A DNA stretch of 64,000 nt from Celeribacter naphthalenivorans (GTDB lineage Bacteria > Pseudomonadota > Alphaproteobacteria > Rhodobacterales > Rhodobacteraceae), in NCBI RefSeq assembly GCF_020524585.1, contig NZ_JAIVLK010000004.1:186001-250000 (forward strand), read 5' to 3'. Below are positions 1-64,000 of this stretch, one piece after another. The notes beneath the pieces were generated by a model that saw nothing but the letters and a program-made list of their open reading frames with translations, was not told the DNA's origin and ran no database searches. Every line of letters starts with the position of its first letter. Positions within the stretch are counted from its first letter, which is position 1. Made by a program: the position numbers and the translations under genes.

Positions 1-728
1 TCGGTACTTCCTGTCTCCACGACGTGGCCCCGGTTCATGACCACGACATGATCACATGTCTCCGCCACGACGCCGAGGTCATGGGTGATGAGACAGACCG
101 TCAGGGCGCGCTCCCGCGCAAGACCAAGCACGAGATCCATGATTTCGGCCTGTGTGGTAACATCAAGTCCCGTGGTCGGCTCGTCGAGGATCAACAGGTC
201 AGGCGTGCAAATCAGAGCGGCCATGGCGATCATCGCGCGCTGTGCCATGCCGCCGGAGAACTCGTGCGGATATTGCTTTGCGCGGCTCTCGGGTTCGGGG
301 ATATGGACGCGGCGCAAGGCTTCGATGGCATGTTCCATCGCCGCGCGGCGGCTTCCGCCGTGATGGAGTCTGTAGGTGTCTGCAAGTTGCCGTCCGATGG
401 TAAAGACCGGATTCAAGGCGGCGCGTGCGTCTTGAAAAACCATGCTGATCCGACTGCCGCGCAACTTGTGCAATTCGCGCGCGTCGACTGACGTCAGGTC
501 GATCCCGTCAAAGCAAATGCTGCCGGAGATATGCCGGAAGGACGGGGGGTGCAGTCCGAGCACCGAAAGGGCGGTGACGGATTTGCCGCTGCCCGTTTCG
601 CCGACAACGGCCGTGAGCTTGCCACGTTCCAAGGCGTAGCTGACATCGTATAAAATCTGGGTCACGTCGCCGGTCTCTTTGGCAAACCCGCCGCTGAAGC
701 TGCTGATCTTGAGAATGGGATCGGTCAT
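1..728 (-). CDS. Dipeptide/oligopeptide-type ABC transporter ATP-binding protein (partial)
   Basis: This is the nucleotide-binding subunit of a peptide/nickel/opine-type importer. It is read leftwards and runs off the window edge, so only about 242 N-terminal residues are visible. Walker A (GETGSGKS), the ABC signature (FSGGMAQR), Walker B (LLILDEPTTGLD) and the switch histidine (LITHDLG) are all present and fit the OppD/DppD family. The ATG at 728 overlaps the stop of the upstream permease by four bases (ATGA), so the two genes are translationally coupled. With the divergent binding protein and second permease at 2-6.3 kb it would complete one importer. The substrate is unknown. Confidence 0.9.
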   Translation of the reverse strand, partial: MTDPILKISSFSGGFAKETGDVTQILYDVSYALERGKLTAVVGETGSGKSVTALSVLGLHPPSFRHISGSICFDGIDLTSVDARELHKLRGSRISMVFQDARAALNPVFTIGRQLADTYRLHHGGSRRAAMEHAIEALRRVHIPEPESRAKQYPHEFSGGMAQRAMIAMAALICTPDLLILDEPTTGLDVTTQAEIMDLVLGLARERALTVCLITHDLGVVAETCDHVVVMNRGHVVETGST

Positions 729-1633
729 GTGCGCCTCCGGGGGTCGAAGAGATCAGAGAGGGCGTCGCCGAGCAGGTAGAAGGCCCCCGTCATGCCGAGG
801 ATGGCCACGCCCGGAAATAAGGACACCCACCACTGGCCGGTCATGATGCCGTCTTGGCCGCGGGCGATCATATTGCCCCATTCCGGTGTGTCCGGGCTGA
901 GCCCGATGCCGAGAAAACCGAGGCTCGCGATCACCAGAACGGCGAAGGCGGCGTTGATGGATGTGAAAGCCAAAAGAGGTCCAAGGCAGTTGGGCAGGAT
1001 GTGCTTGAACGCGATCCCCCACGAGTTGTTGCCGACCAGTCGGGCGGCTTCCGCATATTGCCAATCGCGGCGCGAACGCACTTCTCCGCGCGCAAGCCGC
1101 AAGTAATCGGGCATGCCGACAAAGGCCAGAACTGCAATGACATTGACCACCCCGGCGCCGATGGTCTGAACGATCAACATGGCAAAGAGAAGCGCGGGGA
1201 AGGCCTGAAAAATCTCGACCATGCGCATGATGACGGAGTCGATCATGCCACCGAAGTAGCCCGAGATCGTGCCGAGAAAGGTGCCGATGCTGAAAGACAG
1301 GAAAACTGCGACGAGCGAGATGCCAAGATCGTAGCGTGTGCCCGCCATCAGGCGCGACAAAAGATCGGTGCCCAGACGGTCTGTGCCAAGGGGAAAGGCC
1401 CAACTGGGAGACGCATAGCTTGGTCCCACGCCGGGCATGGCCGGATCATGTGGCGTCCAGAACAATGAGAGTAGGGCAATCCCCACGTAGAAGATCAAAA
1501 GCCCCGCGCCGAGCCACATTGAGAGTGAGAAACGCGAAAGCATTGCGGCCGTGCGCGTGGGGATGACTGCGAACAGTCGGCGGCGCACTGAGAGGGGAGG
1601 GGGACTGCTTATGTCCGTCTGTGTGGTTGGCAT
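725..1633 (-). CDS. DppC-type ABC transporter permease
   Basis: Inner-membrane permease of a dipeptide/opine-type importer, about 302 residues with roughly six membrane segments. The permease loop is seen in the run around EAARLVGNNSWGIAFKHILP. The N-terminal LGTDRLGTDLLSR segment is typical of DppC/OppC. The reading frame extends upstream to 1792, but the extra 53 residues do not look like a permease. The ATG at 1633 has an AT-purine leader (GGAAAAAAGCG), so I chose it. It is followed directly by the ATPase gene. Its partner permease (DppB type) lies on the other strand at 5241-6260, so the operon is split. Confidence 0.88.
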   Translation of the reverse strand: MPTTQTDISSPPPLSVRRRLFAVIPTRTAAMLSRFSLSMWLGAGLLIFYVGIALLSLFWTPHDPAMPGVGPSYASPSWAFPLGTDRLGTDLLSRLMAGTRYDLGISLVAVFLSFSIGTFLGTISGYFGGMIDSVIMRMVEIFQAFPALLFAMLIVQTIGAGVVNVIAVLAFVGMPDYLRLARGEVRSRRDWQYAEAARLVGNNSWGIAFKHILPNCLGPLLAFTSINAAFAVLVIASLGFLGIGLSPDTPEWGNMIARGQDGIMTGQWWVSLFPGVAILGMTGAFYLLGDALSDLFDPRRRT

Positions 1634-2085
1634 CGCTTTTTTCCATTTACCTCGAGAATCCGCGACCACTCTGAGGGACCCAAAACTTGGGGAGGCGGGC
1701 GGAGATGCTGAAACTATGCGGAGCAATTTCGCGGGTCGGAATAGCGACTTGGGCCTTTGTAATTCGAAAGGTTGACAAGAGCTGCGGTCCAAAAGACCTG
1801 ACTGCCTCGTTCTGATTAAAACTTATGCGACAGAATAATGTTTTCCGCTCGAAACGTGGGGATAGCCCTTGCTGCGTTGAGGGGGCGTGCGGTCATCCAC
1901 CGAAAGTATGATTGAGAGTTTTGGACGCTTGCCGACATTTTTTAAACGGCAGGCCCAATGATCTTGGCTTGCAACTCTTCACTATCGCGATTGTCGGCCG
2001 AGCACGGTTCTCGATGAGCGGCCAATCCAATCGTGCCTAAGGAAATGCCAACTTTTCCCTGAGAAACTGAGAATAGGATCAAAGT
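1634..2085. promoter_or_regulatory. Divergent intergenic region
   Basis: These 452 bases separate the leftward permease/ATPase unit from the rightward binding-protein unit and must hold both promoters. I see no gene. A short inverted repeat TGCCG...CGGCA flanks an AT-rich stretch (about 1933-1953), which could be an operator, but no known motif is recognisable. Confidence 0.5.
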
Positions 2086-3732
2086 ATGACGTCAAGGTTT
2101 AAGGCGAAACCCATGATACAGGGCGCGCTGACAGCAGCTGCGATGCTGTTTTCATTGACGGCAGCCCAAGCGCAGGATGACCGCCCTCTGGTCCGCGCGA
2201 TTGCTGCTGATTTTAACAGCATCGACCCTGCGGACACGCGGTCCGAGCAAGACCAGGATCTGGTGCTCAACCTCTATGACAAACTGGTCGAGGTGAAATT
2301 CGAAGAGCGCCCCGACGGCGCATTGAATGGCGATGCCTTTGAAGTCATTCCCAATCTTGCGGAATCCTGGGACGTGGATGGTCCGGTTGTGACCTTTCAT
2401 CTGCGTGACGATGTGACGTTCTATCCGACCGGAAATCCGATGACCGCGGATGATGTGATCTACAGTTTTACCCGATTGGTCTCCTTGCCCACCAATGGCA
2501 AAAACCAAGCCTCGGTCGCGGGTCTTTTTACGCCCGATCAGTTCGAAAAGATTGACGATTATACCGTGCGCATCACCCACATGGATGGCCCGGAAGGAAA
2601 TCCGGCTGAGGTTGCGGTGCGCCTGACCTCGATGAAGTTCCTTCAGTTCGGGATCATCGACTCTGTCGAAGCCAAAAGCCACGCCACCGAGGACGATCCA
2701 TGGTCGCGCGATTGGTTGCAAAAGAACGTCGCATCGACCGGCCCGTATTACATTTCCAAGCACACGCCGAACCAAGAGATCGAGCTGACCGCCGTACCGG
2801 ATCGGGCCTGGGGGCCACAGTCGAACTTCAACAAGATTCTCCTGCGTGTCACCGGCGATGCCGACATCGTTTCTCTGGTCCGTGGCGGGGTCGTTGACTA
2901 CGCAGGCGAAGGGCTGACCGGCCGTCAGTATACCGCGCTCGAAGATGCGGGTTACCCGGTGTTGTTTGGCGAAACCCCGGACATCTTGCGGTTGTCCATG
3001 GCGGTCGACAAAGAGCCCTTTACCGACCAGACCGTGCGCCAAGCCATGCTTTATGCTCTGCCGATCCAGCAGATCATCGACGTTGCTCTCGGTGGTCGAG
3101 GGGCAGCGTCGCCCTGTGTTTACAACCCGCTCGACATCACCTGTAACAACAGCTTTGCCCGCTACGACTACGATCTCGACAAAGCGGCTTCGCTGCTCGA
3201 AGAGGCGGGCGTCGAGGATCTGACCTTTGATCTTTGGTACTCGAACGCGCTGCCGTACAACGACGATGTGGCCATTCTGATCAAGAGTTCGCTTGCCCAA
3301 ATCGGCGTGACCGCCAATCTCAAAGGCACCCCTGAAGTGCAAATCAAATCCGCCGTGCGCGATCGCATTTATCGCGAGAACGAAACCATGAGCGGCATGT
3401 ATTTTGAAGGCGGTGCCTTCTGGCTGGCGGACCCTGTGACGCAGACCAACTGCTGCCTGACCAGCTGGTCGGACCGTGGCGGCAGCTGGAACTGGTCGCG
3501 CTTTGACGATCCGCAAATCGACGAATGGCATTACGCCTATCGTCACTCGGCGGATACGGAGGCCCGTCTCGACGCCTACCACAAAATTCAGGACCGACTG
3601 GCCGACGCAGCGGCGAACCAAGTGCCGTTGGCGGTGATGGGGCGCACGGTTGCGACGTCCAAACGTATCGAAGGCGTCACCTTCAGCCAAGAACCCTACG
3701 CGCGGTACACCTATCTGAAACTGCGCGACTGA
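2086..3732 (+). CDS. ABC transporter substrate-binding protein, family 5 (DppA/OppA type)
   Basis: Periplasmic solute-binding protein of 548 residues, the usual length for family 5. A Sec signal peptide is visible (hydrophobic stretch about residues 11-26, cleavage near AQAQ). The mature part has the hallmark SWDVDGPVVTFHLRDDVTFY and GNPMTADDVIYSFTR segments of extracellular family 5 proteins. It would deliver a peptide, opine or other small amphipathic nitrogen compound to the DppB/DppC/DppD subunits nearby. The next gene is a flavin monooxygenase rather than a permease, so the transporter genes are interleaved with enzymes. The ligand cannot be predicted. Confidence 0.9.
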   Translation: MTSRFKAKPMIQGALTAAAMLFSLTAAQAQDDRPLVRAIAADFNSIDPADTRSEQDQDLVLNLYDKLVEVKFEERPDGALNGDAFEVIPNLAESWDVDGPVVTFHLRDDVTFYPTGNPMTADDVIYSFTRLVSLPTNGKNQASVAGLFTPDQFEKIDDYTVRITHMDGPEGNPAEVAVRLTSMKFLQFGIIDSVEAKSHATEDDPWSRDWLQKNVASTGPYYISKHTPNQEIELTAVPDRAWGPQSNFNKILLRVTGDADIVSLVRGGVVDYAGEGLTGRQYTALEDAGYPVLFGETPDILRLSMAVDKEPFTDQTVRQAMLYALPIQQIIDVALGGRGAASPCVYNPLDITCNNSFARYDYDLDKAASLLEEAGVEDLTFDLWYSNALPYNDDVAILIKSSLAQIGVTANLKGTPEVQIKSAVRDRIYRENETMSGMYFEGGAFWLADPVTQTNCCLTSWSDRGGSWNWSRFDDPQIDEWHYAYRHSADTEARLDAYHKIQDRLADAAANQVPLAVMGRTVATSKRIEGVTFSQEPYARYTYLKLRD

Positions 3733-3780
3733 CGGCCTGAGCCGTCTGCGAAGAGCCGGTTTCCCCTGGCTGGCTCTTCG
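3731..3780 (+). other. Two hairpins between binding-protein and monooxygenase genes
   Basis: Two adjacent stem-loops follow the stop codon: GACGGC-CTGA-GCCGTC (3731-3746) and CGAAGAGCC...GGCTCTTCG (3749-3780). Neither has a clear T tract. A structure here could protect the binding-protein mRNA 3' end or partly terminate transcription, as is common downstream of periplasmic binding-protein genes. That role is inferred. Confidence 0.45.
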
Positions 3781-3923
3781 CTCGATTTTCCCGATGCGGT
3801 TCCTTTCCCGTCAAGCAACGGCTGCGACCCCTCGCGCGCCCATGCCGGATCGCAACACAAGACATCAAAGACCGGGCGGCACATTCGCAGACGCCCGAAA
3901 CGACCTAGGAGTACACTTCACAA

Positions 3924-5219
3924 ATGGCACAATCACAATTTCATCTCGGCTGGTTCCTTGGGAACAGCTACGGTGTCCATGGATGGCTCGATCAGTGGGG
4001 GGGCAGAACGGCCCAAAACTGGTCTGATCCCAGCCTGCAAATCGACCTTGCACGCGCCATCGACCGCGCCTGTTTCGACTTTGTCTTGCTGGAGGATTCC
4101 TCTTTCGTGCCGGACAACTACGGCAGCTCGATGGATTTCTACCTGAAACGTGCGAGCCGGGCGCCCAAGAACGATCCTCTTCCCTTGGTGCCGCTGATGC
4201 TGCAAGCGACGAAACACGTTGGCATCGTTCCGACGATCTCGACGTCGTTTTACCCGCCATTCCTTCTGGCCCGCCTCATGGCCACGCTGGACCTCATGTC
4301 CGAAGGCCGCGTCGGGTGTAACTTTGTCACCTCGACGGCAGAACGCGCGGCTCAGAACTTTGGCCTGACGGAGCATATCGAGCACCACGCCCGCTACGAA
4401 ATGGCGGATGAATTTGTCGAAGTCGTCAAACAGCTTTGGGACTCCTGGGATGCCGATGCCGTCGTGGGCGACGAAGCCGGCCAGATGTTTGCCGACCCCT
4501 CCAAGGTGCGGCCGATCAATTTCGAGGGCAAATACTTCTCGTCGCGCGGTCCGCTCAACACCGCACGCCCGGCGCAGGGGCATCCGGTTCTGGTCCAGGC
4601 CGGCGGGTCGCCGCAAGGGCGCGCCTTTGCCTCCAAGCACATGGATGTGGTGATGGCTGCCGTGTCCACCGTCGAGGAGATGAAGAAGTTCCGCGAAGAT
4701 ATTCGTGCGCGTGCGATTGCCAACGGACGCGACCCGGACAGCTGCAAGGTGGTCTATCAGTTCTTGCCGATTGTGGCCGAGACGGACTCGCAGGCGCAGG
4801 AAATTCTGGCCGCGCGGCGTGCGGCGAAAGATCCCGCCGATATTCTTGCGGGCATGGGCAGCATCTTTGACATCGATTTTTCCGTCTATGACCTTGATGA
4901 ACCCTTGTCCGAGCTGACGACCAACGGCCAGCAAGGCACGTTCCAACGGTTCATGGCGATGGGCAACACGCTGCGTGAGATCGCCGACAGCTTCCACTTT
5001 GCCCTCGATGAGGTTGCGGGCTCGCCAGATACTGTGGCGGCGCAAATGCAGGAGATGATGGAAGAGGCCGGTGGTGATGGCTTCTTGATCGCAGGCGATC
5101 TGAACCGGCGCTACATCGCCGAGATCACCGATGGCCTGGTGCCTGCACTGCAAAAACGCGGTCTTGTTCGCACCGGCTTTAGCGGCACGCAATTCCGCGA
5201 AAACCTGATGGAATTTTGA
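3924..5219 (+). CDS. LLM-class flavin-dependent monooxygenase, NtaA/SnaA/DszA family
   Basis: A 431-residue luciferase-like monooxygenase. These enzymes use reduced FMN delivered by a separate reductase to oxygenate substrates such as nitrilotriacetate, EDTA, dibenzothiophene sulfone or pyrimidines. The N-terminus (HLGWFLGNSYGVHGW), the LARLMATLDLMSEGRVGCNFVTS strand-helix and the PVLVQAGGSPQGRAFAS segment are typical of the NtaA/DszA branch. It sits between the binding protein and the DppB permease, and ahead of an amidohydrolase, so it probably acts on the imported compound. No flavin reductase gene is visible in the window, so it would have to draw on one encoded elsewhere. Confidence 0.88.
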   Translation: MAQSQFHLGWFLGNSYGVHGWLDQWGGRTAQNWSDPSLQIDLARAIDRACFDFVLLEDSSFVPDNYGSSMDFYLKRASRAPKNDPLPLVPLMLQATKHVGIVPTISTSFYPPFLLARLMATLDLMSEGRVGCNFVTSTAERAAQNFGLTEHIEHHARYEMADEFVEVVKQLWDSWDADAVVGDEAGQMFADPSKVRPINFEGKYFSSRGPLNTARPAQGHPVLVQAGGSPQGRAFASKHMDVVMAAVSTVEEMKKFREDIRARAIANGRDPDSCKVVYQFLPIVAETDSQAQEILAARRAAKDPADILAGMGSIFDIDFSVYDLDEPLSELTTNGQQGTFQRFMAMGNTLREIADSFHFALDEVAGSPDTVAAQMQEMMEEAGGDGFLIAGDLNRRYIAEITDGLVPALQKRGLVRTGFSGTQFRENLMEF

Positions 5220-5240
5220 TCCCAGACCTAGCGTAAGGAT

Positions 5241-6260
5241 ATGCAAATGGTTCTACTTCGCGTTCTTCTAAAGCGTATCTTCTGGATCATCCCGGTCGCG
5301 TTCGGGGTGGTCACGATCACCTTTTTCACCACGCGACTGTTCAACGGTGATCCGATCGAGCTTTATGCCCCGACCGAAGCGAGCACGGAGATCCTTGAAA
5401 TGCTCCGTGCCGATCTTGGGCTCGATGAGCCTTTGTCGATGCAGTTCGCCCGCTACATGGGAGACCTGCTACAAGGCGATCTCGGGACGTCCTTTTCGAC
5501 CGGCAATCCGGTGATGGCGGATTTGACAAGTCGTCTTCCCGCGACTTTGGAGCTTGGCATTCTTGGTTTGATCGTGGCGGTCGTCTGTGGTGTCCCTCTG
5601 GGGGTCATGGCGGCGGTCAACCGTGAACGGTGGCCCGATTTTCTGATGCGGATCATCGCTCTGATCGGGATGGCTATTCCGCAATTCTGGATCGGGCTCA
5701 TCCTTTTGATGGTGTTTTTCGTCCAGCTCAATTGGTTGCCTGGACCTGTGGGGCGGCTGCCGCTTTGGGTCGATCCGCCGCCTGTGGTGACGGGGTTTCT
5801 GTTGATTGACACCTTGCTTGATGGCGATCTGGAAAAGTGGGTGCAGGCGCTGCGTGCCTTGGTCTTGCCGACGATCACTCTGGGTCTCTGTACGCTTGCT
5901 CCCATCGCCCGCGTGACCCGGTCCGCCATGGTCGAAGCGTTGCAAAGCGACTATGTCCGGACCGCCCGGGCCATGGGACATGGCGAGCGTATTGTCCTGT
6001 TCCAATACTGTCTGCGCAATGCGCTCATGCCCATCATCACGCTGCTTGGCGGTGTCATTGGCTTTATCTTCGGAGGCGCGGTGTTGATCGAAGCCATCTT
6101 CGGATGGCCCGGTGTCGGCCAATATGCACTTCAGGCGATCCAGCAATCCGATTTCGTGGCGCTTCAGGGGTTCGTCATCTACGCCTCCCTCCTGTACATC
6201 CTGACATTCCTCGTCGTGGACTGTCTTTATATTTTGATCGATCCCCGCGTGCGGGCCTGA
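5241..6260 (+). CDS. DppB-type ABC transporter permease
   Basis: A 339-residue inner-membrane permease with an N-terminal membrane anchor (LKRIFWIIPVAFGVVTITFF) and a large periplasmic loop (LRADLGLDEPLSMQFARYMG), as in DppB/OppB. The coupling-helix region VRTARAMGHGERIVLFQYCL and the GGAVLIEAIFGWPGVG motif confirm the family. It follows the monooxygenase by 21 bases and is followed by the amidohydrolase after 17 bases, so one rightward operon is likely. It would pair with the DppC subunit encoded divergently at 725-1633. Confidence 0.9.
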   Translation: MQMVLLRVLLKRIFWIIPVAFGVVTITFFTTRLFNGDPIELYAPTEASTEILEMLRADLGLDEPLSMQFARYMGDLLQGDLGTSFSTGNPVMADLTSRLPATLELGILGLIVAVVCGVPLGVMAAVNRERWPDFLMRIIALIGMAIPQFWIGLILLMVFFVQLNWLPGPVGRLPLWVDPPPVVTGFLLIDTLLDGDLEKWVQALRALVLPTITLGLCTLAPIARVTRSAMVEALQSDYVRTARAMGHGERIVLFQYCLRNALMPIITLLGGVIGFIFGGAVLIEAIFGWPGVGQYALQAIQQSDFVALQGFVIYASLLYILTFLVVDCLYILIDPRVRA

Positions 6261-6277
6261 GTTGATCAGAAAGGACG

Positions 6278-7510
6278 ATGCCAATGTCGCTGGATATGAT
6301 CCTCTCAAATGTGCGTCTGCTCGGTCGGGAAGAGCTTGTCGATCTCGGGGTCCAGAACGGGCGCATTGCGGCCATCGCCCCATTTCTCAACGCGGAGACT
6401 CCGCGTTGGGACGGGGGCGGGGCGCTGGCATTTCCGGGTTTTGTCGATAGCCATGTGCATCTCGACAAGGCCTGTATTCTCGACAGATGCGCGATCTGTG
6501 AGGGCACGCTGACCGAGGCCATTCAACAAACTGCGGCCGCCAAGGCAAAATTCACGGTGGAGGATGTCTACGCGCGGGCGAAGCGGGTTTTGGAAAAGGC
6601 CATTCTGCAGGGCACGAACCGTATGCGCACCTTTGTCGAGGTCGACCCGCGCGCAGGCTTCAGGTCGCTTGAGGCCATCACCGCGCTTCGTGCAGATTAC
6701 AGCCATGCCATCGATCTCGAGATTTGCGCCTTTGTTCAAGAGGGGCTGACACAAGAGATGGACACCTTCGCCATGCTCGATGCCAGTTTGAACATGGGGG
6801 CAACCCTTGTTGGAGGATGCCCCTACGCGGACCCTGACCCCGATCAGCATATCTCCTTGATCTTTGAGCTGGCCCGAAAGCAAGATGTGGATGTCGATTT
6901 CCATTTGGATTTCGACCTGGACCCCTCAGGGTCGGCCATTCCCGCTGTCTTGCGTGCGACCGAAACCTACGGCTACGGCGGGCGGGTTTCCATCGGGCAT
7001 GTGAGCAAGCTTTCTGCCATGGCGCCGGAGGACGTGCAAAACATCGCGAGGCGTATGTCCGATGCCGGCGTCGCTTTGAGCGTTCTACCCGCAACTGATC
7101 TGTTCCTGATGGGGCGGGACAGGACAAAATTGGTGCCCCGAGGCATGGCGCCCGCAGATGTTTTGAGAGAGCAGGGGGTCGTGACCTCGGTCGCGACAAA
7201 CAATGTGCTCAATCCGTTCACACCTTTCGGCGATGCGTCGCTGTCGCGGATGGCAAACATGTTCTCTAATGTTGCGCAGCTTTCAAGGGACAGCGATCTG
7301 GAGGCGGCCTTTGCGATGGTGACGTCTGACGCGGCCCGCCTCATGCGCGTGCCCGATTACGGGATCGAGATCGGCGGGGTGGCGGATGTTGTTCTCATCG
7401 ACGCGCCTGATGCCGCATCGGCTGTTCGCGAGATCGCGCCGGTGCTGGCCGGTTGGAAAGCAGGGAAGCAGACGTTTGAACGTCCCCGTGCGCGGCTGAT
7501 TAAACCATAA
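6278..7510 (+). CDS. CodA-like amidohydrolase family protein with altered catalytic positions
   Basis: A 410-residue member of the amidohydrolase superfamily, closest in layout to cytosine deaminase-like enzymes (deaminases or amidases acting on N-heterocycles). Visible metal-site elements are H59/H61 (SHVHLD), H209 (FHLDFD) and H241 (IGHVSKL). By alignment to E. coli CodA, the position of catalytic Glu217 carries F212 and the position of metal-binding Asp313 carries N308 (ATNNVLNPF). It may therefore belong to a divergent subgroup with different chemistry. ATG 6278 was kept; an internal ATG at 6284 (MSLD) is possible. It is the last gene of the binding protein-monooxygenase-permease operon and would hydrolyse the monooxygenated product. 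Confidence 0.8.
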   Translation: MPMSLDMILSNVRLLGREELVDLGVQNGRIAAIAPFLNAETPRWDGGGALAFPGFVDSHVHLDKACILDRCAICEGTLTEAIQQTAAAKAKFTVEDVYARAKRVLEKAILQGTNRMRTFVEVDPRAGFRSLEAITALRADYSHAIDLEICAFVQEGLTQEMDTFAMLDASLNMGATLVGGCPYADPDPDQHISLIFELARKQDVDVDFHLDFDLDPSGSAIPAVLRATETYGYGGRVSIGHVSKLSAMAPEDVQNIARRMSDAGVALSVLPATDLFLMGRDRTKLVPRGMAPADVLREQGVVTSVATNNVLNPFTPFGDASLSRMANMFSNVAQLSRDSDLEAAFAMVTSDAARLMRVPDYGIEIGGVADVVLIDAPDAASAVREIAPVLAGWKAGKQTFERPRARLIKP

Positions 7511-7570
7511 AGCCTTGAGGGCCGCCAAAGCGGTCCTTGGTGTTTATCGTGATTTATACTGTGGTTTTTA

Positions 7571-8284
7571 TTATGCTGTGATCCATTGGTCAGGTTGAAG
7601 CATCAGGCGCATCGTGGCCGTTCTGCTGCTCACGCCCAGCTTGTCGAAGGACCGCTGAATATGGGTTTTGACAGTTGCTTCACTGATCCCGAGCACAACG
7701 GCGATGTCGTAGTTTGAGGCGCCATCCGCAATCAGCCCAACGACTTCGCGCTCACGTTTCGACAGGCCAAACTTCGTATGCAGTTTGCGTTCGACGTAGT
7801 GCTGCTTGATGCTTGGGTTATGGATCAAATTGCCTTCTAGGTAGCTTTGAATCGCTCCGGCGACGCATTCCGTCTCTTCGCTCATCGGGGGATCTTCGTG
7901 GGTTTTCATGACACCCACCCCGATGATGGGCTGCCCCGCTTCGCGCAGTATAATGGTCATCGCATCGGCGAAACCGCAGTTGGACATGAATTTCATAAAA
8001 CCGTCGACGGGCCTTTGATCCGGCCGTTTGATCGTTTCGCTCAAATAGGCAAGCCGACCGCCACGTCGCACCAACGATTGAAACGCGATGGGGTCGTCTC
8101 GTCCGGCGCCTTCGTTATATTGCTCGAAATAGGCGTTCTCGTAGCCTTGATGTGCGATGGGCGATCCCTTGCTGGATTCGATCCAGTAAATGACGCTTGC
8201 GGAGGCGCGCAGGGATTTGCTGAGAAAATCCAGAACAGAGGTAAGGCCGTCATCTACATATGGCTGGTTGGTCATTGTCGTCAT
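7571..8284 (-). CDS. LuxR-family transcriptional regulator
   Basis: A 237-residue regulator with a C-terminal LuxR/NarL helix-turn-helix (SKREREVVGLIADGASNYDI followed by SEATVKTHIQRSFDKLG, roughly residues 172-225). The N-terminal ~160 residues form a probable sensory domain that I do not assign to a family. No luxI-type synthase is nearby, so the ligand is more likely a catabolite than a homoserine lactone. The frame is open upstream to 8584, but that extension is implausible; ATG 8284 (or 8275) starts the recognisable protein. It is convergent with the amidohydrolase and probably controls region 1. Confidence 0.85.
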   Translation of the reverse strand: MTTMTNQPYVDDGLTSVLDFLSKSLRASASVIYWIESSKGSPIAHQGYENAYFEQYNEGAGRDDPIAFQSLVRRGGRLAYLSETIKRPDQRPVDGFMKFMSNCGFADAMTIILREAGQPIIGVGVMKTHEDPPMSEETECVAGAIQSYLEGNLIHNPSIKQHYVERKLHTKFGLSKREREVVGLIADGASNYDIAVVLGISEATVKTHIQRSFDKLGVSSRTATMRLMLQPDQWITA

Positions 8285-8597
8285 GTGCGATCTCGTGTGC
8301 GTGTGGGCATTTCGGGCATGCACCATTCGATGGTGTCTATTGTGGCCCAGTCTTTGCCGAATTGGCGCTGGAATTATGTGTTGCGCCTCCCTCACTCCAA
8401 TTTGCCAGAATGAGCGCGGCGGTCTAAATATTAAGGTCCAAATATTTCGATTTTCCGTCGATATTCGAGTGAGGCCTGCCAATCGGACGCAGAATGGGGG
8501 AAGTTGCATCAAACCTAGGCGCCTGGCGAAACGGGCATGACGTTTCATTGGGACATGTAGGTGGTAGATTCGCCGGAGAGGCATGTCGATCTGGACA
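8285..8597. promoter_or_regulatory. Promoter region of the LuxR-type regulator with direct repeats
   Basis: These 313 bases contain no gene. Two near-identical 12-mers, GGTCTAAATATT (8421-8432) and GGTCCAAATATT (8435-8446), lie 14 bases apart in an AT-rich tract. The core TCCAAATATT recurs in the gap at 10366-10375. They may be binding sites for the adjacent LuxR-type regulator; that role is inferred. Confidence 0.45.
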
Positions 8598-9593
8598 TCA
8601 GTCCCCGACCGAAAGCGCCGGGAAATGCGGCAGAACGTCAGTCTTCAGGTCTTCCAACAGCTCTTTCATCGGGCGACGTGTGTAGCGCGGGTTCAGAGCG
8701 AAGTGATTGACCCCTGCCTCGCGCGCCTGTTCCATATAGCGGGCAAGCGCGCGGCTCCCGACGTGAAAACCTTCGCGATCACGCCGGAAGGGATAGTCGG
8801 GGTCTTCCTCCAAATTCAGGAAGCCCACCATGCTTATCGGTTTGAAGCTGCCGTCAGGAATGGCGCGCCTCCAGGAGGCCACCATATCGACAAGTTTGTC
8901 GGGATCGGTGACCGGCATCATGATGCCTTCCATCTCGCGCGCGACCCAGGCCATGTCCTGACCGGCGCCATTGATGCCAATCATCGGTGTGCGGCCGAAA
9001 GGGGGGTTGGGAACAATGTCGTAGCCACCGGGGGAGGCGCCGAATACCTCCGATGAGAAGGCCGGGCGGTCATGTTCGGCCAAGATTCTGTACAGGCGGT
9101 ATATTTCTCTAAGGCGGCTTGAGCGGGTTTCGTAATCAATCCCGAACAGGGAATATTCGCTGACACGATGCCCCATCGACAGCCCGATGAGACACCGCCC
9201 CTGTGAGAGTAAATCCACACTGGCGACCTGTTTGGTAAAGAGATGCGGTTCACGAAATGGCAGGACGATCCCCGCGGTTCCAATCGCGATCTCTGTCGTC
9301 ACCGAAGCCAGCGCAGCCATATAGGTGAGGGGTTCGAAAACTTGCCCTGCGGCACCATAGCTTGGGTCAAAAAAGGGAATATCCAGGAGCCATAGTCCAG
9401 GGATTCCAATGGCTTCCGCATGGCGCACGATGTCGAGGTGATCCTGCATCGTTGGGGTGGTCCCTTCGGCATATGTTTCCAGAGGGAGCACGAGCCCCAG
9501 CGTCATTTGGTCCGTCGCAAACAGGCGCCGAAACCCATGATGTTTGGACATCGCCTTTTTGATATGTGACGGGTGCGGATCGTGAGCGCTCAT
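8598..9593 (-). CDS. LLM-class flavin-dependent oxidoreductase
   Basis: A second luciferase-like flavin enzyme, about 331 residues. The start of the fold (FRRLFATDQMTLGLVLPLE), the barrel segment TEIAIGTAGIVLPFREPHLF and the VDLLSQGRCLIGLSMGHR segment identify the family. It resembles F420/FMN-dependent monooxygenases of the alkane/pyrimidine group more than the NtaA type at 3924. ATG 9593 has a weak upstream AGAG; ATG 9551 (MSKHHGF) is an alternative nearer the domain edge. It lies upstream of the LuxR-type regulator gene and reads the same way, 313 bases apart. The reductase partner and substrate are unknown. Confidence 0.85.
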   Translation of the reverse strand: MSAHDPHPSHIKKAMSKHHGFRRLFATDQMTLGLVLPLETYAEGTTPTMQDHLDIVRHAEAIGIPGLWLLDIPFFDPSYGAAGQVFEPLTYMAALASVTTEIAIGTAGIVLPFREPHLFTKQVASVDLLSQGRCLIGLSMGHRVSEYSLFGIDYETRSSRLREIYRLYRILAEHDRPAFSSEVFGASPGGYDIVPNPPFGRTPMIGINGAGQDMAWVAREMEGIMMPVTDPDKLVDMVASWRRAIPDGSFKPISMVGFLNLEEDPDYPFRRDREGFHVGSRALARYMEQAREAGVNHFALNPRYTRRPMKELLEDLKTDVLPHFPALSVGD

Positions 9594-9727
9594 TCTTACT
9601 CTGCGTGCTGGACAGTCGCGGCGTTGCGTCATCTTGCAAACGACCTTCTTGATCAATTGGCCTTTGCGGAATACCACTTTTGAACGACATGAGAGCAATG
9701 ACAGCCAAGTGAGGCTACAGGTAGCGT

Positions 9728-10078
9728 ATGGACAGTTCGACCCAGCAAGACGAAAATTTCATGGTGTTCGAGCGCGGTGTGAAGGACGAAGTCGAAGCTG
9801 GTGCGACGGTCGAGCTAATTTCTGTCGGGGAGCCCGGCGCTTGGGATGTGGAAGGGTGGTATATGATCGTGAGGCGCCCAGACGGTCGTGCGCTCTTGCT
9901 TTTGACAACCCTTAATCCCAAGGCGAAATTCATTCGGACTACCAAGTCGATCATGCGTCTTCTGCGCCCGTTGCCCCTGAGAAATATCAATTTTCCGATG
10001 ACCCCGATGATCCATCACCATGAAGACATCTGGGCGTATCATGCGCGGGCGAACCAGCATCGCCGCCCGATGAGCTGA
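9728..10078 (+). CDS. Hypothetical protein
   Basis: An 116-residue protein of no family I recognise. It is mixed alpha/beta in character, with an acidic N-terminus (residues 1-25), a strand-like VEGWYMIVRRPDGRALLLLT segment, a basic centre and a His/Arg-rich C-terminus (MIHHHEDIWAYHARANQHRR). The ribosome-binding site is weak (AGGTAGCG just before the ATG). It is divergent from the luciferase-like gene. It may be real, because the opposite strand offers no better frame, but coding support is modest. Confidence 0.5.
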   Translation: MDSSTQQDENFMVFERGVKDEVEAGATVELISVGEPGAWDVEGWYMIVRRPDGRALLLLTTLNPKAKFIRTTKSIMRLLRPLPLRNINFPMTPMIHHHEDIWAYHARANQHRRPMS

Positions 10079-10526
10079 TCCGCGCATATTCCGATCTGGG
10101 CGGAAATCCTCCCGCTCGTTGCGGTGCGGTTGGGCGCGCATCACGCTTGTGCAAAAGCCGGGCAGCAAAGACATCACTGGAGCAGGCTGTGTGGCTCTGC
10201 GTCATATTCCGAATGCCCGGAACCGTTAAGCTGCCTCCCAAATCCAAGGTCGTGAAACTGATTTAGATTCAGATTCCGAAGTCTATCAATTTCTGTTCGA
10301 TATTTTAGCATCTGACGGCTGTGGTGCTGAATATTCGATCTTTAATGTCAAAATTAGATGCTTTATCCAAATATTAGATACTTAATATTTACATCACATA
10401 TCGAAAATTGGCACTGCAGAGGCGCAACTGGTCGAGGCCGATCGGCGCTTGAGCCCCCTCAACCAAAGCAACGGCTCCGCTTTGCGAGCCGCATCAACAT
10501 TTGAACACTGCTTCCGAGGAATCAAT
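10079..10526. promoter_or_regulatory. AT-rich intergenic region with 20-bp-spaced direct repeats
   Basis: No gene is seen in these 448 bases. The right part (10250-10410) is strongly AT-rich. ATTAGATGCTT (10353-10363) and ATTAGATACTT (10373-10383) are direct repeats differing at one base and spaced exactly 20 bp, two helical turns. TCCAAATATT (10366-10375), also present before the LuxR-type gene, lies between them. This is a likely activator-binding and promoter region for the cupin/OYE unit. Confidence 0.5.
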
Positions 10527-10961
10527 ATGCAACCAATGCGCAAGACGTCGCTCGATGAGTTGACCCTTAAAACTTACACCGACAAGACCGGTGTCGAGAC
10601 CAAGCATCTGACGTTTTACACAAGCGCGCCCGAAGCGCCGGAGCCTCTGCAAGTGGGGTATTTCGAGATGACAAATTCGAATAATGCAATGATTTTTCAG
10701 CACAAATTCGAAGAGGGGAAATATGTCATCGAGGGCGAAATCGTGTTGGTGGATGTCGACACGCGTGAAGTGATGGTCGCCAAGAAAGGGGACATGCTTC
10801 ATCTGCCCACCGGTTCGAGCGCCATTTATTGGACGCCATCTTATGCAAAGGTCTTTTTCTGCAGCGGGTCTGACGAAATCGTTGAGACCGCTTTCGACTC
10901 TGAAATCGCTGTCACGGATGTGCCGGAACTCTGTGAGGCCTTTGGTCTGACCCCGGCCTAA
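10527..10961 (+). CDS. Cupin-domain protein, EutQ-like
   Basis: A 144-residue single-domain beta-barrel protein resembling the cupin part of EutQ. The barrel strands are seen in FEEGKYVIEGEIVLVDVDTREVMVAKKGDMLHLPTGS (with the PTGS turn) and in the C-terminal WTPSYAKVFFCSG. Few metal-ligand histidines are visible, so it may be a non-metal cupin. ATG 10527 is chosen because GAGGA lies seven bases upstream; the frame extends to 10449 without a comparable site. It is followed by an Old Yellow Enzyme gene and may act on, or sense, an intermediate of the same pathway. Confidence 0.75.
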   Translation: MQPMRKTSLDELTLKTYTDKTGVETKHLTFYTSAPEAPEPLQVGYFEMTNSNNAMIFQHKFEEGKYVIEGEIVLVDVDTREVMVAKKGDMLHLPTGSSAIYWTPSYAKVFFCSGSDEIVETAFDSEIAVTDVPELCEAFGLTPA

Positions 10962-11135
10962 AATTCGATGTCTGATTTTCCGGCGCGCGCGAGACAGAGC
11001 GCGCCGGCGATCTCAATAGTTTCAGTCGCTTGTACGGCTGATCGTTCCGTAGCGGCAGATGTCCGGGGCAGAGGTCATGCCGCGACATCCATATGCGTTC
11101 AGCGCGCCTTCCAGAGCGAAAATACGAGACTTTCC

Positions 11136-12215
11136 ATGCACGATATCCTGTCCCCTCTCATCTTTAGAAACGGTGTTACGGCTCGAAACCGGATTGCCGT
11201 GGCTCCGATGACAACCCACCAAAGCCATGAAGACGGCAGTCTTTCGGATGCTGAGTTGGACTGGCTGGCTCCTCGGGCAGCAGGTGGGTTTGGTGCGGTC
11301 ATCACCTGTGCGGTTCATGTCGCGCTTGAAGGAAAGGGCTGGCACGGAGAGTTGGGCGCCTTTGATGACCGGCTTATCCCGGACCTCACACGTGTTTCCG
11401 ATACCATTCAAGGAGAAGGTGCGGCGGCCATCGCGCAGATTTTTCATGGCGGACTGCGGTCGCCCAGAGAGCTGCTCCCAAGCGCAGCGTTGAGTGCAAG
11501 CGATGATCCGCAAACCGGGGCGCGCGCGGCGACGGAGGCCGACATCCTGCGCGTGGTCGATCAATTTGTGAGCGCAGCGAAACGCGCCGAAGCCGCCGGG
11601 ATGACCGGTGTCGAAATACATGGGGCACACGGCTACCTGTTGACCCAGTTTTTGAGCCGGACGCAAAACCGGCGCACGGATCATTGGGGCGGGAGCTATG
11701 AGAACCGTGCAAGGTTGCTGCGCATGATCACCCGTGCGGTGCGGGCGCAGGTTTCGGACGCATTCGTCGTCGGTGTAAGGCTCTCTCCTGAAGATTCCGG
11801 AAGTGCCGTCGGGCTCGACCTCGATGAGAGCCTTCAGCTTGCGCGTGAGCTGTGCGACGATGGCATCGATTATCTACATGTCTCGCTCTGGGATGTGACC
11901 CCGAACACAACGAAACGTCCCGACAAACATGCGATCCCGCTTTTCAAGCAAAGCGTTGACCCCAATGTGCCGATCATGGTCGCGGGCAAAATCTGGACAG
12001 CTGAGGATGCGCTGCGCGCCATGCAGTTGGGAAGCGACGCAATCGCGCTGGGCCGCGCAGCGATCCTGAACCCGGATTGGCCAAAATCAGTGGCGACGCC
12101 GCATTTCAGCCCCAGAAAGCCCGGGTTGTCGCGCGCTGAGTTCTGGAAACTGGGCTTGAGCGATCCCTTCATCGACGCGCTCGCGCAGCGCCCGAATTTC
12201 GTCACCGATGCCTGA
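11136..12215 (+). CDS. NADH:flavin oxidoreductase, Old Yellow Enzyme family
   Basis: A 359-residue FMN-containing TIM barrel that reduces activated C=C (or related) bonds using NAD(P)H. Family marks are the N-terminal LSPLIFRNGVTARNRIAVAPM, the active-site GVEIHGAHGYLLTQFLS segment, NRRTDHWGGSYENRARL and the phosphate-binding AIALGRAAILNPDWP end. The frame is open to 10968, but the OYE fold starts at MHDILSP, so ATG 11136 is preferred. It lies between the cupin and the hydantoinase-type gene, both on the same strand, and may saturate a ring double bond before hydrolytic opening. Confidence 0.88.
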   Translation: MHDILSPLIFRNGVTARNRIAVAPMTTHQSHEDGSLSDAELDWLAPRAAGGFGAVITCAVHVALEGKGWHGELGAFDDRLIPDLTRVSDTIQGEGAAAIAQIFHGGLRSPRELLPSAALSASDDPQTGARAATEADILRVVDQFVSAAKRAEAAGMTGVEIHGAHGYLLTQFLSRTQNRRTDHWGGSYENRARLLRMITRAVRAQVSDAFVVGVRLSPEDSGSAVGLDLDESLQLARELCDDGIDYLHVSLWDVTPNTTKRPDKHAIPLFKQSVDPNVPIMVAGKIWTAEDALRAMQLGSDAIALGRAAILNPDWPKSVATPHFSPRKPGLSRAEFWKLGLSDPFIDALAQRPNFVTDA

Positions 12216-12467
12216 GGGAGGGCGTGCCTGGGCTATCCCGCGCGAGGTCTCGGCTTGGCTGAGAGGCGAAGGTGTTCGTTCATCCCAAAGTATGATTCCC
12301 GCGTGTCTGTCACTCTGTATCACTACTCTCATGTCACGATGAAAACTGCGTGGCGGAAACAAGTGTCTCTCAAAATGACGCCACTCTCAATCGGGATGGC
12401 CGCAAGGGCCCTCCCAAATCACTGCACCCCGAGTTGATGGGCGAGGCTTGGGCAGAAAGGCCAATAT

Positions 12468-13925
12468 ATGACTTCTCGACACCTGCTTGATCTCGCGATC
12501 CGCAACGCAACTGTCGCCACAAGCAGCGGGGTTGCCACCATGGATATCGGTGTGGCGGACGGCAAGATCGTGCAGCTTGGACGCGTTCAAGAGGCTGCTG
12601 ATGAGTTTGACGCCGAAGGCCTCATCGTCACCCCGGGCGGCGTGGACACCCATACACATCTTGATCAGGTGATGCCCGGCATGGGGCATGGCGCTGAATC
12701 TCTGGCCACTGGCGGGCGCTCTGCCTTGGCGGGGGGCACCACGACCGCGATCACGTTTGTGACGCAACTTCCGGAATACACGCTCAGTGAAACGCTGAAC
12801 GAAACCTTGCGACGCGGAGACTCTGCCCTCATTGATTTTGGGCTGCATCAGATTGTCACCGATCCCACGCCCGAAATTCTTGCAGAAATCCCATCGGTCA
12901 TCGACCGTGGCGTGCGCAGTCTGAAAGCCTTTCTCACCTATGATGATGCGCGGCTGAATGACGATGGCTTTCTCAATGTGCTGGAGGCGGCGCGTCGGGG
13001 CGGGGCGATGGTCGCGGTGCATTGTGAGAACTTTCATGCGATTGGCTGGCTCACCGAAAAGCTGCTCGCGGATGGGCGTAAGGCGCCGAAATACCATGCG
13101 TGGTCGCGGCCAGTCATCGTTGAGCGCGAGGCGACGTATCGTGCGATCTGTCTGGCCGAACTTGTCGATACACCCATTCAGATTTTCCATGTGTCCTGCG
13201 CGGAAGTTGCAGAAGAAATTGCCCGTGCGCAGGCGCGTGGGGTCAAGGTTTGGGGCGAAACCTGCCCTCAGTATCTGACGCTGACAGATGCGGACCTCGA
13301 CCGTCCGGGGTTTGAGGGGGCGGGGTATGTGTGTAGCCCGGCGCTGCGCAGCAAAGCAGATCACGAGGGTCTCTGGGAGATGATCCGCCGCGGTGTCATC
13401 GACGTGATCACCTCGGATCATGCGCCTTCCAATCTGACCGGACCGAATGGCAAGGACGCTGCGGGCCGCGATGCCCCCTTTAGCGACATTCCGAATGGCG
13501 TTCCGGGGATTGGCGCACGGATGCCTTTGGTCTTTTCCGAAGGGGTGTCCACGGGGCGTATTTCGCTTGACCATTTCGTGCGACTGACAGCAACGAACCC
13601 TGCAAAACTCTACGGTCTGGCCCCTCGAAAAGGGGATATCGTCGTCGGCGCCGATGCGGATCTCGTGCTTTGGGATCCGCAGCGTGAAGTCAAGCTCACG
13701 AACGACATCATGCAGCACGCGATCGACTATACGCCCTACGAAGGGAAAACCGTAACCGGATGGCCCGTGGCGACCTATTTGCGCGGCCAGATCGTGATGC
13801 GGGACGGCGAAGTCTTTGCCTCTGAGGGCACCGGACAATACCTTTCGCGTGACCCCTATCCACTCGCAACCCCTCGCGGAGAGGTCCCGAACGACTTTTT
13901 CGCAGCCAACATCGACACACTCTGA
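12468..13925 (+). CDS. Hydantoinase/dihydropyrimidinase-family cyclic amidohydrolase
   Basis: A 485-residue enzyme that hydrolyses cyclic amides (hydantoins, dihydropyrimidines, allantoin). The binuclear metal site is complete: H62/H64 (DTHTHLD), the carbamylated lysine K153 (SLKAFLTY), H185 (AVHCEN), H241 (IFHVSCAE) and D317 (TSDHAPSN). The SDHAPS loop differs from the DHCPF of classical D-hydantoinases, so substrate preference is open; allantoinase or a hydantoinase of another ring are alternatives. It is followed 47 bases later by a spermidine-type ABC importer and then a ureidoglycine aminohydrolase-like gene, which favours a ureide or hydantoin role. Confidence 0.85.
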   Translation: MTSRHLLDLAIRNATVATSSGVATMDIGVADGKIVQLGRVQEAADEFDAEGLIVTPGGVDTHTHLDQVMPGMGHGAESLATGGRSALAGGTTTAITFVTQLPEYTLSETLNETLRRGDSALIDFGLHQIVTDPTPEILAEIPSVIDRGVRSLKAFLTYDDARLNDDGFLNVLEAARRGGAMVAVHCENFHAIGWLTEKLLADGRKAPKYHAWSRPVIVEREATYRAICLAELVDTPIQIFHVSCAEVAEEIARAQARGVKVWGETCPQYLTLTDADLDRPGFEGAGYVCSPALRSKADHEGLWEMIRRGVIDVITSDHAPSNLTGPNGKDAAGRDAPFSDIPNGVPGIGARMPLVFSEGVSTGRISLDHFVRLTATNPAKLYGLAPRKGDIVVGADADLVLWDPQREVKLTNDIMQHAIDYTPYEGKTVTGWPVATYLRGQIVMRDGEVFASEGTGQYLSRDPYPLATPRGEVPNDFFAANIDTL

Positions 13926-13972
13926 ACGTCTGCGTCCACTGAACAGCAATTCCAAGAACCAGGAGAATACAT

Positions 13973-15250
13973 ATGACCATGTCAAATGCGCGCGCCGGCT
14001 GGACACGGCGTAAATTTCTGACAACGACAGGTGCTGGCATTGCAGCAAGCACACTCGCAGCTCCGATGGTTTGGTCCCAGAACATCAAGGATATCGTCTT
14101 GCGCACGACTTCGGGGGGCACCGCGGCCACCAATGCGCTGGCGCAAAAGGCCAAAGAGGATACCGGCATTACGATCCAGTACACCGCTTTGGACACCGAC
14201 TCTGTGAACAGCCGGGTCGCCACACAGCCGAACAGCTACGAATTGGCCGGATTGGAATACTTCAGCATCAAAAAACTCTATCCGACGGGTGTTTTGCAGC
14301 CGATCGACACCAAGCGGATCAAATACTATGACGATATCGTGCCGCTGTTCAAAACCGGCAAGCTGAACGCGGACAGCATGGAGGCGCAGGGGACGGCCCC
14401 GCACACGGTGAACTTTGTTGAAGACTTCGAGTCCACGGACTTCGCGAGTGGCGAGACCGAGTGGATGACGCTGATCCCGACCTCTTACAATGCCGATACT
14501 TTGGGCATTCGCACCGACATGATCGACCGCAAGATCACCAGCTGGGCCGACATCATGGACCCTGAGTTCAAGGGCAAATCCGCGTTGGTCAATATCCCGT
14601 CGATCGGCATCATGGATGCGGCGATGATCCTTGAGGCGATGGGGGAGATCACCTATGGCGACAAAGGCAACATGACCCGTGCGGAAATCGACAAAACCAT
14701 CGAGTTCCTGATCCGCGCCAAACGCGACCGCCACTTCCGCGCCCTGTGGCAAAGCTTTGACGAAAGCATCAACCTTATGACTTCGGGCGAAGTTGTGATC
14801 CAGTCGATGTGGTCCCCCGCTGTTGCGGCGGTCCGTTCGCAGGGTATTCCCTGTGTCTATCAGGCTCTGAATGAAGGTTATCGGGCCTGGGGCGGCGGCA
14901 CAGGTATCGCCCGCCACGTGACGGGTCTTCAGCTCGATGCGGTCTATGAGTATTTCAATTGGTATCTCTCTGGTTGGGCCGGCGCCTATCTCAACCGTGA
15001 AGGTTACTACAGCGCCGTTCTGAAAACCTCCAAGGACTACATGACGGAAAACGAGTGGGGCTTCTGGATGGAAGGCAAACCCGCCACTGCGCCGATCGTC
15101 AGCCCCGAAGGGGTGAAGATGGAAGATGTCGGCGCGGTCCGTGACGGCGGTTCGTTCGAGGACCGTATGGGGAACATCGCATGTTGGAATTCCGTCATGG
15201 ATGAAGACCGCTATATGGTTATGAAATGGGCTGAATTCGCGACAGCTTGA
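13973..15250 (+). CDS. Spermidine/putrescine-type ABC substrate-binding protein (Tat-exported)
   Basis: A 425-residue periplasmic binding protein of the PotD/AfuA group. The N-terminus has a twin-arginine signal (TRRKFL, residues 11-16) followed by a hydrophobic stretch, so it is probably exported folded by Tat. The central ligand region (DFASGETEWMTLIPTSYNAD) and the NLMTSGEVVIQSMWSPAV segment match this group. It starts the four-gene importer unit 13973-18045. Its genomic partners (hydantoinase-type enzyme before, ureidoglycine aminohydrolase-like cupin after) suggest a nitrogen-rich cyclic ligand rather than a polyamine. Confidence 0.88.
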   Translation: MTMSNARAGWTRRKFLTTTGAGIAASTLAAPMVWSQNIKDIVLRTTSGGTAATNALAQKAKEDTGITIQYTALDTDSVNSRVATQPNSYELAGLEYFSIKKLYPTGVLQPIDTKRIKYYDDIVPLFKTGKLNADSMEAQGTAPHTVNFVEDFESTDFASGETEWMTLIPTSYNADTLGIRTDMIDRKITSWADIMDPEFKGKSALVNIPSIGIMDAAMILEAMGEITYGDKGNMTRAEIDKTIEFLIRAKRDRHFRALWQSFDESINLMTSGEVVIQSMWSPAVAAVRSQGIPCVYQALNEGYRAWGGGTGIARHVTGLQLDAVYEYFNWYLSGWAGAYLNREGYYSAVLKTSKDYMTENEWGFWMEGKPATAPIVSPEGVKMEDVGAVRDGGSFEDRMGNIACWNSVMDEDRYMVMKWAEFATA

Positions 15251-15324
15251 CCCAAGATCGGGAGGCGCTGCGGCGTCTCCCACACCTCATCAGTCGCCAC
15301 AAGAAAAAGAATGACAGGATACGA

Positions 15325-16341
15325 ATGCCCACCAAGGATGTAGAACTGATCGGTCTCACGAAGCGCTTCGGAGATTCGGTCGCGGTCAAAGCCATCGACC
15401 TCCAAATCTACGAGGCCAGCTACTGTTGTTTGCTTGGACCCTCTGGCTGCGGAAAGTCGACGACCCTGCGTATGATTGCCGGGCATGAAGAGGTAAGTGA
15501 GGGCGACATCCTCGTCAAAGGGCGTCAGGTCACATGGCAACAGCCATCGAAGCGGGGCACCGCGATGATGTTCCAAAACTATGGCCTTTTTCCTCATCTC
15601 AATGTCGAAGAAAACGTTGCGTTTAGCCTGCGGATGCAGGGCGTCGGCAAGGCGGAGCGGTCGCGTCGGGCGCGCGAATTGATCGAGTTGGTCGAAATGC
15701 AGGCGTATTTGCATCGTCGCCCGCATGAGCTTTCGGGCGGTCAGCAGCAGCGTGTTGCTCTCGCCCGCGCTCTGAGTACCGAACCGTCAATTCTGCTGTT
15801 GGATGAGCCGCTTTCGGCGCTTGATCCGTTCTTGCGGATCCGGATGCGAGAGGAACTCAAACGCTTTCAGCGAGAATTGGGCATCACCTTCATCCATGTC
15901 ACGCACAGTCAGGATGAGGCATTGGCGCTCGGTGATCAGGTCGTCGTCATGCAGGATGGCGAAATTCGCCAAAGTGGCACAGCGCGAGAGGTGTATGACA
16001 CCCCTTCGAATGAATTCGTGGCCCGCTTTATCGGCGGCCACAATATCCTGAAAACGGAGACGGGCACTGTCTCCGTGCGTGCGGACCATATGGATCTCCA
16101 TGTCGGCGGGCTGCCGAGTGAGGCAGGTGCGAGGGCGCGCTTGGGTCAGGTTGTTGCACTGGAATACCAAGGCAGCCGCATCCGGGTCACCGTGTCCGAA
16201 AACCCGGATCAGGACGAAGCAAGACATGTGGTCGAACTGTCCGACCGCAGTTTCTATGCCGCTCCGGCGAACCCCGGCGACGCAGTTGGCATAAGCTGGT
16301 CTGCCGCTGATGAACATCTTTTGGCGCCGACCCATGCCTAA
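15325..16341 (+). CDS. PotA-type ABC transporter ATP-binding protein
   Basis: A 338-residue ATPase subunit of the spermidine/putrescine/iron group. Walker A (GPSGCGKST), Q-loop (MMFQNYGLFPHLNVEENVAF), signature (LSGGQQQRVALARAL), Walker B (LLLDEPLSALD) and the switch histidine (HVTHSQDEA) are intact, followed by a C-terminal TOBE-like domain from about residue 240. ATG 15325 has AGGA six bases upstream; the frame is open to 15247 but the extra residues are not conserved-looking. It is in one operon with the binding protein and two permeases. Confidence 0.92.
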   Translation: MPTKDVELIGLTKRFGDSVAVKAIDLQIYEASYCCLLGPSGCGKSTTLRMIAGHEEVSEGDILVKGRQVTWQQPSKRGTAMMFQNYGLFPHLNVEENVAFSLRMQGVGKAERSRRARELIELVEMQAYLHRRPHELSGGQQQRVALARALSTEPSILLLDEPLSALDPFLRIRMREELKRFQRELGITFIHVTHSQDEALALGDQVVVMQDGEIRQSGTAREVYDTPSNEFVARFIGGHNILKTETGTVSVRADHMDLHVGGLPSEAGARARLGQVVALEYQGSRIRVTVSENPDQDEARHVVELSDRSFYAAPANPGDAVGISWSAADEHLLAPTHA

Positions 16342-17227
16342 AAATCCAGCCATGCAGCCCCAAGCCCCCAAACGCCCGCTCTTCGAGCGCCTTCTGCCTT
16401 ACATGCAGATCGCGCCGCTCGCCCTGCTGCTCTGTTTTTTCCTTCTCATCCCGCTCGTCATGATCGTGACGGTGAGTTTTTGGAACTATAATGGGTTTCA
16501 GGTTGTCCCGGACATCGTGCTTTTCAACTACACAGAGATGCTGGGCTCGGCGACCATCTGGCGGACTCTGTTCAGCACCATTCTCTTTACCCTCACCACG
16601 CTCGCAGTGACGGCGGCCCTTGGCTTTGCCATCGCCTATCATATCGCGTTTTACGTCAGAACACCGCTCATGCGAACGGTGTTGTTCATGGCCTGCACGA
16701 TCCCGTTCCTGACGTCGAACATCATCCGGATGATATCCTGGGTTCCGTTCCTCGGGCGACAAGGGCTCATCAACTCCATGCTGATGGATATCGGTCTGAT
16801 AGATCAGCCGCTGGATTTCCTGCTCTATTCGCGCTTCGCGATCTGTCTGGTCTACGTGTATCTCTTCACGCTTTTCATGGTGACGCCGCTCTACAACGCC
16901 ATGTCTCGTATCGATCGCAGTGTGATTGAAGCTGCCATCGACGCCGGTGCGACGCCCGTTCAGATCATGTTTTGGGTCGTGTTGCCGCTTTGTAAAACCG
17001 GGTTCGCGATTGGTGCGGTGTTCGTCATCACCGTGGTCATGGGCGATTTCGTGACAGTGCGCATCATGGGGGGCGGGCATAGCGCCACGACCGGATACCT
17101 CATCCTCAACCAAATTTCGTTGCTCCAATATCCAGCCGCATGTGCGAATGCCGTTATGCTCCTCGTTGTCGTGATGAGTGCGATCGGTGGCCTTTTGCGC
17201 GGCGTCGACATCAGGAAAGCACTATGA
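16334..17227 (+). CDS. PotB-type ABC transporter permease
   Basis: A 297-residue inner-membrane permease with about six membrane segments. The cytoplasmic EAA loop is EAAIDAGATPVQIMFWVVLP. The chosen ATG at 16334 overlaps the end of the ATPase gene by eight bases; an in-frame ATG at 16310 is an alternative. Its stop overlaps the ATG of the second permease (ATGA), so the two membrane subunits are translationally coupled. Together they form the channel of the importer headed by the Tat-exported binding protein. Confidence 0.9.
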   Translation: MPKNPAMQPQAPKRPLFERLLPYMQIAPLALLLCFFLLIPLVMIVTVSFWNYNGFQVVPDIVLFNYTEMLGSATIWRTLFSTILFTLTTLAVTAALGFAIAYHIAFYVRTPLMRTVLFMACTIPFLTSNIIRMISWVPFLGRQGLINSMLMDIGLIDQPLDFLLYSRFAICLVYVYLFTLFMVTPLYNAMSRIDRSVIEAAIDAGATPVQIMFWVVLPLCKTGFAIGAVFVITVVMGDFVTVRIMGGGHSATTGYLILNQISLLQYPAACANAVMLLVVVMSAIGGLLRGVDIRKAL

Positions 17228-18045
17228 TCCCGCGCAGTCCCCTTTCCCTCTTCTTGAAAGTCCTCATGGGCCTGTTCTTGCTGTTTCTCTACGGCCCGAC
17301 ACTGACCATCATGATCCTGTCTTTTCAGGGCCCGCAAGGCGGTCTCACCTTTCCGCTCAAAGATGTCTCGCTCCACTGGTTTAGCTCTCTTTTCCAAGAG
17401 CAGCGGGTCGGAGATATCGGCAGCTCCTTTCGGCGGTCTTTGACCCTCGCCGTGCTGGTGATGTTCGTGAATGTCCTGATTGTCGTGCCGGCGGGATTGG
17501 CTTTGCGTCGCGGTTTCCGCGGCAGTCGCGTGATCTTTACCCTGACGATCGCGAGCCTCGTGGTGCCGTCGATCTTGGTCAGCATGGGGATTGGTCTGCT
17601 CTTTTCTCAAACGGGCGTGGAAGCGAACTGGTACACGAGTGGCCTCGGGGCTCACCTCACCTGGACTGTGCCATTCGGGGTGCTGATCATGATTGGCGTT
17701 TTTGCCCGCCTGAACCCCACTTACGAAGAAGCCGCCCGAGACGCCGGAGCGTCGCGCTGGCAGAGCTTTCGCTTTGTGGTGCTGCCCATCATCTTGCCCA
17801 ATATCGTCGGCGTGCTGCTGTTTGGTTTCTCGCTGTCCTATGACGAAATGCCACGAACGGTTCTGGCGGGCGGCGCGCACAACACCCTTCCGCTCGAGAT
17901 TTTCGCAATGACCAGCAATGTGACAACCCCGGTGCTCTATGCGCTTGGCACGATCACCACCTTGGTGTCCTTTGTTGTCATCTCGTTGACGCTTCTGTTC
18001 ATCACTCTGGCGCGACGCCGGACGGGGGCGGTGAAAAAAGCCTAG
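17224..18045 (+). CDS. PotC-type ABC transporter permease
   Basis: A 273-residue second permease of the spermidine-type importer. The N-terminal membrane helix (LMGLFLLFLYGPTLTIMILS) and the EAA loop (EEAARDAGASRWQSFRFVVL) are typical of PotC. The start at 17224 overlaps the stop of the preceding permease by four bases. It closes the transporter operon; the ureidoglycine aminohydrolase-like gene follows after 73 bases and may be cotranscribed. Confidence 0.9.
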   Translation: MIPRSPLSLFLKVLMGLFLLFLYGPTLTIMILSFQGPQGGLTFPLKDVSLHWFSSLFQEQRVGDIGSSFRRSLTLAVLVMFVNVLIVVPAGLALRRGFRGSRVIFTLTIASLVVPSILVSMGIGLLFSQTGVEANWYTSGLGAHLTWTVPFGVLIMIGVFARLNPTYEEAARDAGASRWQSFRFVVLPIILPNIVGVLLFGFSLSYDEMPRTVLAGGAHNTLPLEIFAMTSNVTTPVLYALGTITTLVSFVVISLTLLFITLARRRTGAVKKA

Positions 18046-18118
18046 GCCGCGATCAACGACGAAAATCCTTCACTCAAATTCCCTCTTAACCAAGGCGGTT
18101 TACCGCGTAGGAGCACAT

Positions 18119-18931
18119 ATGTTCGGACATGATTTCCAACCCGCACCCGGCACGTTTCGTCCCGGAGCCATCGGCGAAGCCAGATGCCGCATCAAGCACA
18201 ACTATGCATTGATGCCGCCCGAAGGTGTGATGGCAAGCCTGTTGCCGCAATGGCGGGATACGGTCGTGCGTTTTCTGGCCGGGCCAGAACTCGGCGCTCA
18301 ATTCGGGCAGGTCATGCTCGAAATCGAAGGCAGCGGTGGCACGCGGCAGCCTTTGAATGATGGGCTGCAACACTTCTACTACCTGTTCGACGGGGCCCTG
18401 ACCCTGTCCTCCGAAGCCACCGGCACCGTGGACATGACGCCGGGGAGCTTTGTGTTCCTGCCTGCCGGAGAAACACATGAAGTGCGCACCACGGATGGCG
18501 CGCCCGCTCGGCTCATGGATATTCGCAAGCCGTATTTTGCGGTCGAAGGCATCGACACGCCGCCTGCAATTGTCTCGCACCGCGATGAGCTTGAGAAGAT
18601 CAACCACAACGGAACAATTGGCCGCACGTGGGAACATATGCTGCCCTTTGGCGATCTGCGCTACGACTTCGAAGTGAACATTCTCAGCTTTGAGCCGGGC
18701 GCGAACTTTCCTGAGATCGAGACGCATATCAACGAGCATGGGTTGGTCATGCTTGAAGGGCAGGGCATGTATTTGCTTGGGTCCGACTGGCATGAAGTTT
18801 GGCAAGAAGACTTCATCTGGATGGGGGCCTACTGCCCGCAGTTCTTCTATCCGACGGGTTGGACCCGTTCTGCCTATATGCTCTATAAAAACGTCAACCG
18901 TGACACCGTTTTTACGCATCAAGTCCGGTAA
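18119..18931 (+). CDS. allE: (S)-ureidoglycine aminohydrolase-like bicupin
   Basis: A 270-residue protein made of two cupin domains (about 1-145 and 150-270). It strongly resembles AllE/UGlyAH, which converts (S)-ureidoglycine to (S)-ureidoglycolate and ammonia in allantoin breakdown. The expected Mn site and catalytic residues are present as E201, H203, H207 and Q241, in the same spacing as E235/H237/H241/Q275 of the plant enzyme. AllE is normally partnered by allantoinase and allantoate amidohydrolase; here the only candidate partner is the hydantoinase-type gene at 12468. It may therefore serve ureide breakdown or a related aminohydrolysis. Confidence 0.82.
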   Translation: MFGHDFQPAPGTFRPGAIGEARCRIKHNYALMPPEGVMASLLPQWRDTVVRFLAGPELGAQFGQVMLEIEGSGGTRQPLNDGLQHFYYLFDGALTLSSEATGTVDMTPGSFVFLPAGETHEVRTTDGAPARLMDIRKPYFAVEGIDTPPAIVSHRDELEKINHNGTIGRTWEHMLPFGDLRYDFEVNILSFEPGANFPEIETHINEHGLVMLEGQGMYLLGSDWHEVWQEDFIWMGAYCPQFFYPTGWTRSAYMLYKNVNRDTVFTHQVR

Positions 18932-19147
18932 GGTTTGCTCGGGTAAATCTGAACCGATTGGGGCAAGCAAGACAGGCGCTGTATCGTGTGAAGGAAACGA
19001 GACGACGCCGTGCGAATTTTAGTTCAGGCACAGAGTTGGGCGGTCTTTGTTCGCCAGACCAATCATGCGTGACATCTCTAAATGGATGTTTGGGCTCAAT
19101 CGGTGTCTGGCGATCTTCTTCTGAAATCAATGCTCCTTAAAGCAGAA

Positions 19148-19178
19148 ATGGCTGATGACAAGATATGTCATCAGCCAT
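19148..19178 (-). terminator. Perfect 13-bp hairpin downstream of the monooxygenase
   Basis: The stem is ATGGCTGATGACA (19148-19160) with its exact complement (19166-19178) and a five-base loop. On the minus strand it is followed by a T-rich run (ATTTCTGCTTT). It is a probable rho-independent terminator for the monooxygenase gene ending at 19232. The rest of the 18932-19231 gap holds no gene that I can support. Confidence 0.65.
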
Positions 19179-19231
19179 GCGTTGGGAGGTCAATCCTGTG
19201 CATTACGCCGCAGGTATAGGCTCAGCCAGAT

Positions 19232-20878
19232 TTACTCTTGGTCTTCGAGGCAGGGCACGCGAGATTTCGAAATCTCAAATCCGCGATAGCCTTCGTCCCG
19301 GATTTTGTTCATTTCGACCATGTAGTTGGACATGCCGCCCATGTACCACATCGAGGTTCTCGGTTTGCCAGGGATGTTCGCGCCGTTGATCCAGCTGTCG
19401 GTGACTTCGAACAATGTCCCGGCCATGCCTTCCTGACAAATGCCGACCCAATCTTCCTGAGCCGATTTCTCGACGTCGATCACGCCGTTGACCTCTTCTG
19501 CCTTTTCGATGAGGTCGGTGAAGTAATCGACTTGCCATTCGTGGACCAAAGGTTGGCTGGTGAACGGGCTGAAGGGGCCGAAAACCATGAGCAGGTTCGG
19601 GAAACCCGACACGGCAAGACCCGCGTAGGTATGGGGGCCATCCGACCATTCATCCTTAAGTTTGACGCCATCGCGGCCCGTGGTGTCAATCTTGAGGTAG
19701 TTGCCAGTCATCGCGTCGAAGCCCGTCGCCATGATAACGACGTCCAATTCGACTTCTTCGCCGCCGATGATGAGGCCGTTTTCAGTGAAGCGCTCGATCT
19801 GGTTGGTTTTGACATCATGCAGGGACACGTCGTCACGGTTGTAGACGGCATAGTAATTGTCGGCCGCGAGAGGACGTTTCGCGTAATAGTCGGTCGGCGT
19901 CAGTTTGCGGGCCGTGTCAGGGTCTTTCACGATTGCGTCGATCTTGGATTTGATGAAATCCGTTGCCGTTTTATTGGCCTCAGGCGTCACCACGAGATCC
20001 GAGAAGGTGCCGAGCAGGAATTCAAAGCCGTTGCCCTTCTGCCAGGCGGCTTCGAAAATCGCTTGCCGTTCTTCTTCGGACACGGACAGGGCCGGTGTCG
20101 TGCTCTCCTGGAAACCAAAGACGCTGGCGGTGTCCAAGGCCCAATCGCGATAGCCTTTGGGGTCTTTCTTGATCCGCTCGCGGGTGTCTTGGGGGAAGGG
20201 GCCGATGCCGAGAGGCACGACCCACTGCGGGGTGCGCTGAAGCACATGCAGGTGTTTCACCTTGCCGGCCAAAGATGTGATGACTTGGATGCCGGTCGAT
20301 CCCGTGCCAATCACGGCGACCCGTTTGTCCGACAGGTCGGGATCTTCCTTTGGCCACTTCGAGGACACGAGGACCTCGCCTTTGAACTTTTCTTGGTCCG
20401 GGAAGCTTGGCGCGTAGCTGGAGGACAGAAGACCGACCGATTCAATCACGTAGCGTGCTTTGATTTTCTCGCCGGTTTTGGTGGTCAATTGCCACTGACC
20501 TTCCTCTTCCAGCCAATCGGCTTTGGCGATGCGCGTGCCAAAGTTGATGGAGGATTTCAGGTCATGTTTGTCGGCGACGGCACTCAGGTAGGCCTGCACT
20601 TCTTCTTGTTGTGCATAGCGCTCGGACCATTGCCAGTTCTGAAACATATCCAGGTCGAACGAATAGGTATAAACCGTCGATTCCGTGTCGACGCGGCAGC
20701 CGGGGTAGCGGTTCCAATACCAGGTTCCGCCAACATCATCGGCCTCGTCAAAGCCTTGGGCGTTCAGGCCGAGTTTGTTTTTCATGGCGTAAAGCGCGTA
20801 AAGCCCGCCAACGCCTGCCCCGATCACGGCGACATCAAGTTGAAGCCCGTCAAGGGCTGCGGAATGTTCAGTGCTCAT
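19232..20878 (-). CDS. Baeyer-Villiger-type flavin monooxygenase lacking the fingerprint histidine
   Basis: A 548-residue FAD/NADPH monooxygenase of the cyclohexanone/phenylacetone monooxygenase group, which inserts oxygen next to a carbonyl to make an ester or lactone. The FAD-binding GAGVGG (20-25), VGGTWYWNRYPG (49-60) with D64, the NADPH-binding GTGSTG (191-196) and the KRPL arginine loop are present. The BVMO fingerprint FxGxxxHxxxWP is found at 165-176 as F-K-G-E-V-L-V-S-S-K-W-P, so V171 replaces the histidine. It is divergent from the aldehyde dehydrogenase, with operator-like repeats between them. The likely role is oxygenation of a cyclic ketone in region 2. Confidence 0.88.
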   Translation of the reverse strand: MSTEHSAALDGLQLDVAVIGAGVGGLYALYAMKNKLGLNAQGFDEADDVGGTWYWNRYPGCRVDTESTVYTYSFDLDMFQNWQWSERYAQQEEVQAYLSAVADKHDLKSSINFGTRIAKADWLEEEGQWQLTTKTGEKIKARYVIESVGLLSSSYAPSFPDQEKFKGEVLVSSKWPKEDPDLSDKRVAVIGTGSTGIQVITSLAGKVKHLHVLQRTPQWVVPLGIGPFPQDTRERIKKDPKGYRDWALDTASVFGFQESTTPALSVSEEERQAIFEAAWQKGNGFEFLLGTFSDLVVTPEANKTATDFIKSKIDAIVKDPDTARKLTPTDYYAKRPLAADNYYAVYNRDDVSLHDVKTNQIERFTENGLIIGGEEVELDVVIMATGFDAMTGNYLKIDTTGRDGVKLKDEWSDGPHTYAGLAVSGFPNLLMVFGPFSPFTSQPLVHEWQVDYFTDLIEKAEEVNGVIDVEKSAQEDWVGICQEGMAGTLFEVTDSWINGANIPGKPRTSMWYMGGMSNYMVEMNKIRDEGYRGFEISKSRVPCLEDQE

Positions 20879-21059
20879 AGATTAAGCCTCCCACTTAGGT
20901 CATTTCTATCGGCTGGGCCGAAATGTTTCTGGGTCACCGAATGCCGCCCTCCAAGCGATATTCGTGCCCTGCTTTGGTCTCCAAATGCAGGTGATGGGCC
21001 GATTGCGCGCGGCGAAGCTGCTTTGCGCGTCGGTGATCAAGAATCCAATCTCTCATACG

Positions 21060-21074
21060 GTATTACGGTATGAC
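21060..21074. promoter_or_regulatory. Predicted GntR-type operator A
   Basis: GTATTACGGTATGAC, one of six copies of a 15-bp element with consensus GTATTA-N3-TAATAC found only in front of region 2 transcription units. It lies about 180 bases from the monooxygenase start. An identical copy is found at 24971. Confidence 0.65.
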
Positions 21075-21150
21075 CAATATGGTCAATCCCATTTTTTTAT
21101 CGGCGCATGTGGGCGGCGTCTGCGGAGCCACTTGCCCGGACAATCATATT

Positions 21151-21165
21151 GTATTACGCTAATAC
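21151..21165. promoter_or_regulatory. Predicted GntR-type operator B
   Basis: GTATTACGCTAATAC, a perfect 6-3-6 palindrome and the best copy of the repeat. It ends 76 bases before the aldehyde dehydrogenase ATG, a position suited to repression or activation of that promoter. Confidence 0.7.
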
Positions 21166-21241
21166 CGAAATTCAATTTTTTAGCTCGGCACAGAGCTTAT
21201 CCGGGGATTGTCCGGGGCTTATTCGGGCGTAGGAGGACTCA

Positions 21242-22732
21242 ATGAACAAAAATTCACCCAAGCCGGTCGTGGCGGATACGACATTCGTGCAGCCGAACGG
21301 CCGCCTGCTGATCAACGGGAAATGGCTGGAAGGTGACGCGGAGTTTCCGGTCTCGAACCCGGCAACCGGCGAAGTTTTTGCCTCTGTGTCCAGTGCCGGG
21401 GAACGCGAAGCGCTGTTGGCGCTTGATGCTGCGGAAGCCGCGCAAGAGGGCTGGCGCAATGTTGCGCCGCGGCAGCGCGCTGAACTGATGCACCGGCTTT
21501 ACGATCTCATGCTGACACGGCAGGAAGATTTTGCGCGCGTCATGACGCTCGAAAGCGGCAAGCCTCTGACCGAGGCGCGGGCCGAATTTAAACTGTCCTG
21601 CGATTTCTTGCGCTGGTTTGCTGAACAAACGGCGCATCTGCACGGCAGCTACGCCCCGGCATCGAATGGCGGCTTTCGCATCATGGTGGCCAAACAGCCG
21701 ATCGGCCCTTGCCTTCTGATCACGCCGTGGAACTTCCCGCTTTTGATGATCGTTCGCAAGGGTGGCGCCGCTCTGGCCGCCGGTTGTACGATGGTCGTGA
21801 AATCGGCGCAGGAAACGCCGTTGACCTGCGCGCTCTTCGCGGAGCTGGTGCAGGAGGCCGGGTTCCCGGACGGGGTGATGAACCTGATTCATACGACAAA
21901 TTCTGCATCGGTTTCGACGCCGCTGATGAATGATAAACGTATCCGCAAGGTGTCGTTCACCGGCTCGACCCGTGTGGGGGGCTTGTTGATGGAGCTGGCG
22001 GCCAAGAACATCACGAAATGTTCGCTTGAGCTTGGTGGCGATGGGCCGTTTGTGGTTCTGGATGACGCTGACATCGATCTGGCCGTTGAGCAGGCCGTGA
22101 TCTGCAAATTCCGCAATGCGGGGCAGGCCTGTGTGGCCGCAAACAGAATCATCGTGGACAAAAAGGTCGAAAAAGAATTCACCGAAAAATTCCTCAAAGC
22201 GGTCGAGGCTCTGACGGTCGGCGATGGGATGACCTCTGTCGATGTCGGTCCGATGATCTCGGCCCGTCAGCGGGATCGTCTTGGGGATACGATTCGTTCC
22301 TTGGAGGCCGCAGGCGGAACGGTTGTGACCGGAGGGGCTGCCGTCGAGGGCCCCGGGTATTTCTTCCAGCCGACCGTCATTCGCTTCGATGCTCCGAACG
22401 AGGTGATGTGTTCCAACGAGCTGTTCGCTCCGGTTGCCACCATCTTCCCGGTTGAGAGTGCAGCAGAGGCGCTGGCCTTTGCCAATAAGAGCGACTTCGG
22501 TCTGGCCTCTTACGTGTTCACCAAAGATGTCTCGCGTGCGCTGACCTTCGGGGAGCGGCTTGAGTTCGGGATGGTCGGCATCAACCGTGGCATCATGGCT
22601 GACGCGGCCGCGCCCTTCGGTGGCACCAAGGCCTCCGGCATCGGGCGCGAGGGTGGTCAAGAGGGCATCTATGAGTTCATGGAAGACAAGTACATTGCCT
22701 TGACCGTCAATGAGGCACAGGGTGTTGCTTGA
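21242..22732 (+). CDS. NAD(P)-dependent aldehyde dehydrogenase (succinate-semialdehyde dehydrogenase-like)
   Basis: A 496-residue aldehyde dehydrogenase close in length and motifs to GabD. N163 (TPWNFP), K187, E263 (LELGGDGPF) and the nucleophile C297 (RNAGQACVAANR) form the catalytic set. The usual ELGGN is ELGGD here. GabD-type enzymes oxidise omega-oxo acids, so 5- or 6-oxo acids made from a ring compound would be suitable substrates. A near-perfect AGGAGG site precedes the ATG. It overlaps the iron alcohol dehydrogenase by one base (TGATG), so the two are coupled and probably act in sequence. Confidence 0.9.
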   Translation: MNKNSPKPVVADTTFVQPNGRLLINGKWLEGDAEFPVSNPATGEVFASVSSAGEREALLALDAAEAAQEGWRNVAPRQRAELMHRLYDLMLTRQEDFARVMTLESGKPLTEARAEFKLSCDFLRWFAEQTAHLHGSYAPASNGGFRIMVAKQPIGPCLLITPWNFPLLMIVRKGGAALAAGCTMVVKSAQETPLTCALFAELVQEAGFPDGVMNLIHTTNSASVSTPLMNDKRIRKVSFTGSTRVGGLLMELAAKNITKCSLELGGDGPFVVLDDADIDLAVEQAVICKFRNAGQACVAANRIIVDKKVEKEFTEKFLKAVEALTVGDGMTSVDVGPMISARQRDRLGDTIRSLEAAGGTVVTGGAAVEGPGYFFQPTVIRFDAPNEVMCSNELFAPVATIFPVESAAEALAFANKSDFGLASYVFTKDVSRALTFGERLEFGMVGINRGIMADAAAPFGGTKASGIGREGGQEGIYEFMEDKYIALTVNEAQGVA

Positions 22733-23991
22733 TGCTTGAGAGGGCAGATTCGATGGAAAATACACTTGGAATAGGGCTGGTGCGCCAGCCCAACACCGTG
22801 CTGTTCGGGCCCGGTCAGAGGCGTCAGCTTGGTCGTATCGCGGCCAGCATGGGAAAGTCCGTTTTGATCGTGACCGACGAACGCATGGCGGGCACAGACA
22901 GCTTTGCCGATATGGTTGCGGATTTGACGGCGCAGGGGCTGACGGTGGACAGCTTTACGGAAGCGCTTCCGGATCTGCCGCGCTCCAATGTCTTGGCCGT
23001 CGCGGAGCGGTTTGGCGCCAATCCGCCTGACCTGATCGTGGGGCTTGGTGGCGGGTCGTGTATGGATCTGGCCAAAGCTTGCTCTGTCGTTCTTCGTTTT
23101 GGCGGGGATGTGCGGGACTATTTTGGCGAATTCGCCGTGCCCGGGCCGACGGTCCCGACGATTGCCATTCCCACCACAGGCGGGACAGGGGCAGAGGTCA
23201 CCAATCTGGCGATTGTTTTCGACGACGAAAAGCAGATGAAAATGGCCATCGCGGATGCCTCTATTGTTCCTGATGTGGCCATTATCGATCCTGAGTTGAC
23301 GGTCACCTGCCCGCCGGGGCTGACGGCCGCAACCGCCGCGGATGCGCTGTCGCATCTGGTCGAAGGGTTCACGGCGCGTCCCAAGAACCCGTCTCCCGAC
23401 CAGCTCGCGACGGAAGTCTATGTCGGTAAAAACCGGATCACGGATGTGTTCTGTGAGGAGGGGCTGCGGTTGATGAATCGCTCTCTCGGCACGGTCGTAG
23501 AGACGCCGTCCGACTTGGCGGCGCGGTCGGATGTGATGTTTGCCGCCTATTGTGCGGGCATGGTCATCAACACGACGGGCACGGCGGCGGCGCATGCGAT
23601 CCAAAGCCCGATGGCCTCGATCGGCCATACCCCGCATGGCATCGGTGTGGGCGCTTTGCTGCCCTATGTCATGCGCGCCAACCAACCCTACGCGCGTGAG
23701 GAATTCGCACGTATGGCCGATATTCTCGGCGTTGGGGGAGGTCTGGAGTCTCTGGACGATAAAGGGCGCGCGGCGATTGCGCGGATCGAAGAGCTCTTGG
23801 CTGCGGCAGGCGTTCCGCTTGAATTGGAGTCCCTTGGGGTGAGCGAGGCGCATTTCGATCAGATCGCGCGCTCCGCTGTAACGGCGCGCCGACTGGTCCT
23901 CAACAATCCTGCACCGCTCACAGAAGATTTTGTGAAAAAGCTTTTGGCGCGCGGTGTGGCGAATGACCGGAGTTGGTGGGCCGCTCCGTAA
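22732..23991 (+). CDS. Iron-containing alcohol dehydrogenase
   Basis: A 419-residue group III (Fe) alcohol dehydrogenase. The NAD-binding GLGGGSCMDLAKA motif and metal-ligand regions (AADALSHLVEGF and HAIQSPMASIGHTPHGIG) are visible. It would oxidise a hydroxyacid or primary alcohol to the aldehyde that the coupled aldehyde dehydrogenase removes, mirroring ChnD/ChnE chemistry with a different protein family. The start codon at 22732 overlaps the upstream stop; ATG 22753 (MENTLG) with GAGAGGG upstream is an equally good choice. It converges on the GntR gene. Confidence 0.9.
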   Translation: MLERADSMENTLGIGLVRQPNTVLFGPGQRRQLGRIAASMGKSVLIVTDERMAGTDSFADMVADLTAQGLTVDSFTEALPDLPRSNVLAVAERFGANPPDLIVGLGGGSCMDLAKACSVVLRFGGDVRDYFGEFAVPGPTVPTIAIPTTGGTGAEVTNLAIVFDDEKQMKMAIADASIVPDVAIIDPELTVTCPPGLTAATAADALSHLVEGFTARPKNPSPDQLATEVYVGKNRITDVFCEEGLRLMNRSLGTVVETPSDLAARSDVMFAAYCAGMVINTTGTAAAHAIQSPMASIGHTPHGIGVGALLPYVMRANQPYAREEFARMADILGVGGGLESLDDKGRAAIARIEELLAAAGVPLELESLGVSEAHFDQIARSAVTARRLVLNNPAPLTEDFVKKLLARGVANDRSWWAAP

Positions 23992-24010
23992 AGCAGCCCT
24001 CGAAACCCGT

Positions 24011-24038
24011 TTGAGGCCGCTCTTGCGAGTGGCCTCAA
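24011..24038. other. Hairpin between convergent genes
   Basis: TTGAGGCCGCTC-TTGC-GAGTGGCCTCAA forms a 12-bp stem with one G-U pair. It lies between the iron alcohol dehydrogenase and the convergent GntR gene and reaches into the last codons of the latter. It could serve both directions as a terminator, though no good T tract follows on either side. Confidence 0.45.
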
Positions 24039-24727
24039 GCTTCGATCAAGGCCGCATTTCGGCTGATATATTCTTGCTCTGCATATTTGGCGGCGAGAAT
24101 GACGTGATCTTCTGCAGCGGTTGCTGCAGCCTGTCCATTATGCGCTTCGGCGGCTTCGTGGATGATCGTTTTGAGCTCTGCGATGGACTCTTCGGTGCGG
24201 CTTTCGTCCAGAAAGGCGAAGCGCCGGAAAATTGCGATCCGGGCATGAATGAGGCCAAGGGTTTCTCTGAGCACGTTGTTATGTGCGCCGCTGATCAGCA
24301 CATCATAAAACTCGGCCTTGATGAGTTCGCGGCTTTGGACATCGCCGTGGCGGTATTCTTTGTCCAAACGCGCGGCGATATTGAGCAGCTGCTGGCATTG
24401 CTCGTCGGAGGCGTTCTGCGCAAAAAGATTTGCGGTGAGGCCTTCGAGATTGGCTCGGACCACGTAGAGCGCTTGAATGTCTTGCTGGCTCAGGACGGTC
24501 ACGATTGGACCGGAGTTCGGGACAACCGTGATGAGGTGTTCGGATTCCAGCTGACGGAGAGCCTCACGGATGACGGTGCGCGACACGTCATATGTTTCGC
24601 ACAGAACGCTTTCGACGAGGCGTTGGCCAGGTTTGAGATTTTCTTGAAGAATGTCTTCGCGGATCATCTGCACAACTTGTTGGCGCAGGGGGGCTGCTGT
24701 TCTTGCGATTGCGCGCCGAGCTGGCAT
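24035..24727 (-). CDS. GntR-family regulator, FCD subfamily
   Basis: A 230-residue transcription factor with an N-terminal winged helix (residues about 12-75, ESVLCETYDVSRTVIREALR) and an all-helical FCD effector domain (about 95-225). In the FCD domain the segment AEFYDVLISGAHN has tyrosine where many members have a metal-ligand histidine. It is encoded inside region 2, and a copy of the 15-bp repeat lies 82 bases upstream of its start. This fits an autoregulated repressor of the surrounding degradation genes, with a pathway acid as likely effector. The regulon is inferred from repeat distribution. Confidence 0.88.
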   Translation of the reverse strand: MPARRAIARTAAPLRQQVVQMIREDILQENLKPGQRLVESVLCETYDVSRTVIREALRQLESEHLITVVPNSGPIVTVLSQQDIQALYVVRANLEGLTANLFAQNASDEQCQQLLNIAARLDKEYRHGDVQSRELIKAEFYDVLISGAHNNVLRETLGLIHARIAIFRRFAFLDESRTEESIAELKTIIHEAAEAHNGQAAATAAEDHVILAAKYAEQEYISRNAALIEA

Positions 24728-24808
24728 TCGGTGCTCCTATGTTCATAAACATTAAATTGCGTAGCGCGTTTTCGTCACAAGGACGTCTGAGCTCTCTGCA
24801 ACAGTACC

Positions 24809-24823
24809 GTGTGATTGTAATAC
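24809..24823. promoter_or_regulatory. Predicted GntR-type operator C
   Basis: GTGTGATTGTAATAC matches 10 of 12 palindrome positions of GTATTA-N3-TAATAC. It lies 82 bases from the GntR start and would allow autoregulation. It is the weakest copy of the set. Confidence 0.5.
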
Positions 24824-24970
24824 GATCAAGGTGATCATGGCGCGTGACAGTCGGCCGGATGGATATTTCCACTTAATTCTGGTGGTTTGCGATGCGGGCG
24901 GGGTGCGGTGTTCGCCGGTGGGATGGACATAAGTTGTGCGCAAATAGGGATAGACGCCATCCGTCATCCT

Positions 24971-24985
24971 GTATTACGGTATGAC
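24971..24985. promoter_or_regulatory. Predicted GntR-type operator D
   Basis: GTATTACGGTATGAC, identical to copy A. It is set inside a wider inverted repeat (CCGTCAT...ATGACGG, 24962-24987). It ends 73 bases before the MBL-fold gene start. Confidence 0.65.
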
Positions 24986-25058
24986 GGAAATTGCGCGATG
25001 ATCACCGCCGGACTCTCTACGCGGTGCGCGTCGCGTTTCAAAGAAGGAGGAGCGCACA

Positions 25059-25961
25059 ATGGTCGCAGCACTGCAAAATCAACAGAATGCAGGGTGGTAT
25101 AGATTTCGGATCGGGGATTTGGAATGCACGTCTGTGTGGGATGGCTACATTCATCACAGCTATGACGGTCTGTTTCCGAATGCCGACCCAGAGGAAATGG
25201 CGCGGCTGAAGGCCGAATACAGGTTGCCGATTGACTATATTCCGATGGATTTGAACCCTGTCGTTGTGAATATGGGGGACCGTCTCGTTCTGATCGATGC
25301 CGGTATGGGCCAGTATTCGGATATGTTCGGCGATAAAATGGGCCGGTTGTTGGAAAACATGGCGGCGGCGGGGCTTGATCCGGCTGATATCGACGTGGTT
25401 CTCATGACGCATCTTCACCCGGACCACAGCTTTGGTTTGAGACGCCCGGACATGTCCGCCGCTTTCCCGAATGCCGAAATCCATGTGAGCCGACAGGACT
25501 GGGAAGAGTGGACCGACGCTGAGAACCTGACGCGCAGCGATCATAAAAAGGCCTGGACCGAAGGGACGCTTGAGGCGCTCAAGCCCTATGAGGGTAAGGT
25601 GAAAACCTTTGAGATTGGGGTCGAAGTTCTGCCGGGTGTGACCTCGGTGTCGGCTGCGGGACATAGTTCTGGCCAATCCGCCTTTGTCTTTGAAAGCAAA
25701 GGGGAGAAGGTGATGTTCACCGGAGATCTGGCGCATCATCAGGTGTATGACCCCATCCACCCGGAATGGTATTTCCATATGGATTTCGACAGCGATCCGG
25801 CGCTCGGCGCGCAGGCGAAGCGTGATGTCTTCGAGAAGGTCTGCGCTGAGGGCATCCGCTATCACGGGTATCATTTCCCGTTCCCGGGTCTTGGCGATCT
25901 GACAAAGGAGGCCGACGGCACATTCCGCTTTCATTTGGAGCCGGTGACGCCCCGTCTCTGA
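25059..25961 (+). CDS. Metallo-beta-lactamase-fold hydrolase (candidate lactonase)
   Basis: A 300-residue MBL-fold enzyme without a signal peptide. The dinuclear metal motif is THLHPDHSFG (about residues 126-135), with the further ligands supplied by AAGHSSGQ and TGDLAHHQ and by YHGYHFPF near the C-terminus. Enzymes of this layout include N-acyl-homoserine lactonases and other ester or lactone hydrolases. In a pathway with a Baeyer-Villiger-type monooxygenase, the missing step is lactone opening, and this gene is the best candidate. It starts a short unit with an SDR 45 bases downstream, under operator copy D. Confidence 0.85.
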   Translation: MVAALQNQQNAGWYRFRIGDLECTSVWDGYIHHSYDGLFPNADPEEMARLKAEYRLPIDYIPMDLNPVVVNMGDRLVLIDAGMGQYSDMFGDKMGRLLENMAAAGLDPADIDVVLMTHLHPDHSFGLRRPDMSAAFPNAEIHVSRQDWEEWTDAENLTRSDHKKAWTEGTLEALKPYEGKVKTFEIGVEVLPGVTSVSAAGHSSGQSAFVFESKGEKVMFTGDLAHHQVYDPIHPEWYFHMDFDSDPALGAQAKRDVFEKVCAEGIRYHGYHFPFPGLGDLTKEADGTFRFHLEPVTPRL

Positions 25962-26006
25962 GACGGTTCCTCAGTTTGCGATCTTGATATGAATGGAGGA
26001 CAGGAG

Positions 26007-26723
26007 ATGCTGTCAAAAACGGCCATCGTAACCGGTGGCGCGCGCAATATCGGCTATGCCATCAGCAAGCGGCTCAGCGACGATGGATATCGCGTGTTCG
26101 TGCTGGATGTCGTTGCCCCGGAGGATGCCGCGCTTCTGGCGGATTTTCGTCAGGTGGACCTTTCCGATGTGGAAGCGACGCGGGCGACCGTGGCGGCAAT
26201 TATTGCTGAGCACGGGGTGCATTGTTTGGTGAACAATGTCGGGTTGGTGTTCCCTGCGCCGCTTGAGGATGTTGATCTGAGTGATTTCGACAAAGTGATG
26301 CATCTCAATCTGCGCGCGGCGATTGTGTGCGCCCAGGAGGCAGTGCCTGCCATGCGCCGCGCGGGCGCGGGAGGGCGCATTGTGTTCAACACCAGCCGCG
26401 TCACCAAGGGCAAGCTGGACCGTACGCTTTACTCGGCGTCCAAAGGGGCTGCGCAGTCCATGGCGCGCACCTGGGCGCTGGAATTGGCGCCGCATGGGAT
26501 CACCGTCAATTGCGTTGCTCCCGGCCCGATCGCGACCACGGCATTCTGGGACAACAATCCGCCAGATGCGCCGAAGACGCGCGCGATCATCGATCAAGTG
26601 CCTCTCGGTCGTATGGGGGAGCCTGAAGACGTGGCCAATGCCATCAGTTTCTTCTGCGATGACAAGGCGTCTTTCGTGACTGGGCAAACGCTCTTTGTCT
26701 GCGGGGGCGTGACTGTGGGCTGA
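26007..26723 (+). CDS. Short-chain dehydrogenase/reductase
   Basis: A 238-residue SDR. The cofactor motif is TGGARNIG, the NNVG motif is present (CLVNNVGLVF), and the catalytic YSASK follows a NTSR serine. The ATG at 26007 is preferred because GGAGG lies seven bases upstream; 25989 is an alternative. It probably oxidises a cyclic or secondary alcohol to a ketone. It is followed by a strong terminator, so it ends the MBL-SDR transcription unit. Confidence 0.88.
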   Translation: MLSKTAIVTGGARNIGYAISKRLSDDGYRVFVLDVVAPEDAALLADFRQVDLSDVEATRATVAAIIAEHGVHCLVNNVGLVFPAPLEDVDLSDFDKVMHLNLRAAIVCAQEAVPAMRRAGAGGRIVFNTSRVTKGKLDRTLYSASKGAAQSMARTWALELAPHGITVNCVAPGPIATTAFWDNNPPDAPKTRAIIDQVPLGRMGEPEDVANAISFFCDDKASFVTGQTLFVCGGVTVG

Positions 26724-26753
26724 GGGTTCAGAGCCGTCTGAGATAAAAAATAT

Positions 26754-26795
26754 GCCCCGGATATGCGTAAGCCTATCCGGGGCTTTCTTTTTTTT
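26754..26795 (+). terminator. Rho-independent terminator
   Basis: A perfect 10-bp stem, GCCCCGGATA (26754-26763) with TATCCGGGGC (26774-26783), has a 10-base loop and is followed by TTTCTTTTTTTT. It ends the MBL-fold/SDR transcription unit before the ABC importer promoter. Confidence 0.92.
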
Positions 26796-26852
26796 AGCGT
26801 CGTTTGATGTGCTCGAAGTCGCTGTTTGCTTGGGAAACTGCGCCATCTTATC

Positions 26853-26867
26853 GTATTACGGTAAGTC
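26853..26867. promoter_or_regulatory. Predicted GntR-type operator E
   Basis: GTATTACGGTAAGTC, a copy of the region 2 repeat placed after the terminator and before the importer operon. It lies 34 bp (centre to centre) upstream of copy F, on nearly the same helical face. Confidence 0.6.
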
Positions 26868-26886
26868 AGCAAGATAATTCTTGACT

Positions 26887-26901
26887 GTATTATGGTAATA
26901 T
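26887..26901. promoter_or_regulatory. Predicted GntR-type operator F
   Basis: GTATTATGGTAATAT, an almost perfect palindrome of the same type. It lies about 92 bases before the ATG of the importer binding protein and close to the probable promoter. Confidence 0.65.
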
Positions 26902-26992
26902 TGGATGACGGTATGGAGCACCATGATACGCGCACGGCCCTGGGTGTTCTTTGGAGGAGATGAGGCGGTGCAACATCTGGGGAGGAGACCCA

Positions 26993-28252
26993 ATGAAAAA
27001 AACTGAGTCCGTGGAGAGCCGTATTGTGCGCGCTGGAAACTCCATTCATGAACCGTTCTCACGCCGCGTCTTCATGCAGCTGGCAGCAGCCGCTGGCATC
27101 ACCGGGGCGACAGGCCTTGCGACCACGACGTCGGCACAGGCCGCGACAACCGGGAAGATCATCTATCAGGTCGACGTGCTGCATTCCTATTGGGTGGAAT
27201 GGGTGAAAGGCTTCGAAGCTTGCACCGCTGCCCTGGGGCTGGATGGTGCGCAAATGCTGCACGGATCAGATCCGGCCAAACAGATCAGCCAGGTCCGCTC
27301 CGCCCCGCAACAGGGCGCGAAAATGTTCATCGGCCTGCCTTTCCCCGATGGCGCCGTGCCGCAGATGGCCAAGACGCTTCAGTCGTCCGGTATTTACTAT
27401 TCCAACATCTGGGAGCATCCCGCGTGGTTCTCTCCGGTCGATGTCGGCGACTACCATGTGCAATATTCCACCCCGAACTCTGAACTTGCGGGCTACGAAG
27501 TCGCCAAAGTGCTGTTCGAACGGATCGGCGGTGAGGGCAAGGTCGTCCATATCTGGGGGCTCCCCACGCCGACGGATGCCTTCCGCACGGCGGGTGTCAT
27601 GCGGGCGGCTGCGGAATATCCGGGCATCGAAGTGGTTGGCAATCTGCGAACCCAATGGGACCGGGAGAGCGGGCGCGATGCCATGTTGTCGATGATCACG
27701 GCGCATCCGGATCTCAAAGGTGTGATGGCGCAGAACGACTCGATTGCAGAGGGCGTTTTGGCGGTGTTGGATGAGCGGGACCGAACCGACATCCCTGTCG
27801 TGGGCATCGATGGTTTGCCCGATGGTCTGAACGCGGTGAAAAGCGGCCGCCTCGCCGCGACCCATTCTTCGCTCCCGGCGTATCAGGCGGCCTTTATGGT
27901 CACCTCTGTGTTCGATGCTTTGAACGGATGGAAGCCGAGCCTGCCCGAGCGGATGATGTATACCGAATCCGCCCTGATCACTGAGGACAACGTGCAGCAT
28001 TATCTGGACAACCTCTATGGCGCGGACGGTCCGGCCTATGATTGGACCAAGATGAGCCGCACGCTCAATCCTGATGACTGGAATCCGCAGGCGAAAATCA
28101 TGCCGATCGATCCGGAAACGCATTTCGCGTTGTTCCCGGACAATAAGGACCGGCTCAACCCGGCCTATGCCGACATGAAGAGCAGCGGCGAATTCGATCG
28201 CGTGGTTCAGCTCTATGAGGACCACTATATTTCCGGTCCGTTCAAAGCCTGA
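26993..28252 (+). CDS. Ribose-type ABC substrate-binding protein (Tat-exported)
   Basis: A 419-residue periplasmic binding protein of the LacI/RbsB-like group. A twin-arginine signal is visible (FSRRVFMQLAAAAG, residues 23-36), unlike most sugar-binding proteins, which use Sec. The body shows the type I periplasmic-binding fold with HPDLKGVMAQNDSIAEGVLA and VVGIDGLPDGLNAVKSG segments. ATG 26993 follows GGAGGAGACCCA. It heads the binding protein-ATPase-permease operon and is flanked by SDR genes rather than sugar kinases, so its ligand is probably the ring compound degraded by region 2. Confidence 0.88.
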   Translation: MKKTESVESRIVRAGNSIHEPFSRRVFMQLAAAAGITGATGLATTTSAQAATTGKIIYQVDVLHSYWVEWVKGFEACTAALGLDGAQMLHGSDPAKQISQVRSAPQQGAKMFIGLPFPDGAVPQMAKTLQSSGIYYSNIWEHPAWFSPVDVGDYHVQYSTPNSELAGYEVAKVLFERIGGEGKVVHIWGLPTPTDAFRTAGVMRAAAEYPGIEVVGNLRTQWDRESGRDAMLSMITAHPDLKGVMAQNDSIAEGVLAVLDERDRTDIPVVGIDGLPDGLNAVKSGRLAATHSSLPAYQAAFMVTSVFDALNGWKPSLPERMMYTESALITEDNVQHYLDNLYGADGPAYDWTKMSRTLNPDDWNPQAKIMPIDPETHFALFPDNKDRLNPAYADMKSSGEFDRVVQLYEDHYISGPFKA

Positions 28253-28269
28253 GCGCGGGACTTTCAAAC

Positions 28270-29826
28270 ATGACTGAGACTGTGAAGCACACATCAGCAG
28301 AGACCTCTGCTGTTGCGCTCGAACTTTTGGGCGTCAGCAAGTCCTACAACGGCATCCCGGCTATCCGGGATGTCTCCTTTCGGTTGCGGAAAAATACGGT
28401 CCTCGGGCTGGTCGGTGAGAATGGCGCCGGGAAATCGACGATTTTAGGCACCATCAATGGCGTGGTGTCGCCGGATGAGGGTGTCGTGCGCATTCATGGG
28501 GAGCAGGCCCATCTCGGGCACCCCGAAGAAGCGGCGCGCCATGGCATTGCAACTGTTTTTCAGGAACAGGGTCTGGTGCCGCAACTGAAGGTCTATGAAA
28601 ATGTTTTTCTGGGCCGCGAAGCCAAATTCACGACCTTTGGGGTTCTCGAACGTGACCGGATGATCCGGGTCACACAAGAGGTTCTCGAGGATCTGGGGAT
28701 CGACAATGTGGACCCGAAAGCGGTCACGGGGGATCTGTCCTTTGGGCAGAGGCAATTGGTGGAGATCGCCAAAGCCTTTGCGCTGTCTCGTGTCTATCCG
28801 GTCGAGCCGATCATCTTGCTGGATGAACCAACCTCCGCCCTGTCTGAGAATGAGGCCAACAAACTCTTTGAAGGCATTGCTCAGTGGCGGTCGAAGGCAT
28901 CCATCATCATCGTGTCGCACTCTATGGCGGACATCTTTCGGTGCTGTGATGAAATCGTGGCCCTCAAAGACGGGCAGGTGATGCAACAGCTGGAGGCCTC
29001 GGAAACCAGTCCGGATGGCCTGCATGAGCTGATTGTCGGGCGAAAGCGCGAAGAGGAATACTACAAGGAATTCCGTCAGCGCACACCGGACGATCAGGTG
29101 GTGATCTCGGTTCGGGATCTGGCGAAAGAGGGCGAGGTGGAACCGACCTCATTCGATTTGCATAAGGGAGAAATCTTGGGGGTTGCCGGCGTGCTTGGCT
29201 CCGGCAAGTCCGTCGTAGCGAGCATGATTGCGGGGTTGACGCCGCGCGATGGCGGGACGGTCATGATCCATGACAAACCGCTTGCGTCAGGCTCCAGCTT
29301 CCAGGCCATTTCTGAGGGCATCGGATATGTGCCTGCCGAACGCAATCTCGCGGGTATCATCGGGGCGCATTCTCTGGAGTGGAACCTCACCTTGCCCGGC
29401 CTGACCAATATTGCCGGGCCGCTGCTGATCGATCTGTCCTCCCGCAAGAGCGCAGAGGTCACCGATCACTGGTTGAAACGGTTGAAGGTGCGCGCACCGG
29501 GGCGGCGGGCTTTGGCGCGCAACCTGTCGGGGGGCAACCAGCAAAAGGTTGTCTTTGCCAAATGGTTGGCACGCGGCGTCGACGTGCTGGTGCTCGATGA
29601 GCCGGGGCGGGGGCTCGATGTCGGGGCGAAAGAGGAAATCTACGATCTGATCCGCGATGTCGCGGACCAAGGGACCTCGGTTCTTTTGATCTCTGACAAT
29701 CTGCCCGAGCTGATCGGCCTGTCGAACCGCATTCTGGTGATGCGGCGCGGGCAGGTGACAGCCGAACTTCCGGCCGCCTTCGGGGCCAAGCCTGAAGAAG
29801 CCACCATCGTCAAAAGTATGATTTAA
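28270..29826 (+). CDS. RbsA/MglA-type ABC transporter ATP-binding protein
   Basis: A 518-residue ATPase with two fused ABC domains. The N-domain has a full Walker A (GENGAGKS), signature (LSFGQRQLVEIAKA) and Walker B (ILLDEPTSAL). The C-domain has GVLGSGKS and LSGGNQQKVVFAKW. This tandem layout is diagnostic of monosaccharide-type importers. It lies 17 bases after the binding protein gene and 14 bases before the permease gene. Confidence 0.92.
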   Translation: MTETVKHTSAETSAVALELLGVSKSYNGIPAIRDVSFRLRKNTVLGLVGENGAGKSTILGTINGVVSPDEGVVRIHGEQAHLGHPEEAARHGIATVFQEQGLVPQLKVYENVFLGREAKFTTFGVLERDRMIRVTQEVLEDLGIDNVDPKAVTGDLSFGQRQLVEIAKAFALSRVYPVEPIILLDEPTSALSENEANKLFEGIAQWRSKASIIIVSHSMADIFRCCDEIVALKDGQVMQQLEASETSPDGLHELIVGRKREEEYYKEFRQRTPDDQVVISVRDLAKEGEVEPTSFDLHKGEILGVAGVLGSGKSVVASMIAGLTPRDGGTVMIHDKPLASGSSFQAISEGIGYVPAERNLAGIIGAHSLEWNLTLPGLTNIAGPLLIDLSSRKSAEVTDHWLKRLKVRAPGRRALARNLSGGNQQKVVFAKWLARGVDVLVLDEPGRGLDVGAKEEIYDLIRDVADQGTSVLLISDNLPELIGLSNRILVMRRGQVTAELPAAFGAKPEEATIVKSMI

Positions 29827-29840
29827 AAGGAGGTTATGAC

Positions 29841-30827
29841 ATGACCGCAATGACAACAAATGCCGGCGTGCCCTCCAAGGGACAAAATGCGCTGCGCCCC
29901 TACTATGCCATTCTGGCACAGCTTTGCGCGCTGGGCGTGCTGATCGCCTTCTTCACCATCCAAAACCCGCTCTTCTGGACGCTGGCCAATTTTCAGAACA
30001 TCGGGATGCAATCCTCTGTCCTGCTCTTGGTCGCCTTGGCGGGCACATTGGTGATCATGATCGGGTCGATTGACCTTTCGGTCGGGGCCACCGTCGTTTT
30101 GGCCACGCTCGTCACCGCAATCAGTGTCGATCTGTACGGAAGTGTCGCGGCGATCTGTATCGCCATCGCCACAGGCGCCGTGGTGGGCGCCGTCAACGGG
30201 GGCTTGCTGGTGTATCTCAAGGTGCCCTCCTTTTTGGCGACGCTGGGCATGATGTCGGTTCTGGCCGGGCTTGCCGGGCATGTCTCCGGCGGGATCGCGA
30301 TCATCTATCAGGATTGGGGCTATACCGATCTGATCAACGGGTCGTTCATCATGGGCGTGCCGAATGTCGCTGCCATCGCTTTGCTCACGGCGCTGCTTTT
30401 GACCTTCGTCGCGCTGCGCACCAAATTCGGCCGCTATCTCTATGCCATCGGTGGCGGTGAGGTTGTGGCCTCCAACTCCGGTGTGCCGATCAACCGCTTC
30501 AAGATCAAAGCCTTCGTGGTTTGCGGTGCGCTTTGTGGTCTGGCCGGTGCGCTTTTGGCGGGACAGGTCGGGGCGGGGACGCCTGCGGCAGGCTCGTCGA
30601 TCTTGCTGAACTCAATCGCGGCCATCGTGATGGGGGGGACGGCCCTTTCGGGCGGTGTCGGCGGCCCACATCGCACCATTCTGGGCGTGTTGCTCATCGC
30701 GATCCTGTCCAATGGCATGGATGTGACCGGTGTCGGTGGCTTTACGCAAGACATCGTCAAAGGGCTGGTGATCATCGTTGCCGTGGCGATCACGACGGAC
30801 CGCAAGAAATATCAATTCATCAAATAA
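29841..30827 (+). CDS. RbsC-type ABC transporter permease
   Basis: A 328-residue inner-membrane permease of the ribose/xylose/autoinducer-2 family with eight to ten hydrophobic segments. The family motifs MIGSIDLSVGATV and AIGGGEVVASNSGVPINRFK are visible. It completes the importer together with the tandem ATPase and Tat-exported binding protein, and is followed by two SDR genes on the same strand. Confidence 0.92.
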   Translation: MTAMTTNAGVPSKGQNALRPYYAILAQLCALGVLIAFFTIQNPLFWTLANFQNIGMQSSVLLLVALAGTLVIMIGSIDLSVGATVVLATLVTAISVDLYGSVAAICIAIATGAVVGAVNGGLLVYLKVPSFLATLGMMSVLAGLAGHVSGGIAIIYQDWGYTDLINGSFIMGVPNVAAIALLTALLLTFVALRTKFGRYLYAIGGGEVVASNSGVPINRFKIKAFVVCGALCGLAGALLAGQVGAGTPAAGSSILLNSIAAIVMGGTALSGGVGGPHRTILGVLLIAILSNGMDVTGVGGFTQDIVKGLVIIVAVAITTDRKKYQFIK

Positions 30828-30878
30828 GACATTCCGCCCGGTTACGGCCGGGCCAAATGCACATTCATGGAGAAAGAA

Positions 30879-31649
30879 ATGACACAAGGACGTGTAGCCG
30901 GAAAAATCGCAATCGTGACAGGTGGCGCCCAAGGGATCGGGGCTGCGACAGCCCGGCGGTTGGCCGAAGAGGGCGCCGATGTCGTGATTTTCGACATTCT
31001 CGACAAGGCGCAGGAGGTTGCGGACGAGATCGATGCGGGCCCGACCTCGGCTCTGTTCGTCAAGGTTGACCTGACCAAGGAAGCCTCCGTTCAGCAGGGT
31101 ATCAAAGACGTGCTGGCGCGTTTCGGCACCATCGACATCCTCGTGAACAACGCCGCTACACCGGGGGTCAATAAGCTGGTCCACGAGATGAGCGAAGCCG
31201 AGTGGGACAGTGTTTTTAACGTCAATGTCAAAGGCACGTTCTTCACGACCAAACACGTGCTGCCGACCATGATGGAGGAAAAGACGGGGTCCATCGTCAA
31301 TTTCTCCTCCATCTATGGCCTGATCGGGTCTGCGGATTTGCCAGCCTATCATGCCACCAAAGGGGCTGTGTTGCTGATGACGAAGACGGACGCGATTTGC
31401 TATGCGCCCTATGGCATTCGCGTCAATGCCGTTCATCCCGGTTCGACCAAAACGGAGCTGTTCCTTCAGGCCGCCGACACTTGGCCCGAGGGGCGTGAGG
31501 CCTATCTCGCCATGATGGGCGAAAAGCATCCTTTGACCTTGGGTGAACCGGAAGATGTGGCCAATTGCGTGCTCTTTCTCGCCTCTGATGAGGCGCGTTT
31601 CGTGACCGGCTCCAGTGTCGTCTGTGACGGCGGCTATACCGCGCAGTAG
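30879..31649 (+). CDS. Short-chain dehydrogenase/reductase
   Basis: A 256-residue classical SDR with TGGAQGIG for cofactor binding, NNAA, a catalytic serine in VNFSSIYG and YHATK. Asp rather than Arg near the end of the second strand (VVIFDI) favours NAD. GGAGAAAG precedes the ATG at 30879; an in-frame ATG at 30867 is possible. It directly follows the importer genes and may oxidise the imported alcohol. Confidence 0.9.
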   Translation: MTQGRVAGKIAIVTGGAQGIGAATARRLAEEGADVVIFDILDKAQEVADEIDAGPTSALFVKVDLTKEASVQQGIKDVLARFGTIDILVNNAATPGVNKLVHEMSEAEWDSVFNVNVKGTFFTTKHVLPTMMEEKTGSIVNFSSIYGLIGSADLPAYHATKGAVLLMTKTDAICYAPYGIRVNAVHPGSTKTELFLQAADTWPEGREAYLAMMGEKHPLTLGEPEDVANCVLFLASDEARFVTGSSVVCDGGYTAQ

Positions 31650-31659
31650 GAGAGAAAAT

Positions 31660-32412
31660 ATGGAATTCTCAGGAAAAACGATCGCCATCACCGGGGGTGC
31701 ACGCGGCATCGGCAACGCGATTGCGCACACCATCTGCCGTCTCGGCGGCCATGTGGTCATCGCCGATCTGTCGGGCGCAGCAGAGGCCGCCGCCGCTTTG
31801 CAGGCGGAGGGCTATTCCGCAGAAGGTCATGTCGTCGATGTGACGAAGAGTGACGTGGTCGATGCCTTTATCGATGGTGTGGTTCAGGCGCGTGGGGCCA
31901 TCGATGGGTTCGTCGCCAATGCCGCTTACGCGAACTCGAATGCGATGCTCGACCATAGCGATGATGAGTGGCGCGGTGTCATGTCGGTGAACCTCGATGG
32001 CGTCTTCTATTCCGTGCGGGCCGCAGGGCGGCATATGACCAAAGCGGGGGCAGGCGCGATTGTCATCATTTCCTCTATCGCCGGTGTCAAAGCCGTGCGT
32101 CCGGAGCTTCATGCGGCATATGACGTGTCAAAAGCGGCAGTGGCACATATGGCTCGGGTCGTTGGCGTTGAATGGGCCAAAACCGGGGTGCGCGTGAATG
32201 CCGTTGGTCCCGGGTATACAGAGACCGAGATGTTGAAATCGGTTGGGATCGAACATCCTGAGGTGGTTGAGAAATGGCTGGAAGATATGCCAAGCGGCGC
32301 CCTTCTGCAGCCCCCCGAAGTGGCCAATGTCGTCGCTTTCCTGTTGTCGCCGCTGTCGTCAGCGATCAACGGGCAGTTGGTTATGGCCGATGGTGGCTAT
32401 AGTTCGTTCTAA
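31660..32412 (+). CDS. Short-chain dehydrogenase/reductase
   Basis: A 250-residue SDR with TGGARGIG, an altered NNAG-type motif (VANAAYANS), the catalytic serine in IISSIAG and YDVSK. VIADL after the second strand again suggests NAD. It begins 11 bases after the previous SDR with a TAGGAGAG site and ends the importer operon, just ahead of a terminator. Having two non-identical SDRs in tandem suggests two stereocentres or two successive alcohol oxidations. Confidence 0.9.
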   Translation: MEFSGKTIAITGGARGIGNAIAHTICRLGGHVVIADLSGAAEAAAALQAEGYSAEGHVVDVTKSDVVDAFIDGVVQARGAIDGFVANAAYANSNAMLDHSDDEWRGVMSVNLDGVFYSVRAAGRHMTKAGAGAIVIISSIAGVKAVRPELHAAYDVSKAAVAHMARVVGVEWAKTGVRVNAVGPGYTETEMLKSVGIEHPEVVEKWLEDMPSGALLQPPEVANVVAFLLSPLSSAINGQLVMADGGYSSF

Positions 32413-32880
32413 TCTCCGGCGCATCTGGTCTCGGTTTTTGTGCCGGGGCCGTGCAGGCGGCAGGTCAGGAGACGTCGTTCGACGTAGACATCCAGAGACA
32501 AAAGCACCTGCAATGAGGTCGCCCATTGGGCGGCCTTTTTATTTTCTCCTTGTCCATGAGGGTGAGGCAACTGAAAGAGATCGTGTTTCAGTGTCGAAAG
32601 ACTGAGCGTCCAAAGTTTCATTTTTCTCGTAAGGTATTGAATTTTATCAGGCGTGGTTCTGGGCGGGACGGAATTTTCATGCCCCCCATGATCTGGCACT
32701 GCCGCGATGTTCGATGGTGTTTTGCGCCTGCGGTTTGGGAAAGCTGCTGAGATTTTCCCCCTCCCATCCCCCATTCGGGCCCGTAGTACTGAGCGCGCCA
32801 AAGCCACCTGTCGTAGCATGCATGTCCGACGTTGCCGCGGCAGCCCGTGTCATGAAATGATTTTCGATCAAGGAAAGCCA
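32413..32880. other. Intergenic region between region 2 and the secreted-protein cluster
   Basis: These 468 bases contain no gene that I can support. The left third holds a palindrome ACGTCG-TT-CGACGT (32472-32485) and a terminator (32517-32545). The right part should carry the promoter of the secreted-protein genes; a good AAGGAAAG site lies just before 32881. Confidence 0.5.
32517..32545 (+). terminator. Rho-independent terminator
   Basis: GGTCGCCC-ATT-GGGCGGCC forms an 8-bp stem with one G-U pair and is followed by TTTTTATTTT. It ends the ABC importer/SDR operon. Confidence 0.85.
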
Positions 32881-33357
32881 ATGAAAAGAATGTCTCTCGC
32901 AACCGCACTGATTTTTGCCGCCGGCGTGGCGCAGGCTGGACAGTATTGCCAGCTCGATGGGACCGAAGTCTTCTCGTGTACCTTCAACAATGGCGCGAAA
33001 GCGGTCGAGCTTTGCGATGCGATTTGGGAAGATGGTGACATGGCCTCTTACGGGTTTTTCAAATCCAATGGCGAGGTGGAGAAAGAAATCCTGCAAGAAA
33101 AAGTCACGCTGTCCTACGCGGCCTGGAATGGCATGGGCAGCTATATGACTGATTCCGTGACCTTTAACGCGGATGGCGGCTATGCTTATGAGGTTTGGGC
33201 GGGCGTAGAACGGGATGCAGAAGCCGAGGCCGAGGGCGGTATCACCGTGATCCAGAACAACGAGGTACTTGCGACTTTGACCTGCGATGCGGGTTCTGTG
33301 TCGTCCGATCTCGGCGCGTTGATCGAGATGATCGACCTGGCGCAAGTCTCGCCGTAA
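32881..33357 (+). CDS. Secreted Cys-motif protein, tandem paralogue 1
   Basis: A 158-residue protein with a Sec signal peptide (cleavage near AQA-GQ, residue 19). The mature protein starts with a spaced cysteine motif C23-x9-C33-x11-C45. It continues with a strand-rich part (TDSVTFNADGGYAYEVWAG) and a further Cys near the C-terminus. I do not recognise the family. The next two genes encode longer proteins with the same N-terminal architecture, so this is the shortest member of a tandem family. The cysteines probably form disulfides in the periplasm. Function is unknown. Confidence 0.8.
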   Translation: MKRMSLATALIFAAGVAQAGQYCQLDGTEVFSCTFNNGAKAVELCDAIWEDGDMASYGFFKSNGEVEKEILQEKVTLSYAAWNGMGSYMTDSVTFNADGGYAYEVWAGVERDAEAEAEGGITVIQNNEVLATLTCDAGSVSSDLGALIEMIDLAQVSP

Positions 33358-33362
33358 CCGCG

Positions 33363-34175
33363 ATGCAGAGACATCTCCGAAAGACAGTTCTGGCCTGTCT
33401 GGCCGCTGGTTTTGCGCAAAGCGCGGTCGCGCAGGGCGTCTGCGACGGCGAGGTCGTGTTTCAATGCGCGACCGAGGCCGAGCCCCGCGAACAGATCACC
33501 GTCTGCGCGCAAGACACGCGCTTTAGCCTTGTCCGCCACGCGCTTGAAACCGGCGCGACTTACTACGACACGCCGCTGATCGCGGAGGCGGCGACCACGT
33601 GGTTTGGCTGGCAAGAGGGCGATGATCTTCGTATTGAATTGGGGTTCTGGAGCACCGATCTGAATGAGTCGGTGACGGTTCATGCCAGCCTGCCTTGGGA
33701 TGACATGGAGGAGGCGGTGGCAGAAGATGGCCCCACCGAGATGTGGCTGCAATCCGCGCATTGGCAGCAAGACATCGACCAGACACCCTGCCTGTCGCAA
33801 ACCGTCTACGCCGACACAGAGGCGCTTTGGGCGCCGCTTGAGACGCGCGGTCCCATCGGGCTGTTCTTTTCGCAGGATGTCGTGGTGCCAGAGCCCAATG
33901 CGGTTGGCGTTGCAGCGGTGATGGCCCTGCCGACAGGCGAAGGGCTTCCGGTCTATGCGATCGCCCGTCCAAATGCTGCGACGCCCGTCTGGTGGCGGCT
34001 CTATGAGGGAGACACCGTGGACGTCATCGCCCGCGACGGGGATTTTCTGGCCGTGGCAATCCCTACCAATGGGGTCACCTCCTGTCTTATCCGCCCCGAC
34101 CAGCTTTATGCGCCCTATCACGGCCCCTGTGCGACAGGCTGGGTCAATGGCGCATTTCTTGACCGCGTGCAGTGA
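33363..34175 (+). CDS. Secreted Cys-motif protein, tandem paralogue 2
   Basis: A 270-residue protein with a signal peptide (cleavage near AVA-QG, residue 23) and the shared N-terminal motif C27-x7-C35-x12-C48. A second part from about residue 190 looks like a small SH3-like beta barrel (TPVWWRLYEGDTVDVIARDG) and ends in CATGWVNGAFLDRV. It starts six bases after the previous stop, so the genes are cotranscribed. The family is unknown to me; a peptidoglycan- or envelope-binding role is only a guess from the SH3-like tail. Confidence 0.8.
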   Translation: MQRHLRKTVLACLAAGFAQSAVAQGVCDGEVVFQCATEAEPREQITVCAQDTRFSLVRHALETGATYYDTPLIAEAATTWFGWQEGDDLRIELGFWSTDLNESVTVHASLPWDDMEEAVAEDGPTEMWLQSAHWQQDIDQTPCLSQTVYADTEALWAPLETRGPIGLFFSQDVVVPEPNAVGVAAVMALPTGEGLPVYAIARPNAATPVWWRLYEGDTVDVIARDGDFLAVAIPTNGVTSCLIRPDQLYAPYHGPCATGWVNGAFLDRVQ

Positions 34176-34209
34176 CGCAGGTCTCAAAACGGATGTAAGG
34201 ACTTTAACG

Positions 34210-35121
34210 ATGCGATTTTTTACCCCCTGTTTCACCCTGGCCCTCTTGTCTTCGACGGCGGGCGCCCATGCGTTTTGTGACGACATTCTGGCGACACAGG
34301 TGCTTTGCGTGACCGAAGAGGCCGAAGAGATCAAACTCTGCGGCGCGCAGCATCCCGAAACGGGCGCCCCGGCTTTTGAGCTGCATGTCACGCCTCAAAT
34401 CTCAGACGGGCCGCTCACCCAGCTGGCCATCGACACACCATTCGATATGACGCCGGGCACCGGGGGCTATCCTTGGGACAGCTATAGCCTGACCTTTTTG
34501 CACGAAGGCGGCCGGGCCGTGCTCAACATCCAAACGCCGATCGATGGCGGGGGCGGGGCAGCCGAGGCGGAGATTTGGCTTGATCTCTTTGATCGAGGCG
34601 TCGCACCGGCACGCACATTGGCCTGTCTGACCCCGGCGCTCAGCGCCGAGGTGCCGGACATTCTTACGGCGCGGGACATCGCCTTCAACAGTTTTCGCAC
34701 CGGGCCAAGCGGTGAGAGCGCGGCTTATTATCAGCCCCGCATGCCACTTGTGGGTGCCGCGCCCTATGGTGGTGCCGAATGTCGTGAGGTCAGCGGCGTG
34801 CTTAGCAATGAGGGCACGGCCAACGGACAGATCGCGCTCTATGCCGCGCCCTTCGAGGAGGCGGCCATTCTGGGCTATGTCTCGCCCTATGCCTTAGAGC
34901 ATGCCTTTGAATGCGATTTCGACAACGGCTTTTCCGGCATCATCTGGACCGATCCGGAGAAAGGCGACGGCGCGGGCGGGTACATGAGTGAGCTGGGGTA
35001 TGACGCCAAATTGGAGGCCTGCGGTTTGACGCCGGAGGGCTGGTCAACGGAGACCGCCTATCTCGGAAAATGTTCTTCGGCCTGGGTGCATGAAGGCAAT
35101 GTTGCGGGGTTTGAGCCCTGA
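34210..35121 (+). CDS. Secreted Cys-motif protein, tandem paralogue 3
   Basis: A 303-residue protein with a short signal peptide (about residues 1-20) and the motif C23-x9-C33-x10-C44. It has a strand segment (DSYSLTFLHEGGRAVLNIQ) similar to paralogue 1 and a C-terminal half ending in CSSAWVHEGNVAGF that resembles the tail of paralogue 2. It starts 34 bases after paralogue 2 with GTAAGGA upstream. It is the third and longest member of the row; its function is unknown. Confidence 0.8.
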   Translation: MRFFTPCFTLALLSSTAGAHAFCDDILATQVLCVTEEAEEIKLCGAQHPETGAPAFELHVTPQISDGPLTQLAIDTPFDMTPGTGGYPWDSYSLTFLHEGGRAVLNIQTPIDGGGGAAEAEIWLDLFDRGVAPARTLACLTPALSAEVPDILTARDIAFNSFRTGPSGESAAYYQPRMPLVGAAPYGGAECREVSGVLSNEGTANGQIALYAAPFEEAAILGYVSPYALEHAFECDFDNGFSGIIWTDPEKGDGAGGYMSELGYDAKLEACGLTPEGWSTETAYLGKCSSAWVHEGNVAGFEP

Positions 35122-35403
35122 TCGATTGGGCGAGAACACGTCTCTGTGATCTCTAAAACAAAAAAGTTTCCTTTTATTCCAAAGGCCTTCGCCGCATTGC
35201 GGCGAGGTTGGGTTGAAATTTAAGACAGGATTGCTACCCTATTACCAGGGTTCACGCGACGGACCCGCTCGGCACGGACGCGGCCCAAAAGGGCTTGAAC
35301 TGCGTGTACGACCCGCTTGGCGCTGACGGCCATCTGCCTGTCTTTGCCCCTTGTCGCGCGGCCAGTATGGCGGGTGGGGCGCGCGGAACCTGAAGACGAC
35401 ATA

Positions 35404-36555
35404 TTGAGTAAGAGCACCCAAAAGGAGCTCCCCATCAAGGATTCTATCTCCCATACCCCGTCGCAGCCCTACGCCCGCGTCGCCGTTCTTGGCGCCGGCA
35501 GCTGGGGCACTGCGCTCGCCTCCGTTCTGGCCCGCAATGGCCGCCAAGTGCGCCTCTGGGCGCGTCGCCCGGACCTTGCCCAACGGATCAATGAAACCCG
35601 ACAAAATGCGGATTACCTGCCCGAGGTCGATCTTCCAAACGGTCTGACGGCCACCTCTGATCTCGCAGAGGCGCTGGCCGGTGCCGAGGCCGTTTTGATG
35701 GTCACACCCTCGTCGACACTGCGACCCATGTGTCAGGCCATTGCCCCGCTTATCCCCCAAGGCATCCCGATTGCTTTGGCGTGCAAAGGCGTCGAACGTC
35801 GTTCCGGCTACCTCTTGTCCGAAGTGGTCTCCGAAGAATTGCCCGGCCATCCGGTCGGCGCGGTCTCCGGTCCGACATTCGCGCGGGAGACCGCCTTGGA
35901 TCATCCGACGGCGGCGACGGTCGCCTTTCCGTTTTCCTATGCGGATCGTTTGAACCCCGAAAAAAGCCCGGCGGCGCGTCTCGCCGTGTCGCTCTCTGGC
36001 GGTGGCTTTCGTCCCTATGTCTCCGACGATCTCGTCGGCGTCGAAGTGGGCGGCGCGGTGAAAAACGTGATCGCCATCGCCTGCGGGATGATGTCCGGGG
36101 CGGGGTTTGCCGAAAATACCCGCGCAGCTCTGATCACCCGCGGCACCGATGAGATGAAACAGCTCGCTCAGGCTCTGGGCGGGTCGCGCGAAACCGTGAC
36201 CGGCCTGTCGGGCGCGGGCGATCTGACGCTGACCTGTAGCTCGACCACCTCGCGCAACATGTCTTTGGGCTATCAACTGGGCCAAGGGATCGCGCGGCCG
36301 TCCTGTTTCGAGGGTCGTCCCGTGGTGGTCGAAGGCGAGGTCAATGCCGTCTCCGTCACCGATCTGGCGCATCGCATCGGGGTGCCGATGCCGATCTGCG
36401 AAACCGTGCATGATGTGCTGCACAAAGGTGCCGATCTGCAAGCGGCCTTCACCGCGCTTTGGGCCCGTCCCATCGAGGCGGAGCCCAACGCGCTCGATCT
36501 CATGCTCACCCATCCCACCCCCAATATGCCGCTGCAATTCGGAGCCAATTCATGA
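35404..36555 (+). CDS. gpsA: NAD(P)-dependent glycerol-3-phosphate dehydrogenase
   Basis: GpsA interconverts dihydroxyacetone phosphate and sn-glycerol 3-phosphate. The dinucleotide motif GAGSWGTALA, the VSGPTFARE loop, the catalytic lysine in GAVKNVIAIACG and the GLSGAGDLTLTC segment are clear. No ATG starts this frame near the fold. TTG 35404 is used here; a strong AAGGAG (35422-35427) sits six bases before an ATC at 35434, which may be the true, rare start. Its stop overlaps the HAD phosphatase start (ATGA). Coupling to ggpS suggests it supplies glycerol 3-phosphate for glucosylglycerol as well as for lipids. Confidence 0.88.
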   Translation: MSKSTQKELPIKDSISHTPSQPYARVAVLGAGSWGTALASVLARNGRQVRLWARRPDLAQRINETRQNADYLPEVDLPNGLTATSDLAEALAGAEAVLMVTPSSTLRPMCQAIAPLIPQGIPIALACKGVERRSGYLLSEVVSEELPGHPVGAVSGPTFARETALDHPTAATVAFPFSYADRLNPEKSPAARLAVSLSGGGFRPYVSDDLVGVEVGGAVKNVIAIACGMMSGAGFAENTRAALITRGTDEMKQLAQALGGSRETVTGLSGAGDLTLTCSSTTSRNMSLGYQLGQGIARPSCFEGRPVVVEGEVNAVSVTDLAHRIGVPMPICETVHDVLHKGADLQAAFTALWARPIEAEPNALDLMLTHPTPNMPLQFGANS

Positions 36556-37358
36556 CTGTTCACGCCACACCGCGCCCGGCCATTGCGGCGCGCCGTTTCA
36601 CCCTTGCGACCGATCTGGATGGGACGTTTCTGGGCGGCTCAGAGGAGGAGCGCAAAACGCTTTACGACTGGATCGAGGCCAATCGCGACACGGTTGGGCT
36701 GATTTTCGTCACCGGACGCGACCCGGAATTCATTATGGAGATGTGCCGCGAACAGGGGCTTCCGTGGCCTGAATATGTCGTGGGCGATGTCGGCACGACG
36801 ATTGCCCATGTCCGCGACGACGGTCATGTTGAACCGATCCCCGCACTTGAGGCCGATATTGCCACGCGCTGGAACGACAAAGGCGACGCCGTGCGCGGCA
36901 CGCTCGATGGCGTGTCCGGCCTGACGCTTCAGCCGACGCCGTTTCGCTACCGCGTGAGTTACGATCTGACGCCTTCGACCTATGACGCCACCGCCGAAGT
37001 GCTGGTCGAGGAGTTGGGTCTCGACTGGCTCATCTCTGACAACCGCTATTTCGACGTGCTGCCCAAAGGCGTCTCGAAAGGTCCGTCGATCAAGCGGCTC
37101 ATTGCGCATCTCGGCATTCCCGAGACCCGCGTGCTCTGCGCCGGGGACACGATGAATGACCTGTCGATGCTGATCTCCGGTCTGCCGGCTGTGGCGGTCG
37201 GCAATTCGGAGGCCCCGCTCAAACAGCGGCTCTATGGCCGCGACACGGTCTATCACGCGACGGGCTTCGGTGCTGCGGGCATCCTTGAGGCCATCACCGC
37301 GTTCGACCTGCATGATGCCCCGGATCATGCTTCAAATCTCGCCCTGAAAGGAGCCTGA
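36552..37358 (+). CDS. HAD-family phosphatase, probable glucosylglycerol-phosphate phosphatase
   Basis: A 268-residue HAD-IIB (Cof/sucrose-phosphatase-like) enzyme. The catalytic DLDGTFLGG motif (about residues 18-26), the threonine motif (FVTGR), the lysine motif (GVSKGPSIKRL) and the acidic motif (CAGDTMNDLSML) are complete. It is translationally coupled to gpsA and lies one base before ggpS, so it most likely removes phosphate from glucosylglycerol phosphate. Trehalose-6-phosphate phosphatase would be the alternative if the neighbour made trehalose. Confidence 0.8.
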   Translation: MTVHATPRPAIAARRFTLATDLDGTFLGGSEEERKTLYDWIEANRDTVGLIFVTGRDPEFIMEMCREQGLPWPEYVVGDVGTTIAHVRDDGHVEPIPALEADIATRWNDKGDAVRGTLDGVSGLTLQPTPFRYRVSYDLTPSTYDATAEVLVEELGLDWLISDNRYFDVLPKGVSKGPSIKRLIAHLGIPETRVLCAGDTMNDLSMLISGLPAVAVGNSEAPLKQRLYGRDTVYHATGFGAAGILEAITAFDLHDAPDHASNLALKGA

Positions 37359-37359
37359 T

Positions 37360-38871
37360 ATGTCTTCCAATCTTGTGATCGTTTACCACCGCCAGCCTTA
37401 CGAAGAGGTCGAGGTGAATGGCAAAATCGAGTACCGCGAAAACAAAAGCCCGAATGGCATCGTGCCGACGCTCAAAAGCTTTTTCGGACGGGTCGACAAG
37501 GGCGCTTGGATCGCGTGGAAACACGCCGACGATCCGGCGAACCCTGACTTTGAACGGGTGATCGAGATCGACGATGCTTACGGCAAATACACCGTTTCGC
37601 GCCTGCCCCTGACGCCGGAGCAGGTGACGAGTTTCTACCATGTCTCCTCGAAAGAGGCCTTTTGGCCGATCCTTCACGGTTTCAAGGAACGCTACAATTA
37701 CGACCCGGTCGATTGGCCGACCTTCCGCGAGGTGAACTGGGCCTTTGCCGAGGCCGCCGCCGCCGAGGCCGCCGAGGGCGCCGTGGTCTGGGTGCATGAC
37801 TACAACCTTTGGCTGGTGCCGGGCTATCTGCGCACGCTGCGTCCCGATGTGAAGATCAGTTTCTTCCACCATACGCCCTTTCCGAACGCCGATATTTTCA
37901 ATGTGCTGCCGTGGCGCAAGGAAATTCTCGAAAGCCTATTGGCCTGCGATGTCGTCGGTTTCCACATCCCGCGCTACGTGAACAATTTCGTCTCCGCCGC
38001 GCGGTCGCTCTTGGAGGTTGAGACGCTGAAACGGGAGAAGGTGAAGCCGGAGCTGGCCTCTGAGACCTCAGCGCTTTCCGAGCAATCCGTGGTGACCGAG
38101 GTGGGCTATAACGACCGCACCGTGCGGCTTCAGGCCAGCCCTGTGGGCGTCGATGTCGACTATATCGAAAGCCTTGCGCAAAGCGACAAGACGGCGGTCA
38201 AGGTCAAGGAGATCAAGCAAGAGATCGGCGACGGTCAGTTGATCCTCTCGGTCGGGCGCACCGACTACACCAAGGGCGGCATCGAACAGCTCGAAAGCTA
38301 TGAGCGCCTGTTGGAAACCCGCCCCGATCTGCGTGGCAAGGTGCGGTTGATGCATGTTTCCGTGGCGGCCAATTCCAACATGACCGCCTATGAGGAAATT
38401 CAACGCGATCTCGAACATCTCGCGGGTAAAATCAACGGGCGCTATGGCACGTTTGAATGGCAACCCATCGCGCTGATTTCGCGGCCTGTGCCGTTTGAGG
38501 ATTTGGTGGCCTATTATCGCGCTGCCGATGTCGCCTGGATCACGCCCTTGGCGGATGGCATGAACCTCGTGTGCAAGGAATATTGCGCCGCGCGCACCGA
38601 TGAGGACGGGGTTCTGGTGCTGTCGGAATTTGCAGGCGCCGCGGTCGAATTGGCCGCCGCCGTGCCGACCAATCCGTTCTCGCACAAATCGATGGATGGC
38701 GCGATCCAGTTTGCGCTCGACCTGCCGCCAGAGGAGCGCCGAGGCCGGATGATCTCCAATCGCAAGATGGTCAAACTGCAGGACATCCGCTTCTGGGCCG
38801 AGGATCAGATGCAGGCCTTTGGCGCGGGCGAAGTGCCGCTCGATTTGATCACCGGTGGCCAAGCGGCCTGA
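37360..38871 (+). CDS. ggpS: Glucosylglycerol-phosphate synthase (GT20 family)
   Basis: A 503-residue GT20 glycosyltransferase. Compared with trehalose-6-phosphate synthases, it carries features I associate with cyanobacterial GgpS, notably VYHRQPYEEVEVNGK at the start and SPNGIVPTLKSFFGRV. GgpS transfers glucose from ADP-glucose to glycerol 3-phosphate, the first step of glucosylglycerol osmolyte synthesis. The adjoining gpsA (donor of glycerol 3-phosphate) and HAD phosphatase complete the pathway. Active-site regions HDYNLWLVPG, FFHHTPFPNADIF and SVGRTDYTKG are intact. Otsa-type trehalose activity is less likely given gpsA. Confidence 0.85.
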   Translation: MSSNLVIVYHRQPYEEVEVNGKIEYRENKSPNGIVPTLKSFFGRVDKGAWIAWKHADDPANPDFERVIEIDDAYGKYTVSRLPLTPEQVTSFYHVSSKEAFWPILHGFKERYNYDPVDWPTFREVNWAFAEAAAAEAAEGAVVWVHDYNLWLVPGYLRTLRPDVKISFFHHTPFPNADIFNVLPWRKEILESLLACDVVGFHIPRYVNNFVSAARSLLEVETLKREKVKPELASETSALSEQSVVTEVGYNDRTVRLQASPVGVDVDYIESLAQSDKTAVKVKEIKQEIGDGQLILSVGRTDYTKGGIEQLESYERLLETRPDLRGKVRLMHVSVAANSNMTAYEEIQRDLEHLAGKINGRYGTFEWQPIALISRPVPFEDLVAYYRAADVAWITPLADGMNLVCKEYCAARTDEDGVLVLSEFAGAAVELAAAVPTNPFSHKSMDGAIQFALDLPPEERRGRMISNRKMVKLQDIRFWAEDQMQAFGAGEVPLDLITGGQAA

Positions 38872-38880
38872 GCCATAAAA

Positions 38881-38910
38881 AAGGCCTCCCGCTGGGGAGG
38901 CCTTTTTTTT
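38881..38910 (+). terminator. Bidirectional rho-independent terminator
   Basis: AAGGCCTCCC-GCTG-GGGAGGCCTT forms a perfect 10-bp stem followed by a T tract. Six A residues precede it (38875-38880), so the minus strand also has a T tract. It can serve both ggpS and the convergent CoA-transferase gene. Confidence 0.92.
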
Positions 38911-38918
38911 CACGTTTC

Positions 38919-40762
<1,844 letters not shown>

Positions 40763-40951
40763 TTAGGCGGAAATACCCCGGTCGATGCGCAGGAATTGTT
40801 TGACGCGGGACGCACCCTTCGGGCTTTGGCGTTCCCGGTCCATTTTGGCCCAAACGCCGGAGCGCCCGGTGGCACGATCTTGGCTCAAATATTGCACCAG
40901 ACGGCTGGAATCGGATTGGCGATGCGGTCTGTCTGTAATGTGGCGTGTCAT
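40763..40951 (-). CDS. Small basic hypothetical protein
   Basis: A 62-residue, Arg/Ser/Gln-rich, highly charged protein with no membrane segment or signal peptide. Translation support is strong: AGGAGGAG lies six to seven bases before the ATG, and a clear terminator follows the stop. I do not recognise a family. The composition resembles small nucleic acid- or ribosome-associated proteins, but this is only an impression. It is a monocistronic unit between the CoA-transferase and the MFS exporter. Confidence 0.65.
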   Translation of the reverse strand: MTRHITDRPHRQSDSSRLVQYLSQDRATGRSGVWAKMDRERQSPKGASRVKQFLRIDRGISA

Positions 40952-41045
40952 AAGGTCTCCTCCTCTTATGGAAGACCAGTATAGCAGATTCTGTCCGATG
41001 TGCGGCGATTCAGATCAAATCACGCAAAAACGAGATTAAATCCGC

Positions 41046-42257
41046 TCATGAAAAAGTTTGACGCCGATGCCAACGCCACAGGATCAGCCCGCCGGTCAAG
41101 ACGATCACGAGAGACAAAAGAAACGGCGCGCCGGGCATGTACTGCGCGGTGCCGGGGCGCGAGAAGATCGCGAAGGTTTCGGTCATCACCAAGGGGCTGA
41201 GGATGGTGGCGAGCGCGGCGATGGAGCCGGTGACGCCCTGCAATTCGCCCTGTTGATCGTCGGGGGTGGCGCGGCTCATCATGCCTTGGAGCGCGGGGAT
41301 GGAGATTGCGGAAATGCCCGACAGAACCGACATGATCCAGAGCATCGGCACGCTGGTGGTGAGGCCGAAGGTCACAAACACCACCGCATCCAGAAGGATC
41401 CCCGCCATGGCGACGCGGTAGGCGCCAAAGCGTTTGACCAGAGGGCCGACCAAAACCGCCTGCGCTAACCCCATAGAGACGCCAAAGGCAAAGAGCGTCA
41501 TGCCGGTGGCGACCGTGTCGAATCCAAAGCGTTCTTCGGTGTAAAACGCCCAGACAGCCGGGTAGACGAAATAGGCCAACTCGTAGAGGCCAAAGACGAT
41601 GAGCAACCCGGTAAGGCCTTTGAGCGAGCCGACGGCGCGGAAGGCGCCAAAGGGATTGGCGCGGCGCAAATCGAACCGGCGACGTTTTTCGGGCGCGAGG
41701 CTTTCCGGCATGACGAAGAAGCCGAACAACATATTGGCCCCGGCAATGACGGCGGCGGCATAAAATGGCGCGCGGGTGTCGATCCCGGCCAAAAGCCCGC
41801 CAATCATCGGCCCCAAGGCAAAGCCCAGTCCGAAGGCGGCATGGATATAGCCGAAATTGCGTTCGCGATCCTCTGGCGCGGAAATATCGGCCATGAAAGC
41901 CGCCGCCGTGCCGGGCGTGGCGGCGGTGATCCCGGCGATCAGACGCCCGATGAGCAAAAGCCAGATCGTCGGCGCCACAGCCATGACGAGATAATCGAGC
42001 ATCATGACGAAGAGCGCCGTCAGGAGGATCGGTTTGCGACCGAAGCGGTCAGAAAGGTTGCCCACCAAAGGCCCGAACAGGAATTGCATCACGGCAAAAC
42101 CTGTCGCCAAAACCCCGCCCCAGATCGCTGCATCGGCCAATGCGCGCCCGGTCAGTTCGCGGATAAGCGAGGGCATCACGGGGAAAATCAACCCGATGCC
42201 GATGGCGTCGATGAGAACCGTGAGAATGATGAACAAAATGGGCAGGCGTGTGAGCAT
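41046..42257 (-). CDS. TetA-family MFS efflux transporter
   Basis: A 403-residue major-facilitator protein with twelve hydrophobic segments. The TetA-type first helix (LFIILTVLIDAIGIGLIFPVMP) and the loop motif GNLSDRFGRKPILL between helices 2 and 3 place it with tetracycline/H+ antiporter-like exporters. ATG 42257 (MLTRLPI) is preferred over 42275. Substrate specificity cannot be read from the sequence; many chromosomal members export unknown compounds. Confidence 0.88.
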   Translation of the reverse strand: MLTRLPILFIILTVLIDAIGIGLIFPVMPSLIRELTGRALADAAIWGGVLATGFAVMQFLFGPLVGNLSDRFGRKPILLTALFVMMLDYLVMAVAPTIWLLLIGRLIAGITAATPGTAAAFMADISAPEDRERNFGYIHAAFGLGFALGPMIGGLLAGIDTRAPFYAAAVIAGANMLFGFFVMPESLAPEKRRRFDLRRANPFGAFRAVGSLKGLTGLLIVFGLYELAYFVYPAVWAFYTEERFGFDTVATGMTLFAFGVSMGLAQAVLVGPLVKRFGAYRVAMAGILLDAVVFVTFGLTTSVPMLWIMSVLSGISAISIPALQGMMSRATPDDQQGELQGVTGSIAALATILSPLVMTETFAIFSRPGTAQYMPGAPFLLSLVIVLTGGLILWRWHRRQTFS

Positions 42258-42311
42258 AGGCGGTATCCAAAACAATCCCGCCTTTGTGGCCGCAAGTTTG
42301 CGCCCTGTCCA

Positions 42312-43040
42312 TCACTCTTGCCGCACAATCCCGATCAGCAGATCCGCGAGCCGATCCGGCATGGCGAAAAACGGCGAATGCCCCGACGGCAGATGGTGGA
42401 TGTGATCCTCGGGCCAGCCTTGGACCATCTTGCGCTGTTCCTCAGGCGGGATGACGCGGTCGTTGTCGCAGATTACATAGTGACGCGGCAGCTCGGTCGA
42501 GGCCGCGGTGATATGGAGCGGCGTTTCCTGCGGGGCGATGGCTTGCGGGCCGAGATGGGCCTTGGCGAAGTCGGTGACCTCCTCGGGGCAATCGTGGTAG
42601 AGTGCTTTGATCCCAGTGTCCGCTTTGAACCGAAAGGCGCGGCCATCGTCGGTGCGTTCGATCAGGTCGAGCACAGGCTGATCGGCGGCGTTGCGGCGCA
42701 TGTCGGCAAGGCTCATCCCGTCTTGTGGCACATAGGCGCAAATATAGACGAGGCTGGCGATTTTCTCCGGCGCGGTCTCCGCCGCGGCCGTGATCGGATA
42801 GCCGCCCGCGGAATGGCCGACCAAGACAACCGGCCCACCGTGTTTCGCGATGTCGGCCAGAATGGCGTTGCGGTAGCGCTCCAAAGTGATCTCGGTGTAA
42901 TCCGTCCGGCTCTCTCCATGCGACGGCAGATCGAGCGCGCGGGCTTTGACACCCCGGCGCTCAAGCTCTGGCAAGAGATCGCGCCAGCTCCACGCGCCAT
43001 GGGCGGAGCCGTGGATCAACAGGATCGCGGGCTCAGCCAT
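42312..43040 (-). CDS. Alpha/beta-fold hydrolase
   Basis: A 242-residue esterase-like protein. It begins with ILLIHGSAHGAWSW (oxyanion region), has the nucleophile elbow GHSAGG, and ends with a catalytic histidine in LPSGHSPFF. This pattern resembles plant methylesterase/hydroxynitrile lyase-type hydrolases. The start overlaps the end of the upstream pcaD-like gene by eight bases, so the two hydrolases are cotranscribed and translationally linked. Substrate unknown. Confidence 0.85.
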   Translation of the reverse strand: MAEPAILLIHGSAHGAWSWRDLLPELERRGVKARALDLPSHGESRTDYTEITLERYRNAILADIAKHGGPVVLVGHSAGGYPITAAAETAPEKIASLVYICAYVPQDGMSLADMRRNAADQPVLDLIERTDDGRAFRFKADTGIKALYHDCPEEVTDFAKAHLGPQAIAPQETPLHITAASTELPRHYVICDNDRVIPPEEQRKMVQGWPEDHIHHLPSGHSPFFAMPDRLADLLIGIVRQE

Positions 43041-43947
43041 CGTCATGCTCGCCGTGGGAATGCCCGTGAGAATGGTTGTGAGAGTGATCGTGGTGATGGT
43101 GCCCATGATCGTGAGGATGATTGTTCAACATCGGCATGTGATCATGCGGGTTCGGATCGCGCCGGACATGGGCGATCTCACTCAGGAACTGTCTCAGGAT
43201 CGCGGCATAGTCTTCGGGCGCATCGACGGGCGGCAGATGGCCGGAGCGGCGCATCAATTGAAATTGCGCGCCGGGAATGACGCCCAGCGTTTCCTGCACC
43301 AGATCGGGCGGGGTCGAGCCGTCATAGCCGCCCGCGATGCCCAGACAGGCAAGCCGAAGCCCCGAGGTCGGCGTGTAGAAATCCGTGCCCGCGATGGCGG
43401 CGGCACAGCCGAGATAGCCCTCCAGCGAGGTGTCCAAAATGGACTGCCCCCAGCGCTTGGCCTCTTCTGTCTTGCGAAATCCGGGGGCGAACCAACGCTC
43501 CATGGTGGGGGCCACAAGGGCCTCCATGCCTTTGGCGCGCACCTCCGCGATGCGTTTGTCCCAGACGCTGCGCACGCCGATCTTGGCCGCCGTGTTCGAC
43601 AGCACCAGCGCACGCACCTGATCGAGCCGCTTGACCGCCAGCCCCTGCGCAATCAGCCCGCCGATGGAAATGCCGACAAACACCGCGTCTTGCACTTTGA
43701 GCGCGTCCAAAAGCCGTTCGGCATCGCGCACCAGCGCGCCCATCGCATAGGGGCCTTTCGGCACGTCCGACCCGCCATGGCCGCGCAGGTCATAGCGAAT
43801 GAGCCGCAAGCCTTCGGGCAGATGCGGCAAGACCGCGTCCCAGAGATGCAGATTGGTCCCCAAGGCATGGGCAAAGACCACGGGCGCGCCGTCTTCCGGC
43901 CCGCTCACCTCGACATTGAGCGACAGCTCTCCGATCTCGACCCGCAT
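43033..43947 (-). CDS. 3-oxoadipate enol-lactonase-like hydrolase with histidine-rich tail
   Basis: A 304-residue alpha/beta hydrolase resembling PcaD, which opens 3-oxoadipate enol-lactone in protocatechuate degradation. The FAHALGTNLHLWD start, the nucleophile S94 (VGISIGG) and H237 (RSGHLPPVDAP) are typical. After the usual end at about residue 260 there is an extra tail with 16 histidines in residues 268-301, alternating with Asp, Ser and Gly. Such a tail should bind Zn, Ni or Cu and is not part of the PcaD fold. No other pca gene is nearby, so the physiological substrate is uncertain. Confidence 0.82.
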   Translation of the reverse strand: MRVEIGELSLNVEVSGPEDGAPVVFAHALGTNLHLWDAVLPHLPEGLRLIRYDLRGHGGSDVPKGPYAMGALVRDAERLLDALKVQDAVFVGISIGGLIAQGLAVKRLDQVRALVLSNTAAKIGVRSVWDKRIAEVRAKGMEALVAPTMERWFAPGFRKTEEAKRWGQSILDTSLEGYLGCAAAIAGTDFYTPTSGLRLACLGIAGGYDGSTPPDLVQETLGVIPGAQFQLMRRSGHLPPVDAPEDYAAILRQFLSEIAHVRRDPNPHDHMPMLNNHPHDHGHHHHDHSHNHSHGHSHGEHDDG

Positions 43948-44010
43948 CTGGTTCTCCTTTTTTCAGGGCACCATAGGCGGGGCGCAGGGGAGGCTCAACC
44001 TCATGCGCGC

Positions 44011-44343
44011 CTAATGGGCGACGGTCGCCAACCCCACAAAGATGAACCCCATGCCAAGCGCCAGCCGCGGCGTGATCTGTTCACCGATCAGACAGGCAAA
44101 GCTCAAGACGATGGCCGTCTCGACCGCGATGACGATGAGATAGAGCTGGCTGACCGGGGCCTGCCGCAAAAGGATGATTTCGAAGATGATCGCAGCGAGA
44201 AGCCCCGCGACGATCAGACAAAGGCCAAAGGGCGAGGGCATCGCACCGGAACTGGCCACAAGCTTCATCCCGACGGTGGCAAGGGCATAGCCCGCTCCGA
44301 CCAGGACCAGAAACACCAAATGGTGCGTGGGAAGCGCAAACAT
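44011..44343 (-). CDS. Small multidrug-resistance-type membrane protein
   Basis: A 110-residue protein with four hydrophobic helices, the size and layout of the SMR/small DMT transporters. Helix 1 contains GYALATVGMKLVASSG, and the last helix ends in MGFIFVGLATVAH. The glutamate in the first helix that is typical of EmrE is not seen at the same place; E in the second and third helices (IIFEIILLR, IAVETAIVL) may replace it. Start ATG 44343. The substrate is unknown. Confidence 0.75.
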   Translation of the reverse strand: MFALPTHHLVFLVLVGAGYALATVGMKLVASSGAMPSPFGLCLIVAGLLAAIIFEIILLRQAPVSQLYLIVIAVETAIVLSFACLIGEQITPRLALGMGFIFVGLATVAH

Positions 44344-44496
44344 GGGACTCCAAAGATACACGAGTTAACACACGCGAAAGAGCCTATGACGCGGCGTGGC
44401 CCTGATACGCCGTGCAATCTGACCCTTTGCGCCGTTACGTTGAACGTCGCTGACCTTTACGTCAAGTCCGGTAAACCTGTCTTTCAGGCCTCTTTT

Positions 44497-45336
44497 TCAA
44501 ACCTCTATGCGGGCAAGGAACCGCGCGATCACATCGAGGCTTTCCGGCTCATCGAGAAACGGCACATGTCCGCGATCCTTGATCTCGGCGGCGATCATGT
44601 CGGGACGGCGGCGCTGCATTTCCTCCATCGTGCTCTTCGGCAGAAGATTGGAGTTCTCGCCTCTCAAAAGCGCCAAGGGCAGCCCGTCGAAGGCTTCGAA
44701 GAGGGGCCAGAGATCGGGCAGGGCGCCTGTGACGCTTTGCGCCTCGATGGCGTCGCGCAGGCGCGGGTCATAGCGCAGCTGCAGGCGGTTTTCGCCCTCC
44801 GTCCAGATGCGGCGGGCGTACGTGAGCCATTGATCGCGGCTCACGTTGGGGAATTGCGCGCCCAGGGCTTTGGGCAATTTGTCGGCGGCATCCTCAAAAC
44901 TGCGGTAAGCCGAGGGACGGCCAAGGTAGTCCATGATCTGCGACAGGCCTTGTGGGTCCATCTCCGGCCCGATGTCATTGAGCAAGACGCCCGCCAGCCG
45001 CGCCTTCGCGGTCACGGCCAGCGCCATGGCGATCAACCCGCCGCGAGAGGTGCCCAAAATGGCGGCCTTCCCGATCGCGAGATGATCAAGCAGCGCCAGC
45101 GCATCGGCGCTTTCCTGTGGGATCGAATAGTTCATCACATTCGGATCATGATCGGAGGCGCCGCGGCCGCGGCTGTCGAGGCGAATGATCTGCGCGTCGC
45201 CTGCGAAATGATCGACCACGGGGTCGAAATCGTCCATGTTGCGCGTGAGGCCCGCGAGACAGAGCACAGGCACGCCCGTGCCCTGAACGTCATAGGCCAG
45301 ATTGAGCCCGTCGGATGTGGTGAAATAGTGAACCAT
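44497..45336 (-). CDS. Alpha/beta-fold hydrolase
   Basis: A 279-residue hydrolase. The start (DGLNLAYDVQGTGVPVLCLAG), RLDSRGRGASDHD, the nucleophile elbow GTSRGG and the catalytic histidine in DRGHVPFLDEPE identify the fold. Members of this group include lactonases, esterases and haloperoxidase-like enzymes. An AAAGGGGGCGC site precedes the ATG. It is the third alpha/beta hydrolase within 3 kb but is separated from the other two by the small transporter gene. Confidence 0.87.
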   Translation of the reverse strand: MVHYFTTSDGLNLAYDVQGTGVPVLCLAGLTRNMDDFDPVVDHFAGDAQIIRLDSRGRGASDHDPNVMNYSIPQESADALALLDHLAIGKAAILGTSRGGLIAMALAVTAKARLAGVLLNDIGPEMDPQGLSQIMDYLGRPSAYRSFEDAADKLPKALGAQFPNVSRDQWLTYARRIWTEGENRLQLRYDPRLRDAIEAQSVTGALPDLWPLFEAFDGLPLALLRGENSNLLPKSTMEEMQRRRPDMIAAEIKDRGHVPFLDEPESLDVIARFLARIEV

Positions 45337-45398
45337 AGTGCGCCCCCTTTCTCAAAAGAGTGCCATGGAGCGGGGCGGATGAACAGTCTTAGATCGGC

Positions 45399-46178
45399 CT
45401 AGAGCAACCCGGTCAAAAGCCAGAAGCCACCGGTGAAATGCACCGTGAGCACAAAGGCATAACAGGACATCACCAAAAGCGCCTGATTGTGGGTCAGGCG
45501 TTCTTGTGCCGGGCGGCGGCGATGCAACAGGCTTTGGAAACCGGCGGCGGCGAGGATCGCCATGGCGATGGAGTGATCGCGCAAAGCGGCGGAGGCAAAG
45601 GCAGCACTCATAAAGAGGGTCACGAAGGTCCGCATCTGCGGCCAGAAGGCGTCGGAGACACTTTGCACCACACGCCCGCCACCAAAGGGCAAAAACGGCA
45701 GGAGCATCAGGAAATTGAACGAGCCCAGCATGATCGCCATGACGCGCAGCACATTGGCACTCTCCGGGGCGATGGGGGCCAGCACATGAAACAGGCCAAA
45801 GCCGATGATCATCGGCGGGATCGCAAGTGCGGGCGCATAAAGCGCAGCAAAGCTTTCCTCAAGCGCGTGATCGAAAGGCCGGTCGGAGCGGGGTGCGGCC
45901 ATGAAGGGCAGGGGCACGAGGCGCACGCGGGCGACGTCATGGCCGATGATGCGCACTGCCAGAGCCGAGCCGATCTCATGCAAAAGCACCGCGAGGACAA
46001 AGCCAAAGCCGAACATCGGCGAGGTCAGAGTGGCCACCGCGACCGTGATGACAAAGCCGATGAGCACGCCCACACCATTGAACCCGCTGGCCCGGATATG
46101 CCCCTCGGTCGGGGCCGGGCTGGTCACAAGCGGCAGGGCCATGAGGCCGAGGGCAAGGGCGAGCAAGAGAAAGATCAT
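45399..46178 (-). CDS. M50-like membrane protein with degenerate protease motif
   Basis: A 259-residue membrane protein with six or seven hydrophobic segments, arranged like site-2 proteases. The place of the zinc motif HExxH is taken by HEIGS (residues 67-71), so the second histidine is serine. The distal motif, normally N-x-x-P-x-x-P-x-D-G, is NFLMLLPFLPFGGG (155-168) and lacks the aspartate. It therefore looks like an inactive relative of M50 peptidases, perhaps a binding or regulatory protein. ATG 46178 begins the first membrane helix; the frame is open to 46337. Confidence 0.75.
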   Translation of the reverse strand: MIFLLLALALGLMALPLVTSPAPTEGHIRASGFNGVGVLIGFVITVAVATLTSPMFGFGFVLAVLLHEIGSALAVRIIGHDVARVRLVPLPFMAAPRSDRPFDHALEESFAALYAPALAIPPMIIGFGLFHVLAPIAPESANVLRVMAIMLGSFNFLMLLPFLPFGGGRVVQSVSDAFWPQMRTFVTLFMSAAFASAALRDHSIAMAILAAAGFQSLLHRRRPAQERLTHNQALLVMSCYAFVLTVHFTGGFWLLTGLL

Positions 46179-46432
46179 CGGTGAGTCGGACCGCGCGTTC
46201 GAATAATATTTGAGGTTTTGATGGGTCTTAAATGTGGCGACAATGTGGCACAGAGGGCTGCGCGGCGCGAACTTCGGCGCGCAGAACGCAGTGTTTCCGC
46301 AGCCGCAACATTGCGATCGGCACCACCTTCGTGGCAACAGTGGCGGGCAAAAAACAGCTGCGCTTTGTCAGGACGCTTGCCTGACCGCGCGAAGGCTCTA
46401 CCCTGTGCAAAAAACAGTGGCTGGAGGCCCGG

Positions 46433-47053
46433 ATGAACAGCACGGTGGAAAAACTCCGCGAAAGCCTGCGGGATTTGCAACTTCAGCTCGAAAAAGAGGC
46501 CCATGAGGCCCGCGAACGGTTCCAATATCGGTTGTCGAACGGGCGTGTGATCTTCGAAGAAGAGGCCCGCAAACGCGGTCGTCTCCTGCGCGTCCGCTGG
46601 TCGGTCTTTTTGCGCCGCGCTCGGCCCTGGGAAATCGTCACAGCACCGGTTATCTACGGGTTGATCATCCCTTTTGCCCTGATGGACCTTTTTGTGACGG
46701 TCTATCAAGCGATCTGTTTTCCGGTCTACGGCATCCCAAAGGTCGAACGTAAAAAATACATCGCCGTCGACCGGCACAAACTGACCTATCTCAACTTCAT
46801 GCAGAAACTGAACTGTGTCTATTGCGGCTATTGCAATGGGCTTTTGGCCTATGTCCGCGAGGTGGCGGGGCGCACGGAATATTACTGGTGCCCGATCAAA
46901 CACGCGCGCAACCTGCCGGACCGGCACGAGCAATATCAACATTTCCTCGAATTCGGAGATGGTGAGGCGTGGGATGAGAAATTCATCGAAATGAAGGGCC
47001 GCGCGCGGGCCTGTGAAAGCTGCGACAGCTGCGGGCCGGGGGGCTGTCACTGA
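46433..47053 (+). CDS. Conserved Cys-rich membrane-associated protein
   Basis: A 206-residue protein of unknown function. Residues 1-60 form a charged coiled coil-like region. One or two membrane segments follow (about 69-97, APVIYGLIIPFALMDLFVTV). The C-terminal part carries CVYCGYCNG, WCPIKH and, at the very end, CESCDSCGPGGCH. These are likely metal or Fe-S ligands. I believe similar proteins are widespread in proteobacteria without an assigned function. It is divergent from the M50-like gene. Confidence 0.78.
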   Translation: MNSTVEKLRESLRDLQLQLEKEAHEARERFQYRLSNGRVIFEEEARKRGRLLRVRWSVFLRRARPWEIVTAPVIYGLIIPFALMDLFVTVYQAICFPVYGIPKVERKKYIAVDRHKLTYLNFMQKLNCVYCGYCNGLLAYVREVAGRTEYYWCPIKHARNLPDRHEQYQHFLEFGDGEAWDEKFIEMKGRARACESCDSCGPGGCH

Positions 47054-47074
47054 GAGGGTCTAAAGGTGCACTTG

Positions 47075-47962
47075 TCAGGCGGCGGTGCAGTCGCTCGCCC
47101 TTGTAATATGCTGAAACACGGGCCGCTCTTCAGGATCTACAAAAAGGCTTTCGACCGATCCACCCGCATGAAGTGCCGGACCGAAACTGTCCAACGGGCA
47201 TATCCAGTCATCTAAGATGTCACCGTCGAAGTAATCGGCGGTCAATTCCGAGTTATAGACGACATAGTGATAGGTCAGCCTGTCCTCCGACGCGAGGATA
47301 CGTACCAAAAGCACTCCAGGCTCCGCGTCCGCCGGAAGCGAATCCGCAAGGTTCATGGCAACATGCCGGAAATAATGTTCAACGCCGAGTTTCTTCACCC
47401 ACATCGCATCAAATTGCAGGGTTTCCCCGCCTTCAAGCGGTCTAAGTTCGGCCGTTACAAGAGAGTTGCCAAGACCCTTGCCCACCCCCCAGATCAAGAG
47501 CCCCATGACCACGAGGGCCGAAGAACCCTGCGCTAGTTTTGGGTTTTTCTCAGCGGCCTTTTGGGCCGCGCCCGCCTTGAACAGCATGTAGAACACGCCG
47601 AAAGGCACGAAAAGCACGAAGGTGCGTTTGCGGCTGCCGCAGAGGTCGCGGGATCGCGCCTGAGCGATCATGCTCATAAGCACACCGGACAGAGTAAGCC
47701 CCAAGAGGTAAGATGGCATCAGGAGGGAGAGCCAGCCGGTCGCAAAGGCTCGGCCGGCCCAAAGGAAACTGCTTTCATTCAGATTGATTAGAACGACGAT
47801 GCTGGCCAGAGCGAGAAAGAATTTTGCGCGCCCCATAGGCGCAAGATGCTTGCCGATCCCCAAGGCCCATGCCAGCAAACCCGATGCGATCAAAAGGGCA
47901 TATGCGCCGAGCATGATGGCGCTTGGAGTCTGATAGGTCATCCAAATGTAAAATGCGTACAT
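47075..47962 (-). CDS. Hypothetical membrane protein
   Basis: A 295-residue protein with four hydrophobic segments in the first 175 residues. A soluble C-terminal half (about 185-295) follows, with strand-like parts and an acidic stretch (SELTADYFDGDILDDWICP). No family is recognised. The start ATG 47962 has only a weak ribosome-binding site; the frame is open to 48046. The C-terminal half may lie in the periplasm. It is convergent with the Cys-rich membrane protein. Confidence 0.65.
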   Translation of the reverse strand: MYAFYIWMTYQTPSAIMLGAYALLIASGLLAWALGIGKHLAPMGRAKFFLALASIVVLINLNESSFLWAGRAFATGWLSLLMPSYLLGLTLSGVLMSMIAQARSRDLCGSRKRTFVLFVPFGVFYMLFKAGAAQKAAEKNPKLAQGSSALVVMGLLIWGVGKGLGNSLVTAELRPLEGGETLQFDAMWVKKLGVEHYFRHVAMNLADSLPADAEPGVLLVRILASEDRLTYHYVVYNSELTADYFDGDILDDWICPLDSFGPALHAGGSVESLFVDPEERPVFQHITRASDCTAA

Positions 47963-48090
47963 GGCAGAAAGGCTTTTCTGATGGCAACAAATATTCAGGG
48001 AATTGTGTCTTTGCGACGCAGGCAAGGCAATCCTTACGGCTGACAAAACAGGCCTCGTATCAAATACGACACAGCCGCCCGATCATCCGC

Positions 48091-48678
48091 TCAGCGCAAC
48101 TCTTCCAGCGGCGTCCAGCCGAATTCCAGCGCGCGGCTTTTGAGATCAAAGGCAAAGGCATTGCCGCCGCCCGCCGGCTGATCGGCGCTGCGCGAAATCG
48201 GCGCGTCCGTGAGCGACAGCATCAACAACGTGCCGACGCCTCCGTGGCCGCAGATCAGAATGTCGCCCGCCTCGTCGTGCCCCGCGTGCCCCGCAAGTGC
48301 TGTTTCCACCGCGTGGACAGTGCGGGTCTGGGCGTGGCGTGCGGGTTCCCAGCCACGGATGCTCTCGTCGGGATGTGCGAAAAAGGCGTCCGCCATGGCC
48401 TCGAACTCCTCGGGCGGCAGGAAGCCCGTCGCGGAGCGGTCGTTTTCATGCAGCGCGGACCAGGCGGTCAGCGGCAGGGATTTGGCCTCGGCAAAATGCG
48501 CGGCGGTTTCCATCGCTTTGTTCTCGGATGAACTGACGATGCGGGTGACGTTTTGATGCCATAAAGACAGTAAAGCCGCCTCCAATCGGAGACGGCCTGT
48601 GTGATTGAGACCCCAGCGGGGGACGGGCACCTCCCTGTCCAGCGCGATTTGCGGATGGGACAGGTAGAAAACCCGCAT
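48091..48678 (-). CDS. Histidine phosphatase family protein
   Basis: A 195-residue phosphoglycerate mutase-like protein. The RHG motif appears as YLSHPQ (residues 5-10), so the arginine is replaced by serine while the phospho-accepting histidine remains. VSSSENKAMETA, ALHENDRS and the second histidine in ICGHGGVGT are present. Activity as a phosphatase is possible but the altered RHG makes it uncertain. Its ATG overlaps the fabI stop (TGATG), so it belongs to the fab operon. Confidence 0.8.
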   Translation of the reverse strand: MRVFYLSHPQIALDREVPVPRWGLNHTGRLRLEAALLSLWHQNVTRIVSSSENKAMETAAHFAEAKSLPLTAWSALHENDRSATGFLPPEEFEAMADAFFAHPDESIRGWEPARHAQTRTVHAVETALAGHAGHDEAGDILICGHGGVGTLLMLSLTDAPISRSADQPAGGGNAFAFDLKSRALEFGWTPLEELR

Positions 48679-49466
48679 CAGAGATTTTCGATCCGGGGCA
48701 TGCCCATGATGTGATAGCCACCATCGACGCGGATGATCTCGCCGGTGGTGAAAGCGCCACCGTCAGAGGCCAGATAGACCGCCGTGGCACCGACCGCTTC
48801 GAGCGTCGCGTTGGACTGCATCGGCGCGTTTTGTTCGGCGTGCTTATACGTCCGGCGCGCGCCGCCGATGGCGGAGCCTGCGAGCGTTTTCATCGGGCCG
48901 GGGGAGATCGCGTTGACGCGGATGCCCTCGGGGCCGAGATCGTTGGCGAGGTAGCGCACGGAGGATTCGAGCGCCGCCTTGGCCACGCCCATCACGTTGT
49001 AATTCGGCACGACCATGTTCGAGCCCTCAAAGGTCAACGTCATCAGGGTGCCGCCCTCGGTCATCAACTCGGACGCACGTTTGGCGACGTCGATGAAGCT
49101 GAAGCACGAGATGTGCAGCGAGTTCTTGAAATTCGCTTCGGTGGTGTCGCGGAACCGGCCCGTGAGTTCGGATTTGTCCGAATAGGCGATGGCGTGGACG
49201 ACGAAATCGAGCTTGCCCCATTTGTCTTTGAGGGCCGCGAAAGCCGCGTCCATCTGTTCGGGGTTGGTCACATCGACATCGACCATCGTGTCGGAGCCGA
49301 CGGAGCTTGCCAGCGGCTCAAGACGTTTGCCAAAGGCCTCGCCCTGATAGGTAAACGCCAGCTCCGCGCCTTCATCGGCACAGGCTTTCGCGATGCCCCA
49401 GGCAATGGAGCGCTCATTGGCGACGCCCATCACGAGCCCGCGTTTGCCTTTGAGAAGATCAGCCAT
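48678..49466 (-). CDS. fabI: Enoyl-[acyl-carrier-protein] reductase (NADH)
   Basis: FabI reduces trans-2-enoyl-ACP in the last step of each fatty-acid elongation cycle and is the triclosan target. The 262-residue protein shows LKGKRGLVMGVANERSIAWG at the cofactor site and the FabI-type Y-x6-K pair in NYNVMGVAKAALE. The length is typical. It follows fabB by nine bases in a leftward fabA-fabB-fabI-phosphatase operon. Confidence 0.95.
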   Translation of the reverse strand: MADLLKGKRGLVMGVANERSIAWGIAKACADEGAELAFTYQGEAFGKRLEPLASSVGSDTMVDVDVTNPEQMDAAFAALKDKWGKLDFVVHAIAYSDKSELTGRFRDTTEANFKNSLHISCFSFIDVAKRASELMTEGGTLMTLTFEGSNMVVPNYNVMGVAKAALESSVRYLANDLGPEGIRVNAISPGPMKTLAGSAIGGARRTYKHAEQNAPMQSNATLEAVGATAVYLASDGGAFTTGEIIRVDGGYHIMGMPRIENL

Positions 49467-49475
49467 CTGTGTCTC

Positions 49476-50705
49476 TTACCCCAGATATTTCGACAACAAC
49501 ATCGAGCCGTTGGTGCCGCCGAACCCGAAGGAGTTGGTCATCACCGTATCAAGGCCCGCATTTTCCACCAGTTTGGTGGCAATCTCACCCTCGTTGATCG
49601 CGGGATCAAGCGTCTCGACGTTGATCGAGGGGATGATGAAATCGTTCTGAAGCGCCAGCAAGCAATAGACCGCCTCTTGTGCGCCGGTCGCGCCCTGAGA
49701 GTGGCCGGTCATGGATTTCGTCGAGGAAATCACCGGGGTTTGACCTTCGCCGAACACTCGACGGACGGCTTCGACTTCGCCCACGTCGCCCACAGGCGTC
49801 GAGGTGCCATGCGCGTTGATGTAGCCGACCTTGCGGCCCTCTTCGAGGGTGGAGAGCGCCAGACGCATCGCGCGCTCGCCGCCTTCGCCGGAGGGCGCCA
49901 CCATGTCGGCGCCGTCGGAGGTGGCGGCAAAGCCGGTGACTTCGGCGTAGATTTTCGCACCGCGGGCTTTCGCGTGTTCCAGCTCTTCGAGCACCAGAAT
50001 GGCCCCGCCGCCGGAGATTACGAACCCATCGCGGTTCGCATCAAACGCGCGCGAGGCTTTCTCGGGCGTGTCGTTATATTTGGAGGACATCGCGCCCATG
50101 GCATCGAACAGGCAGGACAGGGTCCAGTCGAGTTCCTCGCCACCGCCCGCGAACATCACGTCCTGTTTGCCCATCATGATCTGCTCGGCGGCATTGCCGA
50201 TGCAGTGCAGGGAGGTCGAACAGGCCGAGGTGATCGAGTAGTTGATGCCCTTGATCTGATAGGCCGTCGCGAGGTTGGCGGAGATCGTCGACCCCATGCA
50301 TTTCGGAACCGCAAACGGCCCGACGCGCTTGGTGGACATCGATTTGAGCACAGACTGGTGCGCGGTGAACATGGCCGAGGTGGACGGACCACCGGAACCC
50401 GCAATCAGACCCGTGCGCGGGTTGATCACATCGCTCTCTTCGAGGCCGGAGTCCGCAATCGCCTGGTTCATCGCGATATAGGCATAGGCCGCACCCGGTC
50501 CCATGAACCGCAGCGCACGCTTGTCGACATGTTCTTTGATGTCAATGTCCACGGCGCCCGCGATTTGCGAGCGGAACCCGTATTCCTTCATGTCTTCATT
50601 GGCGGTGATGCCAGATTTGCCCGTTTTCAGAGAGGCAAGCACTTCTTCGGCATTCGTGCCGATGGAGGAGACGATCCCGAGACCTGTGACGACGACGCGA
50701 CGCAT
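49476..50705 (-). CDS. fabB: 3-oxoacyl-[acyl-carrier-protein] synthase I
   Basis: FabB condenses malonyl-ACP with acyl-ACP and is needed to elongate unsaturated acyl chains. The 409-residue protein begins with RRVVVTGLGIVSSIG and has the catalytic cysteine in TSACSTSLHCIG and histidines in NAHGTSTPVGD and TGHSQGATGA. The end motif NSFGFGGTNG is intact. Pairing with fabA identifies it as FabB rather than FabF. Confidence 0.95.
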   Translation of the reverse strand: MRRVVVTGLGIVSSIGTNAEEVLASLKTGKSGITANEDMKEYGFRSQIAGAVDIDIKEHVDKRALRFMGPGAAYAYIAMNQAIADSGLEESDVINPRTGLIAGSGGPSTSAMFTAHQSVLKSMSTKRVGPFAVPKCMGSTISANLATAYQIKGINYSITSACSTSLHCIGNAAEQIMMGKQDVMFAGGGEELDWTLSCLFDAMGAMSSKYNDTPEKASRAFDANRDGFVISGGGAILVLEELEHAKARGAKIYAEVTGFAATSDGADMVAPSGEGGERAMRLALSTLEEGRKVGYINAHGTSTPVGDVGEVEAVRRVFGEGQTPVISSTKSMTGHSQGATGAQEAVYCLLALQNDFIIPSINVETLDPAINEGEIATKLVENAGLDTVMTNSFGFGGTNGSMLLSKYLG

Positions 50706-50745
50706 GGGCGTATTCCTTTTGTTTGAGTTCGACTGTGTCCTGAGA

Positions 50746-51255
50746 TCAGCTCTCGGACAGCGCGACTTTCATATCCTTGACCTGATAGATCACTTCGCCG
50801 TCTGCTTCGACGATGCCGTCCGCGACGCCCATGGTCAGGCGGCGGGTCTGGATCGCCTTGGTGAAGTCGATCTTATAGGTCAGCATTTTGCGGTCCGGGC
50901 GGACCATGCCGGTGAGTTTCACTTCGCCAACGCCAAGCGCATAGCCGCGCCCCTGCCAGCCGCGCCAGCCGAGGTTGAAGCCGGTGAGCTGCCACAACCC
51001 ATCGAGGCCGAGACAGCCGGGCATGATCGGGTTGCCGGGGAAGTGGCACTCGAAGAACCACAGATCGGGCGTGATGTCGAATTCCGCGATCACGTGACCT
51101 TTGCCATGCGCGCCGCCATCGCCGGAGATCTCCGTGATGCGGTCCATCATCAGCATCGGCGGCGCCGGAAGCTGGGCGTTGCCCGGCCCGAACAGCTCAC
51201 CGGCTGCGCATTTCAAAAGGTCTTCTTTCGTGAAGCTCGTCGGATAATCTGCCAT
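50746..51255 (-). CDS. fabA: 3-hydroxydecanoyl-[acyl-carrier-protein] dehydratase/isomerase
   Basis: FabA dehydrates 3-hydroxydecanoyl-ACP and isomerises it to the cis-3 form, the branch point of anaerobic unsaturated fatty-acid synthesis. The 169-residue length is typical. The catalytic histidine and aspartate are in [13 protein letters not shown] and [13 protein letters not shown]. It heads the leftward fab operon, divergent from the iron regulator gene irr. Confidence 0.95.
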
Positions 51256-51462
51256 CGGTCTGCGCTCTGCCTTCTACATCTCTTTAAGTCGCACCCCCTC
51301 TATCACCCGGTGCCCCGCGCGTGCAAGGCGCAAGAGAAGAGGTCGCACTCATGGTTTCGCGCCATGATATAAGGGTTTTGATCCAACGTGTAAGGGATTT
51401 CCGATTGAATTTCGCATTCCTTTTCCCCTATATTCGCCTCTGTACCCAGGAAATGAACGCAC

Positions 51463-51897
51463 ATGACCCAGATCGCAGACACAGAAATTCGCCGTGGTGA
51501 GGCTTGGTTGGCCGGGGGCGGCGTGCGCCCGACGCGTCAACGCGTGGCGCTGGCCACGCTTTTGGTCGGCGACGGGCATGACCGCCATGTGACCGCCGAA
51601 AGCCTGTTCGAAGCCGCGCAGGATGCTGGCGAAAAAGTGTCTCTGGCCACGGTCTACAACACGCTGCGCGCCTTTTGTCAGGCCGGTCTGATGCAAGAGG
51701 TCACGGTCGATGGCACCCGCAGCTATTTCGACACCAATATGGACGAGCACCCGCATTTCTTCTGGGAAGACAATGGCGAGCTGACCGATGCGCCGTCTGA
51801 ACAGCTCAAGATCGAACGCCTGCCTGTCGCGCCCGAAGGCATGGAGATCGCCTCCGTCGATGTGGTGATCCGCCTGCGTCCGAAGGCCAAACACTGA
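51463..51897 (+). CDS. irr: Fur-family iron response regulator Irr
   Basis: A 144-residue Fur-like protein whose length and sequence fit Irr of Rhodobacteraceae, which represses heme and iron-using genes when iron is low. The winged-helix part (VRPTRQRVALATLL to SLATVYNTLRAF) is followed by a short dimerisation domain with DEHPHFF as the conserved metal/heme-site segment. The longer Fur C-terminal cysteine motifs are absent. The gene is divergent from fabA, an arrangement often seen in this family of bacteria. Confidence 0.88.
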   Translation: MTQIADTEIRRGEAWLAGGGVRPTRQRVALATLLVGDGHDRHVTAESLFEAAQDAGEKVSLATVYNTLRAFCQAGLMQEVTVDGTRSYFDTNMDEHPHFFWEDNGELTDAPSEQLKIERLPVAPEGMEIASVDVVIRLRPKAKH

Positions 51898-51920
51898 GCT
51901 TTTCACGTTTTGCCCAGCTT

Positions 51921-52277
51921 TTGATCGGTGCTGTCCTTTGCGCCGTGCCGGGGCTTTGTGTCGCGCAGAGCATGGGGCAGGGGGCTTTGCCTGTCCGTTT
52001 CGATCCTGAGCGTTTCGATGAGACCTCCGAAGACGACCAATTCCATGTGTTCTTCACGGATCGTGAGTTGCTGGCCGATGAGACATGGTATGTGGTGGGC
52101 CGCTGCCAGACGGCGCCTGAACCGGCGTCCTTGACGGTGGTTGCTTTCGCGCATCTGGCCGACACGACGGTCTATCTCACGTCTTATGGCTATACTGCCG
52201 ACCGCCAGGTCTGTGTCGTCAATCCCGATGATGCCCCGCCCGCCTTTTGGCGCGCGTATGAGAAAAGGACGCCTTGA
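51921..52277 (+). CDS. Small secreted hypothetical protein
   Basis: A 118-residue protein with a short signal peptide (cleavage near CVA-QS, residue 16) and a mature part of about 100 residues with two cysteines (VGRCQTAP and DRQVCVVN). It probably starts at TTG 51921; the frame has no ATG, and CTG 51894 overlapping the irr stop is an alternative that gives a longer signal peptide. It overlaps the tag start by one base (TGATG), so it is cotranscribed. Family not recognised. Confidence 0.65.
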   Translation: MIGAVLCAVPGLCVAQSMGQGALPVRFDPERFDETSEDDQFHVFFTDRELLADETWYVVGRCQTAPEPASLTVVAFAHLADTTVYLTSYGYTADRQVCVVNPDDAPPAFWRAYEKRTP

Positions 52278-52885
52278 TGGTTTTTATCGGTGAAGATGGG
52301 CAAAGCCGCTGTTCCTGGTGCGCCAGCGACCCGGAATATATCCGCTACCATGACGAGGAATGGGGCTATCCGGTGTCCGATGACACACGCCTCTTCGAGA
52401 AAATCTGTCTCGAGGGCTTTCAGTCGGGCCTGTCGTGGTGGACGATCTTGCAAAAGCGCGAGAACTTTCGCGCGGCCTTTGAGGGCTTCGATTTTCACAA
52501 GGTCGCCCAATTCGATCAGAGCGACATTGAGCGGCTGTTGCAAGACAAAGGCATCGTGCGCCACCGTGGCAAGATCGCGGCCACGATCAACAATGCCGCC
52601 CGCGCCATCGAGATGCAGGCAGACTTCGGCAGTCTGGCCGCGTTTTTCTGGCGCTATGAAGGCCGCGAAGAGGCGCTGCACATCGAGGGCGTGCCCTCGG
52701 TCACAGAGACCTCGAAGCGCCTGTCGAAAGACTTGAAAAAACGCGGCTGGAACTTTGTCGGGCCGACCACCTGCTATGCCTTCATGCAGGCGATGGGGTT
52801 GGTGAACGATCATCACCCGGACTGCGCGCATCACGCCAATGCCGAAGCCCTGCGCGCTGCTTTCACGCCGCCTGCGGTGGCCTGA
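52277..52885 (+). CDS. tag: DNA-3-methyladenine glycosylase I
   Basis: Tag removes 3-methyladenine from alkylated DNA. The 202-residue protein opens with RCSWCASDPEYIRYHDEEWG, containing two of the zinc ligands and the substrate-pocket glutamate, and ends with the His/Cys zinc segment NDHHPDCAHH. The GLSWWTILQKRENFR helix-hairpin region is typical. It follows the small secreted protein with overlapping stop and start. Confidence 0.93.
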   Translation: MVFIGEDGQSRCSWCASDPEYIRYHDEEWGYPVSDDTRLFEKICLEGFQSGLSWWTILQKRENFRAAFEGFDFHKVAQFDQSDIERLLQDKGIVRHRGKIAATINNAARAIEMQADFGSLAAFFWRYEGREEALHIEGVPSVTETSKRLSKDLKKRGWNFVGPTTCYAFMQAMGLVNDHHPDCAHHANAEALRAAFTPPAVA

Positions 52886-52923
52886 GACGGCAATTCGTCA
52901 TCGAGCAATTCGACTAAGCTGGG

Positions 52924-53409
52924 TCATCGTGAGACATGCGAGGCCAGCCCCTTGAGCCAGGCACGCAGCGGCGCAGGATCAAACACGGCCAAGCCCGCCA
53001 ATGCCTGCGTCGCCACCATTAGCTCTGTGTCCCATGCCTGTCGTTCCGCTTCAACCGCCTCTGGTAAGGGCAGCGCGGCGGCGGCCTTGAGCATCTGGCG
53101 CAGCTCCTGAACGTCGCGCATCTGGCGAAAGGCCTCGATCATCGGGCGCGCCAGTCGCGGTTGATCTCTCCACGTCTGCTCGAAAAGGGCCGTGACCTTT
53201 TGCCCGGCGCCAAGGCATTCAAAGGCGACGCAGCCGCGATAGCCCCGCTCGGGCAATTGCGCATGGATCGCACAGGAAAACCCATCGAGATTGTGGCACG
53301 GTAGCCCCGCAGGCTTGTCATGGCCAAACATCTCGCCCGCATCGAACGCCAAAGCCATGCAGCACAGCGCGGCGCAGTTGGAACAGTCTGAGGCGAACTC
53401 TGAAGTCAT
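52924..53409 (-). CDS. Cys-rich conserved hypothetical protein
   Basis: A 161-residue protein with an N-terminal cysteine-rich region (CSNCAALCCMAL, then GLPCHNLDGFSCAIH and YRGCVAFEC) and a helical C-terminal part of about 90 residues. The cysteine pattern recalls the YkgJ-like zinc/iron cluster proteins. I know similar proteins only as hypothetical. ATG 53409 (MTSEFA) is the more likely start. It is convergent with tag. Confidence 0.75.
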   Translation of the reverse strand: MTSEFASDCSNCAALCCMALAFDAGEMFGHDKPAGLPCHNLDGFSCAIHAQLPERGYRGCVAFECLGAGQKVTALFEQTWRDQPRLARPMIEAFRQMRDVQELRQMLKAAAALPLPEAVEAERQAWDTELMVATQALAGLAVFDPAPLRAWLKGLASHVSR

Positions 53410-53443
53410 GCCGCCATTTGACGCCAAACAGACCTGTGATCAA

Positions 53444-53475
53444 TAAAAAAGGCGGCCCGCCCATCGCGCGCCGCC
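53444..53475 (-). terminator. Rho-independent terminator of the FKBP gene
   Basis: GGCGGC (53451-53456) pairs with GCCGCC (53470-53475). On the minus strand the hairpin is followed by TTTTTTATT. It lies 30 bases after the FKBP-type gene stop. Confidence 0.75.
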
Positions 53476-53504
53476 CTGTTTCCTTTGCTGAGCAAATACT
53501 CGGC

Positions 53505-53933
53505 TTAAACGATTTCCACCAACTCGATGGCAAAGGTCAGATCTTCGCCCGCCAGACGATGGTTGGCGTCGAGCGTCACTTCCTCGTCGGTCACTTCGAC
53601 GACGGTGACGGGGATCACCTGGCCCTGCGGCGACTGCATCTGAAGCTGAAGACCCACCTCGAGCGGGATTTCCGCCGGGATTTGCGCGCGCGGCACGGCC
53701 TGTTGCGCGTCGGGATGGCGCTGGCCATAGGCCTCATCGGCGACGGCGACGATGGTTTTCTTTTCGCCCACGGTCATGCCCGGCAGATGCTTATCCATGC
53801 CCGGAATGATCTGGCCGGAGCCAACGGTGAATTCCAGCGGGTCACGGCCCTCGGAGCTGTCAAAGACGGTGCCGTCCGCCAGCGTGCCGGTGTAGTGAAT
53901 GCGTACTTTGTCGCCCGATTTAACTTCGGTCAT
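53505..53933 (-). CDS. FKBP-type peptidyl-prolyl cis-trans isomerase (SlyD-like)
   Basis: A 142-residue cytoplasmic isomerase and chaperone-like protein. The FKBP core (DKVRIHYTGTLADGTVFDSS, then DPLEFTVGSGQIIPGMD) is interrupted by the insert-in-flap domain characteristic of SlyD (about residues 68-118) and closes with DANHRLAGEDLTFAIEL. The metal-binding histidine tail of E. coli SlyD is absent. It is followed by a terminator, so it is probably monocistronic. Confidence 0.9.
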   Translation of the reverse strand: MTEVKSGDKVRIHYTGTLADGTVFDSSEGRDPLEFTVGSGQIIPGMDKHLPGMTVGEKKTIVAVADEAYGQRHPDAQQAVPRAQIPAEIPLEVGLQLQMQSPQGQVIPVTVVEVTDEEVTLDANHRLAGEDLTFAIELVEIV

Positions 53934-54081
53934 GAAGGTGTCCTAACTGTTCGGGGTGAGTTTTTGGGGCCGCGTCTTTGCGGGTGCCCAATGACGATTG
54001 CGCGAGAGGATAGGCGGTGATCTGTGAAATGCAACCCGATGGCGGGAAAAAGCCGTAAAAGTCGTCATAATCGCTCGAATA

Positions 54082-54122
54082 GCATGTGAACGCGTTTTCG
54101 GGGAAAACGCTGCCTCACATGC
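54082..54122. repeat. Long interrupted inverted repeat in intergenic region
   Basis: GCATGTGA (54082-54089) pairs with TCACATGC (54115-54122), and inside it GCGTTTTC (54092-54099) pairs with GAAAACGC (54103-54110) around a three-base loop. This is a 16-bp, two-part stem. There is no T tract. It may be a structured RNA or a palindromic (REP-like) element; a related palindrome follows at 54164. Confidence 0.55.
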
Positions 54123-54163
54123 GGGTGTTTTAGAAACCTTGAGCAGATTGAGAGGGGGGGCAC

Positions 54164-54186
54164 GCGTTTTGGCTTGGCCAAAACGC
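54164..54186. repeat. Second GCGTTTT/AAAACGC palindrome
   Basis: GCGTTTTGGC-TTG-GCCAAAACGC is a perfect 10-bp stem ending just before the stop codon at 54189. It shares the ACGCGTTTT arm with the inverted repeat 70 bases to the left. It could end transcription of the leftward gene, but no T tract follows. Confidence 0.5.
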
Positions 54187-54188
54187 TC

Positions 54189-55052
54189 TTAGAACCACTG
54201 CCCCGGTTCCATCAGCCCCAAGTCCAGCAATTGCTGGCTGTGCCATTCGAACTCGGTCGAGTTGTGCCACATGAAATTGTGGATGTCATAGGTCGAGCCG
54301 GCGTTGGTTTTCAACGCTTTGGCGGTGCGAAACGACGCGATGGTGGCGGTCAGGTTGTGGTGCCAGGGGCAGGCGTAGGTGTTGTATTCCTCATCGTTGA
54401 ACAGATGTTCCTCGCTGAGCCTCAACCCCTTCTTGGCCTTGAAAATCGCGATCCGGTCGATGCGACGACGATGCGGTGGCATGTGCTCTTCGAACCGCCA
54501 TCTGAGCCCGCCGAAAAAGTCGAGCTGACGGTCCTTTTGATGTCCCTCCGCGTCATTGCGGCCCAAGGCGTAATAGCCGGAGCGGTCGAGATGCGCGTCC
54601 TCCAGAGAGACCGCATTCGGATGCGCGCTCAGGTCCTCGGCGTAGAGATCGGCGACATAGCAAAGCATCGCGTCGCGCCGCTCTTCGGTGTGAAAGGTGA
54701 GCATGTCCGTGATTGTGCGCGTCTCGCAGAAGGGAAAGAACAGGTATTCCGCGTTGTAGCAGTAATACATCCAAATCCCTGGTGCGGCCTCGATCATCCG
54801 GTTGACGGCGTCAGACAGCATTTTGGGCGCGCGGGTGGCGTAGCGGATGCGATGAATTTTCGCCTCCAGCCCCTCCGGCAGGCGCACGTCGTCAGGCGCG
54901 AACAAAAGCACCTGTTTGAAGCCCAAAGAAAGGTGATGGCGCAGCGTTGTGTCGACCTCGACCAGATCCTCGGCAAAGATCATCGCAATTGGCCCTTTCA
55001 ACAGGGCCTCTTTGCCGTCGGTGAGAAATGTGTCGAGGCTGTCGTACCGCAT
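54189..55052 (-). CDS. Hypothetical protein, possible glycosyltransferase
   Basis: A 287-residue soluble protein. The beginning (FAEDLVEVDTTLRHHLSLGFKQVLLFAPDD) resembles the nucleotide-binding part of GT-A/family 92-like glycosyltransferases, in which a remark on a distant ligand is followed by DxD-type acids; here the assignment is not certain. The second half has many His, Trp and Asp residues (HMPPHRRRIDRIAIF, HNFMWHNSTEFEWHS). AAAGGA lies five bases before the ATG at 55052, while the longer frame to 55226 lacks a site. Confidence 0.7.
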   Translation of the reverse strand: MRYDSLDTFLTDGKEALLKGPIAMIFAEDLVEVDTTLRHHLSLGFKQVLLFAPDDVRLPEGLEAKIHRIRYATRAPKMLSDAVNRMIEAAPGIWMYYCYNAEYLFFPFCETRTITDMLTFHTEERRDAMLCYVADLYAEDLSAHPNAVSLEDAHLDRSGYYALGRNDAEGHQKDRQLDFFGGLRWRFEEHMPPHRRRIDRIAIFKAKKGLRLSEEHLFNDEEYNTYACPWHHNLTATIASFRTAKALKTNAGSTYDIHNFMWHNSTEFEWHSQQLLDLGLMEPGQWF

Positions 55053-55282
55053 CTGTGTCCTTTGCCGGGAGAGTGTCCCCGTTTCGGGTAAAAAATGCAT
55101 GAAGAGCAGGGGATTGCAAGGATTGCGGAAACAGTCTTTCCGCCTGCCGCCGCGGCTGTCTCTCTTGTGCCGCAGAAAGATGCCTGAGGTGCGAAAGGGG
55201 AACTGGGTAAAACCCGTTTGATCCATCTGGCCTGTTGCGGTAGAGAAGCGCCTTAATTCCCAGCATGCGTGGACCCCTCCTC

Positions 55283-56620
55283 ATGGCCGAGACACCGAGC
55301 AACACCAAAAAGCTGTTCATCAAGACCTATGGGTGCCAGATGAACGTCTACGACAGCGAACGCATGGCCGAAGCGCTGGGCGGGTCGGGTTACACCGAGG
55401 TGTCGTCGCCTGAAGAGGCGGATATGATCCTTTTGAACACCTGCCACATCCGGGAAAAGGCGGCGGAAAAGGTCTATTCCGAGCTGGGCCGCTACAAGGA
55501 TCTCAAGATTGCAAATCCCGAGCTCAAGATCGGCGTGGCGGGCTGTGTGGCTCAGGCCGAGGGCGAGGAGATCATCAAGCGTCAGCCAATGGTGGACCTC
55601 GTGGTCGGCCCGCAGTCCTATCACCGCCTGCCGGAGCTTGAGGCCAAGGCGGGGCATGGCGAAAAGGCGCTCGACACGGATTTCCCCGAGGAGGACAAGT
55701 TCGAAAAGCTGAAGTCCCGGCCCAAAGCAAAACGCGCCCCGGCGGCGTTTCTGACCGTGCAGGAAGGTTGTGACAAATTCTGTGCTTTCTGCGTTGTGCC
55801 CTACACGCGTGGCGCCGAAGTCTCGCGGCCTGTGGCGCGTGTGCTCGATGAGGCGCGCGATCTTGTTGAGCGTGGCGTGCGTGAGATTACCCTTTTGGGT
55901 CAGAATGTTAACGCCTATCACGGCACAGGAGAGGGCGGCACTTGGGGGCTTGCACGTCTCATTCGCGAGCTGGCCAAAGTCGACGGGCTGGAGCGCATCC
56001 GCTTTACGACTTCGCACCCGAACGACATGGAAGACGACCTGATCGTCGCCCATGGCGATTGCGACAAGCTCATGCCCTATCTGCATCTTCCGGTGCAGTC
56101 CGGGTCGGATAAAATCCTCAAGGCGATGAACCGCAAACACACCGCCGAAGAGTACCTCCGCCTGATCGAGCGCATCCGCGCCGCACGCCCTGACATCGCC
56201 ATGTCTGGCGATTTTATCGTCGGTTTCCCGGGCGAGACGGATCAGGATTTCGAGGACACCATGAGCCTCGTGCGCGAAGTGGGCTATGGCTCGGCGTTTT
56301 CGTTTAAATACTCGCCGCGTCCGGGCACGCCCGCCGCCGAGAAAGAGGCCAAGATGGTGGACCCGGATGTGGCCTCAGAGCGGCTCTACCGTTTGCAGGA
56401 GTTGATCACCCAGCAACAACGCGCGTTCCAAGACGCGATGGTGGGGCGAGAGGTCTCCGTTTTGTTCGAACGCAAAGGCCGCCTGCCGGGGCAGATGGTT
56501 GGAAAATCCGAATATCTTCATGCAGTTCACGTCACCGATGAGGTTGCCGTGGGCGACATTCAGCGTGTGAGAATCACTGAAAGTGGACCAAACTCTCTGG
56601 GCGGTGTGCTGCTGCGCTGA
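55283..56620 (+). CDS. miaB: tRNA-2-methylthio-N6-dimethylallyladenosine synthase
   Basis: MiaB adds the 2-methylthio group to i6A37 of tRNAs that read UNN codons. The 445-residue protein has the N-terminal cluster cysteines (YGCQMN, NTCHIR, AGCVAQ), the radical-SAM motif [15 protein letters not shown], the [13 protein letters not shown] region and a C-terminal TRAM domain. ATG 55283 gives the usual N-terminus; ATG 55265 is six codons upstream, and neither has a clear ribosome-binding site. Confidence 0.94.
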
Positions 56621-56878
56621 GGCATGGTTTTGACCCGGGGCTTGACCTAAGGGCAAAGAGATTTCCTTCGGCTTATGCTTGGATTGTCAACAATTGTGCG
56701 AAATGTATGATTTCGTTCAGAGATGAGCCACAATATCTGGTTATTTTCCTTCACATGGCCCCAAAGTTTGCTATCCTTTAACCACAATATTGGTGAGTAG
56801 GGCGCAGGCAGCCAGTGGCTGCAGGGGCGCATCTGTTGTGGGCGGCCCGAAAACGTGAACATTTGGGGGACGGAAGAC

Positions 56879-57460
56879 GTGACCATCGAATTTCTCAAAA
56901 AGGGCCGCGCAGGGTTTGCTGTGGCTGCCAGTTTGGGCTTGGCGATTGCCACCATGGCGACAGCGCCGGTTCAGGCGCAAATGGTGCCTGGCGTTGTGAA
57001 TGGCGAACGCTATGTGCCGACGATCTGGATCGATCCGGATGGCTGTGAACATTGGGTCATGGACGACGGCGCCGAAGGCTATATGGACCTGAAAGTGGAC
57101 CGTCAGGGCAACCCGACCTGTCACCCGGTGCAAAGCTGTGCCGTGATGAATTCGGATCAACTGTTTGCCACCGATAAATACGCGATTTCCGCGGCAGGCC
57201 GCAAACGCCTCACGGACTTCTTCTCTCAGGCGAACGCCACGGCCTATATCATCATCGGTCACACCGACAGCCGCGCCTCTGACGAATACAACATGCGCCT
57301 GAGCTACAACCGCGCCAATGCGGTGGCCAAGATCGCGCAAAGCACCGGCGCTCGGATCGCCGATGTGCGTGGCTATGGCGAACGGATGCCGACAGCCTCC
57401 AATGCGACCGCCGCTGGCATGCAGCAAAACCGCCGCGTCGAAATCATCTGTATCAAGTGA
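56879..57460 (+). CDS. OmpA-family outer membrane protein with WIDP module
   Basis: A 193-residue envelope protein with a signal peptide (cleavage near VQA-QM, residue 34). Residues 49-81 form a small module, IWIDPDGCEHW...C, shared with the next gene. Residues about 95-193 are an OmpA C-terminal peptidoglycan-binding domain (IIIGHTDSRASDEYNMRLSY, ARIADVRGYGERMP, QNRRVEI). It likely anchors the module to the cell wall. The start is GTG 56879 after a GGGGGACGGAAG leader; GTG 56855 is an alternative. Confidence 0.85.
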   Translation: MTIEFLKKGRAGFAVAASLGLAIATMATAPVQAQMVPGVVNGERYVPTIWIDPDGCEHWVMDDGAEGYMDLKVDRQGNPTCHPVQSCAVMNSDQLFATDKYAISAAGRKRLTDFFSQANATAYIIIGHTDSRASDEYNMRLSYNRANAVAKIAQSTGARIADVRGYGERMPTASNATAAGMQQNRRVEIICIK

Positions 57461-57471
57461 GGAGAGTGACG

Positions 57472-57801
57472 ATGAACGTCCTGAAATCCATCGCCCTTCT
57501 CGCCGTCCTCGGCTCCACCACCGCCTGTACGGAGGCGGTGATGGGCGAAGCGGGCTATGAGTCGCACAAGAAAGACAAAACCGTGGACCGTGGGTTCGAC
57601 AGTAAACACCTGTCCACTCTGGTGGCTGGCATCTGGATCGATCCGATCGGTTGTGACCACTGGATCATCGACGACGGTGTCGAGGGATACCTCTCCGCAC
57701 GTGTCGACAAATACGGCAAGCCGGTCTGCTCCGGTGTCGCGGAGCCCAACACCGCGATTGGTCCCTATAAAGACGGCTCGTCTTTCCCTGATCCGGTCTA
57801 A
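57472..57801 (+). CDS. Small lipoprotein with WIDP module
   Basis: A 109-residue predicted lipoprotein. The signal ends in a loose lipobox (GSTTAC, Cys19). Residues 54-86 are the same module as in the preceding OmpA protein: 20 of 33 positions are identical, including IWIDP, GC, HW, DDG, EGY, VD and the closing cysteine. GAGGAGAG lies before ATG 57472. The 11-base gap shows cotranscription. The two proteins probably work at the same envelope site, but no function is known to me. Confidence 0.8.
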   Translation: MNVLKSIALLAVLGSTTACTEAVMGEAGYESHKKDKTVDRGFDSKHLSTLVAGIWIDPIGCDHWIIDDGVEGYLSARVDKYGKPVCSGVAEPNTAIGPYKDGSSFPDPV

Positions 57802-57825
57802 AACCGCTCATGATATGTGATTTTC

Positions 57826-57855
57826 AACGGCCACTCCCCGAGGGTGGCCGTTTTT
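57826..57855 (+). terminator. Rho-independent terminator
   Basis: AACGGCCAC (57826-57834) pairs with GTGGCCGTT (57844-57852) and is followed by a T tract. It ends the OmpA/lipoprotein unit. Confidence 0.88.
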
Positions 57856-58024
57856 CATCGTTAAGGTTTTCTGCCTGTTTTTTGATCATTTGATTGCGGG
57901 TTGGGCGGCCCCTTGCAAAGCCATTTGCGAAGATTTTGTGTCCCCGCTTGCCAGGACCGCAATCCCTTGGCACCATGAGGGAAGGAATGATCACCAGAGT
58001 CGGACCATAATCGGAGAGACATAT

Positions 58025-59035
58025 TTGGGCCTGAGCGCGTTGACACCCCCGAAATCGCAGGACGCAGTCCACGAAACGCTTCTTGAATTCCATGACAACA
58101 GGTTGCTGATTGACCTGTGCGGCGAATTCGACCGAAACCTCGCTCAGATCGAGCATAAGCTCGAGGTTCAGATCGTCCGACGAGGCAATATGTTGTCCGT
58201 CATGGGCACTGGCTCCGCCCGTGGCCGCGCAGCCTCCGTGTTGCAAGAACTTTACGGCAAACTCGAAGCCGGTCGCGAGATCGAACCCGGCGACATCGAC
58301 GGCATGATCCGTATGGGCGAGACGCCGGCGGATAAGGGATTGCCGGGCGATCAGATGGAAATGTTCCGCGGCGGCGAGGTCGAGATCAAGACCCGCAAGA
58401 AACTCGTGGAGCCCCGCACAGAGGCGCAAAAGACCTATGTGCAGAACCTGTTCAAAAACGAATTGGCTTTCGGCATCGGGCCTGCGGGCACCGGCAAGAC
58501 CTATCTTGCCGTCGCAGTCGGCGTGAACATGCTGATCAACGGCCATGTCGACAAGATGATCCTGTCGCGTCCGGCCGTCGAGGCGGGGGAGCGTCTGGGC
58601 TTTTTGCCCGGCACGCAGGACGAGAAGGTCGATCCCTACATGCAGCCGCTTTACGATGCGCTGAATGATTTCCTGCCCGCCAAGCAGGTCGCGAAGATGC
58701 GTGAGGAAAAGACCATCGAGATCGCGCCTTTGGCCTTCATGCGGGGCCGTACTCTGAGCCGCGCCTTCGTGGTTTTGGACGAGGCGCAAAACGCCACCAC
58801 CATGCAGATGAAAATGTTCCTGACCCGTCTGGGCGAAGGCTCGCGCATGGTGATCACCGGCGACCGATCCCAAGTCGATTTGCCGCGCGGCGTGCAATCG
58901 GGTCTGCGCGACGCCGAACGTATCCTCGCGGGCGTGCCGAACATCTCGTTCAACTACTTCTCGTCGAAAGACGTGGTGCGTCACCCGCTTGTCGCGGCGA
59001 TCATCGAGGCCTATGAAGCGGACGAGGCTCAATAA
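58025..59035 (+). CDS. PhoH-family ATPase
   Basis: A 336-residue PhoH-like protein, an NTPase linked to RNA metabolism and usually next to ybeY. After an N-terminal RNA-binding-like part (about 1-100) comes the Walker A IGPAGTGKTYLAVAVG and the FVVLDEAQNATT Walker B. RPAVEAGERLGFLPG and ITGDRSQVDLP are further family marks. The start is TTG 58025 with GGAGAGA upstream; longer starts at 57890 would add non-family residues. It begins a phoH-ybeY-corC-lnt operon. Confidence 0.92.
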   Translation: MGLSALTPPKSQDAVHETLLEFHDNRLLIDLCGEFDRNLAQIEHKLEVQIVRRGNMLSVMGTGSARGRAASVLQELYGKLEAGREIEPGDIDGMIRMGETPADKGLPGDQMEMFRGGEVEIKTRKKLVEPRTEAQKTYVQNLFKNELAFGIGPAGTGKTYLAVAVGVNMLINGHVDKMILSRPAVEAGERLGFLPGTQDEKVDPYMQPLYDALNDFLPAKQVAKMREEKTIEIAPLAFMRGRTLSRAFVVLDEAQNATTMQMKMFLTRLGEGSRMVITGDRSQVDLPRGVQSGLRDAERILAGVPNISFNYFSSKDVVRHPLVAAIIEAYEADEAQ

Positions 59036-59061
59036 GGGCACAATAACCGCAGGTGGACGCC

Positions 59062-59544
59062 GTGGACGTGATCATCGAAGACCCGCGCTGGGATGAGGCG
59101 GGATTGGAAGAGCTGACAGAGCGCGCATTTGCGGCGCTCTGTTCGCATTTGGGGCTGGAGGCGGAGCTCTGCGAAGGCTCGGTGCTGGCCTGTGACGATG
59201 CCCGGATCAAAGTGCTGAACGCGGATTTTCGCGAGAAAGACAAGGCAACGAATGTGTTGTCCTGGCCTGCTGAGGAGCGTGCCACGCCCGGCGCACGTCC
59301 GCCGATGCCGGAGGAGGACTTCGACGGCACCATCGAATTGGGCGACATCGCGATTTCATACGACACCTGCGTGCGCGAGGCCCAAGAGGCCGACAAGCCG
59401 ATGGCGGATCATGTCACGCATTTGATCGTTCATGGCCTGTTGCATTTGTTGGGTTATGATCACATATCCGACCAAGATGCCGAAATTATGGAAGGCACAG
59501 AGGTCGAAATACTTGCAACCTTGGGGTTGGACGACCCATATTAG
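59062..59544 (+). CDS. ybeY: Endoribonuclease YbeY (rRNA maturation factor)
   Basis: YbeY is a zinc-dependent single-strand RNase acting in 16S rRNA maturation and ribosome quality control. The 160-residue protein has the zinc motif HGLLHLLGYDH near the C-terminus and the conserved NADFREKDKATNVLSWP region. GTG 59062, five bases after AGGTGG, is the preferred start; GTG 59053 is possible. It sits between phoH and corC in the common operon. Confidence 0.93.
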   Translation: MDVIIEDPRWDEAGLEELTERAFAALCSHLGLEAELCEGSVLACDDARIKVLNADFREKDKATNVLSWPAEERATPGARPPMPEEDFDGTIELGDIAISYDTCVREAQEADKPMADHVTHLIVHGLLHLLGYDHISDQDAEIMEGTEVEILATLGLDDPY

Positions 59545-59601
59545 GCGAACGGCCACGTTTGGGCCGCCACAAATTGAAAGGACGTATGTTGGAAAGGGCA
59601 C

Positions 59602-60549
59602 ATGGGCGACACTGAGCCTGGGTCTTCTATGGCAGCGCAGAGCGCGCCAACGGACCCCATAAGTAAAACGCAGAGCCACGCGAACGACACAAAGATCCCC
59701 ACAGGTGTAAAATCCGCAGGTTGGTTCGATCGCATCAAGGCGGCGTTTTCCTCTAAACCCGTTAAAACCCCGACGATTGCTGACACACCGGCCCCTGCCG
59801 CACAGGTCCCGCCTGCGCAGCGCCCGGGCATGGTCAACCTGCGCCGCATGCGTGTGGATGATGTGGCCGTGCCGAAAGCGGATATCGTCGCCGTTCCCTC
59901 CGACATCCGAAAAGAGGATTTGGTACAGGTCTTCCGCGAAAGCGGCATGACCCGTCTGCCGGTCTACAAAGGCACGCTCGATACGCCCGTGGGCCTCGTG
60001 CACCTGAAAGACTTCGCGCTTCAGCACGGCTTTAACGGCAAGGGCGCGGAGCGTTTCAACCTCAAGAAAATGCTGCGCCCGCTGATCTTCGCGCCGCCCT
60101 CCATGCCCATCGGCATCCTGCTGCAAAAGATGCAGTCGGACCGGATGCATATGGCTCTGGTGATCGACGAATACGGCGGTGTGGATGGGTTGGTGACGCT
60201 CGAAGATCTGGTCGAACAGGTGATCGGCGAAATCGAAGACGAGCACGACATCGACGAGGATGTGTTCTGGAGCCAGACCGCCCCCGGCGTGTTTATCGCT
60301 CAGGCCAAAGCCCCTCTGGACGAGTTCGAGGCCGCGATTGGCCTGCGTCTTGCCGATGAGGAAGAGGACGAGGAGATCGATACGCTGGGCGGTTTGGTCT
60401 TTTTGCTCTCGGGCCGCGTGCCCGCGCGTGGCGAGGTGATCCCGCATCCATCAGGGGCCGCGTTCGAAATCATCGACGCCGACCCGCGCCGGATCAAACG
60501 CATCCGCGTGCGTCTTCCTTCCGCCGTCAAACCCAAGACCGAGGCCTGA
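59602..60549 (+). CDS. CorC/HlyC-family CBS-domain protein
   Basis: A 315-residue cytoplasmic protein with a disordered Ser/Pro/Ala-rich N-terminus (about 1-75), two CBS domains (about 80-210; MRVDDVAVPKADIVAVPSD and MHMALVIDEYGGVDGLVTLE) and a C-terminal CorC_HlyC transporter-associated domain. An acidic run (DEEEDEEID) lies in the last part. CorC-type proteins are tied to Mg2+/Co2+ efflux. It is in the phoH-ybeY-corC-lnt operon. Confidence 0.9.
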   Translation: MGDTEPGSSMAAQSAPTDPISKTQSHANDTKIPTGVKSAGWFDRIKAAFSSKPVKTPTIADTPAPAAQVPPAQRPGMVNLRRMRVDDVAVPKADIVAVPSDIRKEDLVQVFRESGMTRLPVYKGTLDTPVGLVHLKDFALQHGFNGKGAERFNLKKMLRPLIFAPPSMPIGILLQKMQSDRMHMALVIDEYGGVDGLVTLEDLVEQVIGEIEDEHDIDEDVFWSQTAPGVFIAQAKAPLDEFEAAIGLRLADEEEDEEIDTLGGLVFLLSGRVPARGEVIPHPSGAAFEIIDADPRRIKRIRVRLPSAVKPKTEA

Positions 60550-60554
60550 AACAC

Positions 60555-62069
60555 ATGGCACTTCGCCTGTCTCGCCTGCGGCACGTGATCACACCGCCGC
60601 GGGCCTTTGCCGCAGGCGCAGGCCTGTTGATCGCCGCCGGACAGGCGCCCTTGGGCTTTTGGCCGGTGGCTCTGATCGGCCTCACCATGGCGGCGATCAG
60701 CTGGCGCATGGCGCTCACCCCCAAACAGGCCGCCCTGCGCGGCTGGCTTGTCGGGCTCGCGACATTTCTGATCTCGCTCAGCTGGATCGTGAACCCCTTT
60801 CTGGTCGAGCCATGGCGGCACGGCTGGATGATCCCCTTCGCGCTGTTTTTCATGGCGGGCGGCCTGGCGCTGTTCTGGGCCTTGGCTTTCTTCTTGGCAA
60901 AACGACTCAAAACCGGCTTGCCGGGTTTGGCCGCGTTCTGGGGGCTTATGGAACTGGCGCGGGGGCATGTCTTCACCGGCTTCCCATGGGCCATGCCCGG
61001 CTACATCTGGCTCGACACCCCCATCGCGCAGGTGTCCGCCTTCATCGGCCCCTATGCGCTCACCGCGCTGAGTTTCGCCTATGCCGCGCTTTTGGCCCAT
61101 GTGGTGCTGCGACGCTCCCGCAGGGTGGCGGCGCTGGCGGTCGTCTGTTTCATCGCCACATGGATCGGCGGGGCCTACCGCCTGTCGCAACCGATGCCCC
61201 CGGACGCCGCGCATAACATTCGCGTGGTGCAACCCAACGCGCCGCAGCACCTCAAATGGGACCCGGATTACATCCCCGTCTTCTACAATCGCGCGCTCGA
61301 CCTGACCGCGCCCGATGCCTCCGAAGCCCCCGCCGATCTGGTGATCTGGCCCGAGACCTCCGTCGCAGCCCCGCTCTACGCCGCCGGTCCCTATCTGCGC
61401 GAGATTGCCGAAGTGGCCGCCCCCGCCCGCGCCGTTGTCGGTCTCAACCGAGTCGACGGGATGCAGGGTTACAACAGCGCCATTCACCTCGATGAGGCGG
61501 GGCAGGTGATCGAAAGCTATGACAAACATCACCTCGTGCCCTTCGGGGAATATATGCCTTTGCCGTGGCTGTTGGAACGGATCGGGCTGCGGGCCTTCAC
61601 CGCGCAAAATGGCTATGGCTATTCCGCCGGTCCGGGCCCTGAGCTGTTCGATACGGGCGCCTTGGGGCAGGCCCTGCCGCTGATTTGCTACGAGGCGATT
61701 TTTCCGCGCGATCTGCGCACGGAGGCCCGGCCCGATTGGCTGTTGCAGATGACCAATGATGCGTGGTTCGGTAAATTTTCCGGGCCGCAACAAGCGCTTG
61801 CGCAGGCGCGGTTCCGGGCGATCGAGGCCGGGTTGCCGATGGTGCGCGCCGCCAACACCGGCGTCTCTGCGCTCATTAATGCGCGTGGCGAGGTCTTGGC
61901 GCAAATCCCTCTGGGCAGCTCCGGTGCCTTCACTGCGCCGCTGCCCGGAAAGCTCACCGAGACCCCTTATATGCAGCTTAAAGAAGCGCCCGTTTGGGCT
62001 TTGTTAATCCTCCTTGTGATAGCAGGATGGGCAGGAACGCGGAGGGGGCCCGGCAGAAAAACCGATTGA
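60555..62069 (+). CDS. lnt: Apolipoprotein N-acyltransferase
   Basis: Lnt adds the third acyl chain to lipoproteins in the inner membrane. The 504-residue protein has an N-terminal set of membrane helices (to about residue 215) and a nitrilase-like domain with the catalytic Glu in WPETS, Lys in YDKHHLVPFGEY and Cys in PLICYEAIFP. A last membrane helix is near the C-terminus. It follows corC by five bases. Confidence 0.93.
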   Translation: MALRLSRLRHVITPPRAFAAGAGLLIAAGQAPLGFWPVALIGLTMAAISWRMALTPKQAALRGWLVGLATFLISLSWIVNPFLVEPWRHGWMIPFALFFMAGGLALFWALAFFLAKRLKTGLPGLAAFWGLMELARGHVFTGFPWAMPGYIWLDTPIAQVSAFIGPYALTALSFAYAALLAHVVLRRSRRVAALAVVCFIATWIGGAYRLSQPMPPDAAHNIRVVQPNAPQHLKWDPDYIPVFYNRALDLTAPDASEAPADLVIWPETSVAAPLYAAGPYLREIAEVAAPARAVVGLNRVDGMQGYNSAIHLDEAGQVIESYDKHHLVPFGEYMPLPWLLERIGLRAFTAQNGYGYSAGPGPELFDTGALGQALPLICYEAIFPRDLRTEARPDWLLQMTNDAWFGKFSGPQQALAQARFRAIEAGLPMVRAANTGVSALINARGEVLAQIPLGSSGAFTAPLPGKLTETPYMQLKEAPVWALLILLVIAGWAGTRRGPGRKTD

Positions 62070-62107
62070 CCCCCTCCCGCCAGCGGCATATCGCATGTTC
62101 ATCAACG

Positions 62108-62157
62108 GCCCACACAACGGCTTCCTGACGTGTGGGCGACATAATCTAATGGAGCAC
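62108..62157 (+). promoter_or_regulatory. SAM/SAH riboswitch upstream of metK
   Basis: The stem CCCACAC (62109-62115) pairs with GTGTGGG (62130-62136). Its loop carries AACGGCTTCCTGAC, and 14 bases downstream lies GGAGCA (62151-62156), the ribosome-binding site. This matches the SAM/SAH riboswitch class known upstream of metK in Rhodobacterales, where loop and GGAGCA form a pseudoknot that hides the ribosome-binding site when SAM or SAH binds. It would repress metK translation. Confidence 0.9.
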
Positions 62158-62164
62158 GACCCCC

Positions 62165-63346
62165 ATGTCCCGCCAAGACTACGTATTCACCTCGGAATCC
62201 GTTTCCGAAGGTCACCCCGACAAGGTGTGCGACCGCATTTCCGATGCCGTCCTCGACGCTTTGATTTCCGAAGAGCCCGAAGCGCGCGTCGCCTGCGAGA
62301 CATTCGCCACCACGAACCGCGTCGTCATCGGCGGCGAGATCGGCCTCACCGATCAGGACAAGCTGCGCGGCTACATGGACAAGGTCGACGGTATCGTGCG
62401 CGACTGTGTACGCGACATCGGTTATGAACAGGACAAGTTCCATTGGAAGACGCTGGAGGTGACGAACCTCCTGCACGAACAATCCGCCCATATCGCCCAA
62501 GGCGTCGATGCCGCGGACAACAAAGACGAGGGCGCCGGCGATCAGGGCATCATGTTCGGCTTCGCGACGAATGAGACCGAGGCGATGATGCCCGCCCCGA
62601 TCCAATTCTCTCACGCTATTCTGCGCCGTCTGGCCGAGGTGCGCAAAAACGGCACCGAGCCGGTGTTGGGCCCAGACGCCAAGGCGCAGCTTTCCGTGCG
62701 CTACAAAGGCGGCAAGCCGGTCGAGGTGTCCTCGCTCGTGTTGTCGACCCAGCATCTGGACGAAAGCCTGACCTCTGACGACGTGCGCGCCATCGTGGCG
62801 CCCTACATCGAAGAGGTGCTACCCGACGGCTGGCTGACCGCGAACACGGTCTGGCACGTCAACCCGACCGGCAAATTCGTCATCGGCGGCCCCGATGGCG
62901 ACGCGGGGCTCACCGGGCGCAAGATCATCGTGGACACCTATGGTGGCGCAGCACCGCATGGTGGCGGGGCGTTTTCCGGCAAGGATCCGACCAAAGTGGA
63001 CCGTTCGGCTGCCTATGCTGCGCGCTATCTGGCGAAAAACGTCGTGGCGGCGGGGCTGGCCGACAAGGCGACGATCCAGCTCAGCTACGCCATCGGTGTG
63101 GCTGCTCCCCTGTCGATCTATGCCGATCTGCATGGCACGGGCAAAGTCGATGAGGCATTGATCGAAGCCGCGATCCCGAAGGTGATGGACCTGACCCCGC
63201 GCGGCATCCGCACCCATCTGGCGCTGAACAAACCGATCTACCAACGCACCGCCGCCTACGGCCATTTCGGCCGTGCGCCCGAGGCCGACGGTGGGTTCAG
63301 TTGGGAACTTACCGATCTGGCAGAAGCGTTGAACAACGCGGTCTGA
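62165..63346 (+). CDS. metK: S-adenosylmethionine synthetase
   Basis: MetK makes S-adenosylmethionine from ATP and methionine. The 393-residue protein has the [20 protein letters not shown] start, the [18 protein letters not shown]-binding segment and the phosphate-loop region [19 protein letters not shown]. It is preceded by the SAM/SAH riboswitch and followed by a strong terminator, so it can be expressed on its own though it lies downstream of lnt. Confidence 0.97.
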
Positions 63347-63358
63347 TCGGCCATAGAC

Positions 63359-63388
63359 AAAAGGGCGGGATTTCCCGCCCTTTTATTT
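63359..63388 (+). terminator. Rho-independent terminator of metK
   Basis: AAAAGGGCGGGA-TT-TCCCGCCCTTTT is a perfect 12-bp stem with a two-base turn, followed by further T residues. It ends the metK message 12 bases after the stop. Confidence 0.93.
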
Positions 63389-63405
63389 TGGAGCCAGAGA
63401 GAGCC

Positions 63406-63870
63406 ATGGTTAAGACAGACACATCCAGCCTGACACAACTCGGCGGCGCGACTGCTTTGCCGGCCTCCCCTGAGGAAGCGGTGCTCGAACGTGTGCCGCA
63501 CACCCATGAGGGCCAGCGCTATGTGGCGCGGTTTACAGCGCCCGAGTTTACCTCGCTCTGTCCGATGACCGGCCAGCCGGATTTCGGCCATCTGATGATC
63601 GACTACATCCCGCGCAAATGGCTGGTGGAGAGCAAATCGCTCAAGCTGTTCCTCGGCTCGTTCCGCAATCACGGCGCGTTTCACGAGGATTGCTCGGTCT
63701 ATATCGGCAAGCGCCTGACCGAGTTTCTCGACCCCGAGTGGCTGCGCATCGGCGCCTATTGGTATCCGCGCGGAGGCATTCCGATTGACGTGTTTTGGGC
63801 CTCGGGACCGGATCCAAAAGACGTCTGGATCCCCGATCAGGGCGTGCCGCCTTACCGTGGGCGCGGGTAA
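63406..63870 (+). CDS. queF: NADPH-dependent 7-cyano-7-deazaguanine reductase
   Basis: QueF reduces preQ0 to preQ1 in queuosine synthesis. The 154-residue size marks the short, single-domain type I enzyme. The active cysteine is in [14 protein letters not shown] and the family motif [20 protein letters not shown], with the substrate-binding glutamate, is intact. ATG 63406 follows GGAGCCAGAGAGAGCC. Its function fits the nearby tRNA-modification gene miaB. Confidence 0.94.
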
Positions 63871-63889
63871 TCGCCAACAGGAGGCCGAG

Positions 63890-64000
63890 ATGTCCGAGAC
63901 CCTGCGCGACCCTTTGGTGATGCTCATGGCCGGGATCGGCATTCCGATCTTTGCCGCCTTGAACGCGCAACTGGGCGCGCGCTTGGGGTCACCTGCTTTG
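63890..64000 (+). CDS. DMT-family transporter (partial, DUF606-like)
   Basis: Only the first 37 residues are in the window. The start (LVMLMAGIGIPIFAALNAQL, then GARLGSPAL) is a hydrophobic helix with the GxxxxxxAxLNAxLGxxLGSP pattern of the DUF606/YdcZ branch of drug/metabolite transporters. ATG 63890 has AGGAGG upstream. Function unknown. Confidence 0.7.
   Translation, partial: MSETLRDPLVMLMAGIGIPIFAALNAQLGARLGSPAL

Follow-up and report, generated by a model that had tools for sequence, protein, structure and literature searches.

The flavoprotein P0001, a type I Baeyer-Villiger monooxygenase (BVMO)-like enzyme encoded in the 64,000-nucleotide stretch of DNA analysed here (the window), has valine in place of the histidine of the second BVMO fingerprint. 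We report as new that loss of this histidine is coupled in evolution to a change from N or R to K or Y at residue 155, a result partly repeated in additional sequences. Judging from sequence, we give a probability of roughly 0.77 to the reading that P0001 is a working FAD/NADPH BVMO, which would turn a cyclic ketone into a lactone within a dedicated catabolic regulon, an alternative linker making the histidine unneeded.

The second fingerprint of P0001 lacks its histidine

The relevant features of the gene are:

19232-20878, minus strand: P0001, type I BVMO-like flavoprotein with V171 at the fingerprint histidine site; OgBVMO clade, sister to cyclohexanone monooxygenases (CHMOs)
20351-20386 of the window, minus strand: second BVMO fingerprint, F165-P176, FKGEVLVSSKWP; V171 codon GTG at 20366-20368
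20414-20416, minus strand: codon of Y155, the hinge residue co-evolving with 171 (position computed from the P0001 frame)

The open full-length frame encodes 548 amino acids. Its second fingerprint reads F165-K-G-E-V-L-V171-S-S-K-W175-P and fails the strict pattern FxGxxxHxxxW[P/D] through Val171, with F165, G167, W175 and P176 intact; we therefore do not count P0001 among the motif-positive type I BVMOs. A histidine displaced into the motif was excluded, as all histidines of the protein (residues 5, 105, 209, 211, 354, 416 and 446) lie outside it, with none between 105 and 209. The first fingerprint, [A/G]GxWxxxx[F/Y]P[G/M]xxxD, is present at residues 50-64 (GGTWYWNRYPGCRVD), as are both Rossmann motifs (GAGVGG, 20-25; GTGSTG, 191-196), and D64, R215, K334 and R335 are all intact. 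D64 and R335 align with the catalytic D59 and R329 of TmCHMO and were conserved in 182 of 182 aligned homologues, as well as in every further row covering the site. The preliminary description of this DNA was thus correct in the position and content of the missing histidine, and in stating that the other sites it named (both Rossmann motifs, D64 and the arginine) are kept.

P0001 belongs to a clade with valine or leucine at the site

The top solved relative of P0001 was PDB 8wkc (E 3e-294; full-length identity about 76%), an entry whose title names it OgBVMO of Oceanicola granulosus; it has leucine at the fingerprint site (FKGEVLLASKWP) and tyrosine at 155. The name OgBVMO is that of the depositors, and our searches found neither a publication on it or on 8wkc nor its gene context. 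The predicted model of P0001 (pLDDT 88.6) gave Z scores of 53.4 against OgBVMO and about 50 against CHMOs. Valine occupies the site in orthologues from Maritimibacter harenae (89% identity), Xinfangfangia pollutisoli (75%), a Devosia MAG (73%) and Brucella daejeonensis (71%). A sequencing error was excluded, because four further genera, assembled independently, show the same valine and 8wkc has leucine.

In a tree of 84 proteins, built with the fingerprint columns removed and the partial Devosia sequence omitted, the V/L enzymes formed a single five-member clade that includes OgBVMO (100 SH-aLRT), with V or L fixed. The CHMOs, all with histidine, were its sister (100 SH-aLRT). P0001 therefore falls outside the CHMO clade, in a separate sister clade; its phylogenetic placement and its fold are those of a BVMO. 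The clade with valine at 171 that the preliminary description had proposed looking for does exist.

The P0001 clade retains the equivalents of TmCHMO pocket residues L145, L146, F248, F279, F281, F434, T435 and W492. Four changes relative to TmCHMO are fixed in it, N436S, L437Q, S440V and F507W (S441, Q442, V445 and W511 in P0001 numbering). This pattern suggests CHMO-like chemistry on a different, perhaps more polar, substrate. Given its own pocket changes and its long stem branch (0.86), the clade could also have shifted in chemistry.

The histidine is missing from many homologues

The second fingerprint has been used as a defining filter and called a hallmark or super-hallmark (PMC4498894, PMC9044951). 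Mutation of its histidine reduced the efficiency of a CHMO and inactivated HAPMO (as cited in PMC3762062). BVMOAf1, with a natural glutamine at this position, is active and stereoselective, and rhodococcal BVMOs with incomplete motifs have been noted (PMC3762062).

Fingerprint residues were read by tblastn-based mapping. Among 182 homologues there were 141 with H, 15 with F, nine with V, four with R and three with I, among others. After the addition of 36 sequences from Gammaproteobacteria and plasmids, 169 of 218 had histidine and 49 (22%) did not, a figure that is not a family-wide rate, since the samples were chosen by similarity to a histidine-less query and were mostly alphaproteobacterial. 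At least 10-11 changes between histidine and non-histidine occurred on the trees. Other histidine-less BVMO-like clades each had their own fixed residue at the site, either R/L (L011, L015, L016, L073) or F (L061, L062, L066, L068-L072); the F clade came mostly from one alphaproteobacterial family (f171).

The preliminary description had called this histidine essential in type I BVMOs, a view left unsupported by the 22% of sampled homologues, spread over many lineages, that lack it, the structure of OgBVMO solved with leucine and the active glutamine enzyme BVMOAf1 (PMC3762062). On the present evidence it is the motif, rather than P0001, that is the exception. Whether this "essential" residue is needed probably depends on context: the histidine looks conditionally essential, and dispensable in some linker contexts. 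Use of the motif as a BVMO filter may therefore miss a considerable fraction of the genuine BVMOs.

Loss of the histidine is coupled to residue 155

The FAD-NADP linker carries the fingerprint motif, and both BVMO motifs are touched by the first hinge, TmCHMO 151-153 (PMC9044951). Residue 155 of P0001 corresponds to TmCHMO Asn150, directly before this hinge. In the 182-homologue set, residue 155 was mostly N, R, T, L or Q where 171 was histidine, with K or Y in only 7 of 141 such rows, compared with 36 of the 41 rows without it. Most non-histidine lineages had K, and the P0001 clade had Y.

Independent-pair tests of the coupling were not significant, with too few supported pairs, so we used a rate model with all other columns as control. 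Comparing dependent with independent change of K155 and residue 171 on the tree gave a likelihood ratio of 44.1, the strongest of every testable column (next best 21.7; 99th percentile about 17). The fitted rate of histidine loss was approximately 20-fold higher with K155 (LR 10, unequal rates), in a fit that places K at the root and whose absolute rates are untrustworthy. In the new sequences, the association held for K/Y (odds ratio 10, Fisher P = 0.013) and was weaker for K155 alone (Fisher P = 0.054), relatedness being ignored in both tests; exceptions to the pairing there included Q171/N155 and F171/N155. The distant actinobacterial homologue L215, from a plasmid of Rhodococcus sp. ZPP, had the same V171/Y155 pair as the P0001 clade, perhaps by convergence. 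Our literature search found no paper describing the 155-171 coupling, an absence that is no proof of novelty.

Residue 155 may compensate for loss of the histidine by physical contact. A further proposal, to which we give slightly less than even odds, is that residue 155, 16 positions upstream of the fingerprint site, decides whether the histidine can be lost, many lineages having acquired K155 first and lost the histidine afterwards with Baeyer-Villiger chemistry retained. The coupling offers a concrete, cheap and direct test of the role of the fingerprint histidine, a question asked since the motif was defined.

P0001 lies in a conserved gene cluster with a private candidate operator

An aldehyde dehydrogenase (ALDH) and an iron-containing alcohol dehydrogenase (Fe-ADH) face the BVMO across a 363-base gap, followed by a GntR regulator, a metallo-beta-lactamase (MBL)-fold hydrolase, a short-chain dehydrogenase (SDR), an ABC importer and two further SDRs:

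21060-21073, no strand: operator-like palindrome GTATTACGGTATGA in the BVMO/ALDH divergent promoter region
21151-21164, no strand: second operator-like copy, GTATTACGCTAATA, in the same promoter region
21242-22732, plus strand: SSADH-like aldehyde dehydrogenase, putatively oxo acid to diacid (TIGR01780 501 bits, below cut-off; 5 genomes)
22729-23991, plus strand: iron-containing alcohol dehydrogenase, putatively hydroxy acid to oxo acid (conserved in 5 genomes)
24035-24727, minus strand: GntR-family regulator (PhnR-like), presumed palindrome binder (conserved in 5 genomes)
24971-24984, no strand: operator-like palindrome before the lactonase gene
25059-25961, plus strand: metallo-beta-lactamase-fold hydrolase with HLHPDH, putative lactone hydrolysis (conserved in 5 genomes)
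25989-26723, plus strand: short-chain dehydrogenase, possibly alcohol to ketone (kept with the cluster)
26846-26900, no strand: three palindrome copies with one mismatch each, preceding the ABC importer
26951-30827, plus strand: ribose-type ABC importer (binding protein, ATPase, permease), probable substrate uptake
30867-31649, plus strand: short-chain dehydrogenase
31615-32412, plus strand: short-chain dehydrogenase, likely start 31660 (72-74% identical to orthologues at the Xinfangfangia and Brucella loci)

The genes for the BVMO, ALDH, Fe-ADH, GntR regulator, MBL-fold hydrolase and first SDR occurred together in five of five genomes, in varying order. The nearest NCBIfam models of the MBL-fold hydrolase were the AidB and YtnP lactonases, both below cut-off. 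Among 296 sampled genomes of the family, only the source genome had a close BVMO orthologue (other matches were about 37-43% identical) and only it had the MBL gene; the set therefore appears to travel as a unit. Plasmid and phage collections contained no close relatives (best 50%). In Maritimibacter (L003, 10393-12111), frames downstream of the BVMO look by eye like IS3-type transposases, which fits the patchy spread of the cluster. The diacid might feed into a beta-ketoadipate-like route, as is hinted by the surroundings of the cluster in the Devosia MAG (L006, 6724-8189), where its neighbours are a PcaR-type regulator and subunit A of a 3-oxoacid CoA-transferase.

The palindrome GTATTACGNTAWNA had exactly three sites in the 4.36-Mb genome, all in promoters of the cluster (two at BVMO/ALDH, one at the lactonase gene), and the motif recurs in the corresponding intergenic gaps of relatives. 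This is strong evidence that the cluster forms one regulon, and GntR is the presumed binder of the palindrome.

A separate segment of the window (13973-18931) encodes an ABC transporter of the spermidine/putrescine type and then a cupin above the NCBIfam cut-off for TIGR03214, (S)-ureidoglycine aminohydrolase. In the loci of the four relatives, no homologues of this segment lay close to the BVMO within the reach of the contigs. The Pot-type transporter and the ureidoglycine aminohydrolase were dropped as pathway members, having no conserved linkage to the BVMO.

Proposed function and alternatives

The layout of the cluster looks like a catabolic route from alcohol through ketone, lactone and hydroxy acid to diacid. 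The ABC importer would take up the substrate, and an SDR would oxidise the alcohol to a ketone, into which P0001 would insert oxygen to give a lactone. The MBL-fold lactonase would open the lactone to a hydroxy acid that Fe-ADH and ALDH could oxidise to a diacid, the whole cluster being controlled by the GntR regulator through the GTATTACGNTAWNA sites. We infer both the reaction of P0001 and its class of substrate (cyclic, probably polar). V/L171 and Y155 at the FAD-NADP hinge may form another linker configuration in which the histidine is unneeded; most other histidine-less lineages have K155. If this reading is right, marine and soil alphaproteobacteria would have in this cluster a complete candidate pathway for a cyclic substrate, equipped with an operator of its own.

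The preliminary description had also raised an altered reaction, and P0001 could be a class B monooxygenase whose main activity is N- or S-oxidation, or an NADPH oxidase. The missing fingerprint histidine, the long stem branch and the residues S441, Q442, V445 and W511 fixed in the clade speak for this. We nevertheless consider it unlikely, since the histidine-less clade is natural, the catalytic residues are intact, the pocket is CHMO-like and the natural histidine-less BVMOAf1 acts on ketones (PMC3762062). The neighbourhood also argues against it: a lactonase-like MBL, an Fe-ADH, an ALDH and an SDR share one operator with P0001 and stay linked to it across genomes. Differing coupling or domain dynamics in P0001, which the same description had suggested, are plausible.

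There is likewise only a small chance that P0001 is a true BVMO which converts an open-chain ketone to an ester, with the MBL hydrolase and the dehydrogenases processing the alcohol and acid halves. It is general knowledge that BVMOs act on linear ketones too and that MBL-fold hydrolases can cleave esters. However, one MBL, one Fe-ADH and one ALDH in series better fit ring opening, the nearest relatives are CHMOs with the same pocket core, and the nearest models of the MBL are lactonases.

A degenerate or inactive enzyme is very improbable: mutation of the lost residue inactivates HAPMO (PMC3762062), but the full-length frame of P0001 is open with all catalytic residues intact, and the orthologues in other genera that keep both V/L and the cluster are 71-89% identical. 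Remoter still is a codon error or a histidine displaced nearby, possibilities that the preliminary description had itself named and that the orthologues and the histidine positions rule out.

Comparison with known systems

BVMOAf1 of Aspergillus fumigatus is, like P0001, a natural type I BVMO without the histidine, and its activity has been shown (PMC3762062). It differs in having glutamine rather than valine and in being fungal, about 40% identical to CHMO and of different origin. OgBVMO, about 76% identical to P0001, shares its fold, lineage, non-histidine fingerprint site and Tyr155, with leucine where P0001 has valine. TmCHMO (5m0z) and the Rhodococcus Phi1 enzyme (6er9) are 45-47% identical to P0001 and have the catalytic D and R and most pocket residues in common with it. 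Whereas the CHMOs combine His166 with Asn150, the P0001 clade combines V/L171 with Y155, together with S, Q, V and W at four pocket positions. At the level of the pathway, clusters for cyclohexanol and cyclopentanol degradation consist of an ADH, a BVMO, a lactonase, an ADH and an ALDH, the same set of steps as in the P0001 cluster. The P0001 cluster differs from them in having an MBL-fold lactonase and an Fe-ADH, together with a ribose-type ABC importer and a GntR regulator whose operator is private.
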